Assembly (NCBI RefSeq): GCF_004210375.1
Contig: NC_134835.1
Span: forward strand, 66,680,447 to 66,744,446
DNA length: 64,000 bases
Direction: 5' to 3'
Origin: Tachypleus tridentatus
Lineage: Eukaryota; Arthropoda; Merostomata; Xiphosura; Limulidae
Of this stretch, positions 1-64,000 are shown in pieces. The notes under the pieces are model-generated. The model had not been told where the DNA came from and made no database searches. It saw only the letters and a program-made list of their open reading frames with translations. The position numbers and the translations under genes were made by a program. Position 1 is the stretch's first letter, and each line of letters starts with the position of its first letter.

Positions 1-2
1 TT

Positions 3-164
3 CGCTCAGACCTGGTGGATATCTTGAAGAAGAATTCTGGGGAAAAGTTGCGACATAAGCCACACAACGTAACTTTCAAAAATGGTCATCTTAAGACAAT
101 CAGTGGACAACCACATGAGAAAATTTATGTTGATGACCTGGCATTTCTTGACAACCCGACGGAG
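3..164 (+). CDS. Myosin exon 1 (partial, window edge)
   Basis: Reads in frame from base 3 to a GTACGT donor, phase 0. Encodes the approach to the motor, ending VDDLAFLDNPTE, which matches the DDLxxL lead-in of class III motors. TTCGCTCAG at the window edge could be an acceptor, so the true exon start may be base 10 or may lie upstream. Confidence 0.75.
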
Positions 165-3100
165 GTACGTATCCTGTAGATAACTAAATATTTTAACCCG
201 CGATCCTTAGGCTACGAGTCGAAGTACCATAATCACCTGGCCATGCAGGTCCCGACGTGTATTTGTTTTTATAACAAGGACACATCAGATTACTTGCTAT
301 GCCCATCGAGGGGAATCAAACTCTTGATTTACACAACGGGCTATCCATGCTCTGCCCACAACGGGTATCAAAACCACATTTCTATCAGTGTAAGTCCGCA
401 GCCATACTTTTGTGCCACTGGGAGCTCAGTACGAAGACTTACTATTTAAGTTGCTGGACGCTGTGACTGTGAATTTCTATATGATAGGAGAGTAGAAATG
501 GAAGCAAGTAAACTGTCGTCCTTGTACACTAGGAGGATTGTGGAACGTCTTCATAGAAACATGCATCGGTTTGGACATGATAGTCTTAGACCAGGCATAA
601 ATATTGTTTTTAAAATCACAATTTTTCTCGTACAATTAATCGAAGCTTGGATAATATTTATTTAATGTTTCATCGTGTCTGACACGTGATATAAATGTCA
701 TAGTGGCCTGGCTTCAGGAACAAAACACAATAGTCTGATTAAGCAATCAGTTGTGTCTTAGCTATTTGTATATACATTACTTCTTACCTTTAACCTTTCC
801 TTCAAGAATTATAGAAATAAACTTGGTAATCCTGTTTTTAAATGTTCTTTATTAGCTGAGTTTAAAGAATATTTTGATTTTAGTTTAACAGGGAAAGAAA
901 AGAATAAATAAAACTAACTGTAAACTAAACAATCCACATCTCATTCAGTTGTTGAATGAGACTAAATTCAACATTTAGTCAACAATTCTCATTCAAATGA
1001 GAATTTCTAAAGAAACTGGAGTGTAGATACTTAAAAAAAGTTGTTCTTATATATTTTATACATAAAATGGAGAGGAAAGTTTATGACATCGCTGTTGTTT
1101 ATATGTACGTTACTATAGGAAGTAGTCCTGGAGAATCTGGAGCAGCGATATAAAAAAGGAGAGATTCATACATTTGCCGGAGATGTTTTGCTGACTCTAA
1201 ACCCTGGCAAAGTTTTCCCGCTCTACGGAGATCAGGTAAACATAAATATCTTTGTTGACTTGCAAAACTAAAAAAATCACTTACAATCTATTCTTTGAGT
1301 TTTAAAAATAAAATGATTCCTTATCGAATAACTTGTAGTCCTTAATGCACATAAAACCTTTAAGTTGTATATTCAGTAGCGCAAGACTCAAAAAAATATC
1401 GCAAACGTATGTTAGGTGCAAACAATTTAAAGGTTTTTTTACTTTACAAACAACATTGTTTGTTCAGTCGTTAAATGTACGGTTTTTGACTTAATCGAAC
1501 AATGTTCGATCACAAGAGAGCGCTGATTACTTTCTTTGAAAAGAATCTAGTATTTTAAGTCTAGAAGATAATCATCCACAAATGACGAACACTTCCAGAG
1601 ATATGATGAACAAAAATGGATACTTTTATGCACAAACTTAGACAAATTGGTTCAGAATACACAGTCTAGGTGCAGAAAGATGTGTTCTGTCGAAATACAA
1701 TTGCACTAACTGCTCCTATTTTTTCAGCAATTTACTAATACACAGGCTTAGATTTCTATCTGTACAAATGTACCTCATACTTGTAGGCGAGTTGATCAAC
1801 AATGTGATGCTGCAGAATCTGGTTTTGATCTTTAGAACGACCAAATTTTATTGTAACAATAACGAATGGTATATATACACACACAAAAGAAGTTTTATTT
1901 TTAAATGTTAATAAGTATAAATTTAACCAAACTCGTCTCAAAGAAACATGTCATTTCATTTAACTATCAAGAGAAAAACTTGATGCCACAAAGACTTTGA
2001 ATTTGTTTTCATTCTTACTAATTAGTCTATGGGTGTGTGTAATATATTGTTTCTGTTCTGGAAGCTAGCAAAAGTTAATATATATATATATATAAGCATA
2101 AGTACCGCTTTCTGTTTTAGATACCAGTGACAGCTAATGTATCTATACCTATAAGAATGAATACTGATTTCTGTCCTGGTTAGTAGCAACAATTAATATA
2201 TTTATATCTAAAAACATAAATGCCGGTTTCTGTTCTGGATGCAAGCAACGGTTAATACATGTATAAGGATAAACACCGGTTTCGTGTATTCAAGAATACT
2301 CTTCAGCTTCCGAAACTTTTTTGATAACACCTAAAACATTGTTTGTTTTAAATGAATAATAATAAAAGAGTTTTAAGATGTATGTAGTTTCTGACACACA
2401 AACAAATATAATATTCACAGAATTTGATTTGATATGTTTAATATTTTTTGAAATAAAAAGATTGTTTGAAGTTCCAGACACTAATGTAGAAATGTTTTTA
2501 ATAGTTTATAAATTTCTTTTTACTATTTGAATGCTTCTAATTATTAAAACTTAAACAATCGGTTTCAGTATCAGTTGCATACTTAAAAGTATACAACAAT
2601 TTTAATCCCTTTTTCCTCATTGCTACCAAATTTTTTTTCTTTCTTCTACATGCATTTATAGATTTATAAAATCTAAACCTCATTTATAGTCTGCATTTTT
2701 GGAACTTTGAAATATAATTCTAATAGATAAATTACCTAAAGAAATATAATTTCAACTTATTAAAATAATCAAATAGTTTGGTAACAGGGATTTGTTTTCA
2801 CAGCAGGTTATTAATTCATTTGGTATAACTTCATCTTATGCCAAGTTATAACGACTTTTTTTATTAAATTAACAATAATTTTAAGTAATACAGTTATTTA
2901 AAAAATCATCATAAAGTTTAGTTACTTAAATATTTGTGATTTTTATGTGGCGCAACGATAAAATCGAGCAAACGAACTTACACAGTTTTTCTCGGACATA
3001 GACTGCTGCAAAATATTGTGAAAAAGGAAGATCGGATAATTCGCCTCACGTTTTCGCAGTAGCTGATCGAGCTTACCAGCAGATGTTACATCATAAAAGC

Positions 3101-6100
3101 CCCCAGGTAAGATTTGCAGGAATGGATTTTGAGCCAATCAAAAACAAAAACCAAAAACGCGCGTGCTTTCTTTCAGCAAAGCCACATTGAGCTATCTGCT
3201 GTGTCCGCCGAGGGGAATCGAACCTCTAAGTTGAGTATTTCAAATCCCAAACTTATCGCTGTCCCAAAGGAGAAGACAACAACAACCTACAAAACATAGA
3301 CATAGTTGACTTCAATGATACTTAGTTCTAGTTAAGCACAATCTTTAATTTTTAAGGCTTAGCCAGAATGTTTAAATTATTGAAATAAAATTATGCTTTG
3401 TTTTCAGTCAATATACATTTTGAGCTTCAAATATGAGAATAATGCAGTTTGATTGTTGTTTTGTGGCTAATATGAAAATATATAGTTACACCTGTCATGA
3501 CGTCTTTATACTCGCAATTTAAATTAATAAATTTTCATGTTTCTCATTTTTCTTAATAACAATATTTGTAATTAAACATCTTTAATAATGCATTTAAACT
3601 GGAATATTAAACTATATTTCAAATTTTCCTTAATAGATTTATCTTATTATTTCTTATATTTACACGGCAGCTTAAGTTTAATGCGAGAATTATGATTTAT
3701 ATAGTTTATGTTTGTTTGTAATTAAGAGCATAAGTCTACACCGTGGGATATCTGTGGTATGCCCACCACGAGTACTAAAACTCGGTTTCTAGCATTGTAA
3801 GTCTACAGACATGTCACTGTGACACTGGTGGCTATAGTTTAGGTAGTGCGAATGTTAAATTTAGTTATTTTCAGAATAGATAATTTATGACAAGCTTGTT
3901 TACGTAACTGTTTACGAATAATATGTTGTATAGTTCGATAGTCATGATTTGGAGATTGTTATATTATTGTGTCATGTTACTAGAACCTTTTGAGTCTGGT
4001 ATTTTCCCGTTATACTCCCATAAAGTTTTTACAATATAAATACATTGCTTCTTAATATATTTTTAGAAATGTATATATTATAATCATTATACAATTTTTT
4101 TATATATAACATTTATTATATTTATTGTATAACGGAAAAGTACCCTGTGGTTTTCTCGTTATTTTAATTGTGTATTATTCCATCGTAATATCTTGTAATG
4201 TATCTAGAACGTTCTTGACCTTTGTCAGGGTACAAATACATTTTGAAAATTTAGCTTCATAAATAGATTTAGACTGTGTATTTATGAATTTAGTCATAAA
4301 GAGCATATAATGCGATTTTAAAAGTGAAATTATCACAGATTGTATTGTAATAACACAGTAGAAAATAATAATTTGCTTGTCAGACTGTGTTCTAAAGTAA
4401 TTGAACCAGCTTATGTGAACCTTGACGATAAAGAGACTTTTATTTAAGGCTTTATATACAACTGTGATAATCAATAGCATAACAAACATTTGTATATAAG
4501 TTTGATTTGTTTTAATATATTATTTAAAAAAAAAGTGTATTGTGTGCTGTTTATTTATAGTTGAAATTTATCTCCACTTTATTCATTTATAGGCAGTTAT
4601 TTTGAGTGGTGTAAGTGGATCAGGGAAATCATTTTGCACTCATCAAGTCGTTAGGCATTTAGCCTATCTTGGAGCTGTAAGTACAAAGTATTTCTAGATA
4701 TCTGTTATTTTGCGTATCTTTATATTTATACATGTCATTCTATGCATTTATACACCTGTTGCTCTGTAATCAGCATTTACATGTGAATTAATTATCGCAG
4801 AACGCTTCACACCCCAAAATATTACATATTAACGTGAGTACTATAAACACTATAATATAACGTTAATTTTAATGAAGGTAGAATAGAGTATAAAAATATC
4901 TTGTTTGTCGTTAAACATGCAGCTAGTTGCAGTCGTCTATTTATGCTCTACCTACTTCGGTATCATATACCGATTTTAGTGTTATAAGCTTTCAAACTTA
5001 TCCTTGATCCACTGGAAGGAATTATAACAATACAAAATAAATGAAGCACATAGCTGAACAATGAACTTTGTGCACTTTTCCCACTGCAGAGATCGAACCA
5101 CGCATTTTAGCATTGTAAGCTTTAAAGCTTGCCACTCAATCATAATTAAAAAGTGTTTACAAAGCTTGATACAGTGAAAAAGAGTGAAAAGCCCTAGTGG
5201 ATATATTTTTTCTTTGCAATACACCCCTGCCAGGTGGCTCAGTGATAAATCTCACATCTTGTAACGCTGAATAAGAGGGTTTTGGGAAGAGCATAAACAG
5301 CCCACTGTGAAGATTTGTGCTTAATAACAAACAAAAAAAACGTTCATGTAATACACATTTTTCTTTGTTTCGAAGAAAAACAGAAAATGACTGCAGTAAT
5401 TGCTTGCTGTGTCTTTGTTGTAACCGTTCTTGTTCTCACATTCATGATATAAATTTTCAAAATAGATAAGTCAACCCAATTTCACGGTATTTATATCCAT
5501 AAAAAAACAAAACAAAAGAAGTAGCTAAAACATGAACAAACAGGGTTGAAACAAACATGTAAAAGAAGCATTGTGAAAATAATGTTCATAGCTTTGTTGT
5601 CCTGGGGAGGATTGAAAGAAAAACAATTTAAAATCTTGTTTTTATATCATGGACTTTAAATCCGGACATAGAATTGAACGGGAAACAATATTTGATGGAG
5701 CTCAAATTATTTGTTTATTTTCACGTATTACTACATATAAACGGACACGTTAATTTGATTTCTATCAAAACACCTGTTTATGTTAGCTGAGTTTATAGTA
5801 AATGAACAGTTGCTTCGAAATGTCATAGGTATATCTAAATCATACTTCATAAAATTATTCGTGAAATAACAGTTCATATACCAGCGATCTGTTTATCATT
5901 ACATGATATATATAGGTCATCTTCTAGCGAGAAAGGAAAATAAAATTATATAATTTTGAAATTGGTATAAAAGGCATTTCCGACCGTGGTGATGTCTTAT
6001 TATATCATCTCTTACAAGTGTCATCCAATGTCACACATTTCGCTACATTACCCTCTCTTTAGAAAACTTCAAACATTTTAAACAGTTTTAGCTTTGTCTA

Positions 6101-9100
6101 CTAGAAGTGTGTTTCATCAAGCACTCCTTGGAATGGTATAAATCATTAACAATATTGTGACGAAAAATTGACTAGTTTATCAAGTGTATTTTATTGTAGA
6201 CTAGTGTCTCATTCTTTGTGCGATACTTTTTTGTTTCAGCAAAATAAGGAAGGAATGAGAGAAAAGTTTGAGTATTTATGCCCTCTGCTGGACACTTTGG
6301 GAAATGCATATACTTCTACTAATCCGAATAGTAGTCATTTTGTAAAAATTTTAGAAATTACGTTTACTAAAACTGGCAAAATAACTGGAGGTAAGAAACG
6401 TTTCTCTTACTCATTTGTGTTTTGTAAATATACAGGTGAGGTTTCTTCAGTAATATAGGCCAACACAAAATACAGCTAAAAAGAGACATATTTTACAACT
6501 GAACACATTACAAAAATCGTTTACATTTATCTTCGGGTCGGTTTTACTTGCTAATTGCTTAACAAATTGTCTCAGTAAATTACATGTAACATTGGTAAAA
6601 ATTCGGTTTTGTAGAATAAAATATTTCTTGCTTACATGCAAGTATTAAATATTTGCTTAAAGGGTTTAATATGGCCAGGTGGATAAGACACTCGACTCGT
6701 AATGTGAGGGTCGCGGGTTCGTATCCCCGTCACGCCAAACATGCTCGCCCTTTCAGCCATAGGAGCGTTATAATGTGACAATCAATCCCTCTAATCGTTG
6801 GTAAAAGAGCCCAAGAGTTGGCGGTTGGTAGTGATGATTAACTGCCTTCCCTCTCGTCTTACACTACTAAATTAGGGACGGCTAGCTTTGCGCGAAATTC
6901 AAAACAAACAAACAATTTTGCTTAAAGTTCTGTAAAAGTGTCTTCTATTTCAGTAACTAAGGCGTTTTGATTAATGTTTAGGCCAAAAAGTTTGTTGGTA
7001 CATAATAAAAACTGAAAACGACCTGTTAAATGTTATTTTTCTATCATGCAATATTTTCGAAACAAATTCCGCAGTTCATGCTATTAGATCTCAAAAATGA
7101 TTTAAGTTATATCGTCAAATAAGAATCTAGTAATTTTTTATTCATTACTATAGTAGTTATTTTGCAGAAAAAGTTTTTAAAGGTCATAAAAATATGTACA
7201 TTTATCAAATATGAGAGAGCGTATGTAAAAACGCACCAAAGTGTATGACGAACAACTTACAAGTTATTTTGCAAGATGAAACTTCTAAAGTGTTGTTGTG
7301 GGACAAACAGCTTAGTACCAAAACGTACTCAGCCCAGGATGATATAGTGATCATTAAGTATGAAAAGTAATGATGGATGATTAGAATCTGGGCAATATAA
7401 AATATATTGTATTTGTCAATACTTTTAAACAAAATTTATTTAGGTTTTTAGCATAAAGCAGTATTTAAAGATGAGGCTATTACAGTTTCATCTAAAATGA
7501 TAATAAAAATGTGCAGAAAAACTTATTATGTCAAACTTCACACATATTTCAGGTGCAATTAAAACACATTTCATTTTTAACATTACATTTCTTATAGCAT
7601 TCCAACTGCAGTGAATATATTGCAAATCTTAAAATAGAACATCAGTTACATTTTACGTGGACAAGCTGTATACGTTGAATTGCAGTCGAAGATGCTATGA
7701 TAGCTGTATTACCACGAACGACATTTTTACCACTTATTTCCTGGGTTCAGGCAAATGTCACATTTATCGACAGTGAAATGTTTCAAGACGTAGACTTATG
7801 ATTCGGTATTAACATATGGTATTTCTAAAAATAAATCTTCATATAACAAGACTGTTAACCAATGTCAGATCAAAGTAGCTTTCATTTGTTTTCATGATGA
7901 AAAAAACAAAAAATTGAAACCACAACAATATTATTCGGCCACCTACCTGTGAAACGGCCCGGCATGGCCAAGCGCGTAAGGCGTGCGACTCGTAATCCGA
8001 GGGTCGCGGGTTCGCGCCCGCGTCACGCTAAACATGCTCGTCCTCCCAGCCGTGGGGGTGTATAATGTGACGGTCAATCCCACTATTCGTTGGTAAAAGA
8101 GTAGCCCAAGAGTTGGCGGTGGGTGGTGATGACTAGCTGCCTTCCCTCTAGTCTTACACTGCTAAATTAGGGACGGCTAGCACAGATAGCCCTCGAATAG
8201 CTTTGTGCGAAATTCCAAAAAAACAAAACAAAACAAACCTACCTGTGAAATCTTCCAATATAAATCAAGTAGAATTGTGTCTGTAATTTGCTTCGTATGG
8301 TCTTGGAAACTGTAAGTTTGGTTAAAGTTTTTTTTTTAGATCTATGATCTAAGAGTTATCTCATCAGTTTTCGTGAAAACTTGTCAAAATGGAAATTGCA
8401 TTGTCGCACAATTAGCGCACATTCGTGGCAATCAAATTGAGCACGTTTGGCAATGGAGAAAATAGTTACAAGGGAAAGGAGGTTGCAAAAGATCTTTACC
8501 ATGAAATGCAATTACCCTCAGTACACTACCATTACAGTGAACAGTGATTAAGCAGTAAATCTAAGTGTTCTTATGATACGCCATTTATACATTCCAATAC
8601 TTCACGTATGCTGTAACTATATACGAGATGTATTAAACTGTACTACCATGGGATATAAGAATTTTCAATATATAAAAACCCAACGAACAATTAGCAAATA
8701 TATTTAAATACTTCTGTGTGTATATGTGTGTATGGTGAGCAATACTTGTTTTGAAAATACCGAACAAACATTTATTGTAAAACTAGTATAAGGTAGTTAA
8801 GTAAAGTAACTGAAAAGTTATATACAGTTAAAGGTTACGAAACTTACTGCCACAAAAATAAGATAAAAGCAATTATTAACATTTACTTTTTCTTATGAGA
8901 GATACTATCTTATTGTACAAAAGAATTTTTAATGAGCTTGTTTTCTTACTAAAGTTTTCATTACTTTTACTTTTAATTTTATTAGGCCAAAAAAAAAAGT
9001 CTAAAGGTTATGCCTCATGATGATACGACTGTTTTGGTGTTGTGTTGTATATTGTAGTTATTTAATTTTAATACTTATAGCATCAAGCGGATAAAACAAA

Positions 9101-12100
9101 TATACATCTTTTGCAGCTATTCTTTTTACATTTTTACTGGAAGCAAGACGACTCACGGATATTCCAAAGTGAGTAAAGAGGAGACTCAGCATTTATTTAC
9201 CTTTTTATTTTGAATTGAAAAATCACACGTCGAGTTCTATCATGGTTAACAAAATATTAGGTAAAAATGTATTTGGATTTATCTCATCCTCATCCTCATC
9301 ATACTCATCCACTAAAATCATTACTGTTACATGAGTGACGTAACATTACTCACTTAGTCACTGCTTTTATCCTACTTTATGCATAAAATGAGAATTTTTA
9401 ATTTTTCTTTCAGGGGTGAAAGAAATTTTCACGTGTTTTACTACTTTTACGAGGGTCTGCGATCTGAGGGAAGACTAAAAGAATTTGGACTAGAAGAAAA
9501 GAACTACCGTTACCTACCGGAGTTAAAATCTTCCAACTCGTCAGAGTATGTTGAAGGATATCAACAATTCTGGAAAGCATTGACTTCTTTGGCTTTCACA
9601 GAAGAGGTAGGCCTAACTAGATCTGTATTGTTAACCACAGATATTGGAGATTATATCAATTATAATGAATCGTAAGGTACGCATGGAATATACGTTTTAA
9701 CAACAACAACAAAAAAACGACAAACACTAAATGTTATAAAGAGTTAAAGTAAAGGACTTTAAAGTAGTCTAAAGAATTATTAAATTCATCAGTTTGGTAT
9801 GAAAATAATTTCAAAAATGCCAAATACCAATCGTCAATAAAAACAGTTGTTAACTGAACAGTTAATAATATTAACATGAAATATGAAATTAGATAAATTT
9901 GTGTTATTATTAGCACAAAGTTATATAATGGGTTATCTGTCCTGTGCCCACCACGAATTTCTAAACCCGATTCTTAGCATTATAAACCTCATTGCGGACT
10001 GTATAAAAACATATTTTCAAACATACTTGTTATTTGTATTTCATTCTAGCCGCAACTGAAATTCTTGACATTTTCGAAAAAGGTGTCGAATACCTCAAGT
10101 TTTCAGAAGAATTTGAGAAACCCTTTTAGATTAGATTAATTTAGACAATGGAATTGTGCATTTACATAATTACGAATAGGTTACCTAAAACGCCAAAGCT
10201 TTATAAATTGTATTATTACTGGCTCTATGAACAATTATTATAAAATAAAAATATTTTAACCTATTGCAGCTTGTGTGGCTTCACTGATATCTAATTACCT
10301 AAGTGTCTTAATAGGAAATTTTCGCCATTCAGAAAGTATTAGCAGCCATTTTGTTACTAGGAGAAACAGAGATTCAAAACACTGCAGGTAAGTTTATTTT
10401 ACTGATCTTTATTGAATTTCTAACAGACACACTCGAAGTATGTTGGCGGAAGCTGTCATTAATATAACAATAATAGACGAGAGGGTTTCTTTTATGAAAA
10501 AATTGGATTTTATTGTTACTCTTACAAAACACCCACAGTTCCAAAGTGTGGAGGGCATAACTTTAGGGGTAACTGAGCACCAATCACGAAAGATCAAATT
10601 CAAATCTGCAGTGTAGAATACTAAGCACTGGGCCACGCTTGGCTTGAGCAAGTAAATATTTACTGTTTGATTATTGATGTCCACAAAACTGCACAATAGG
10701 ATATCTGGGCTGTGCCGATCGCGCATATCAAAACCAGATATTTAGCGTTATAAGCCCGCTGATATATCACTGAACCACCAGTAGCCAGGTAAGAGTTGAA
10801 AAACTCGATTAATATTCAGTATAACTGTTTTTTTGTCAGGTTACATCCACAAGCTAGGGCATAGATATCACTAGAATCAATTATTGTTCACCGTGTGATC
10901 TTAGCTTTGTCTGTTACTGGTTGTTTTTATATGTTAATTGTGTAAAGAGCAAAGAATTATATGCTAATAAAAGTTCCTCATTACCCAAAAATAAAAGTTT
11001 CGGTTTTGAGTTTAATCCTTTTTAACCCTTTGTTTTCACGAGACATTCATGACACTAAAGTCATACAACAAAATATTTTCCATCTTTATTTTAGCATTTA
11101 AACTTTTGGGTGCTCAGTCAAGCGAACTGGAAAACACCCTAACTGAAGACGTCAATGCACGAGACGTTTACGCACGAGCTATGTACCTCCGTTTATTTTC
11201 TTGGATCGTTGCAGTGGTGAACAGGCAGTTATCATTTTCGCGCCTTGTGTTGTAAGTAAATAAAAACTCCACAAAGTAGAAGAAAATACACGTTTAGTGT
11301 TCTTGTCAAAAGCTATATTTATTCAAATGCATTTATGTAAGGAAGAAAGATATTTCTCCGTAAAAACAAAAAACAAGAACACAGAAACAGAATAACTAAT
11401 AACACCTGGACATAATTTACATGGTGTAGAAATACATAATTTATGCTCATTGTAAATAGGAAGTAAGACCTACACATCTATTTACACTATCTTCTGCAAT
11501 TTCTGTTGTTTTCTTTTTGATAGAGAAAGAATTTGTTCCTTAAACTAGTATTTATTTATTTTCAACGGTTTGGTTTGATTCTCTTTAAGAGTACTCCTCT
11601 CTTACTTGACTGCATCTCCAGTATTATTAGTATTTTGCATAATTTACGATGTAGCATAAAGAATATGGAAAACTAGGAAATCATTTGATTATGAAAGCAC
11701 TTGTTAGTCTTAATTTTTATATAACTACTAAAGAAATTTCCTAATTGACAATCTGATGTTAAATTCAAACTGTGATTTTAATAGTTATGAATAATTTTAC
11801 GGAATTTTATGTAAATGAGAAACACACAAGAAACATTCATCGCTAACGTCATTCTCAGTCAGCATTATTTTTTATAGAAGTTTGTTGGAAAGGTGAAAAC
11901 TTTAGATACATTACTTGTGTGTTTGTTTGTGTTTTCTTATAGCAAAGCCACATCGGGCTATCTGCTGAATTACTTGTGTATATTACAATCAATAATTTGT
12001 TTGTTGCTAGTGGAATATGTTTTACGTCATATTGCGGTTTACTAACCCTTTTATCAAACATCTTTTTTTTTTTTTTTTTAGTGGTGACGTTTATTCTGTG

Positions 12101-15100
12101 ACAGTAATTGACTCTCCTGGCTTCGAGGATGGATCCCACAATTCCTTGCGTGAACTCTGTGCTAATGTTATCAGTGATAATCTGCAGAATTACATTCAAC
12201 AAATTATTTTCTTTAAGGAACTGGTAAAAAGAACACAGCAAAGATATTTCTTTAATTGAACTACTACAATAAAACTGGTTTTGTTTTTCTGTAGTACAAA
12301 ATATTTTGCGAAACGAATATTATCTTATAGAAATAGTAATCTAAAACTTTAATCAGTGATGTCAAGAAAACCCACTTGTAGAGAAATATATATGCAAAAA
12401 CGGCTCGTTTCGGTTGAGAAAATATTTTACATAGAAGAGCGAAAACGTTTCGACCTTCTTCGATGACCTGACGATGACCGCTCTTCTATGTAAAATATTT
12501 TATCAACCCAAACGAGCCGTTTTTGCATATATAATAATCTAAAACTTTAATAATTTGTATGGATAATTCGAATGTGCATTTATTTAACTCTTCAAAATAT
12601 TATTATAGTAATCGCAATACGAAATAATACAATAAATAATTTTGTAAAACACGAGTATTTCATAAATATTTAAACCTCATTGCTAACGCAAAAGCTAAAA
12701 CTGAACTATGCAATATTCGAATAAAAAACTAAAAGCCTTTCTATCTATGTTGTTATGTAGCAATTCATGTTTTCGTTGATATATAAACAAATATACATAT
12801 ATCATAAATAAGCCGTTTGTGAATATGTTAACATTAGGTTCGTTAGACAGTCCTAGCAAATTTATGTACATAATTACCCAATTATTCTAAAGGATGTGAC
12901 AGTTAGATAGATAAATGTTTCTAAAGAAAATTTCTTTGTAGGAAGAATATGGCGAAGAAGGCGTAACTGTTCCTTTCAACTTAGAAGGAGGAGTTGACCA
13001 CAGGACTTTAGTGAATAAGTTGATGGATAGTGGTCAAGGATTACTAACTGCTATAAGCAAGGCAACTCAATACCAGAGAAAAGGAGAATCCGGATGGATG
13101 GGTGAGTTTTACTAATCAGCACTTACCTCATACTAAATCCTTTTTAGTCAGTCTTTTACTTACAATTATGAAACCCGCTGTTCTTTTAATTTGCATTTTT
13201 TACTGAATTGTTAGCTTTCAATGTGTAATCAGTCGTGAAATAGGATACGTTTCATGGACAAATTAGCGAGGATTAAATGTTTTTTGAAAGTGTCTGATTT
13301 AGTTGTGATTCTAATTGTACTCTTTTTACATTTTAAATATTTAATCTACAATGGACATTAGTGTTTACCTTATGCTTATACACATTATGAAAGGTAACAT
13401 TCGGGTTCAATAGGAAGTCGGCCCCCTACGGCCAAGTGGTTAAGGCGCTCGAATCGTAATCTTAAGGTCGCAATTTCAAATCCCCGTCACACCAACATGC
13501 TGGCAGTTTCAGCCGTGGAGGCATATATAATGTTACGGTCAATCCCGCTATTCGTTGGTAAAAGAGTAGCCCAGTAGCTGGTGGTGGGTGGTGATTACTA
13601 GCTACCTTCCCTCTAGTCTTACACTGCTGAACTAGGAACGATTAGTGCAGATAGCCCTCATGTGGCTTTGCGTGAAATTCCAAACAAACAAAGAATCAAT
13701 CAACGGAAGGTTGGTAAATAGTTTTCGGTTTTCGACAAGGATGGCGAAAGTTTATTACAATAGAAATTGAAGTATCAAGCAGTAGTATTGTGTAACCACG
13801 ACCATCATTCTTGACGATAGAGACACAGGTATTTGTACGAAAACAGTATTTATGGGAAGAAAAATAATAAATTGACTGTCACACTTATAACGCATCCACA
13901 GCTTAAATTGCATAAAATATATTGTGGTATCACACTGATTAAAACCCTACTCATCAGATCCGAGCTTCAGAGCCTCACCACATGACCAAAGATACAAGAC
14001 CTGGAATATCAGTAGTCTTGTGTCTTTGGTGACAGATACAAAACCATTGTGACATAAGAAAGTGTTTTATTACTTGAGAAATAAGCTTTATGGAAATGTA
14101 TTATTAATAGGGATATCATACGAGTACAAGTTTTATGAGCGTGTATTATTTGTTAGTGATAAGTTTATTTTTTTAAATGAAAGTATGTTTTTAGTTAAGG
14201 AATCTGTTCTTAGCAACACATTTTAAACCTAAAGAAAGTGTTTTAGTAGCGAGGGAGTTGTACTTTTTAAACCAGAAAATTAACGAAAGTGTAATTTGTA
14301 CAGCAATGTAAAGGTTAACCGGAAATATCAATCCCATGCAGATAAGGGTAAAGTTTTTCAACTGTACGACTAGTAGCAATATGTGCTCATGTTATAAAAG
14401 TGTGTTACAAGATGATATGTTTTATTAAAATGAGTCGATTGTTGGAACAATAACTTCTTATTTTAGTGTTTTATCAGCTTAACATTTACATTATTTCAAA
14501 GTTTATTCATAACAGATGTATACATTATATAAATGCATGCAACTAACCAACGAATTTGAAGCGGTGGAATAAGTTTTATTTAAGTTGTTATAGTGAGTAC
14601 AGTTTTATGAAAAAACGTGTTATTAGCTTAGGTTTTATATTTTATAAATTGTGTTATTATCTGAGGTAGCTATATAGCCAAGTACCAAAGTTTGGGTATG
14701 CCTGGCCTTATGATAGACGGACAGTAGATGTACACACCCTTATAGGTGAGTCTCAGTGTTCGGATGTGAGACCCACCAAATAGAGTACGAGTACTCATAG
14801 GGGCCTGGTATTAAGTGGGCAAGTTACAACACTGACTTGAGGCTGTATGGTTCAGTAATGTTTGACATTAGCTGAAAAAATAAATATTATGAAAGCGCTA
14901 AGTTGTAATGATATACATATCTTAAAGCTATTCTTTTATACAGAGATATATATTTCATGCAGTTGTGTTGTTAAGTACAGGTTTCTGTTTTATGTAGGTG
15001 TATAGTAGTGCTATTATATAGGGGTATATATACATATATTTTTATGTAAACGTGTAGTAATAATGTTATATAGGGGTATGCACTTTATGTAGGCGTGTAG

Positions 15101-18100
15101 TAATAATATTATAGAGAGTACATGTTTTAAGTACGTTTGTCGTGGTACTGTTATATAGAAGTATATGTTTCATATAGGTGCGTAGTAGTATTGTTATATA
15201 GAATGTATGTTTTATGTATATAAAAGTATATTTTATAAAAAAAATGTTATTTTATTAATCGGAAGTATATATTTTTTACATAGTAATATTTATCAGAGAG
15301 CATATATTTTTTTAAAAAATTTACACATTGAGTTATTTGTAATCTGTCCACCGCTGGAAATCGAAACCCTGATTTTCGCAATGTTATTCTTGAGACTTAC
15401 CAATAACGCAACGGAAGGACATTAGTGAAGGTGATTACAATTTATTATTTAAATGCTATAGATTTCCAACATATTGATTGACAATATTTTATTTTTACAG
15501 CCAGTCTTCAGGAAGCAGACAGTGAAGAATTGGTTGAGTTTTCTAACGTAAACGGTAAACCTATCGTTTCGGTAAAACACATTTTTAAAAAGGTTTGTGG
15601 CGACTTGTTTTATGTTAATAGCACAATTTTTGTCATATCGTAAAAGACAGTAAAACTGTTGCTAAAAATTGTAACGATTTAGAATAGTTGTTTTTTCTTG
15701 TATAAGTTTTACCCCTTTACGACTTTAAGTTTAACTAACTTGGTATCGGTCGGTTCTAAGCCAAGAATGTTTACAACTTAGTGGCTGGCGCAGTCAGCAA
15801 CAATATAAGACCAGCATGTTCGGTCACAGGGTTTCAAACTCGCGATCCAAGCGCCTAAGTCACCAGACTTTTGGAATGTACAACGTTGCTTAATTATTCA
15901 AAAATTTATATTATATTCTCAAGCTATACATGAACATATCTTACTTATTTTATTTTACCCTATCACTGCTGTGATGATTCCTTTTTACAAGAAACAAAAT
16001 AATCGAACGAGAAAACAAACATCAGAAGTTGTACATACTCAGTGTTTAAAAATAACTTTAAAATACTTACCCATTTAAAAGTATATTGCCTTGAGAAACT
16101 CCAATATTCACTATTTTCCAAGATATATATACATACAACTTTTTTTTTTTTTACCGAAGCTGTCATAATCTGAAAACTTATAGTATTTATAATAGAAGTA
16201 TTTATTTATAGGTAGAAATTTGGAAATTCACTTCAGGATCATCAGAACATGAAATCTATAAACTTATGCTAACAACAAATAATTTTTTATCACTGTAAGT
16301 ACAAACTTAGTGAGATAACTAGATTCAACTGAGGAGGTTTATAAAGAAGTTACCCTGGTTTTGACATGTCATTATGATCAAATACTATATCCGGTTACGA
16401 AAAAAAAATATTTTCGAAAAATACTTTTTTTTTTAGAAATCAAGTTATTGAAGCAATTCATTAACCGAACAAATAAACATAAGCATTAAATAAAGACTGG
16501 ATTATTTCAGGTACATTACGATGCAACAGACTTGGTTAAGAAGAATGTTGAAGATAAAACAAGAACTCTGACGTTAACCATGCAAAGATCCTGTTATCCT
16601 AGAATACGAGCGATTTTTTCTAGCGGTAAGTGTGTGTGTTTTCTTATTGCAAAGCCATGTTGGACTATCTGCAGACTAGTGGTATGTTTAAAGAGTCTGT
16701 TCTGTTCAATTTCGCGCAAGGCTCTCCAGGGCTATTTGCGCTGGTCGTACCTAATTAGAAGTGGAAGCCAAGTCCAAAAAATGAAGATAGTTGATAAAAC
16801 ATACATTTTGCTGATAACGTTTGAACGTTTCGGAAAAAATTTATTCCACCTTCAAAGAAATCTGATAATCGTGTTACGAAGATGATAATTGAATAAAATT
16901 ATAATAACATAATCATTCGTTTATCTAGTTATTAAGAACAGCAGTAAATGAACGGATAAAACAATGATTATATATATATATATATTACACAACTATCGTC
17001 AGGGTTACCAAAGGAGCTAAGCAGTTTTATACTTCTGTTTATCATAAAATAACTTTCACTGATCTCTACACTAATTTCAATAGTTTGGCTCAGCATGGCA
17101 TTCGACTCGTAATCTGAGGGTCGAGGGTTCGAATCCCCGTAGCACCAAACATACTCGCCCTTTCAGCCTTGGGGGTATTATAATGTGACGGCCAATCCCA
17201 CTATTTGTTGGTAAAAGAGTAGCCCAAGAGTTGGCGTTGGGTGGTGATGACTAGCTGCCTTCCCTCTAGTCTTACATTGTTAAATTAGGGACTTCTAGAG
17301 CAGATAGCCCTTGTGTAGCTTTGCGCGAAATTCAAAAACAAACATACAATTTCAATAGTTTTTATCTTTAACTTCTTCAAACGTATTTTGATTATACCAT
17401 TATCAAACAGAATGTTTAACCTTTGTTTCAGTTATTTTATTTTACACAAATACATTATTCATCTACATAAACACGTGTTAAGTAATGACAACCAACTGAT
17501 TTTTAACGAAAATTATACCCAATCTTCAAAACAATAAATTCCAACTATTAGCGAATGTACGTACTGTCCCTGTATTTCACCTAATTATTTAATCTTCCTT
17601 TTGCGGGTTCGCAATCTTAAAAATTAAAAAAAAAAACTCTCTTCCTTGATTAAAAAAAAAATTCTACCCTCAAATTCAGCTTAAAGTAATATACAGACCT
17701 AGCTTCTACATAAAACACTTGTTTCAGTACAAAGATCAAGTACCTAGACTCGTACTGACTTTAAGAGCACCTACAGTTGTGATACAAAACGTCATTCAAA
17801 AACTAGGGTCTGTGAACATTTAGGAGTATCTAACAGAACCAGTTTTCCATTACTTACACCCAGTCACTCTATTCGTTTTTTTCACATTCTGAAACCACAG
17901 GTCACAATATTTCATTTAACGATTTCTCTGTCATTACCACAGAATCTTCAGACCTTGAAATCTACATTAAAGAAAGTCAACGTATAACCAAAGACCGTGT
18001 GATTTACAAAGCTCTTTAGATTTGAAACTTTTCTCAATCCTCATATTTAAATCAGCTGTTGTGTAATATGTATGTAATCACTATTTTATACGTCCCTTTA

Positions 18101-21100
18101 CCGCTCATGACTACATTATTATATTGTACTTTTGTTAATAATTATCTCTGTAATACGATTTTCAGATATAGCTGAAAATGGAATAAGCTATTCAGAATCG
18201 TTCGAACCTTGTAAATAAAGTATTTGGCTTTTGATTAACCGTCTTCATTAATTTGTGGCATTTTGTTTTGTTTGTTTGTTTGGGAATTTCGCACAAAGCT
18301 ACTCGAGGGCTATCTGTGCTAGCCGTCCCTAATTTAGCAGTGTAAGACTAGAAGGAAGGCAGCTAGTCATCACCACCCACCGCCAACTCTTGGGCTATTC
18401 TTTTACCAACGAATAGTGGGATTGACCGTAACATTATACACCCCCACGGCTGGGAGGGCGAGCATGTTTAGCGCGACGCGGGCGCGAAATTTTGTTTTGT
18501 AAACACGTTTTCTCTGACCAATCAAGGACGTTTGATAGAATTGAAAATTATGAGAGACCTTGATAAAATTATGTTTTTTCTTAGTTTATATTGTAAGAAT
18601 TAATTTAATAACGAGCATTTTCACTAAACCAATGTATTTTTTTTTCTGCAAATACAATACTGATTTACATAGCTTTTTAACAAATACTAACTTCCGGATA
18701 TATTTTAAAAACAAGTCAGTCAGTTATACCTGGTTTTAATGTTATCCGTTTCTCTAAGGTAAAAACAGGATTTGTATGTAGTTTTATCAAGATTATTGTA
18801 ATTCAAAAGTGATTATAAAGTAAATCTCTGTTTAAATGGCTTTGTAGCTAATGTTTGTTGTTTTTGTTTCTAATTTCGCGCAAAGCTACTCGAGGGCTGT
18901 CTGCGCTAGCCATTCCTAATTTAGCAGTGTAAGACTAGAAGGAAGGCAGCTATTCATCACCACCCACTGCCAATTCTTGGACTACTCTTTTACCAACTAA
19001 TAGTGGGATTGATTGTCACATTATAACGCTCCCACGACTGAAAGGGCGAGCATGTTTGGTGCGACGGGGATTCGAACCTGCGATTCTCAGATTACGAGTC
19101 GAACTCCTTAACTCATCTGGTCATCTGTAGCTAATGAGTGATGCAGTTTTTAATAAGTAGGAAGTGGATTGAAGGATTTCATCAAAAACAAGTTGTACAT
19201 TGTTTTGGGGTGTCGGTAACAATATCAGGTGTTTGAATTACCCTACCCCCCTCTCCATCACGTCCCCATGCATAACAATTTGTGCATCCAAACTGAAAAA
19301 GATGTGATAAATTGTTGAAGCCGATTTAAATCAGTTTAATAAGATTTCTTTACATGAAATCGATTGATAATTAAAATAATTGCAATACTTGATTACGGTG
19401 TGATTTATAACGTGTTTTAGTTGCATAAATACGCAAGTAATCCTGTACCCGTAATAAGGTTTTATAAGGTAGTTATGAGCATTGGACTCTGCTTTCTACC
19501 ATATAATCCTAGGTTTTATCCCCTTTCCTTTTTAAGCTAATCTTCTGTTTTTACCACAATCTAACTTATAACCACTTTTATACCTCTTGTTTTAAGAATC
19601 TATAAGTAAATATCCTTATGTTAAGAAAACAAAGTGTTGACTTGTAAAAATATTTAAAAATAAAACAAAAAGTTTATTTCATCCAGAAAACCCGATTCCA
19701 TTCCTGAACAGTCCCCGAAGATCATCTATTCAGGTAATGTTTATAATTTTCTTTACTTAGTAACTAATTGTGGACAAGCTTACAACTTGTGACACCGTTA
19801 ACTAAACGATTGGTTTGGTTTTTGGAATTTCGCACAAAGCTACTCGAGGGCTATCTGTGCTAGCCGTCCCTAATTTTGCAGTGTAAGACTAGAGGGAAGG
19901 CAGCTAGTCATCACCACCCACCACCAATTCTTGGGCTACTCTTTTACCAACGAATAGTGGGATTGACCGTCACATTATACGCCCCCACGGCTGGGAGGGT
20001 GAGCATGTTTAGCGCGACGCGGGCGCGAACCCGCGACCCTCGGATTACGAGTCGCACGCCTTACGCGCTTGGCCATGCCAGGCCGCCGATGATGGAAGGA
20101 TTAGTCTAAGGGTTGGCTTTTGTAACGCAAAAATAGGATCATCCTTTTTATAAAATGTAATATATCCATAGTAATCAGATACTTTTGATCGAGATAGCTA
20201 ATAAATGGACGTAGATGTAATTTTTCACATGTAGAGAAAACAAAACAAAAATATTTCATCTTTTGCATTGATTTATATCTTTTCTTCATAAACTATTTTG
20301 AATATTGTGGACGTCTAACACTGTAACTAATAATTCAACAGTGACACTTACCAAGAGTCGTTGGAAGTCGCTCATGTACGAATTTCATATTTTTAAACAT
20401 ATAATTATGTTCCTTAGCCAATAGAAAATCACTAGTTATGATGTCGTTTGTTAAATATGAATTGTCATACGACATTCAAATCCATGTTAGTTTATAACTC
20501 AATGATACTTAACTTACAATTACGAATATAACTTTTAATTGTCTAAAATTAAATTACTTCTGTGCAACAACAGTAAAATTACCAGAAGCTAATTAAATAC
20601 TTTTCAGTTCCAACCTAAGGACGCCAAAAATACAAAAAATAAATTTAGTGGTGTCGTCTGCACTTTACATTTTAATATTTTAAATCAAATGTTGTTTTAT
20701 ATTTTATAAATTCTCGTCATCCATGGTTAAAATAATCTTATATTTTGATGCGTACATTTTTTATTACATGATGAAAGATTCGTTTTCTTATAGCAAAGCC
20801 ACATTGGGCTCTCTGCTGAGTCCATGGAGGGGAATCGAACCGCTGATTTTAGTATTGTAAATTCGACGACTTACCGCTGTACTATCGGGTGACGCGATGA
20901 AAAAGAAAACGCATTCTGTTTATTACACCAGAAATAAACAGTTTTTCTCTACGTTTAAATTACTGACATTAACGTGTCATGGAAAAAAAACAAACAACTA
21001 AATATCGCTGGATGGAAAGATCTCTCAGAATATTTTATAGCAATAATAAAATTTCATTAATAATAGATAGGAGACTACATGACTGTTTAATCAAGAGTGA

Positions 21101-23673
21101 CAGCTTCATGTTTATAACTAACTCGTATTAAACAGTTTACATTGAACTAACATACTTTTCGCTTTGAAGCACAATTCATAACTTTATTGCAGGAAAAGCT
21201 GTTTTTATACTTTACTTACTTAGCTAGTGGGACGCTCACTCCAGACTGAAAAAAACTTTATTATGAGACTTCACTGATTTACTTTGTGGTACGCTTACTC
21301 TAAACTTATAAAAACTGTTTATTGGACTTCACAGATTAACCGAGTGTGACACTTAATTCAGATTGATAAAACCTTTTACTAAACTTCACTGATTAACTTA
21401 GTGGTACACTTACCTCAAATTGATAGAAACTGTTTATTAGCCTTCACTAGTCAACTGAGTGGGACACTTACTTCAGATTGAACTAAAGCTATTTATTGTA
21501 TTTCACCAATTTTCTCCATTAGTCCTGACCACATTGTGGATTGATATTTTGTTTTGTTAATCCAGGAAAACATGCTGTTACCAGAGAGGACAGTAACTGA
21601 TTCTCTTCATTCAGCTCTCTCTTCAATTTTGAATCTTGCCAGCACCGAAGATCCTCCACATCTAATTCTGTGTGTGCGGCCACAGAAGAAAGAACTGACT
21701 AGCGACTATGACAGTAAATCTGTCCAAATCCAAATATATGGTCTCAATGTTCTAGAAACAATCCTTATCCGCCAGTTTGGATTTGCTCGGCGTATTCCGT
21801 TCGTCGATTTTCTCAATCGGTATGCTATTGTTTTGTTTTTTCATAGACAAGATTGAAACATCTAAATAATGATAAATGTTAAAATAATATGATTATATTC
21901 AATTCTAAGAAATAATATGTGTAATCCAAAATACCAATCGATGTTTTAATGGATAATGGCAAAGAAAACTGTGAAACTCATATTGTGTTTTTAACCTATG
22001 ACTTCTGTTATTCTGTTAGCGTGGGAAAAACTCTCAAGTTTGGCTTGTTTTTTATCCCAGATATTCTCTAAAAGTCTGTTAAAATTCACAATGAACTATT
22101 TTATTACATATGTGTTAGATATCAGTATCTGGCTTTTGATTTTAACGAGAACGTTGAGTTAACCAAGGAAAACTGTCGTCTGCTGCTACTTCGACTTAAG
22201 ATGGACGGATGGACCCTAGGGAAAAAAAAGGTTGGTGAAATCCTTTTACCTTTCCATAAGCTTATAATTTCCTCAGTAGAGACTGACGTGAGAAAAGTGT
22301 AAAAGTCAGAGAAGAAAGTTTATTTCTCAAGTTTCATCATCCATTCTCTTAAAAATTGATCTAAAGAGCTTTGAGCTTGAACTTTGAATTGTACAATTTT
22401 AATTGACTTTATCTAGAATAATTACCACAAGATCCCTCACGTCTACTTGACTTTCTAAAGCAAGATAACATTAAAATTATTTGTGCACTGCTTGTCTCTC
22501 TGGAGTGTGATAACACTAAACGTCTCCCCACATATCTTGACTTTCTAGAGAATAGTACGACTACTAAAATCCGATTGCCCTACTTGTCTTTCTGGAATAT
22601 GAAAACACTAACAGTACCCGGCCAGGTGGTTTAAACACTCGACTCGTAATTTGAGGGTCGTGGGTTCGAATCCCCGTCGCACCAAACATGCTCGCCTTTT
22701 CAACCGTGGGGGCGTTATAAAATGGTGTCCAATCCCATTATTCATTGGTACAATAGTAGCTCAAGAGCTGGCGGTGGATGGTGATGACTAGCTGCCTTCC
22801 CTCTAGTCTTACACTGGAAAATTAGGGATGGCTAGCGCAGTCAACACTCGTGTAGTTTTGCGCAAAATTCAAAATAAACCAAATTATAAATAAGAGTACT
22901 CGTACATTTGTTTACATTTTAAAGAATAGTAATACTAAGAACCCCGTGTACTGCATGATATTCCTGAACGTGATAACACTAAAAGTCTCCCCGCAGCTCT
23001 TGACTTTTTGAGAATAATAATATTATTACTCCGAACACTGCTTAACGTTCTGATGTATGATAACACTAAAAAGTCCCGTACACTTCTTGATTTTAAAAAG
23101 AATAATAATAGTAAACACCTCGTGCACCTTTTTCTAACTTTTTGGAGCATGATAAAACTAAAACCTGGAAGCAATGTTTTTCGGACTTACTTTAATTTAC
23201 ATCACAAAAATCAATCATTTTTCATATTGTGAACACACATATAAGGAAAAATAAAACTTAACTGATAAGCGTATAAATAATACACATTATGAGAAGACAC
23301 AAGTGTTGTAACTTTTACAAAAAAAAATCCAGAACTGGAAATAATGCAATCCAATACCTTATTCAGGATTTTTAATTATTTTCTGACATCACACGATGAT
23401 TAAAATATAATAATGAATTAGACAAATAGTAAATACTGGCTGCTATTGTCAGTTTATACGGCATTATTTGTGACAAACAAAACATTAAAACTCTGAAAGA
23501 GTAAAATATTCGTTATTTTAAGGTTGTTTGTCTTGCAGGTGTTCCTGAAGTATTACTCAGAGGAGTATCTCTCACGTATTTATGAAACCCACATCAAAAA
23601 GATCGTCAAGATTCAGGCCATTGCAAGGAAATACATCGTCAAAGTTCGCCAGTCAAAGACCCAAACACGCTAG
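3..23673 (+). CDS. Unconventional myosin heavy chain, divergent motor, 3' part of gene (18 coding exons)
   Basis: Gene-level entry; exons are listed separately. Joined exons give about 744 residues: the end of an N-terminal region, an almost complete myosin motor, one IQ motif, then a stop. Seen: HTFAGDVLLTLNP, PHVFAVADRAY, P-loop GVSGSGKS, switch I NSSHF, ERNFHVFYYF, switch II DSPGFE, actin-side HLILCVRP, converter GWTLGKKKVFLKYY and IQ motif IQAIARKYIVKVR. Myosins bind actin and hydrolyse ATP. Here the usual GESGAGKT, NxxSSRFGK and DIxGFE are all altered, so ATPase activity is doubtful. The stretch between the LAAILLLG helix and the RDVYARAMYLRLF helix is also shorter than in most myosins. 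By motif it sits nearest classes III and XVI (inference); the arthropod-specific classes and XVIII-like are alternatives. Exon phases agree at every junction except 13 to 14, which needs one extra base. The start codon lies upstream of the window. Confidence 0.9.
300..450 (-). repeat. tRNA-like SINE remnant (CCCACAACGGGTATCAAAAC type)
   Basis: GGGCTATCCATGCTCTGCCC, then CACAACGGGTATCAAAACC, GTGTAAGTCCGCAGCCATAC and TGCCACTGGG. Similar remnants lie at 3735-3845, 9935-9995, 10690-10795 and 38590-38655 (reverse) and 5228-5335 and 27812-27912 (forward). Confidence 0.55.
1119..1235 (+). CDS. Myosin exon 2: first motor strands
   Basis: Flanked by TACTATAG and GTAAAC; 117 nt, phase 0-0. Encodes VVLENLEQRYKKGEIHTFAG then DVLLTLNPGKVFPLYGDQ, the standard opening of a myosin head (usually I.TYxGxxLxAxNPF). 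The Phe after NP is Gly here. Confidence 0.9.
2050..2290. repeat. Diverged minisatellite, 59-bp period, myosin intron 2
   Basis: TTTCTGTTCTGG-like unit starts at 2050, 2109, 2168 and 2227, each 59 bp apart, with a degenerate fifth near 2280. Units share a TTAATATAT... middle and an AAGCATAAGTACCG-like end. A (TA)n run sits inside the first unit. Confidence 0.75.
3002..3106 (+). CDS. Myosin exon 3: PHxFAxADxAY segment
   Basis: Acceptor CTCGGACATAG, donor GTAAGA; 105 nt, phase 0-0. Encodes RSDNSPHVFAVADRAYQQML, the conserved helix just before the P-loop. It is too short to show as a long ORF and was found by phase and motif. Confidence 0.88.
3163..3269 (-). repeat. SINE family 2 fragment
   Basis: AGCAAAGCCACATTGAGCTA then TCTGCTGTGTCC and GAGGGGAATCGAACC (box B reversed). 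Immediately follows myosin exon 3. Other copies or fragments of this second tRNA-like family lie near 11912-11968, 15327-15415, 16629-16690, 20786-20893, 28651-28758, 34672-34740 (all reverse) and 44486-44563 (forward). Confidence 0.65.
4593..4676 (+). CDS. Myosin exon 4: P-loop
   Basis: Acceptor TTCATTTATAG, donor GTAAGT; 84 nt, phase 0-0. Encodes AVILSGVSGSGKS then FCTHQVVRHLAYLGA. The invariant Lys is present. The Glu of GESGAGKT is Val and the final Thr is Ser. Confidence 0.92.
6240..6390 (+). CDS. Myosin exon 5: LExFGNAxT and switch I
   Basis: Acceptor TTTTTGTTTCAG, donor GTAAGA; 151 nt, ending in phase 1. Encodes PLLDTLGNAYTSTNPNSSHF then VKILEITFTKTGKITG. The switch I Arg (NSSRFGK) is His and the following Gly is Val. 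Confidence 0.92.
6668..6914 (+). mobile_element. tRNA-derived SINE, family 1 (myosin intron 5)
   Basis: tRNA-like head (GGCCAGGTGG..., box B GGTTCGTATCC), family middle (TCGTTGGTAAAAGAG, CTGCCTTCCCTC), tail GCGCGAAATTCAAAACAAAC. The start is slightly truncated. Confidence 0.88.
7955..8236 (+). mobile_element. tRNA-derived SINE, family 1, intact with 14-bp TSD
   Basis: Full-length head GGCCCGGCATGGCCAAGCG through to the tail. Flanked by perfect direct repeats ACCTACCTGTGAAA at 7941-7954 and 8237-8250, the target-site duplication of a recent LINE-driven insertion. Confidence 0.95.
9117..9168 (+). CDS. Myosin exon 6: LLExxR segment
   Basis: Acceptor TTTTGCAG, donor GTGAGT; 52 nt, phases 1 to 2. 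Encodes (A)ILFTFLLEARRLTDIP(K), the counterpart of YLLEKSRV in other myosins. Its phase exactly links exons 5 and 7. Confidence 0.85.
9414..9606 (+). CDS. Myosin exon 7: GERNFHVFY segment
   Basis: Acceptor TTTCTTTCAG, donor GTAGGC; 193 nt, phases 2 to 0. Encodes KGERNFHVFYYFYEGL, then a loop and EGYQQFWKALTSLAFTEE. GERNFHxFY is among the most conserved myosin strings. Confidence 0.93.
10315..10387 (+). CDS. Myosin exon 8: VLAAILLLG helix
   Basis: Acceptor GTCTTAATAG, donor GTAAGT; 73 nt, phases 0 to 1. Encodes EIFAIQKVLAAILLLGETEI, equal to the VLAAILHLGN segment of other heads. Confidence 0.88.
11095..11251 (+). CDS. Myosin exon 9: ARAMYLRLFSWIV helix
   Basis: Acceptor TTTATTTTAG, donor GTAAGT; 157 nt, phases 1 to 2. 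Encodes AFKLLGAQSSELENTL, then NARDVYARAMYLRLFSWIVA, the relay-side helix. About 20-30 residues normally found before the ARD motif are absent, either a real deletion or an unseen in-phase exon in the 700-bp intron before it. Confidence 0.9.
12082..12223 (+). CDS. Myosin exon 10: switch II and relay
   Basis: Preceded by a long T-tract and AG; donor GTAAAA; 142 nt, phases 2 to 0. Encodes DVYSVTVIDSPGFED, then SLRELCANVISDNLQNYIQQ. The usual DIxGFE is DSPGFE: Asp, Gly and Glu are kept, with Ser-Pro inserted in the Ile-x positions. Confidence 0.92.
12353..12533. mobile_element. Penelope-type terminal repeats in hairpin arrangement
   Basis: Two near-perfect 55-bp arms (12387-12441 and 12479-12533) in inverted orientation, separated by 37 bp containing CGTTTCGACCTTCTTCG and CCTGACGATGACC. 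The outer string AATCAGTGATG...CCCACTTGTAGAGAAA and the arms match the ends of the GIY-YIG element at 34768-35808. Read as a solo or collapsed terminal-repeat pair in myosin intron 10. Confidence 0.75.
12942..13101 (+). CDS. Myosin exon 11
   Basis: Acceptor TTTCTTTGTAG, donor GTGAGT; 160 nt, phases 0 to 1. Encodes EEYGEEGVTVPFNLEG, then GQGLLTAISKATQYQRKGES, corresponding to the EYxxEGIxW...G.LALLDEE stretch of other motors, with the acidic DEE lost. Confidence 0.85.
13420..13692 (+). mobile_element. tRNA-derived SINE, family 1 (myosin intron 11)
   Basis: Head, middle and CAAACAAACAAA tail are all recognisable. More substitutions than the 7955 copy, including in box B. Confidence 0.88.
14980..15240. 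repeat. Diverged minisatellite, about 43-bp period, myosin intron 11
   Basis: Five to six units of the form TTTATGTAGGTGTGTAGTA followed by ATATTATATAGGGGTATA, starting near 14990, 15041, 15084, 15125, 15168 and 15210. Weaker related units (TTTTATGAGCGTGTATTATT) occur upstream from about 14060. Confidence 0.65.
15501..15592 (+). CDS. Myosin exon 12
   Basis: Acceptor TTTTTACAG, donor GTTTGT; 92 nt, phases 1 to 0. Encodes ASLQEADSEELVEFSNVN, then KPIVSVKHIFKK, the poorly conserved upper-50K region. Assigned mainly by phase and position. Confidence 0.65.
16212..16294 (+). CDS. Myosin exon 13 (frame breaks at its end)
   Basis: Acceptor TTATTTATAG, donor GTAAGT; 83 nt. Only one of three frames is open, and it ends in phase 2, while exon 14 needs phase 0. 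One more T in the six-T run at 16283-16288 would restore the frame and give a typical FxIxHY myosin motif across the junction. Either a base is missing from the assembly or this allele is frameshifted. Confidence 0.7.
16511..16625 (+). CDS. Myosin exon 14: HY...KN segment
   Basis: Acceptor GATTATTTCAG, donor GTAAGT; 115 nt, phases 0 to 1. Encodes VHYDATDLVKKNVED, equal to HYAGxVxYxxxGFLEKNxD, then the helix ending RIRAIFSS. In the frame carried over literally from exon 13 a stop appears after about 20 codons. Confidence 0.88.
17087..17347 (+). mobile_element. tRNA-derived SINE, family 1, with 14-bp TSD
   Basis: Flanked by AATTTCAATAGTTT at 17073-17086 and 17348-17361. The head has a short internal deletion after GGCATGG; box B GGTTCGAATCC is intact. 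Confidence 0.93.
18272..18488 (-). mobile_element. tRNA-derived SINE, family 1, 5'-truncated, 12-bp TSD
   Basis: Reverse-oriented copy missing most of the tRNA head but flanked by ATTTTGTTTTGT at 18260-18271 and 18489-18500. The truncation therefore happened at insertion, as expected for target-primed reverse transcription. Confidence 0.88.
18854..19125 (-). mobile_element. tRNA-derived SINE, family 1, full length, 11-bp TSD
   Basis: Reverse copy with box B GGATTCGAACC. Flanked by TGTAGCTAATG at 18843-18853 and 19126-19136. Confidence 0.93.
19687..19733 (+). CDS. Myosin exon 15: loop 2 microexon
   Basis: Acceptor TTTCATCCAG, donor GTAATG; 47 nt, phases 1 to 0. Encodes ENPIPFLNSPRRSSIQ, a basic, Ser-rich loop where loop 2 (actin contact) lies. 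Supported by phase on both sides. RRSS is a possible kinase site (inference). Confidence 0.7.
19812..20084 (-). mobile_element. tRNA-derived SINE, family 1, near-consensus
   Basis: Reverse copy, highly similar to the 7955 element (GGGCGCGAACCCGCGACCC, CTTGGCCATGCCAGGCC). It lies between myosin exons 15 and 16. No clear TSD seen. Confidence 0.92.
20786..20893 (-). repeat. SINE family 2 copy, best preserved
   Basis: TTATAGCAAAGCCACATTGG, CTCTGCTGAGTCC and GGGGAATCGAACC, followed by a TTAGTATTGTAAATTCGACG anticodon-arm-like stretch and ACTTACCGCTGTACTA. Read in reverse it has a tRNA-like A box and B box. Confidence 0.7.
21190..21525. repeat. Diverged minisatellite, 58-bp period, just before myosin exon 16
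   Basis: The motif TTCACTGATTAACTTAGTGG recurs at about 21271, 21329, 21386, 21444 and 21503, spaced 57-59 bp. It ends about 40 bp before the exon 16 acceptor. Confidence 0.75.
21566..21819 (+). CDS. Myosin exon 16: lower 50K and SH1-like helix
   Basis: Acceptor GTTAATCCAG, donor GTATGC; 254 nt, phases 0 to 2. Encodes TVTDSLHSALSSIL, PPHLILCVRPQKKE, QIQIYGLNVLETILIRQFGF and RRIPFVDFLNR. These match PHFIRCIKPN, QLRxxGVLETIRIRxxGYxxR and FxxFLxRY. Confidence 0.95.
22119..22230 (+). CDS. Myosin exon 17: converter
   Basis: Acceptor ATGTGTTAG, donor GTTGGT; 112 nt, phases 2 to 0. Encodes RYQYLAFDFNENVELTKENC, then LLLLRLKMDGWTLGKKK, ending at the start of the GxTKVFLR converter motif. Confidence 0.93.
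22390..23175. repeat. Minisatellite of about 65 bp, split by a SINE, myosin intron 17
   Basis: Units contain GATAACACTAAA, CTTGACTTT and GAATAATA at roughly 60-70-bp spacing, both before (22390-22615) and after (22920-23175) the SINE at 22616. The array therefore predates that insertion. Confidence 0.6.
22616..22880 (+). mobile_element. tRNA-derived SINE, family 1, inserted in a minisatellite
   Basis: Head ACCCGGCCAGGTGG, box B GGTTCGAATCC, tail CAAAATTCAAAATAAACC. It splits the approximately 65-bp tandem array of myosin intron 17. Confidence 0.9.
23539..23673 (+). CDS. Myosin exon 18: converter end, IQ motif, stop
   Basis: Acceptor GTCTTGCAG; reads VFLKYYSEEYLSRIYETHIK, then IVKIQAIARKYIVKVRQSKT, and stops at TAG 23671-23673. 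One IQ motif (IQxxxRxxxxxxR) for a light chain or calmodulin. No coiled coil, FERM, SH3 or other tail follows in this exon. Confidence 0.95.
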   Translation: MFLKYYSEEYLSRIYETHIKKIVKIQAIARKYIVKVRQSKTQTR

Positions 23674-23909
23674 TTGTACTGTGTAGCTACAGTTGCACCG
23701 TTTTCTTAGTTTCTACTTAAATGATTGAAACTTCATGTCTTTATTTGAATTTACATACTTTGTGAAATGAAATTTAGCATTTGTTTCAAAAGATTTGAAA
23801 TTTGAGGTTTACGCCTGTTTTTAGTATTATCTTATAAATCTGACAGTACTAACAAATATGAATCAGGCAATACTAAATATATAACTTAATGGTTTATCAT
23901 AGAATATAT

Positions 23910-24028
23910 AATAAACATATTTATATTATGTGCATTACTAATATTGTCGTTAGCTTTTCATGTAGTGCTAAGAAGAAGATTGAAGTAATTGTGTGTAATG
24001 TGTAATTTTTATGTTAATGAGTAATAAA
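23910..24028 (+). terminator. Candidate poly(A) signals of the myosin gene
   Basis: AATAAA occurs at 23910 and 24023, and again near 24142, within 500 bp of the stop codon. Which one is used cannot be told from sequence. Confidence 0.45.
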
Positions 24029-24174
24029 TTAGGCTTAATTATGCAGTTAATGGTAAAACTACCTAGATTTAAACTGTTTTTTTTCAGTACCTAATGTTAT
24101 AGTTTGAAATGAAACAAAGCACTTATGGTGGCAGTGACTTTGAAATAAAAGTACAGTAAATACAGTAAGTGTAT

Positions 24175-24478
24175 TAATTAATTAGATAATTATTATAATG
24201 TAAAGACTATCCCAACGTAAGGAGACAACTACAGCGTATTACTAAGATGTTATTCTAATGTAAAGAGAAACAAATAAAACTTCAACGTATTACCAAAGTG
24301 TTAATTTAATGTAGAAAATAACAACAAGAACAAACTACTGCGTATTATCAATGTGTTAACCTAATATAAAGACAACAATAAAACTACGATATATTACCAA
24401 GGTGTTATCCTAATGTAAAAAAAAGAACAAACGACAACGTACTGCCAAGGTGTTAACCTAAAGTAGAAACAAACAAAA
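24175..24478. repeat. Minisatellite of about 51 bp, 3' of the myosin gene
   Basis: Units of CAACGTATTACCAAGGTGTT followed by AACCTAATGTAAAGACAAC, anchored near 24235, 24286, 24341, 24388 and 24438. About five diverged copies. Confidence 0.7.
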
Positions 24479-24479
24479 C

Positions 24480-27360
24480 AAACGTTTATAAGTAAAAAAA
24501 ATCTGAAGTATTTATTTCGATGTCATTCAAATTTCTTTGATATTCTATACGTCGATATTAGTGTTATTATAGTCATGAGTCGTAAGCTCAGTATTGTCTG
24601 TATCTTAAATCCCGATAGGCTATAAGTAAAGCTCTTGTATTCGTTACATAGTACAGAAATATACAAATACAGGATTGTGTACAAACACGAGCACGCGAGT
24701 CTACATATATCTAAGTCGAATTTATGCCAACAAAAATATTGTAAAAAGCTTGTCTCGGACACAAAGATAGATAGAAATATCGACCTGAATTTGATTTTGA
24801 ACTACATTATCAAACTTATTGCATACTCTTGAAATTTATCAAGACACTACCTACGTTTATTTCAAAAACAAACAAGTTAAAATTTATTGCATGTGGTCAA
24901 CGTATTAATGGATCAAATAGGAGAATCGTTGAGGGGATAAGACCTTCAAAAAATTACACGAATTTTGCACTTTTTGAAGAAAGAGTTAAATATGGCACAG
25001 GCGTGTCTTTGGGTTTATGGAACATTGCCACAATGAGACCTCCCTGGATCCTGTCTTGGAAGATTACTACAGGTTACTACGCGTTTTCCTGCTACAAAAA
25101 CAAATCTATAGTGATAATAACATACATTATTGTTTCTCCAGATGGAGAGCTTAGTGTGGTTTTCCCAAACGAATAAGTCATGCTATCTCATGATGTTTAG
25201 TGTTATACAGTCAAGAGTAAGTGTGTGTAGAGGATTAAGGGTACACAAACACTTTCTGCTACAGTTGTTACATAATTGTAAAGTGAGCATTAGAACTGTG
25301 ACACACTGTTGAGAAAATAATTGTGAACTAAATACATTACTAATAGGTTGTATCTAATTTTTATCGAATATATCAAAAGGACACATTAATTCGTTCACAA
25401 GGAAACCTTCTACATATTATTGATACTTATAAAATTTTGCATATGTTCAAATAACACGACACCGTATAAACAGCTAATGGTCCATAATAATTTTACATAC
25501 ACTACTAGTAAAATCAAATAATTAATGAGACATATAGATGTTGCTGAACAATGACAGCCCTCTATAATATAGCTTTTAAAAGGTGACAGGATGCTTGTAT
25601 GGAACAATGGTCTGCAAATGTGCCTCTGTGCTAGTCAGTTAACCACGACTGTCTTCACTGTAGCTACATAGTATTTCATGGAAATTTGCAAACCTTCCCT
25701 GGCTTGCAGGCACATTTGGTCAGCTCTTGTTTACAGCTTGAGAAAGTGTTGCCCATTTTGGCTACCGCATTCCCATCTCCAATTTCTAACTCCTGATAAC
25801 TGGAGTGGACAATGCAAGTAAAGAGTTAATTTTATATGTTGGAACAAGTCTGTTCTTGTACAAGGTATGCTGTCAATTTATATGGATGTTTTGGATTTGT
25901 TGACATTTTGCCATTCATGAGGATGATGAACCTTCTATCATCACTACTATCTGAGATTTACGACTTACTGCTTGACTGAATCTGTCACGAGAAAAATGTC
26001 CTTCTATACGACTTACACTATTACATTATTGAAAATTAAGTCTTTTTGTAGTTTTGAAGCACCCACAGAAGTTTCTTGTTTGTATCCTGGTATATTTACA
26101 CATAGATTCCATCTCGTTGTTTTTGTTTTTAGATGTAGAAGCAGGTTCCATACTTTTTATCATAGTCATGTTTCTCAGTGCATTGTGTGTCTCTAACAAA
26201 TGTGTTGAAACCATTATCTAATGAAATGGGAAAACTGCATATATGAACCTGAAGCCAAAGAAGAGAACACGTGCTGACAGACAGATAAAACGAAACATGG
26301 CCACAAAATATAATTAACAACAGATAAAATGTTTACGATTTGGACTCTGTCCACTTTATTACCTCCTCTCTTCCACTGAAGCTATATTATATGTTAACTC
26401 ATATTTCTTTCTAAAATAATAGTCGGTGATGCAATATATAAAACACAGACGCCAATGGATGTTTATCTACCAGGTTGTTATGTGTTTGATAAAGGTTTTG
26501 GTATTTCTCTCACAAACACTGAATTGTCAACCTGCAAATGTTGAAAAACAATAATTAAGTGGAACATTTATTCATCACTGTTATAACAAATTGTATATCC
26601 TTCTGGCCATTTATGAATGTTTTGTAGTACATATTCATCAATGTCACATAAAAGTTGGAAAGAGAATATGTAAACAAAATTACCCTCAAGTGCCACCCTC
26701 TCCCTGGTGATTCCTAAGTGTGATTCATGGTGACCTTATTCTGAAAATATTTACTGTAGTCCCACAGTTTCGTACTGTGCAAAGTTAATGGTCGTATTTC
26801 CCATACTAGAAAAGAATATTGAAGTTAACAGGAAACTTTCTTATTGGTAGGGAAACAGCAACAGACTGAGGCTATACTTAAATATCAAAACATCAACCAG
26901 AATAATTTTACTGTTTAATCCAGAACTAATAGAAAATGTGTAGTAGAGTAAAGAAAACAGACGCTCTAAAAGTAAAAGCAATGATTTCAAATAAAAGAAA
27001 TCCAAGAGTTAAATCTAAACTGAGCCTTGTGACTCTAAAAAAATTGATAAATAATAATGTTTTTTCTTTCATATTTATGAGTGATACTACAAGCTCTGAT
27101 ATTTTGGAACACTATAAATTGAATACAAAATCTGAAAATTTCGTTAGATAAAATATTTAAAGTCCATCGTTTTCTACATTAGCAGTTTTAATGTAAAAAT
27201 TATTCTCCAAGTCAGTTTAGTAACAAAAATAGCAGCAAGAAATAACAGAATATAGATTAATGAAAAGTACTTTACATTAATATGGCTAGCGGTGCCTGTT
27301 AACTTCTTAACCGAACTTAAAGTAGAAGCACGATTGAAGACGCCGTACAATTCAATCTAA
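24480..27360. other. Intergenic stretch with no recognised gene
   Basis: Several 60-115-codon ORFs on both strands, none with a domain, signal peptide or splice context I can support. The longest (24829-25176, +) is mildly less AT-rich but unrecognised. Confidence 0.5.
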
Positions 27361-27473
27361 TATAAAACATAGTACTTGATAAAGCGGATATTGACTGCTC
27401 CACGGTGCTGCTTACGAGAGTAGCTCGAGAGCTGTGATTTTTTGTGTGTGAAAGGATTCAAAGAAGAACTTGG
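27361..27473 (+). promoter_or_regulatory. Candidate TATA promoter and noncoding first exon
   Basis: TATAAAA at 27361 is followed about 110 bp later by a strong donor, CTTGG|GTAAGT at 27474, with no ORF between. It could be the leader exon of the peptide gene at 30288 (acceptor at 30273). Purely positional inference. Confidence 0.3.
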
Positions 27474-28650
27474 GTAAGTTTGGATTTGTCAGTACAATAT
27501 GGCAGATGTTAAAGGTAGTATTGGTGATTTGAGAAGCCTTGTGTGTAGGTTAAATAAAGTAAACGGTAGTTCCAAATTGGAAAGTACTTTCACTTTCGAT
27601 TAATGTTCCTCTGGCCAGTCTATATAGCCTGCTCTCTCTCTTTCCTCTGATTAGTAGAAAGCCCGATGTGTCTTTGCTATAAGAAAAACACACACTCTCC
27701 TATGAAAAGAATGTAGTGGCTAGATAACACAGTGATAAGTACAGTTTGGCTAAACTGTCGTATTAGATGACTCAACGTAAGTCTGGCAAATTAGCTGTAA
27801 CAAAATTACTCCTCACTGGCTCAGCAGTAAGTCTGAAAGACTCTCACGCTATTGAGTTACGGTACCTGTTATGGGTTCAGCACACATAGTCCATTAAGTA
27901 CAAACAAATAAACCAATGAAATGCGATTAACAAATCCTCTAATATAATAACATAAAATATGTTAAATAAACGAGAAGATGAAACATATATCTTTAAGTGA
28001 ACCGATACAGTGTGTGATATTCAAATCAATACGCACAACACGTAATTGACTAAGTGGCTAATATGCCATGTGTCTGACACATATTAACGATTTCTTGTCT
28101 TCGTGTGTGTGTATGTATATAAATATAGACGGTATATGCTACAGATACCTAAATATAGTGCATATAACTAATACATAAATTCCATGAATATTACAGATAC
28201 ATAAATATACGTATAAAAGCAACTGAAACGTAAGGAAAATGAATTGTTTATTTTACATTTTATCAACATCAAAGTTATTATTAAACCATTTGCAATACAA
28301 AATCACTGTAAGCAAAAAATATTGAAATATAAATTAATTTTAATCATATTTCTCGTTTTTTTGTTCATTTCTAATAACTGTTGCTAACAGCCTGCTAAAA
28401 CTTATTAGAAGTATGAAACACAGAAATATACATATGTGTTACTGATAAATCTTACGAATTTCACGAATATTTATTAAACTTTCGAAATGTTTTGGTAAAC
28501 GAAAATTTAGGGTAATAAAAAAGTCTGTAAACTATCTCATGGTTTCTTAGCTTAAGCTTCATTTTAAATTATTATGTGATTTAGTAACAGAAACTATGAT
28601 ATTTATTTTCGAAATCGTCGCTTCATCTGTCCCTTATTTGAGTATGTATG

Positions 28651-28758
28651 TGTGTTTTCTTATAGCAAAGACACATCGGGTTATCATCACCGAGGGGGAA
28701 TCGAAGCCTTAATTTTAGCATTGTAAATCCGTAGACTTACCATTGTTCTAGTAGAGAC
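28651..28758 (-). repeat. SINE family 2 copy
   Basis: TTATAGCAAAGACACATCGG, GAGGGGGAATCGAAGCC, TTAGCATTGTAAATCCGTAG and ACTTACCATTGTTCTAG. Same layout as the 20786 copy with a small deletion. Confidence 0.65.
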
Positions 28759-28941
28759 GTTTTTTGAATAATATGAGTTCTTACAAGACACCATTTTCTT
28801 ATCAATTTCTTTTTGTTACAGCATTACCATTAATTGACCTCTACTGGTATGCTTGAGATTTCATAACGCTCAATTTCAAGGTCCAATCCAAGCAGAGAAC
28901 AAAGCACAGACAACTATTAGGTTGACAATTTCAGCGTCGCT

Positions 28942-29102
28942 TTCTTAAAATATCTCTCGCTCTACCATACCCGAGACAGACAGACAAAAGAAAGTTGGAT
29001 ACAATCTAAACTAGGTTTCGAGAACAACCGGTAATTGTTTGGGATTTTCCACAACCTGTTTGAAACCTTAGTTTTCCGAAGAGCTCTTGCTTCACACGTT
29101 AG
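28942..29102 (+). promoter_or_regulatory. Alternative candidate leader exon for the peptide gene
   Basis: TTAAAATA near 28946 and a consensus donor CGTTAG|GTGAGT at 29103, 1.2 kb before the coding exon. It competes with the 27361 candidate. Confidence 0.3.
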
Positions 29103-29384
29103 GTGAGTATTTAACCTAAATTACTATGTATAAAAGTTCTTCTATTTTCGGACTTCTCATCATTTTACTTCACCTGACAAAACAGCTTTGGGAGGCCAAA
29201 AGTTGAAGAAATCTTTCTTAAAGTAAGTACCATGTTCATTATAAGCAAAATGATACAAAGAATGGTAACAGAAAAGTTGTCTTTTATACGTTTAGAGTGG
29301 GTACTACTATTAAAGTAAAAAATAACATGCTTGTTTTGTTTTTCATTGTGAAAAGGTTTAAAGTTATTGTACGTTTGTAAAGGG

Positions 29385-29647
29385 CACCGCATGACAAGGT
29401 GGTTAAGGCACTCGACTCATAATTCGCGGGTTCGAATCTCCGTCATACTAAACATGCTCGCCCTTTCAGGGCTTTATAATGTGACCACCAATTCCATTAT
29501 TCGTTGGTAAAAGAGTAGCCCAAAAGTTGACGGTGGGTGGTGATTACTAGCTGCCTTCCCTCTGGCCTTACACTACTAAACTAGGGACGGCTAGCGCAAA
29601 TAGCCCTCGAGTTCAGCTTTACGCGAAATTCAAAACAAACCAAACAT
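29385..29647 (+). mobile_element. tRNA-derived SINE, family 1
   Basis: Head has a short deletion in the anticodon arm; middle and tail are typical. Flanks TTTGTAAAGG and TTTGTTAAAG may be an imperfect TSD. Confidence 0.87.
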
Positions 29648-30287
29648 TTGTTAAAGCGAGTAACGGATTGTAAATTATATTTTATTCATATAAATTGTCT
29701 AAGTTTTTATAAAACCAATGACTTGATAACGAATAAAAAAATCGGTTTATGATTATTTTTGTAGCGAATGAGTACTAAACTACTGAAACTTACCGAAAAT
29801 ATACAGTTGTTAGGTTAGGGAATCAAAGCTTAAAATTAAAATGTCTTATCCTAGATGAACCTAGAAAATACGAAGAATTAACCAAATGGATTCGAAGAGA
29901 AATGATGACGTTATGTATAATTGATGCAAAGTTTCTAAACAATGTTAGTTTTAAAATACCTTATCTACTTTCCAACGTTGGTTTCCCTTCCTATGTATCA
30001 GATACGAGATTCACTACTTTCACTTTGTAACTGTTCTTTATTCCCTTGATTATTCGTGAAAATCAGAACAAAAACAAAACCGAGTTGAATTTAACGCAAT
30101 GCTTTTCAATTACTTATTCGATTACAATACAATATTAGCTGAATTAGCCAAATGACTCGAGGAAATCCGAGAAAAGACAATGCCTTCGTTATTTAACTCA
30201 AAATCACTTTGATGTATGCCCCAAAATTTTATTAAAATATTAATTTTCATTTTTTTACCTTTATTATTTACAGAAACAGATTTTACC

Positions 30288-30372
30288 ATGAGATTTGTTG
30301 TGCTTGTGCCCTTAGTGATTGCCGCCATGGTCACTGCAGTAATGGCAACTCATTATCATAGAAAATATGGAG
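30288..30372 (+). CDS. Tyr/His/Gly-rich peptide, coding exon 1 (signal peptide)
   Basis: Starts at the first ATG after the acceptor at 30273. Encodes the hydrophobic signal peptide and THYHRKYG, ending at a GTATGT donor in phase 1. Confidence 0.82.
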
Positions 30373-30897
30373 GTATGTACCCTTTAAATCTCGTTCAGCT
30401 ATTTAAAGCTTTAAAGAAGGACTAAAAACACTGATTTAGCATAATATCTATAACTGTTAGTGTAACCATGAAACTAGTCATTCAACTTGGCCTTTTCATT
30501 AAAATATTTTCTTCTTATTATAAACAATCAAATTAAGTCCTCAATACAACTTAACCAGTTTAACCTAAACTGTATTGTATATCACAGTACAAGAAATATA
30601 AAGAAATTTTCGATGAATAATACAGCTGTTAAAGTTCCCAAACCAGCACGTAAGCAACTCTTCATCAAAATATTCAAATCACAACCTCATAATTTTTATC
30701 ATTTCTTTTTAGATTCTATCGTATTTCCAGGTGAATATCAAGGCGGCTATCACAGACACTACGGATTCTCAGGGCATCTAGGTTCACTAGGTTACCACGG
30801 CTATCCTAGCTACCCTCAGTATTACCATGGCTACAGTCGGCCCTACGCTACTTACCATAATCAGTACCACAGATTCCCACATCGTGAATTTTACTAA
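30288..30897 (+). CDS. Secreted Tyr/His/Gly-rich peptide (two coding exons)
   Basis: Exons 30288-30372 and 30731-30897 join in phase 1 to give 83 residues. Residues 1-20 (MRFVVLVPLVIAAMVTAVMA) are a clear signal peptide with cleavage likely after Ala20. The mature part of 63 residues has 15 Tyr, 10 His, 10 Gly, 5 Arg and no Cys, with motifs such as GGYHRHYGF, GYHGYPSYPQYYHGY and YHNQYHRF. That composition suits a cuticle or matrix protein (Tyr cross-linking, His metal binding) or a linear cationic antimicrobial peptide; sequence alone does not decide. An acceptor (TTTACAG, exon start 30274) lies 14 bp before the ATG, so a noncoding 5' exon should exist upstream. No homolog is recognised. Confidence 0.82.
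30731..30897 (+). CDS. Tyr/His/Gly-rich peptide, coding exon 2
   Basis: Acceptor CGTATTTCCAG; encodes the mature Tyr/His/Gly-rich part and stops at TAA 30895-30897. The reading frame also extends upstream into the intron (to 30487), but that part lacks the composition and is not coding. Confidence 0.82.
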
Positions 30898-31163
30898 TCG
30901 ATCCACTTTGTTTTAGTAATAATTTTATAAACATAACCTGTCTGTATAACCTAAATAATTTTTTTTTTTTATAATATATAGTTTTAATTCTCTTTCATTT
31001 CTGAGGCAGTGGTCAATCATACCATTAATAACGTTACTTTTGGCGTCAGTTCAAAATGTATAGGAGAAAGTTTATATAAACGTATCCTAATTATCTGTTC
31101 GTCGTCGTAATATTGCAAAATTTTCGAAGGCAACCTACTGAAATGTTCTAATGCATTTTAGCC

Positions 31164-31169
31164 AATAAA
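31164..31169 (+). terminator. Candidate poly(A) signal of the Tyr/His/Gly-rich peptide gene
   Basis: AATAAA about 270 bp after the stop codon, the first canonical hexamer downstream. Confidence 0.4.
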
Positions 31170-31199
31170 ATAAACCACTTTTTGATCTCCAGTTTCCAA

Positions 31200-33560
31200 T
31201 CGTTATGTTATTTTAAAGTAAGCATTCAAAATTAAAGAAAACATTTTCTGAATAAAAAATATATTTTTCGTCAAACTTTATTCGACTAATAGTTTAATTA
31301 AATGACACATTGAGGTGAATCAATGAAATTCAAACATAGTATATCGGTATTAAGTAATCAAAACATATGGACACAAAACAAATAGTGTGAAATGAAACCA
31401 TGTTGTCACTACTTACTCACATCACAGTAGCCAAAGAAAAGTCTTATAAAACAGGGCTTTCTTATCAATATTTTACCGTATTTTTATTGTTGGAAGTGAA
31501 AAATATTTTATTTAACAGTACATCCAAATTCTGTGTGAACACTGTGATTGCTTTCTGTATTACATGAACACAAAATTAATAACAAGCATTAGTTCAGAAT
31601 AATTATAATTTTAAATTGACTCAAACTACAAATATTACACATCTATGTCGAGCAACATATGACGTCCAGCATTAACTGCCATGTGATGGTTACCAATTAA
31701 TTTTAAATATTGATAATTTCATACTTTGTCTGTTAAGATTACTTCTTAAATAACTTAGTGTTCTAATATTTATTTTATCTATTATGTATTTTACCAGTCC
31801 GTGGCAGGTGCAGGGTTTGCAGTTAGTTCAAGTACTGGTTTATAGTGTATCATATGTTGAGAATAGCATCTGTTATCACGTGTCCCATCTTCGGAGTTTT
31901 GAGTAAATGCCTCCTCTGGTATTTCAGATTCGCTTTTCACATAATTATAAATATTTGACAAGATAGTTTCGAGTTCATACATTCAGTTGATAAGCAAGAA
32001 ATATGGGAAACTGGTGACTTGAACGTTCTTTAAAAGAATGGGAATATGTATACGTGACTAACTGCATGTTAGGTAGGTACGTACTTAATTAACCCTCAGT
32101 AATGTGGCAGGTCAAACTGCGTTTGTCGCGACGAATTAGCTAGTTACGTTCAAAATTTAATTAAATTACTAAGTTATCATGGTATAATAACGAACTTGAC
32201 ATCAGACCATAGATAATAAACCAACTTTTAATATTGTATAAGTTTTAAGCTTTAATTGTATATGAAAATATTTGAAAACAACCACACCATAGTGTGATAA
32301 TTTGGATATTTGTTGTTGAGCCGTCTTCTCTACTGGATTTTTTTTACCACCCCTACAAATCTATGAAACATTAAGTAATATATCTATAAATTATTCATTG
32401 GTCATGATATCTTAAATCTATATTTTTATATTTTTTAATTTTATGGGGTTAAAGAGCAGTCAATAAAAATTTAGAAATCATTTTTCACGTCAGCCTCTGA
32501 CATGCTTTAATTTATAATTTGCTAATTGATTTTTCTGAGGCCGACTCCAATTATATTTATAACCATTAGAAAGACTATATTTGAGCTGCTTCATTCCCAT
32601 AGTCGTCGTACCACGTGAACTTACAGATAATTAAAAATTGGTTTGATGTGAAGAAACATTTTGCCATAAGAAGACATTGGGAAGAATAGTTGTATTTTAA
32701 CTGCTCAAGATATATGATTAGAGATGCTAGAGTATTAATACCATTGCAAACTCTCGACATGTGTACGAAGGTCACTTTATTTATGCCAATATACACAGGA
32801 CTCTGGACACTAATAAAAGAGTTTCTTATTCTGTTGACATGTAACACATGAACATCCAAACACATGAGTTTACAAAAATGAAGTATATTAACATGGATGC
32901 TTTTTTTATTGCTTGCTTACGAAGTTACCCTTGACATATAAAATCCAAATTTGATTTCGATATACTATGGGTATATTTTTATTATTTACGTAAAGTTATC
33001 ATTCTGGTATAGTAACGTAGAACCAGGCTTTCATAAACGACAGTAATATAACATGCAAGTATTTCTGTTATTTGAAAAATTGTTATTCATAACATATTGC
33101 AATATCACATCCAAATTTGTATAATTTAAATAAGTATAAATAACTGTAGTTCTTTCTGCGAAAATCTTAGATTAATTGTAATTTACAACAGCAATAACAC
33201 AAAATTAGTTACTGAAGTTTCCACCAAAGGGTGAAATAAAAATGTGCTATTTATTATGTAACATGTTTGCCTTGTTGAAAACATTGAATCATGATATAGA
33301 ACCTAGTAATGTGTGTTGAATTTGGGTTTATGGATTATATATAAGTTATGTTTCTTTGCTGTAAGCAGTATAGAGGTCGCTGTGCAAAAAATAAAAGAAT
33401 GCAAGCCTATCTAAGTTGACGTCATGAGTTCTGGATGTACATAAATTTTGTCTCCAACTAACTCAGAGTGTTAACTGTGTTCCGCCCACAAAAATTTTAT
33501 TTATTTTCTATTCACGTAGAGTTTCATCTCTGTTCAGATCACGTGTGGAGATTTGTCTAT
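31200..33560. other. Intergenic stretch with nothing recognised
   Basis: AT-rich, with scattered short ORFs of no recognisable content and no SINE until 33565. Confidence 0.5.
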
Positions 33561-33579
33561 AAATAAGTTATCTTAAATG

Positions 33580-33854
33580 GCCCGGCATGGCCAGGTGGGT
33601 TAAGGCGTTCGACTGGTAATCTGAGAATCGCGGGTTCAAATCTCCGTCACATCAAACATGCTCGCCTTTTCAACGGCGGGGGCGCAATAATATGACGGTC
33701 AATTCCTCTATTCGTTGGTAAAATAGTAGCCCAAGAGTTGGCGAAGAGTGGTGATGGCTAGCTGTCTTCTCTCTAGTCTTACACTGCTAAATTAGGGACA
33801 GCTAGCGCAGATAGTTCTCAAGTAGCTTTTCGCGAAATTCACAAACAAACAAAC
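33580..33854 (+). mobile_element. tRNA-derived SINE, family 1, with 15-bp TSD
   Basis: Complete copy from GCCCGGCATGGCCAGG to the CAAACAAACAAAC tail. Flanked by AAGTTATCTTAAATG at 33565-33579 and 33855-33869. Confidence 0.95.
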
Positions 33855-34155
33855 AAGTTATCTTAAATGACATTTTGTCTACGATAATACATCATAACAT
33901 AAATGATTGCAAATTTTCAAGTATTTGCTTGTGATGATTATTATTATATATTAACCGATATATCTAACTACACTGCACAACAATTTTTTGAAAAGTTTTT
34001 GCTGATTGTGACAGGTACCTGGTGGGTATGCACAAATATCGTTTTGGTTTTGCTTCGTAACGTAGGAACTCTGAGAAATAGACAGTTAACTGTTTACCGG
34101 CAATAACGTATTTAATTGCGTTTATGTTTCTAATACGCTATTAAGTTCAACATAA

Positions 34156-34401
34156 TTAAAAGTGTTTTGTTCCTAATTTTCGTTTGTATTCAATGTCCGG
34201 TAAATCACTTTGCAGTGTCCAACAGTGGTCAGCAAGCATTGATGGATTCCAGTTGCCCTGATATCGTTTTTCCATTGTAGCAATGTCCTGGTGAAACTGA
34301 AGATTTCGATGAAACGGTACGTGATGGGCAAATTTGGATGTGATTTTCTTGATCAGCAGCCAAAAATCTATAAGGAACACACAACAGTGTTCAAGAAGCA
34401 A
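34156..34401 (-). pseudogene. Fragment resembling the C-terminus of a repeated uncharacterised arthropod protein
   Basis: 81-codon minus ORF with IATMEKRYQGNWNPSMLADH then CWTLQSDLPDIEYKRK. The RYQGxWNxxMxADYCWxLxRD pattern recurs, from memory, at the C-termini of many uncharacterised arthropod proteins that look repeat-encoded. No function is known to me. The Met start is probably not original: the preceding residues FHRNLQFHQDIA also fit the family. Confidence 0.4.
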
Positions 34402-34767
34402 AAACTTTGTTGTGCAGTGCTATCGGTATGGAACTGATTCTACTTGGAATTTTAAAAGTCATCTTTTTTATCTTATGTAATGGAAAGCCAATATTTTTCA
34501 TTATTGGTCTACATTTAAAATTTGAGAACTAACAGCAATCTTTGCGTCCTACAAAGTTATCCTGTTTTTAATATAGAAATGAGTCAAAGAGGTAACTTAT
34601 ATACAACAAAATTGTGCGTATATACTTATAACTTTGTAAACATACTGACTTAATTATAACGAAAGAATAAAGTGTGTGTGTTTTTCTTATAGCAAAGCCA
34701 CATCGAGCTATCTGTTGTGTTCAGGGGAAGAATCGAAGATATGAGAGAAAAACGTTAATGAAAAGTG

Positions 34768-35808
34768 TAAAATATACATGTAAAAACAGCTCATTTGGGT
34801 TGAGAAAATATTTTAGGTAGAGGAGCGAACAACGTTTCGACATTCTTCGGTCATCGTCAGGTTCACAAAGAAAGAAAGAGGTCACTGACTGGAAGCTGAC
34901 CACATGTTTGAAAGGGGTTGTGTAAAGTGAAGTGTCGGAATGTAGAGGGCGTGCTTAAATGTTTGAACATATAATTTTATATTATTTATTTTCTTCTTAT
35001 TATTAGTTATTATATTATTTTTAATATAGTTGTTCCTTTATATTGGTTTATTTTGGGCTTGAGTTGTTGTATAAGTAAGGCTTCTTTAACTTTGCGTTTG
35101 TTTATGTTTGTTTCTTTATTTAGTATATGAGTGTTTTCTTTGGTTATGTTGTGTTTATTTGACTTGCAGTGTTCGAAAACGTAAAGTGACTTTTTATGTT
35201 CTTTGAATCTGGTTTCCTTTTTTCTACTTGTTTCTCCAATATAAATGTCGTGGCAGTTATCACATTGTATTTTATAAATAATGTTGGTGTGGTGTCTGTC
35301 AGTGTAGTTTTTACATAGTATAGACCTCAATTTTGTGCCTGGTTTTTGAATAAATTTGGTATTAACTAGAATGTCATATTTTGTTACTAGTTTTTGCCAA
35401 ATGTTGGTTATTTTTCTGCTTATGTCGGGAATATATGGTATGCAGCAACACACAGTTTCGTGATTTTTTGATTCGTGAGATATATTTACTTTTGTTGGTT
35501 GATTTTACTTTCTGTCTAGGTGTGTACGTATAATGTTGTCTGCGGTTTGTGGAGGAAACTTATTAATGTTGATGAAGTATTGTTTTATTTTATCTAATTC
35601 ATCGTTAATTTATCTGGTGAGCATAGTTTTATGGCTGTGTTTATTTGGTTTCTTAGTCAGTTACCTCTTCCTTTCTTTGTGAACCTGACGATGACCGAAG
35701 AAGGTCGAAACGTTGTTTGCTCCTCTACGCAAAATATTTTCTCAACCCAAACGAGCCGTTTTTACATGTATATTTTTCTCTACAAGTGGGTTTTCTCAAC
35801 ATCACTGA
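34768..35808 (-). mobile_element. Truncated Penelope-like retroelement with GIY-YIG endonuclease
   Basis: Long inverted arms at about 34771-34892 and 35663-35778 share CAACGTTTCGAC...TTCTTCGGTCATCGTCAGG and its complement. The 13-bp repeat TTAATGAAAAGTG at 34755-34767 and 35809-35821 is a clean target-site duplication. The interior encodes a GIY-YIG endonuclease on the minus strand. No reverse transcriptase core is visible, so the copy is 5'-truncated or internally deleted. Full Penelope elements are several kilobases. Confidence 0.9.
35010..35453 (-). pseudogene. GIY-YIG endonuclease domain fragment (Penelope-like element ORF)
   Basis: 147 codons. Core IIYKIQCDNCHDIYIGETSR followed by RFKEHKK and a C-terminal helix with KVKEALLIQQ is the Penelope-type GIY-YIG domain: conserved Tyr pair, Arg in TRFKEH, catalytic Glu in KEALLI. 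The Cys pair CDNC before IYIGE is typical of the Penelope group. This domain nicks DNA to prime reverse transcription. Upstream on the same strand, recognisable coding sequence (YFININKFPPQTADNIIR) continues in another frame past a stop, so the ORF is the broken 3' end of the element's gene, not a host gene. Confidence 0.88.
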
Positions 35809-35976
35809 TTAATGAAAAGTGATTACACCAATACTGTCAAATATATCAACTAATAACAAAACATCTGTGAAATTAAGGACTCATTATTTATGAAAACAAA
35901 TCACACAAATATATCGCTAAAAATCGGATTTCGACACCCACTATGAGCAGAGTACAAACAACCCATTGTGGAACTT

Positions 35977-36166
35977 CGGTTTGGTTGGTTTGAATTTCGC
36001 GCGAATCTACATGATGGTTATCTGCACTAGCCGTCCCTAATTTAGCAGTGATAGACGAAAGGGAAGGCAGCTAGTCAACACTACCTATCGCCAATTCTTG
36101 GGCTACTTTGTTACTTACGCGCAGTGGGATTGATCATCACATATAACGCCCCACGGCTGCGTGTAG
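35977..36166 (-). mobile_element. tRNA-derived SINE, family 1, 5'-truncated
   Basis: Reverse copy holding the tail and middle only; it ends in the CCCCACGGCTG region before the tRNA head. Confidence 0.8.
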
Positions 36167-36281
36167 CTTTATATTTAAGTATAAGCAAACTCTCTACACT
36201 GATATTTCGTTAGAGAAAGCTATTAGTTCGCGACCTGAGTTGACTACCTTAACTTCAGATACGATAAACGGGTTATAATAT

Positions 36282-36375
36282 CATTGACAGTTAAATAATA
36301 ACATATTATATTAATTAACAATTAAATAATAACATATTATATTCATTAACAGTTAAATAATAACATATTATATTT
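36282..36375. repeat. AT-rich 31-bp tandem repeat, three copies
   Basis: TTAAATAATAACATATTATA recurs at 36291, 36322 and 36353, nearly identical, with TTAACAG/A linkers. Confidence 0.85.
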
Positions 36376-36724
36376 ACGACTAGGTCTTGGGATGAGTATA
36401 CAATCAAAACTTGCCGCACAATTATAAATCGTATATTTTTTTCAGTCACAAAATCACATTAATGAGTAAATCAAGTATTTAAACTGCAAACACCCACATT
36501 GAAAGTCTACAGTTAAATATGAACACAAATCCGGTTTAGTTCTAATATAATTTTAAGAATAATTAGTAAAAGTTATCGTCTGGTTGTTTGTTGTTAAACG
36601 TAGAGCTACGAATTGTACTACGCGTGCTAAGTCTACCGTTGACTTTCAAACCCACATTTTTGCGTTGTAAGTCCTCAGACGTATTACTGAGCCTCAGGGA
36701 CAGGATGATTGCCAGAAAGTGTTT

Positions 36725-36961
36725 TTTTTTTTTTTTAATTTCGCACAAAGCTACACTAGGGCTATCTGTGTTAGCCGTCCCTAATTTAGTAGTGCAAGAC
36801 TAGAGGGATGCAGCTAGTCATCACCACCCACCGCCAACTGATCGTCACATTATAACGCTCCACGGCTGAAAGGGCAAGCATGTTTGCACGACGGGGATGC
36901 GAACCCGCGACTCTCAGATTACGAATCGCAAGCCTTAACACGCTTGGCCATGCCGAGCCCA
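36725..36961 (-). mobile_element. tRNA-derived SINE, family 1, with 13-bp TSD and internal deletion
   Basis: Flanked by CCAGAAAGTGTTT at 36712-36724 and 36962-36974. Lacks the TCTTGGGCTACTC...ATTGA middle segment; box B GGGATGCGAACCC region is kept. Confidence 0.92.
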
Positions 36962-37476
36962 CCAGAAAGTGTTTGTGGCATGAATAAATAACTAGTTTAA
37001 ACAATTTCTATAAATGGAATGAAATTAACAATAATTTCATTATTAGTAATATCAGTGAAATGTTGAACGAATTCTCCACTCCTTAAGTCTTAAAACTTGA
37101 TGTGGCTAAGAAACTAACAATAGCGTTACCACATACACTACTATGAAAGAAAAATTCTATTTATTAAGAACTTAACTTCAATCTTAGATAGAATATATCC
37201 ACAATATATCCACATATGTAAATTATACACATGTTTAAATCTGTCTGAGAATTTTTAAGAATGTCACCTTTATGGCTTTGTATGTATGTCCAATCACCTA
37301 GAGTTAGTAAAACCAGATTTGGAAGACAAACACGCGGGGACCTAAGGAATATTTTTATATATATAGCATACTCAACTTACTAAGGAGGCACCAAGAGTGG
37401 CTAAAATGCCATCGAACGATCACCCAGGATTAATTTCAATCTACAAACTTAATTGTTCTGGAAAAACGAGTCTGAA

Positions 37477-37738
37477 GTGACCCAGCAGTTAGAGCACTCG
37501 ACTCACAATATGAGGCTGGTGGGTTCAAACCCCATTACTAAATATGCTCGCCTATTCTGTCGTAATGGTGTTATAATGTGACAATCAATCCTCTATTCGA
37601 TTAGAGTAGCCCAAGAGCTGACAGTGGATGGTATTAATTAGCTGTTTTTCCTCTAGTTTATCGCTTCTTAAATAGGCTTGGCTAAAGCAGATAGCTCTTG
37701 TGTAGCTTAACGTGAAATTGAAAAAAAAATCGAACAAA
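37477..37738 (+). mobile_element. tRNA-derived SINE, family 1, strongly diverged
   Basis: Recognisable head (GTTAGAGCACTCGACTC), box B GGTTCAAACCC and tail GTGAAATTGAAAAA, with many substitutions. An older copy. Confidence 0.8.
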
Positions 37739-38726
37739 AACTTGATGCGCAGTCGAATACATAAGCTCAAACGCTAGAGAGTTATCTGTTCGTATAAAAT
37801 AACATACTGTTGGGAAATCTGAGACCTCGTTTAATATGGTGTACGGCTGTCTTACAAACTTTTAGCCTCCTGCAAGGTATTTAATTATATATACATTCAT
37901 AAACCGAATTGGCGCAAAACTGGAAAATTTGTATAACAGCTTGAGAGCTATATAAGATGAACCAAAAACCATTTTCAAATATATTTTGATATAAAACTCT
38001 TTATTCTCATGGAAACAATGGGTTAAATAACTAGATCAGAGAACCTTATGAGTAAGGAAAGCCGTCCCTAATTTTGAGATCCGAATCAGAGGGTTGTAAA
38101 CTAGTTAATAGCATTCACTAGCTGAACTGAACAGCAGGAATAGCTGTCACTCTTATATTATACTTAAATTAAAGTAATAAAAACTGATTGATAACATCAC
38201 TTTTCGAACTTCATATCCCTAGTCCGATACTTTAACAACTAGACTACTTTTGGACCTTGTATTGTGAAACACAATATAAATCTCACAAAGTTGAAGCAAT
38301 GCTAAAATTGTATAAATAATATCAGCATACATAAATGCACACTGTTCACGATGGTCTTATATTCAACGAGTTGTTTAAGTTACCACAGTAACCACAATCT
38401 TAGCGGAGGAGTTGAAAGTATTGAAACATGTTAGTTTCTGTTTATCTATTTATTTTGTCATGTGATTTCCGAAAAATAAAGACAATTTCTAGGTTAACTA
38501 AAAATGTATAAGCATTTTGATTTCATAAGCTTTCATTAAATAATGGGTAGTAAAATTAGTACTACAATGCTTAAATGCTAAAACCGAAATAAAACCGGTT
38601 TCTAGCAATATAAGTCCGCAGATATACTACTGTGGTACTTGGGGACGAGGTTTAATCTATTGACACATAAAATTTTGTATAAAAATCCTAAGTATATCTA
38701 AGCAATAATTTATTCATATTCCCTAT

Positions 38727-38999
38727 GGCCCCGGCATGGCCTAGAGCGTTAAGGCGTGCGACTCGTAATCTGAGGGTCGCGGGTTCGCATCCCCGTCGCG
38801 CTAAACATGCTTGCCCTTTCAGCCGTGGGGGTGTTATAATGTACGGTCAATCCCACTATTCGTTGGTAAAAGAGTAGCCCAAGAGTCGGCGGTCGGCGGT
38901 GATGATTAGCTGCCTTCCCTTTAGTCTTACACTACTAAATTAGGGACGGCTAGCACAGATAGCTCTCAAGTAGCTTTGCGCGAAATTCAAAAACAAACA
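38727..38999 (+). mobile_element. tRNA-derived SINE, family 1, near-consensus
   Basis: GGCCCCGGCATGGCC head with box B GGTTCGCATCC, intact middle, tail GCGCGAAATTCAAAAACAAA. Confidence 0.92.
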
Positions 39000-39419
39000 C
39001 ACTTATTCACTATTATGATAAGGTTTAAAATCACGGCAGCCGTTTTTTTTTTCATTTTTAGCTTTTAGCATGTGTAACGTGTATCAAATCATGTTAAGCA
39101 GCTTCCTGCTTTTACTTGTAGATATAAGTTCAATGTTGATAGCGTCATAAATATGAATTTTACCAATACTCCAGTAATATGAGTAATTACAGAATTTTTT
39201 CCCCACCTCAGGCCAAAAATGACTTAAAAAAGGTCCTAGAGAGGGGGATGTCTTTTTGAGATAATTATTCATCAAAAGACAGCAAAACGTTTAGATGGTA
39301 AATTTCAAATTTTTGATGTTCTGAATAATAATTGTTCCATATTGCAGAAGACACAAGTATTAACTTTATAGTTAATCCACACATTTGGAGATCACCAAAC
39401 ATATTTTTATTATTTTTAA

Positions 39420-39664
39420 TCCAGCATGGCCAGGCGGTTAGGGTATTCGACTCGCAATATGAGGGTCGTGGGTTCGAATCTCCATCACACCAAATATGTT
39501 CGCCCTCTCAGCTGTGGTCAATCCTTGATAAAATATTACCCAAGAGTTGGCGGTGGGTGATGATGACAAGCTTCTTTCCCTCTAATCTTACAGTGCTAAA
39601 TTAGGAACGGCTAGCGCAGATAGCCTTCGTGTAGCTTTGCGTGAAATTCAAAACAAACAAGCAG
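39420..39664 (+). mobile_element. tRNA-derived SINE, family 1, with 10-bp TSD
   Basis: Head CCAGCATGGCCAGGCGG and box B GGTTCGAATCTCC; a deletion removes part of the middle. Flanked by TTATTTTTAA at 39410-39419 and 39665-39674. Confidence 0.85.
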
Positions 39665-39889
39665 TTATTTTTAAATGTTTTGCATATTTGATAGAAATAT
39701 AGGAGGGTCCTTCAGTGAATTTCAAAATAAAATAGCATGTGCTTTAGGTCAATAATGACCGCGTAATCCTCCAAAACTATTTGAAAAAACGTTAAACTTT
39801 GTAAGACGTGAAGTTAAAATAACCCCCTATTTCTTTCTTTCTTTCTTTTTATGACGAATGAGCCATTTACTCATATTCATGTTTTGCTT

Positions 39890-40022
39890 TTTGTCTCAGG
39901 TTTTGAGTTTAATGATCAGCCGGAGCGGAAGTAAACGAAATACACCTCTTTCAGAAACTTTAGGGTACGGGTGAAAAGTTATTTCTCTCGGTCTCTTTTA
40001 ATTACAGTTAGTATCTGGTTAA
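39890..40022 (+). promoter_or_regulatory. Candidate cortactin promoter / noncoding first exon
   Basis: Holds GCGGAAGT (39925-39932, an ETS-type site common in TATA-less housekeeping promoters) and several CpGs, and ends in GGTTAAC|GTAAGTAT, a near-perfect donor at 40023. It lies exactly where CpG content drops. The cortactin ATG exon begins with an acceptor at 42365, so a leader exon upstream is expected. Confidence 0.45.
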
Positions 40023-42365
40023 CGTAAGTATAAGGTAATATATTTTGATATATAGATTTAACAGTTTGGTTTCGATCCACAAAAGTTTTTACAAGATTTT
40101 GTTATACCCAGTTTGACAGATACGAATATTACCATGTAAAAGTTTTAAAACCAAATAAGACAGGCCAACCCTAGTTCAGAAATTAGACACTAATTTGACT
40201 AAGACTGCAACATGAGAGTGACTAATGGCATTAGTAATGTTATAATTGTTAGACTTGGTGTTAAGTGAACACAAATATTGCATGGCTTTAGTATATGTTA
40301 GTGTTTTGACAACTTCTAATTATTTAGTTGTTGCATTATTGCTGATTAAACTATGTACAATCCTGCGTGAATATGAAACTGTGAGTGTCACTGGGTGTGA
40401 ACTATTTTTACAAGACCAGCACAATGCAGTTATCGCTACTGCATGATTCATTATATATTTTGATAGTAGTAGTATCAATAATATAATATTAATTTAATAA
40501 ATCATACCTGGTAGGCCATTAAGCCAAGTTAGTATATAAATATTTTATATTTTTAAGCTATTCAATTTTATCCTGTTCTTGGCTGTCTTAAATTATAGTT
40601 ATTAGCAACTTTATGGAACTTTTCGAATGATGAGGCAGATGTCATCATAAATATCAATGGGATGCAATGGCAGAAACATGCACAGATGATTCTTCACATA
40701 TAATAACTATAGCCAGTTTTTACATTGTATCACCATTGAGCAATGACTTCCATGGGAACAATTCTCTAGGATTACAAAACCTGTCAGTGGTATATCTCAA
40801 ATACTTTTTCTGAGTTTGTTCAAACTTATCATTTTCTTTGTTATCATAATAAGTGCCCACAGCAATTGATTTTCACAACCAACATAGAAAGTACTGCAAT
40901 ATAACTTAGTAGTATAGTTCATCAGAAATAGGAGATCTTGATTCCACATTTAATGGTTATCACTCAACCATATTAGTACAGGTAGGGTTGATTTTATGCA
41001 TATCAGTACATGGCAGTAACTAAATAATTATTCATTGCTTATAATGATTACATTTGATATATACTACCTTGATAAACACTCAAACTCGATATTAACACTG
41101 AGTTTTCATTCTTGAGTTTGATTCAAGCTGTAGGCTCAACATTGCTGCTTTACAGTTTTACCAGTAAACAAAAATTCAGTTGTGTAAATTTGTACCCATT
41201 TATAAGACTTTGTTAGCCTCAGTACTCAACAGTGGGAAGATTATATAGATATTAAGGTGATTATGAGTACAGAAATTTTGGTATTGCCAACTAAAACTTC
41301 TCTTTGTTTGCATCTTTTAAATGTTTAAATTGTTACTTATATCTAATTTTGAACATTGAAAATTTGCTACCTTTTAGGTGAATGTTTCAGTTTTATTTTG
41401 GTTTAATGATAGATTCAACATTAATGATTTTGGCCTAAGCCATCTCTATCTATTCTCTGGTACCCTTAATTTGATTATAATTTTGCAAAGATACTCCTAA
41501 AATTAAGGTTGTTATACTTCATTGACTATTTTTTGACACATTTAATTGACAAAATCAATGTATTTGTGTGTGTGTAAAAGTGTGGAACTTTATAGTGATC
41601 ACTATTTGAAGCTGTACCTTTCTGTAAATAAAAATTGTACCAATAATTTGAAAACTAGCTTCAAATAAAAAAATTACTTATGAAGGGTTCATTATAAATT
41701 AATAGCATTTCTTACAACTGTGAGTAGGTTCTTTTTATACTTTTAATGATATTTTGTCTGCTGTTTTGTTAAGCTTGGATAGAAAAGATTTGTTTGTAGG
41801 TATTACATTATATTTAATTTCCTTCTGATTTTTATGTGTTTTAAGTAAGAATTATTGAGAATTTTGTTAGTTTTGTGTTTGAAAAATACCAACACATTTT
41901 TGTCAAAAAATTATTGTGGTTGCATAATTTGCATATTTATTTAATCACTGTTTATTAAATTTTGTATTTATGTATTTGATATATACTTTATAATGTTTTT
42001 TGTCCAAAGTTTGAATGTATTTTAAGACTTAATTATTTAAACCACTGAATTTTGACACTGATGTATATTATTTCCCAAGAATGTTGCTGTCATTGCTTCT
42101 GAGTGATAACGAGATATGGATGTACATGTAACTCATTTTTTGATGTAGTAACATGTAAATCTTTAAAGATAAAATCTTATATTTACAGTACATAAATATC
42201 TAAGAATGCTATCCATGTTCTTTTATTTTCTGATAAAAATGTGTTGGAATATTTATGTTTACATATTCAACTATGTATAACATAATTTAAAAATGTAACA
42301 ATAACTTGTCTTTTCTTTGTTATTGTTAGGGTTTTAGCAGTAAATATTATTATTGTAATTTTTAG
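40023..42365. other. CpG-poor, probably the first intron of cortactin
   Basis: No ORF or repeat recognised. Bases 41041-42000 contain a single CG dinucleotide by hand count. Bounded by a good donor at 40023 and the acceptor at 42365. Confidence 0.45.
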
Positions 42366-42370
42366 TCAAA

Positions 42371-42466
42371 ATGTCAATGTGGAAAGCAACTGTTGGGAGA
42401 GATGTTAAAGTGAATAATAAGAATAATGCAGATGATGACGATTGGGAGACAGATCCAGACTTTATT
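42371..42466 (+). CDS. CTTN: Cortactin coding exon 1: Arp2/3-binding acidic N-terminus
   Basis: Exon starts at 42366 after GTAATTTTTAG; donor GTAGGT; 32 codons, phase 0. Ends [12 protein letters not shown]. Confidence 0.95.
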
Positions 42467-45400
42467 GTAGGTGTCGCTCATACTTTGTTTTGTAAATTCA
42501 GTTATTAAATATTGTATATGCATGATGGCATTTTATGGGAGTAAACAATTCTGGTTGGTGTTCTATAAAATAACAGCAACAACAAAGGTAGCTAAGTGTT
42601 ATTGTAGTGTGAAAAGCCTGCAAGAAGTTGAAACTAATTTTTTAGCTATTGTATAACAGCATGTTAATTTTGTAAATGTTGAATGGTAAAGAGCAAACAC
42701 TGAATTATTAGTAACTTGAGATTAATAGGAAACTAATTGTATAAGTATAACCAATAATAATTTGCAATTAATGTACATCTATTGAAAATAATAGTGTAAT
42801 GATGAACTGACTAGCAAATAATGTTAAAAATAAATAAGTGAAACAACACTTTACTAAATAAAACTGCTTTATGCCAGTTGTATAAATGAAATTAATTTGG
42901 TGCCAAAAATAAATGCCTAATATTACATCTTACTTTGTATAGTATTGCTATCATATAGATGTAGAAAGTAAAACTTCAGATATAGTGCAAAAAAAAAAGT
43001 TTACAGATATACAATGAAATGACAATAGCATATTGGTTCAGTAAGTTATATAGTATAATACTTTAGTTCAAATTAAGAATGCAAGAACAATAAGTTACAA
43101 ATAAACTAGGGGTGAAAGTCACTTCTTTAATGCATAATTTAATTATAGAGTGACGAACCTAAAGTAACTAAAAGTTAAAACTACAATAAATTCTGTTTTC
43201 TAGAATGACGTAACTGAAGAGGAACAGAGATGGGGCTCTAAGACTATTGAGGGATCTGGCCGTACAGCTGGTGCTATTGAGTGTGTGAAAAAAATTTCTC
43301 TCTTTTGTTGTTTTCTGCTCAGTTATAATATGTGATGTACATAGCCTTGATCTGTAATTTAATTGTTTAATCACAAGCAAGATCTATTATGCACTATTCT
43401 TTAATAAATTCACATTGGTTTATGAATTAAGGAAGTTCTTACAAGTAGAACAGTGTTGATTTTGTTGTTGCTTGTTAAACTTTGATTTATGAAAAACAAC
43501 CAAATTTGTCAGAATTGGCACTAATTTTAGAAATTATATAAAGCAGGTTGTGAAAAAGCATCCCAGAGAAATTTATTTATTTGGGTTCTTTGAAAGATTA
43601 TAATAACAATTTTGCTAAAATTGTACTGGAATTCACATTATTATATCATGTTTATGAATTTATTAAAATGCTATTATGAGTTAAAATATGTTCAAGAACA
43701 CTTAATGCTATAGGAAGCAATGAAGTTCTTGTGATTTAATTTGTAAGATTTTGTTTAAAAAAAAGAAGACTGATTTGCATTAAGAATGTTATTAAGGTGA
43801 TCACACATGGTTTGATATGTGTTTCAGATTTTTACATGTAAATGAAAGTAATAATGTGATACAATAAAACAAATTGAAAAGCAAGTTACTCTTTACATTT
43901 TGTTGACCTGAAATCTTGTATATATGATATATTTTCTCAGATACTGCAAATGCAAACTGTTTAAGTTGTTTTGTACTATCATGGAAATACAAATGTGGAA
44001 AAGAATTTGTTAAATTTATGTAAGGCAATAAGCCATATTTAATTAATTGATTGTGCTGAAGAAAAGGTTCAAGAAAATTCTCTATCATAGTCCAAAAATA
44101 TGTATTTCATTCCTACAGTTTTATTATTCCTGACATATAAGTATTATAGTGGCCATTTTTAATTTGCCTCCTTTAAAAAGATCAGACAAACTAAAACTGT
44201 AAAAATAGAATATTTTTACATAGCTACATATCTTAATCTTCTAATTTCATAATGTTCTGTGGTCAGAAAGTAGGAATTGCATAATAGTTTTCCTTGTGGT
44301 TGATTGTTGAAGTGCATCTTCAAAGCTGTTATTTGACACCAATGTTGAGATGATTTTTGTACATGCACCAAACTGTGAATGAAATTCCCAACCCCTATGC
44401 ATATTAATGTGTACTGAATTGGTCTGTGCTTCAATTAGCATTACACCATAGCTACTCACATGTTCTACTGCAGTACTTCTTCTGAGCCCACCGCTAGTTC
44501 TACGCTAAAATGCAGTGGGCTGAGCAGATAGCCCTATGTGGCTTTGCTATACGAAACACACACAGTACTTCTTCTGAACATATTGTATGTATACAAATGC
44601 TATTTATTTTCTTAGCATTACAAATGCTTCAGACCTGTCTTGTTTTCATTATAAATCATGGAAATTTTACACTTATTTTAAGGTTTTAGTTAACATTCAG
44701 AATGTTTTCTTTCTTAGAAAGATACTGTATTTACTAATTTCAATTAGAATTTTTGGAAAAAATTATCTTTATAAATTTAAATAAAATTATGAGATTTGGG
44801 ACATGTAACCCAGGGTTTCTGATATTGTTTCTCTGACAGAAATATTCTCTATCATTATTTACTCAGTTTGTATTTCAATAATTAGTATCAATTTCATTAT
44901 TACATCTATGACCTCAATGTTTTTGTTTTTTTAAAATCTAAATAATTCTTAGTTACTAAGCGTGATAAATTAATGAAATTCTACATATCAGTGTACTTAT
45001 TATTTTTTAGTATTCAACTATATATATAAATCCTAAAAAAATTTTGATATGCTTTACATGTGAAATTTTAAAAGACTTAGCAATGAATGCACAGCAACTT
45101 GTATATTATACCGAGCTGACTGCAAGAGGGTGAAGAAGAAAATTTAAAAAAAATTTAAATTGTTTCATGGATCAGCTTGACTATGAATTTGCACATTTGT
45201 GAGTTTGACATCTACTGAGATCCTGGCATTCCAAAACATGAGTGATTTTTTATAATTTAAATATCAGTTGGAGGTATTTTAATAATGTTTTGATGACATG
45301 TCAAGCTGTTTTAAGCAGTTTCTTTTGCTTCTGGTCCTTCCTCTCATGTTGAGGGACAAGTGATCCCATTTTTATATTTTACTGCTTTGTGTACACAGGT

Positions 45401-48400
45401 ACATGACCCTTTTTCTTCATTTTTTTTACTGAATCTGAGATCATCCTGCTGCATAATCTCTTGGTGTGGATTCTTGTACGTGGTGAGGGGACCTCACAGG
45501 GAAGGTTCTGTTCTTTCAGTTTACCTCCTCTGGGATCTAAACATCCACACATATGTTTGCTGTGTGTGGTGACTCATGTAGGGGAGGAAAGGATCCTGGT
45601 GGTTGAGGGGCCCAACCCAAACACACCACTTTGGCCTTGAATTCCTGTAGACAGGTCACCTTGGGGTGAACCTCCTTGGGTCAGTTGGCTGGTCCATTTG
45701 GGCTAGGGTCAACCAAGTACTAGTATTGGATGTTCTCAACAGGTGTAGTGGACATTGTATCTGATACTGGTGTTTGGGTATATTGCTCACGAAACCCTGG
45801 CGTTGCTGCAGTGTCCTTGTTTGACACTGCAGTGCATCCCCTCGTAGGGCTTCATGGTGAGTGGGGTCAGTGGGCACTGAAGTATTCCTTTTTTTTTATT
45901 ATGGATCCTCAAAATAAAACTTAAATAAAATAGTGAAAAAACAGTCCATAGGTAAATGATCACGTCTTGAAGATTCTGAGCAGCAATCTTCAACATCTGT
46001 AACTCCTGTTGTACCTCATTTTCTAATATGACATTTTCTTTTAGACAAACCTTCAGGGCAAATGTCTTTCTTTTTCGTTCAGAAGGGACTAGAGGGACTT
46101 GCTGGTTCTCCAAAGTCAGTAAAGAAGCTTCAATCTGGTGATATGTTGGTGGAAAGCATCCATATCTCAACACACTGAACTCCTTTTGCATTCAAAGGCA
46201 ATTTGAGATATACCTATTGTGGATACACCTCATGCTACTTTGAATTCTTCACAAGGAGCTGTTGTTAAGAGGGGTTTAAGGAACATCCCCGAGTCAGAGA
46301 TTCTCGCTGGTTTAACCACCCAAGGAGTTTCTGCAGTGAGGCATATCTCCACTTGCAAAGATGGAATTATGATGCCGACTAGTGTCCTCATTTTGACATT
46401 TACATCATCATGTCCACCTGCCACCATCAAGGTGGGTTATCTTAATTGCAGGGTATGGCCATACATTCCAAACCCTCTCAGATGTTTCCAGTGAAAGTGG
46501 TTTGGTCACTCAAAGACATCATGGTTCATTGACACATACTCATTGTGGTGGCAAGGACCACAATGCCTATGAGTGTGAAATGGACCTTCATTGCATCAAT
46601 TGCAATGGCTCTCACCTGTTCTATTTTTGTTCTTGCTCTAAATGGTTGGAAGGAAAAGAGGTGCAGCATTTGAAAATGATTCAAAATGTTACTTATTCTG
46701 AGGATCGAAAGTTGCTGTCCACCACTTCATTTCATCCTAGACGTATCCTGCTGCACTTAGTTCCACTACTACAGTGGGAGTGCAGACGGATCTCTCTGTG
46801 CCTCCAAAACAATTGTTCTCAAACTAAATGAAAAGTCTTTTGACCTCCATGGTTAAAAACGTTGAGTTGACTTCAACATCCATCTCTGTCCTTAACATAC
46901 ATTCCAGCAAATCCCAAGATCCATCTCCTTTGATTTCAGGTATGGGCATTTCCACAGGTACATCTTCTCCCACCCCAAGATACCAAATGATCATTTGTTC
47001 ACGTCCTCAGTCACTAGAATTTTCTTCGAACATCAAAGACCTGCCTGATTCACCCAAGGCAGGATCCATGAAGGTTGATAGACCTCCGTCAAATAAAGAG
47101 AGTAAAGAAAAAGGATGTGGTTGTAAACAGAAGGGGTCTCCATCCACTTTGTCTACACGTAAATGATCTGAATGACATCAAAACACTGATTGTTTCCTAC
47201 TATCCCATATGTCTTTCCTTACAGTAAACCTTTTAAAACCTGCCAATATAGTCACCTTTTGGTGGTTTTATTTGTACAGAAATGACAGGCTGTGTGATGG
47301 ATGAGTGCATGGAGGGGTGGCACTGTTGGTTGATCAGCATGTGCCCACTCTGTCTTGACACACCCTTGGAGGCTGTAGCCATCCATGTTTCCTTGGGTCA
47401 TACCATCACTGTTTGTTTTCTCTATCTGTTACCTGGAGAAACCTATGATCAATCAGACCTTTATGCTCTCATTGAACAGTTGCTGTCTTCCTTTTTAATC
47501 TTGGGAGACTTTAATGGACTACATCCCCTATGCGAAGTGCTGATATTGATGGTAGGAGTCGCTTTGTAGAGCATATGCTCTCTGATCAAAACCTTTCTCT
47601 TTCCAGTAGCTGTTCTTATACTTATTTTCATGCATCTAGTCAGTCCTTTACTGCTATTGATCTCTCAGTTTGCTCCCCTTCACTATTCTCCCACTTTTCA
47701 TGGAGGGTTGACAATAATCCAGGAGGCAGTGATCATTTTCCTGTAATTTTGAGAGGGACTGGCTGTGGTCAATTCCACCTGACCTGCATGCTGCTGTGGA
47801 AGCTGGATCAAGCAAACTGGACCTCTTTCACTGCTATCACAGAACTTGATCCTGCCATCGTCTGTAAGCCATCAATAGATGATGGTGTGGCAGCAGTAAC
47901 TGACTGTATTATACAGGCAGCTGCTGAATGCATTCCTAAAACCTCAGCACCTTTTCCACGATATCCTTGTCTGTGGTGGAATCCTTTCTGCCACATGGCA
48001 TGGAAGGCTTAAAATTGGGCCTGTTATAATTTTTGTAGGTATTCCACACTTTCACGCCGCATCACTTTCCAGTAGGCCCGTATACATGCTTGGTGGGTAA
48101 GATGTCAAAGCCAGAAGGAATCTTGGATTAAGTTCGCAACCAGCATATCTTCTACCACCATTTCCAGAGTAATAGGGGACAAGATTTGAAAGGTCAGTGG
48201 GCAGTGTAATTCTATCCACCTCACAATCTTGTGCTGTGATGGCCAGGAAATACCTGATACCCAGAGCATTGCTGATACTGTAGGTGAATGTTTTTGCTGG
48301 GCATCTAGCTCTTTTGCTTCTTCCATCACATTCTTAGCCATCAAGACTTGGGCAGAGAGATCACCTTTTTCCTTTCAAGCTGATTGTCTCTATGACTATA

Positions 48401-51400
48401 ATTGCCCCTTTACACTGGTGGAACTCAAACTGGCCCTTCATCGGTCTGGCAGTATATTGGTCAGATCTGATGATATTCACTTTGAAATACACATCATCTG
48501 TTTTCTGCTTCTCTTGCTATTCTTCTGATTGTTTTTAACTGGATCTGGCAGGAGAATGTTTTTCCTCTCTTCCACCATTTGGGGAGCAGATCGATGTTCT
48601 ATGCTAAAGATATATTGTACTCTTATTAGATTGAAACTCAACTATGGATCACTGGTCTATGGCTCTGCCAGGACCTCAGCCTTAAAGATGCTGGGCCAAT
48701 TCATCATCAAGGACTTCGGCTCTGCATGAGGGCTTTCCACACTTTTGCAGTTTAAAGGTTATATACAGAGTCTCATTAACCTTCTTTGCACCTCTGCTAT
48801 TTGCAACTGTCTTTACTATATGCTTTGAAACTTCATTCCTTACCAACGAATCCAACCTGGGGTTGTGTTTTCCTTCCTTGGTGGGCTATACTTTTTTAGA
48901 ACAGATGATCTGCCATTGCTCCTTTTGGCCTTTGTATCCAGGTGCAGTTGGATGAATTGGGCCTGTCCTTGGATAACATTGCTGTATCCACTGGTCAGCC
49001 CATCCCACCATGGCTTCTTACAGTTCCCAAATGTCACCTATCTTTAAGTCATCAGAGTAAAGCAGACACTTCCGATTGGAAATACTGTCTGTTATTTGCT
49101 GAACATCTTTTGAACCATCCTTTCATTTCTATTTATACAGATGGTTTGAAATCAGATGACTATGTGGGTTCTGCCATGGTTTGTTGTGGTTTGGTGGTTG
49201 TGTGCAGAATCCTTTCTGCAGTTTCTGTGTTTACTGCTGAACTTTATGCCATTTCTCTTGCCCTGGATCACATAGAAACTAAGCAGTACTCAAACTTCAC
49301 TGTTTATACTGACTCACTGTACTGATCTTGGAATTGCTTCATGCTAGATCACACTTGGTTCTCTCCAATATTTAAGACTGACTGGCCCATTTATCTTTAA
49401 TACCTACTTCTATACAGTTTTTCTAGATACTGGGCCATGTAGATATTTGCAGGAAATGAGCTCTCTGACACTGCAGCTAAATCCATCTGCTCTGGCACTA
49501 TCACTGCTGTGACTGTTCCATGCATGGACTATGGTCCTGTATTCAAGGCTCAGCTGCATGCCAGTTGGCAGTCGACTTGGAATGAGAAACATCAAAACAA
49601 ACTTTTCCAAATAAAACCCTATATTGGACTTTGGCCATCTTGCTTCCGTAAGGATTGGAAAGAGGAAGTTGTTTTAACTAGACTACTCATGAGTCACAGT
49701 TTTTTAACTCATTGTTTTCTTTTATCTGGAACTGATGCACCAGTATGTAGTCTGTGTAACTCTTAGATCACAATAAGCCACATTTTACAATCTTGCCATT
49801 GTTATGACTCTATGATGATACAGTTTTAAACATTTTCTGTCCCAAAGTTTATCCATAACATTAGACAGTATTATTGGTGATGGTCACGCACTCTATCACC
49901 TTGGGAATGTTTTTGGTTTTTTTTAAAGGCCATTAAACTTTTTAATGCTATTTAAGTTTTTTAATTTATACATTAGACCTCTTTTTAATGTGATTCCCTT
50001 TTAAGAGTCAAAGTACATCCAGTTTGATTTGAAATTAGAAAATGGCTATAACGTCATATAACATGAAACCAGGACTGGAAAGGCCAACTTCAGGTGACTA
50101 ATGCTGCTGTTTGAACTACTCATTAGTCATGCTGTTGAATTATAATAATTAAAATTTTTCCAGAAGTCTTATAAAACTTGTATTACTTTCTGTAATTGGC
50201 CATAACGTCAAGTAACTCAAAAGCAGGACTGGAAAGGCCAATTTCAGGTGACTAACAGTGGTTATTGAACTGGTGAGTTATGATAATTACAGTTATGCTA
50301 CAGAAAGTTCTTTACAACTTGTATTACTGTAGTTTTTCTCTTAAAGCTGTAGATTAGATGTAAAAATTGGATTTATTGGTATTTGTTTCTAATTTAAAAA
50401 TTAATCTTTGCCTTGTTTCACCTTAATTTCCTGTTATGAATTTTATTAATTTTACTTTAATTTTAATTTTTTACCAGATGTTTAGTGCAGATAGTATGGT
50501 TGCTTTGTGCCATAAAACACCAAACCAACAAATCAACCTATTTGGTGACTCTTTTCACCACCAAGTTTTCACTTTTTCTCTGTTCCTAGTCCATAACTCT
50601 GCAGTTCTGATTGTAGATGCTTTGAGCCAGAATTGATTGAATTTCCTCTTGAATGTTTTTCACTCTCTTATGTGTCTTCTCTGGTCATTTCTGTTTCTTT
50701 GTCCAGTTCTTATGTGCCTCTTCTGAGTCTTTTTAATCAGTCATTCTGTTGATCTGGTTCCTTTGTTTAGTACTCAGGGCTCCTACTTGTCCTCTATTTG
50801 AAGTTTTGAGCAACTCTTCTATATGCCATCCTTCTTTAAAAATGTATTTCTTCTTGCTTGTGAGAGATATTCACAAACATCTTTGCCTTTGATATCTCCA
50901 ATGCTATTTATCACGGGGATAGGTTGATTTTATTCTCAGACTGTTCCTTTCTTCCAAAAATTGGACTGGCTGGAGGGCTGCTTGGATGTTTCCCTTATCA
51001 CACTTCTTTCTCTCTTTTCTGTATATGGTCACATTTATCTACTTTGTCCTATTTTCTTGTGGGATTCTTCTTCCTCTCATGACATTTCTGCTGTTTTGAT
51101 CAGATGGATCAAATAGTTCATGTAGCTAAGTTTATTCCACAATGGAGGATTACACTTGTTGTTTTTGCATGTGTGTCAACTTCCATAAAGATTTTCATCT
51201 CATGGCATATCTTGTCTCTGGCTTGTGTTGTACTCTGGATGATGAGTTCTTGTCAGGTGGATTTGTAGATGATGCCAGATGCCTTTGTGTCACGTTTCTC
51301 ACAACATTATGGTTGTCTGCTTGTGGTTTTTCATTATCTTCCATTTGCCATTTTCCAGTTATATACAGAGGATATAAAACTGTGATTTATTGATTATTAT

Positions 51401-54400
51401 TATTTTATTTTTTAAGCCCCCACAACTACCATGTTATTAGCTTTGTAACTATATACTAGAGATATTACAACCTACCACATGGGTGGTGTTGCCTCATGGG
51501 GTATACATTTCTTTTCTAAAATCCACATCAAGTAGAGGATTAAAGATAGTGTTAAGCTCATCTCTGCTGGCTCAGTGTCTGTTGCTGAGATAGAGTTTTC
51601 TGCTAGATTGTTTTGGCAGTGTGTGTATATATATTTTCCAGGTTGTACTTCAAGAGAAAAGTAGAAAGAAAAACATGATCCTATCCACACACCTGGCTAC
51701 AGTGTGGGACTTTTTGCAGATGAGATGATTTCTGTTTTGTCAGCCTACCTTTTTAGTATTCACCCTTTTATGATTCTAGTTTCATATAGTGTAGCAGAAG
51801 AACCTTTGTTTCTTCAGTCCCAAGCTACTGGGATGATCAGTATTAAAAGTTTCCCCTTGATTCAGTGTAAATACAAAAGTATGGGACTGATTGGATGTTC
51901 CCATCAATCAGAATTAGGGCTAAGGTTTTACCTTTCAGTGCAATATGGGCCATCCCCTAGACCTAAGGCAAGATCAAATTTTGTGCATCTTAAGGCCACT
52001 TTAATTTGTTCAGAAACATTTCATGTTTATACATGATTGATTTAAATGAAGGTTTTGCTAAGTTTATGTGTAATATGATCAAGCCAAACTGATGGAGTCA
52101 AGTTTTGAGTAGTAAGTTTGGGAACTGGGTGTGTAAGAAAGTGTAAGTTCAATGTATTTTTCTACACTACATACCCAGAGTCTTCTGGTTATAAATGAAA
52201 TGATTCATACCAGCATCAGTTGTATTGAATCGTTCAACACTTTGTAACAATTGTTATGCTAAAGGCACATGCTAGAGAAATAATAAGTGGCTTGTAGCTT
52301 AGGCTTCTCTACATTAAATGTATGGAATTCTTGTCACAGCACAGGTGTTGCTGTGTAAAGTCATGTAGTAAGGGTGCCTCAGGTTTGATCTGATCATGAA
52401 TGCCTAAACCACTTGTATACCAAGATGTTTAATGTTGTTACTACAAAGTAACAAGAGGGAATCTTTCATGTAAGATTAGAGTAAATTAATCTATAAACCT
52501 AGAACATGGTTAAATACATCAGTCAAAAGGGTTTGACTTCTTGAGACCAAAATGTAATTAGATCTTAAATTGGTGAAGAGATGTTGTGGCTGCGAGCTAA
52601 AGCTTGTAGTTGGAAAACCTTGGAGCCGTTCTATGAATTACTTTTCTGGGGGTAAAAAAGTAGTGAATAAAACCTGTGTTTCAATAGATCTTTGGAAAGT
52701 ACTTATTGTTTGACTTTTAACTGCAGCATTGCTGATTTGAGAGCAAGGGTCACTCAAGATGATGCTGATTTCAAGAAGAAAGAAATGGAGTCAGGGCCCA
52801 AGGCTTCATTTGGATATGGGGGAAAGTTTGGTGTACAGCAAGACAGAATGGACAAGGTGATTAATTATTATAAAACTGTTACATTTTACTTAAGTATAAT
52901 ATTAATTTTAATAATGTATAACCAAGAAACTAAATATTTAATGCTACTCAAACATTGTAATGGCACTTTTACATAATGATATGCAAATAAGTTAATAAAT
53001 AACTGAACTGAAAGAATTTATTACATAAGTAGTTCATAATTTTATCATATGCAACTGATAATTTTAAAATCATAATTTACGTGTGAAGCTAATTGCTGAA
53101 ATATTTAAACCCAAAGCTGTGAATTCAATAACCTTTTTTTTATTAGCTACAAATTTATAATTGAGTATCTCCAGTAAACAAAAAAATCATAATTAAATAG
53201 ATAAAAAAAAATGAGTAGTTGAATAAAATGAAGTCTCATTCAGTATCAGTACAAGGTAACAAGTTATCATTCGGTATTAGTACAAGGTAACAAGTTATTC
53301 TTTGGTTTTTGTGAGGTTTTTCTTCACAATTATGAGGTTGAAAAACAACTCAAAACAGTTTACTTGCTTTTTGTTAATATGAGTTCAGTGTGAGTGTAAG
53401 TGATTTCTTCTCGTTAAATCTTTACTGCTTTTCATGTGCTAGGAGATTTTAAATTATGGTTTTACACTTACTTTGCTAGAACTTCCTTCAGACACTGTAA
53501 TTCAGTGTCTGATAAAATTTTAGTGAAAAAATCACAGATTTTCTGGGTGTTATGTCATTTTTATAATGTATTATTCATGATGTCATAACTAACAAAGAAA
53601 TGTAGGAAATAACAATCTAATAGTAAATTTGTTTTCTAGAGGTTTAATTAAAAAAATAACCCACTGATAATATTTTTGCATACAGTCTGCTGTAGGACAT
53701 GACTATGTAGCTAAAGTGGAGAAACATGTGTCACAGACAGATGCTGTTAAAGGGTTTGGTGGAAAATATGGGGTGCAAAAAGATCGAAAAGATAAGGTAA
53801 GTTTGAAGGAAAAAATTAAATATCTAGAACTTTTTATATAATTATTACATATTTGTTTTACTGAATAAATCAGTGATATATTTATAGTATACTATTGTAT
53901 AGTGCCCGGCATGGTCGAGCACGTTAGGCGTGCGACTTATAATCCGAGGGTTGCGGGCTCGCATCCCAGTCGCACTAAACATGCTCGCCCTTTCAGCTGT
54001 GGGGCATTATAATGTGACGGTCAATCCCACTATTCGTTGGTTAAAGAGTACCCCAAGAGTTAGCGGTGGGTGGTGTTGACTAGTTGCCTTCCCTCTTGTC
54101 TTACACTGCTAAATTAGGGATGGCTAAGGTTTCTCCTCCTGGTTGGGGGTTGTGTGGTAGGCTAACAATCTACTCACTTAAAAAACCAGCCTATTAATGA
54201 ATCTGCAAGAGATTGCGGCCCTATGTTCCTTCATGGAATCAAGAGGCATAAATAATAATATAATACTATTGTACGATTAACTAATGATTGTATATTGCTA
54301 ATACCCTAGGATTTCTCATACTATTAAGATTGGTTTTGGCTGTAGAGTTGATGGTAATAACGTTTATTAATTATGTATTTTAGTTAAGTATTTTTTGTAG

Positions 54401-57400
54401 TGTTGAGAATGATGCAGTTGCAGTCTTTGTAAAATTCCAACCTGGTTTAGATTTCACAAAATGTTTAACTAATTTAATTTATATTTGGCTGATAAAGTTT
54501 TGATTACTATAACTTATTAAATGGTAAAAGGTGTTAGTATGATCCTGTATATATTTATTGAAAGTTAGTGGAGAATATTTTGTTTGACTTTGTAGGAATC
54601 CACTTTTTATTTTTCATGAAATTTCTGAACATATTCAAATATATGGGTGCTACATGTAGATTGTAATTGCAAAAAGAAAGTTTTGTTGAAATACTCATTT
54701 AAACATTAGTATTTTTACTTTTCTTCCAAAATAGATACCCTAACAAAACACCTTGTAAGTAGCTGCTGTGAGTTTGAATAACAGTACTACAGTGTAGTTA
54801 AAACTTTATGGGTGTATAGTTTTTTTTAATCATATAATAACACAACAGATTCTTTTAAATATGAAATTAGAGAATTCATCTTTTTTATTAATGCAGTCTG
54901 CACTTGGATGGGATTATCATGAAAAACTGGAGAAACATGCTTCTCAGAAAGGTGAGAGAAAGGTTTATACTTGATTTACATTTGTGTGTGTATATATGCA
55001 TATTTGAATCTCATCACTTTCAAAAGATTGACTTGTAACTGAAGTAATTTTCATAATCCCTAAAAATACATATATGTTGAGTCCAGTCCAGCATATTTTA
55101 CTTATATTTTTGTGCAATTATTATTTTTATATCATATTTATAATATGATATCAAATAATAATTTATAATGTGATATAAAATAAAATAATGAAAAATGAAT
55201 TTCATAATTTTTACTTAGCATTTAGTAGTAGGCTTTGTGAATCATTACAATTAATGAAATTTGAATGTAGTAATTAACAATATAAACTCCACCCTCCCTG
55301 TGTAATTTTCTCATCATTGAACATTTTAGTCCCTTTACAGTCATATAATTACCATCTTTAAATTTCAGATTTTCTATTGATAAAAATTTTCCAAATGGTT
55401 AACCTTTCATACTTCAGTCTGTTATGGAGAGATGTTTTAACTCATTTCATACAACAAATACACAAATAACAAAAATACTAAGTTAAATGCATGTATGTGC
55501 TGTATTTATTTTGGATATTAAAGAATTTACTAAAATGAAATGAGATCTTTCTCTTCCTTCTTTTCATGTCTAAAGCTGTTTGAGTGAACTTATTTTTTAA
55601 ATTCATCATAATTTCTGTGATAATAAATATTTATTTTATTGTGGATAAGTAGTTTTTATTTTACAGTCATAAATATAAACAAATTTGGTATTTGCTTGTT
55701 TAACATAAATTCAGTGTAACAGACTCTTGATAAGAATTTTGATCTGGAAAAGAAGAATCTATTTTAGCATGCTTGATAAAGTCCATAATTCTGATTCTTT
55801 TTGGTCTGTATTTTCAATTAAATATTTCAAAGAAGCAAGTACTGAATTAACACTTATCATGAGCTTAGTCAATTTGACCTAAATCTTAATCTTAAATTGA
55901 CCTTTAGAGTTTCCATGTAATTTTTAATATGTTTTGTGTATCTTCATAACCTTTTAAACCTTAAATAAGCAGTACAAGTCTTTTATACAGAAAATATTAG
56001 AATATTTAATGAAATATTTTGTTTTAAAAATTCTTTGTGAATAGACAGAGTCAAAATCTAACTGTTCTAAGTGCATAATAAGTTTTATATTATGATGAAA
56101 AACACTTTCTTTTATCAGAAAATTGTGAAATTTCATTTACATCATCTGTATAATTTTATCAATAAATTTCAAATATTTTAACAATGAAACTTCGTTTTAT
56201 TTTCTCTACCTTAATTCTATATGCATTTGATCAAGTTGACTGATTTTGTAACCACCATAGAAAAATATGAAATAAATCTAAGTTATCCCTTTTTCTTTCT
56301 AGAGTGACTTAAAATTGAAACATGAAACAACTTTTATTTATTTTAAATAGCTTACAGCTGGTATCATCTATTTGGACTTAAATTTTATTGTTTCATTGCT
56401 TTTTGAACTGTAACTGATAATTCGACCATACAAGTTATAAATCACTCAGCTAGATGTGTAACTGTTGTTACCTCATTGGATTGTGTTTCTTATGTGTCTG
56501 TCTTGTGAAAATTTGTTTTCTTTATTTTTCTTCATTTAACATAAATTTCTAATTTTTAAACTTCACAAACTTTATAATAATAAAGAACACTCATGTAAAA
56601 TGAGAAATAGAATACTTATTAGGTTTGTTTTTTTTACTATAAATTGTCAATAAAACTTAATCCTACTTTTTTATTTGTAGTAATTGTATTACTACACTAA
56701 AAAATTATTTATTTAATTAAATAATGCATCTAATAAAACAGAAAAATAACACACAAAAAGCAGATAATACCCTATAAATCTTAATTTTCTGGATTGCTAA
56801 CTATGTGATAAGAGCCATTAAAAATTCAGCTAAGCTTGTTGAGGTGTTTTTTATGAGACTATAATTTGAACTGGAAGCCAAATAGATAAACAGTGTAATG
56901 TAATGTCATTCTAAAACATACCATCTACAGACAGTATAGCTATTTTTGGACATTTGCTTTGCCTATCTAAGCATTTGTCTTGCATGCTCCAGTATTTTGT
57001 GCCAAACTTAAATGCCACTGGCAATATCTAATTTGCAGATTTATTCACTCTCGCTAGTGTGCCCTCTATTTTAGTAATGTATATGAGCACATCAGTTGGA
57101 TAATGTAATAACTTTTTCTTGACAAAACAGTGATCAAGGTTTGCTCTGATAAAGTGTTACATGCCATCCCATTATGGATTGAGATTTTCATGCTGCCTTG
57201 TGTATTTCAATATAATCATAATTTACAAAAAACAAAAAAAAATTTTCATAGACATGATATTTGTGGGTATGGATCTCTGTATTACTCTTGTTAGCAAGGT
57301 GACTGACTAATTCAACCTCCTGTACTTCTTTATTATCTAGCATCTCTCTATGGTTGGGGGGCATACTTTTGGTTGTAGATGTCCATGTATATTTTTTTCT

Positions 57401-59372
57401 CTGAGAGATGGACATACTCAATTAGCCTGAGGTGTTTTCTCCTAGATATTCTGAAATTGCTTTTTTGTTGATCCTGGGAGAGAATTTGTATTCTGTTTTA
57501 TGACACATTTCTTTACAAAGTTGGCTTCTCATAGGTTCAGTTTGATCCATTTCCTACTCCTTTTCTTCTGTTGGTGGTTTGGATTTTTGAGATTTTGGGG
57601 TTTTGTTCCTTCTGAGTTGGTTGAGGAGAGAAGGATTATTTAGTTTCTTCTCCTTCCTGATTTTTCTGGTTTAGGCTGGAAGATTTACTGTTTTATTACA
57701 TGACAGGATACAAAAATTGTATCTTCTTTTATCTGTTTGCTTGCCTTTGTTTTCTGCTTCTTGGTAGAACATTTTTTTTTGGCAGCTGACATGTTGATGT
57801 CATATGTTGGAGTTTGTTGGCATGTTTGTAAGTCTGTCTTTCCTTAGGGCCTACTATATCCTGATAGGTGCTTTCTTTTTAAGTCTATGGCAAATAGGGA
57901 AGAAGATACATCCATCTTTGCAGTTATTTTGCCATATGTTTTTAACCTTTGCAATCAATTGTAATCTGATTGATTTTGACCTATTGGATGTGGAAGTGTT
58001 ATGTGACCTACTTTATCTCCTTTTGTGGTGATTGTCTTGACAGTACATATATTAGGATACTTCAGTTTCCCTTGATTTTCCCATTTTCGTAGAGGTAGAT
58101 TCTGAAAGATTCTTTTTGTATATTTGGTCTTTACAAGTGAGGTATCTTTTGAGTTACATCTCATCTAATTTACCACATTTGTCTTTTTTGCCCATTTCAT
58201 TTATCCAGTTTTGGACATTTTACACGTCAGTATTTAGACTTCTCCCAGTGCTTTTCTCTCATGTTCTTTACATACTTAGGCAGCTTTTCTCTGGAGCTTT
58301 CCTCTACCTTATGATCATTTTTAACAACATCAACTGGATTATAATGAGAGGAAGCACTTTTATCACAATCTTGTCTTTTGGTTTCCCAGAGTCCCTTATG
58401 TCTTGCTTTCACTGGATTCCACTTTATTGTGAATGTTACCCATACAGATATGCTTCTCTCAGTCCAGTTCCACACTAACAACCACTCTGATTATCATTAC
58501 TACTGGTTGCAACAGGCTATGTAGAAGTGAGGTGTTTCATTAGGTTCTAGGTGCTTATTGTATGGTATTACCATATTATTATGGATTGCTTCTCATGTAC
58601 TACCATGAGTAAAGCTAAAGGAGATGCTGCCTGTCCCTGTTGGTCTTCAGATTGAATAAATTGGTATCAGTTTGTTTTTAAAAATTTAGGGTACTTAGTT
58701 CTACTGCACTGTTCCTTAGGGTTCCCCAAAGAGTTATATCCCTTAGTTTCTACTAATGGAGCTAGGGAGTTCTTACCACCACCAGTTTCCAGTCACTGGG
58801 GTAGTGGATAGTGTTAAAGTGTGTTCCTCCATTCTTGGAGAAGAGGGTGAAGTTGAGATGCCCACTTACTCGGGTCCTTGGATGTTTTTCTCAGATGTTA
58901 GTATAAGTGACACCAGCCTCCATGAGAGCCTACTTGTAATTCCAATTCAGATTTGACACTACTCTATCTTGCTGGTGTCTACTTGGCCTTTTCTTTGATC
59001 AACATTGGCTTTGTATATTGTTTATAGAAGGAAGTCCACTATCTTCATGTAATTTTAAGCATGAAGTGCTGTCATCATAAATTTCTGGTTGAGCACAGGT
59101 TCCATGTCATCTCCATAATTTCAGGGGCAAGCGAAATACTCCTTGCATACTTGACTTGGGAATGAGGATAAATGTTCATAATTCTAGACTGGATAAGTTC
59201 TCCTTGATTGAGTATGGCCTACATGAATCTATTGTTCTGAGCCTAGAGTGTTGTATTTTGGACCTCTTCAGGTGGAGGAGAAAGTTTGTCCACTGCGGTG
59301 TTTCTTTCTCACCGTAATTCTGGTGGTGCAAAATGCACCACTCTCTGGCTACAGAATGAAATCCAGTCAAAA

Positions 59373-59414
<42 letters not shown>

Positions 59415-62400
59415 CTGTTACATTGTAGCCCAATAGTACTAGCTACCAATGTGGAATATAGGGACCAAGACCTCATAATTTCAACTCTGAGTTGTGGATC
59501 TTCTACTGTCTGTGTGGGGTTTGCCTATACTGATGATTACTCATGTACCTATTCTATCCTGGGTACAGGAGCTAGGTTCCAGGTGAAGAGCATACCTGTT
59601 CTGAATGTAGTGTAGCTCCCAAACTTGTATGCCACTTATATCTTGGTATACTACTGTTCTCTGTACACTTTCTGTATGGTAATGCTTGCATAAGCCCTTT
59701 TACTTTCTCAGTATGTTCTAATAATACTTTTCTCCTTTGATACTTTTCCTCCCTGCCTTCCCAATAACAGCCAGTATAAGTCTTGAAAAATGAATACATT
59801 ATTTATGTGAGGTGCTTATAAACAGTAACAGGATAGAGGGCATACTGATGAGGGTAGAGAGATTTTCAAAGTGCATATTGCCAAGGGCATTTAAGTGGAG
59901 TATAAAAAAACAAGCATGCAGGACCAATGTTTAGATAGTCAAAGCTGATGTTGAATAATAACTGTATTATTGGAAATACATTTTCAGTTTAGGAAAATGT
60001 TAACTTTGATAGAGTAAAACTTTTTTTTATTGGTTAAAAATAATATGGTATTAAATGTCGGAGAGAATGGTAATTTTTGAAAGAGAGAATGACGGGGGGG
60101 CATAGTAAGAGAGATCTGATTTTTTGTTTTATGGCTCTATAACTAAATAAGATTGAATGTTATAAAAATAATGCTTTGCCTGAGCAATGATAACATTATA
60201 ATGAGTGTTTTATGTTAAATTTTATACTTCTTGGAGGAATGGTAAATAAATTAGAAGTAGGATACCAAGAGAGCAAATGTCAGACCTCTTGTGCTAGAAG
60301 AAATACAGAATTTTTGCAATAATGATTTACAAAATTAAGAACTAAAAACTTGTATTAAAAATTTTCTTATTAGATGCATTCTTATGCCAAGTTTCCTTTA
60401 TGTACCATGGTGATAAAATATTTTAATTGAATTTTGAATGTAATTAAACAGTTGTGACATGCACACTTACTTTTGGCTGTTCCGTAGCAAGAGGATTAAT
60501 AAGGGTTTGATTTAGAAGTACAATGATCATTTTATGTTTAAGGAAAGCACTCAGTATATTTATAGATAGTAAAGTCCATGTATGAAAATTTGTAGGTACA
60601 AAAGAAAGGAAGATAGTTTTAATTTACTTAAAAGTACTGTTCTTTAATGTTCTTTAAAGTTTCAATTGATAATTTATAAGAGTATTTCCAAAACAAAAAT
60701 TGAGTTTCTTATCACTGTTAATCTCACAGAGTAATGAAATAAACAATTACAGATATTCAGTCATTTTGAAAAGCATCTGATGATGAATGTTGACCCATTG
60801 AAGTTCACTTCTTTTCTGCAAATAAAATATATTGCTTAATTATAAATATTTTAGTGAAATATTTGTATTTTTTTGTATAAGCCCTGCTTAATTCTGTATA
60901 CCTAAACACAAATCCATAATGTTAAGGTATTAAAGTTAAAGGCTATCAAAGTAACATTAAGGGAATACTCATAATTATAACTCAAAATTTAATATAAGGA
61001 TAGAAATTTTGAATCTTGAAATTTATCTTTCATAATCTAGTGTACTGTTGCTATTTAATCACAAACTTGATGTCTTAACATCACATTCTGTAAATGCACT
61101 TGAATGTTCCAAGTTTTTGATCAAAAGTTTTCATAAGGTATCATCCTTTTTTTGAATGGAAATAAACTTCTCATTTTTTCAGAGCACTTATCCACATTGA
61201 ACTTCTGTCTAAATAATATTTTTCCAATTTGATGGTAATTATGCATTTTACATATTAATAGTGAATTTTAAAACAGTAAGTCTGCATACACATGGTAATA
61301 CAAAATGTAAGTTGTGATTTGGAAATATTGATTCAGTTTTTTTTGTTTGATACGTGATCAGATACATTTATTATGCTAGACGTAAGTTGTGAAAAATACA
61401 TGGTAAAAGTAAAGTAATAATAAGACTAGCCTTAAAGTCAATCAAATGTTTGTAAATAAATAATTAGTGAAAGTGGTTTCAGAGACTTAGTATTTGTGAA
61501 AATAGAATTAATATCTCACCATAGGATGAGTCAGGGACTAGCAAGTTAACATGATTTGGAACTACTTGTAAGAAGGTAGACTTTATATCTTGGAAAATTA
61601 GTGTACATACACAAATAGACTTTATTGAGAAGATATTTTTTTTGTATTAAATTTGTTTCCAGATTATGCCACAGGATTTGGTGGGAAGTATGGGGTTCAA
61701 GAAGATAGAAAAGATAAGTCAGCACTTGGATGGGATTATCATGAAAAAACACAAAAACATGAATCACAGACTGATTATGCAAAGGGTTTTGGTGGAAAAT
61801 ATGGTGTTCAGGAAGATCGACAAGACAAGTCAGCATTAGGGTGGGAGTATCATGAAAAAACACAGAAACATGAATCACAGACTGATTATGCAAAAGGTTT
61901 TGGTGGAAAATATGGTGTTCAGGAAGATCGACAAGACAAGTCAGCACTGGGGTGGGAGTATCATGAAAAATCACAGAAACATGAATCACAGACTGATTAT
62001 GCAAAGGGTTTTGGTGGAAAATATGGTGTTCAGGAAGATCGACAAGACAAGTCAGCATTGGGATGGGAGTATCACGAAAAAACTGATAAGCATCCTTCCC
62101 AGAAAGGTAAATACTATTGTATTAACATTTATTATAGCATTAAATATATATATATTTTCTGAGTAGAGCTGGGCAATTAGTGGAATTTAATTATTAATTT
62201 ATCATTGAGCTCTTTAATTAAGTACATTCACCAAATTATTCTCATACGAGATTAGGATAGCTGGAATAATGAAAGAAACTGTACTAATTTTGATTAGTTT
62301 GTTATTTTTGTGAGACATTATACCAGTAGAAGGTGAACAATAAATAGATTAACATTAATCATAAGTTTTTTATTTGTCAGTTAATTTAAATGACACTAAT

Positions 62401-63223
62401 CAATTCACATATTTCAACTGAGTTATATGCCCTGCTCTATATTTGAGTTTTGAGTAAATTGAAAACAATCAGCTAAATAAGGTATATGATTTTTGTTTTT
62501 GTTTTATAACCTTGGAACAGCTCACTTATATAAATACAATTTTATGTCTAAAGCAATAATTATTATGATACATTACTCTCTTTTTTTTTTTTTGCATTAA
62601 CACAGTTTCATTTCAGATACTATAAAGTATTGATAGTTTTCTGGTACTTGATGAAGAAATCTTATTTAATTGTTAATTAATATTACATAGTGAAATATTC
62701 TCTTCTTTATTTCTTAAATATTTATCTTGTAAAAACATGAATTGGTTATGGTGTTAATGGTTTAGCATGCATAATCATGAATACAATGGTCCATGAACCA
62801 TGTCCCACTGATGCATACCCATGGTTTAAACTTTGAAGCTGAGTGTGCATTATAAGTGTGACAGTTAATTTCCATAATTTGTTCACAGTAGTTCAATAGT
62901 TGATGGTTGATACCGCTGACTAGGAAAGTGTAGGGGATGGCTGGTGCAGGTTGCTGTTGTGTAAGTGTCTGGGAATATCTAAAACAAACATTTGTATTAT
63001 GGTATATCCTGCATGAAGTTGTGCATTCAGTAATAATGGTATGTTACTCTGCCTAGACTATTCTCAAGGATTTGGAGGAAAATATGGTGTTCAAGTGGAC
63101 AGGAAGGACAAGTCAGCTCATGGATGGGAGGAAGTTACCAAGGCAGAAGCACATCCTTCTCAAGTGGACATGAAAAAGGGTTTTGGAGGCAAATATGGAA
63201 TCCAGTCAGAAAATCAAGATAAG
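42371..63223 (+). CDS. CTTN: Cortactin (5' part: NTA region and at least eight cortactin repeats)
   Basis: Seven coding exons in the window join in phase to 360 residues. The N-terminus [12 protein letters not shown]... with [11 protein letters not shown] is the acidic DDW motif that binds and activates Arp2/3. [19 protein letters not shown] is the conserved linker. Then come 37-residue repeats ([20 protein letters not shown]...) that bind F-actin. Seven are complete and an eighth runs to the last exon boundary, against about 6.5 in mammals and fewer in flies (from memory). Helical, Pro-rich and SH3 parts must lie beyond 64 kb. Cortactin stabilises branched actin in the cell cortex. The ATG at 42371 is preceded by TTTTTAG; a second Met two codons later (MWKA) matches the usual vertebrate start. 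Confidence 0.97.
43204..43280 (+). CDS. CTTN: Cortactin coding exon 2
   Basis: Acceptor CTGTTTTCTAG, donor GTGTGT; 77 nt, phases 0 to 2. Encodes [19 protein letters not shown], the segment following the acidic motif in all cortactins. Confidence 0.93.
46502..46831 (+). pseudogene. LINE ORF1 (gag-like) zinc-knuckle remnant
   Basis: Contains [12 protein letters not shown] (first knuckle, one Cys lost) and [13 protein letters not shown] (second, complete), then [15 protein letters not shown], typical of Jockey-type ORF1 after the knuckles. Confidence 0.8.
47282..47800 (+). pseudogene. LINE apurinic-type endonuclease remnant
   Basis: Two overlapping frames carry the halves of the endonuclease: [15 protein letters not shown] (47282-47569), then [19 protein letters not shown] and [12 protein letters not shown] (from 47530). 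A frameshift separates them. Confidence 0.8.
48942..49325 (+). pseudogene. LINE RNase H remnant
   Basis: [19 protein letters not shown] (first catalytic Asp), [17 protein letters not shown] (Glu) and FTVYTDSLY (second Asp) are the RNase H core of an I/Jockey-type ORF2. Confidence 0.83.
50541..51420 (+). mobile_element. Decayed retroelement, possibly tyrosine-recombinase (DIRS) type
   Basis: Directly after the LINE. Broken frames show [11 protein letters not shown] (like the ADALSR end of an RNase H), [19 protein letters not shown] and [18 protein letters not shown] (like the start of a DIRS recombinase). No frame is open for long. The family call is tentative. Confidence 0.3.
51470..52000. 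other. Unassigned repeat-like segment in cortactin intron 2
   Basis: Less AT-rich than the intron around it, with no supported ORF. Could be the terminal part of the element before it. No terminal repeats found by eye. Confidence 0.25.
52727..52856 (+). CDS. CTTN: Cortactin coding exon 3: linker and start of repeat 1
   Basis: Acceptor TTAACTGCAG, donor GTGATT; 130 nt, phases 2 to 0. Encodes IADLRARV...[17 protein letters not shown], then [11 protein letters not shown], equivalent to the [18 protein letters not shown] start of the repeats. Confidence 0.95.
53686..53796 (+). CDS. CTTN: Cortactin coding exon 4: repeats 1-2
   Basis: Acceptor GCATACAG, donor GTAAGT; exactly 111 nt (37 codons). 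Encodes [18 protein letters not shown], then [19 protein letters not shown]. Both ends fall after the DK of a repeat. Confidence 0.96.
53903..54260 (+). mobile_element. tRNA-derived SINE, family 1 head, with a different 3' tail
   Basis: Head and middle are family 1 and still CpG-rich, but after GGGATGGCTAAGG the usual CGCGAAATTC tail is replaced. What follows is TTTCTCCTCCTGGTTGGGGG... and a segment ending AAATAATAATAATA. That segment is not seen elsewhere in the window; an RTE-type LINE tail is one possibility (inference). It lies in cortactin intron 4. Confidence 0.75.
54897..54951 (+). CDS. CTTN: Cortactin coding exon 5: end of repeat 2
   Basis: Acceptor TTAATGCAG, donor GTGAGA; 55 nt, phases 0 to 1. 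Encodes [18 protein letters not shown]. Confidence 0.94.
57250..59650. other. Unassigned, T-rich, repeat-like segment in cortactin intron 5
   Basis: The + strand is T-rich with several short ORFs in both directions and no recognisable domain; text such as [10 protein letters not shown] is too weak to call. Base composition differs from flanking intron, suggesting an old inserted element. Contains the (TG)n(TA)n microsatellite. Confidence 0.3.
59375..59414. repeat. (TG)n(TA)n microsatellite
   Basis: A run of GT dinucleotides passes directly into a run of AT dinucleotides. Shorter (TA)n runs occur near 2083 and 16972, and a (TTTC)n run near 39833. Confidence 0.9.
61663..62106 (+). CDS. CTTN: Cortactin coding exon 6: four tandem repeats (3-6)
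   Basis: Acceptor TTTGTTTCCAG, donor GTAAAT; 444 nt = four 111-nt units, phase 1-1. Each unit reads [19 protein letters not shown], then [18 protein letters not shown], with small changes. Units start 111 bp apart (CTGATTATGC at 61771, 61882 and 61993). The second and third differ at only about four positions, so the tandem duplication is recent or homogenised. Confidence 0.97.
62790..62997 (+). mobile_element. Ancient CpG-decayed SINE related to family 1
   Basis: Recognisable decayed family strings: CATTATAAGTGTGACAGTTA, GGGGATGGCTGGTGCAG and the tail ATCTAAAACAAAC. Nearly all CG positions are TG or CA. Lies in cortactin intron 6. Confidence 0.55.
63057..63223 (+). CDS. CTTN: Cortactin coding exon 7: repeat 7 and start of repeat 8
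   Basis: Acceptor CTGCCTAG, donor GTATCA; 167 nt, phases 1 to 0. Encodes [37 protein letters not shown] and [19 protein letters not shown]. Later repeats diverge (AHGWEE, SENQ). Confidence 0.95.
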
Positions 63224-64000
63224 GTATCAATAACATTGTTATGTGTTGAAATTGCTTTGTTTTGGAACAATACATCATTCAGTGTGGAAAGATATGTATG
63301 TGAGATCAGGAGTAAATGTCAAAGTGCATATTTCATGACATTTTAGAGTTACATTTATAATTTACATAAACTACTTTACTATTGGTGGAGATGGATAAAC
63401 TTAAATTAAAAAGTCTTCATTCTCTGCTAGTATAAGAATTGCAGCATTTGTTTTCTAGATCTTTGCTCTTCTAATTTATTTACTGTCCTACTGAGAAATA
63501 TGGAATTTGATATAAATCACTCATTATAATGTAGATATTACTCAGACAAAGCATAATTTTTATATTGTTCAATCTCGTATGTTTATATTATCATAAATTA
63601 GAAAATCAGACTCGCATGTTGTGCCCTATTGTCAAATTCCATATTTTACAAATTGCCAGTAGTTCTATCTGACATTTTATAGTATATATTTATAACCAAT
63701 AGAAAACCAAAGTATATTGTATTTCATCATTCAGTTTCAAATTTATTCCCAGAGGAATCACATCAATGAGCATTGTTGAATTTTAGAAGGCTCTTATCAC
63801 ATAGAAAACCAGATAATTTATTATAGTTAAGACATTGTTTGCATTTTGTATGTCTTTTTTTCTATGGTATTAGATGCTGTATTTAATTAAGTTAAGAAAT
63901 TGGTGTTGTAGTACATTATAAAAAAAGTAGGCTTAAGTTTTATCATCAATCTACAGCAAATAGTAAGCACTATATTTCTTGTTTTTTCATGAGTATTTAT

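Follow-up and report, generated by a model that had tools for sequence, protein, structure and literature searches.

A predicted NINAC-type class III myosin of Tachypleus tridentatus with altered nucleotide-binding motifs

Predicted exon structure of gene C

The window, a 64,000-nucleotide stretch of the Tachypleus tridentatus genome, holds the bulk of a myosin gene, here called gene C, that starts ∼12.8 kb upstream of it. In a splice-based model gene C consists of 25 exons encoding 1021 residues with no internal stop, and 17 of the exons lie inside the window; this replaces the 18 exons of a preliminary description made from the window. The modelled coding sequence begins at window coordinate -12836, which is position 66667610 of contig C11, and ends with the TAG stop at 23671-23673. 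The window plus 50 kb of upstream sequence was queried with a provisional Drosophila NINAC sequence, the one used in every NINAC comparison below, and 19 of the 25 exons were matched, from the kinase to the IQ motif. For the remaining six (exons 14, 16, 19, 20, 21 and 22), position was decided by reading frame, splice score and phase. Every one of the 24 introns is of the GT-AG kind, which is no independent proof of the gene since the model was restricted to GT and AG sites. Introns, read in three frames, contain 2309 stops among 33396 codons; at that rate 1021 codons should hold ∼71 stops, a figure inflated by the selection of open exons for the model, and none was observed. The exons in the window are as follows.

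Exon 9, 1..164, + strand: starts one base upstream of the window; kinase-head linker, IRSDLVDI...DNPTE
Exon 10, 1119..1235, + strand: beginning of the myosin head
Exon 11, 3002..3106, + strand: head, SPHVFAVADRAYQQMLHHKSPQ; matched stretch 64% identical to NINAC
Exon 12, 4593..4676, + strand: P-loop GVSGSGKS
Exon 13, 6240..6390, + strand: switch I NPNSSHFVK, His in place of Arg
Exon 14, 9117..9168, + strand: mini-exon ILFTFLLEARRLTDIP; top of three candidates by splice site and phase; aligns with NINAC and MYO15
Exon 15, 9414..9606, + strand: head, GERNFHVFYYFYEGL...
Exon 16, 10315..10387, + strand: head; 13-residue deletion after LLLGE relative to paralog B and NINAC
Exon 17, 11095..11251, + strand: head; lacks 18 residues of the cardiomyopathy-loop segment
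Exon 18, 12082..12223, + strand: switch II DSPGFE and relay helix
Exon 19, 12942..13101, + strand: head; no match in the NINAC search
Exon 20, 15501..15613, + strand: head, placed by splice phases; weak donor (5 of 9 consensus bases)
Exon 21, 16511..16625, + strand: head, placed by splice phases
Exon 22, 19687..19733, + strand: loop 2 as proposed, NPIPFLNSPRRSSIQ; RRxS site resembling one for protein kinase A; predicted from splice score
Exon 23, 21566..21819, + strand: SH helices region
Exon 24, 22119..22230, + strand: converter; 77% identical to the NINAC stretch
Exon 25, 23539..23673, + strand: end of head, one IQ motif (IQAIARKYIVK), stop TAG 23671-23673

Two phase-compatible candidates were available for the loop 2 exon. 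Exon 22 has a splice score of 4.19 versus 3.99 for its rival at 20418-20485, which has no RRxS; at looser cut-offs there are five candidates. The proposed exon would carry PRRSS, a PKA-like site. Because it was chosen partly for the fit of RRSS to the reported Limulus PKA site, the two are not independent. A loop 2 exon was also looked for at the locus of paralog B (see below), and none was resolved there.

Kinase half and class assignment

When the joined gene C protein was compared with Pfam, both Pkinase (1.1e-52) and Myosin_head (1.4e-103) were matched. The N-terminal kinase is of the Ste20 type, its nearest solved structures being TNIK/MAP4K4. It is coded by exons upstream of the window, outside the view of the preliminary description, and the phases of these exons match those of the head; we infer from the matching phases that kinase and head are made from one transcript. 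The catalytic residues are present, namely VALK (Lys51), HRD150, DFG170 and APE. After HRD the kinase reads IRAAN, with Arg at the position of TNIK's Lys, as in NINAC. Identity between this kinase and NINAC is 42%, and the catalytic residues are kept. Downstream of the converter lies an IQ motif (IQAIARKYIVK, residues 1002-1012), and the protein ends 9 residues past the IQ core, leaving almost no tail and a predicted mass of 116.5 kDa. PDZ was not found among the seven Pfam families matched. By its predicted architecture gene C is a class III myosin of the NINAC type (‘class XXI’ in one scheme) and not a class XVIII myosin; the kinase fusion places it in class III in the broad sense. Membership of class XVIII was rejected on architecture, from the features of that class.

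Nucleotide pocket, head and paralogs

The P-loop GVSGSGKS, switch I NSSHF and switch II DSPGFE that had been read earlier are all found in gene C, in the exons at 4593-4676, 6240-6390 and 12082-12223, and the interval 4593-12223 given for the motor has as its exact limits the first base of the P-loop exon and the last base of the switch II exon. In Dictyostelium numbering, the altered codons are GTA for E180V, TCA for T186S, CAT for R238H, GTA for G240V, TCT for I455S and CCT for S456P, while D454, G457 and E459 are unchanged in switch II. Thus the switch I Arg is replaced by His and the switch II Glu is retained, as had been claimed. The changes of Arg to His and of Glu to Val are each one base away from the canonical codon. 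The description of the P-loop as altered holds for the change of Glu to Val, which is strong; the changes of Ala to Ser and Thr to Ser are mild since MYO15 has GESGSGKT and paralog B has GESGSGKS. GK[ST], the switch I Asn and both Ser, and the switch II Asp, Gly and Glu are kept.

As a control, loose patterns were run over 26 further myosin loci of this genome, of which 25 are distinct because L006 and L046 cover one and the same stretch. GESGAGKT was seen in 3 of 3 P-loops recovered, N-x-NSSRFGK in 5 of 5 switch I motifs and DIxGFE in 15 of 16 switch II motifs (the exception being DIAGFG at L050), in a sample that leans toward the canonical because most loci gave a single motif, they are for the most part top-scoring Pfam hits, and a motif that departs strongly from the patterns would escape the scan. 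Two strings outside a myosin context, NFKSSLFHK (L017) and LDARGFG (L047), were left out. L016 was not counted either: this myosin locus shows no switch II string, and the exon it holds starts past switch II.

A whole-genome search with the gene C head, in which 60 candidates were scored, revealed two other loci with several matching exons each, both on contig 8, and weaker hits elsewhere. Paralog A, at about 23.27-23.30 Mb, is canonical in all three motifs (GESGAGKT, NDNSSRFGK and DIFGFE), and an exon resembling a kinase, 8.7 kb upstream at 23273490-23273648, was assigned to it by proximity. Paralog B, at about 6.18-6.21 Mb, is partly changed (GESGSGKS, NSTSSRCAR and DYLGFE) and has a kinase-like exon at 6181281-6181412. 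A and B, like C, have class III-type heads and nearby kinase exons. C is the most altered of the three, and it alone has lost the Arg of switch I and the Glu of the P-loop.

In a tree of five sequences (A, B, C, provisional NINAC and MYO15), C grouped with B at a support of 80, and both grouped with NINAC at 100, with A and MYO15 apart. The exact branching is insecure because the NINAC sequence is provisional, A and B were pieced together roughly, the branches are long, and C is closer to A than to NINAC in raw identity (C-A 39.8%, C-B 39.4% and C-NINAC 35.5%, each over a different set of columns). The predicted grouping of C and B with NINAC, apart from A, fits a published survey (PMC2375034) according to which true class III myosins and NINAC-type ones (class XXI) both occur in arthropods.

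The preliminary description had called the head otherwise well preserved, which is too generous. Paralog A and MYO15 share the same residue in 197 alignment columns; of these, 109 are kept in C (7 are gaps), 105 in B (12 gaps) and 107 in NINAC. As judged from these aligned columns the head of C is overall no worse than that of B or NINAC, but relative to B it lacks 13 and 18 residues at two sites. The 13 residues after LLLGE are present in B and NINAC (A and MYO15 are incomplete at that site), and the 18 residues of the cardiomyopathy-loop segment occur in all four of A, B, NINAC and MYO15. The interval 10388-11094 was searched for a mini-exon that could supply the 13 residues; the one weak candidate, of 9 codons, was not accepted.

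Proposed function, alternatives and known relatives

Our preferred reading, to which we assign a probability of about 0.7, is that gene C encodes a NINAC-type class III myosin whose head ATPase is crippled and which serves in photoreceptors as a kinase or scaffold associated with actin. The replacement of the switch I Arg by His and of the P-loop Glu by Val, together with Ser-Pro in switch II, would cripple the ATPase; the head would keep the protein on actin and so position the kinase there; and phosphorylation of loop 2, rather than the ATP cycle, would tune actin binding. From the lost Arg, the switch II Pro and the lost P-loop Glu it is reasonable to expect an abnormal ATP cycle in this head. 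A salt bridge joins the switch I Arg to the switch II Glu in other myosins. In published work, mutation of this Arg to Ala or Glu in smooth muscle myosin and to Glu in Dictyostelium myosin II abolished ATPase, and mutation to Gln in myosin VI lowered activity without abolishing it. By analogy with these mutants impaired ATPase in gene C is likely. The proposed mechanism, in which the protein may be an actin-bound kinase or tether and not a walking motor, is reasonable but not new; the idea has been published for other myosins. A PKA-like site in the predicted loop 2 would fit the phospho-control of actin binding described in a review of class III myosins (PMC6981383). The idea of an actin tether is weakened by the loss of 18 residues. 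The segment in which they lie is a region of actin contact.

A slow but working motor, in which His still forms a hydrogen bond with the switch II Glu and the head copes with the other changes, seems to us rather unlikely. Much of the pocket is kept in C, including the catalytic Lys, Ser and Asn, both switch I Ser, Asp, Gly and Glu, so slow hydrolysis could occur; the myosin VI mutant retained reduced activity; and human MYO3A is itself slow at about 1 per second (PMC7947357) and NINAC binds actin in an ATP-dependent manner (PMC3433705). These points have to be set against several simultaneous changes in the pocket, two deletions in the head, and the abolition of ATPase in the smooth muscle and Dictyostelium mutants. 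We regard a pseudogene or an assembly artefact as very improbable: single-base changes would suffice for the altered Arg and P-loop Glu codons, but the reading frame is open where ∼71 stops would be expected by the inflated estimate, and the kinase still resembles NINAC and has its catalytic residues intact. The probability that gene C is a class XVIII myosin is virtually nil. The earlier comparison with this class stands as an analogy, since the pocket changes are of a similar style and include a switch II Pro, and fails as a class assignment in view of the Ste20-type kinase and the tentative grouping with NINAC. Class XVIII myosins are not known to carry a kinase and have a long coiled-coil tail, whereas gene C has an N-terminal kinase, no PDZ match and no long tail; a PDZ or KE-rich N-terminus occurs in some class XVIII isoforms. 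The loss of the salt bridge is also reversed, as set out below.

The identity of gene C with a published protein is a separate question. Limulus myosin III, reportedly described in Battelle 1998 and Kempler 2007, has a reported mass of 122 kDa, and according to Kempler et al. 2007 it is said to be an active kinase with a PKA site in loop 2 that binds actin and is without ATPase. If gene C were its ortholog the behavior of the protein would already be known, and the preferred reading of a crippled motor would be compatible with this. We put this orthology at a little short of even odds. The NINAC type, the short tail and the fit of the proposed loop 2 RRSS to the reported PKA site all point toward it. 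Paralog B is also a candidate, however, the loop 2 exon of C was chosen by a narrow lead in splice score, the search for one in B resolved none, and the predicted mass of C is lower than that reported for the Limulus protein. It is possible, though we hold it with less than even confidence, that C is instead a further NINAC-type paralog, distinct from the published Limulus protein, in which an active kinase is kept on a head without the switch I Arg and the cardiomyopathy-loop segment. If so, one genome would contain a natural series from the canonical motor of A through the intermediate B to the pseudo-motor kinase C. Since C shares its genome with canonical A and intermediate B, it can be tested directly whether a kinase-myosin lost its motor chemistry step by step.

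Published work describes Limulus myosin III as the NINAC homolog of the Limulus eye, and LpMyoIII serves as a photoreceptor marker in Limulus (PMC4898813). In PMC6981383, Kempler et al. are among the papers cited for a lowering of myosin III ATPase activity and actin affinity by autophosphorylation, which sits uneasily with the reported absence of ATPase in the Limulus protein. A statement that Limulus myosin III lacks ATPase was not found in the accessible parts of the literature searched on Limulus and class III myosins.

Drosophila NINAC, which belongs to class III or, in the scheme of Odronitz and Kollmar (PMC2375034), to class XXI, is like gene C a fusion of kinase and myosin, and the two have stretches such as MLHH and CRLL.LRLKM.GW in common. 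In its provisional sequence (GESYSGK, NNDSTRC and DMFGFE) NINAC keeps the switch I Arg, the P-loop Glu and the segment that is missing in C. Dachs (myosin XX) belongs to a different class and is not known to carry a kinase. Myo18 has an altered P-loop in which Glu is replaced, Thr and Pro in switch II, a change of the switch II Glu to Gln, and negligible ATPase (PMC11112018). Myo18A/B keep the Arg and lose the Glu of the salt bridge (DTxGFQ), while in C the reverse is true and DSPGFE retains the Glu. Myosins that have lost ATPase and still bind actin form a small known group consisting of Myo18, Dachs and, reportedly, Limulus myosin III; to this group gene C may add a different lesion, one that affects the Arg and not the Glu of the pocket salt bridge.

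Cortactin-like gene

52671-63219 (+): cortactin-like gene with HS1 repeats, downstream of the myosin gene

The HS1 repeats of this gene were identified at 61629-62159, where four stretches matched the Pfam family HS1_rep (2.5e-82). One piece of the region, 52671-52823, gave no Pfam match. Further repeat-like reading frames were observed near the HS1 repeats.

Repeats and a peptide candidate

6673-6905, 7955-8230 and near 13415: repeated tRNA-like SINE elements, read by eye

These SINE copies sit within introns of the myosin gene or directly beyond its exon 19. Pieces resembling a LINE-type retrotransposon were observed at about 45300-49800 (+); one of the two tested had a weak Exo_endo_phos_2 match below the Pfam cut-off, and the other had no Pfam match. 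At 30213-30894 (+), two reading-frame pieces have the appearance of a short secreted peptide, rich in Gly, His and Tyr and with a signal-like start, and neither of the two parts tested matched a Pfam family.

Other myosin fragments in the genome

C4:100062542-100065709: L047, myosin P-loop fragment
C13:228225082-228228300: L050, myosin fragment, myosin VI-like by eye

In-frame stops lie near the P-loop fragment of L047, which is perhaps a partial or degenerate myosin copy. L050 is possibly a second altered myosin of the T. tridentatus genome; its switch II reads DIAGFG, with Gly in place of Glu.
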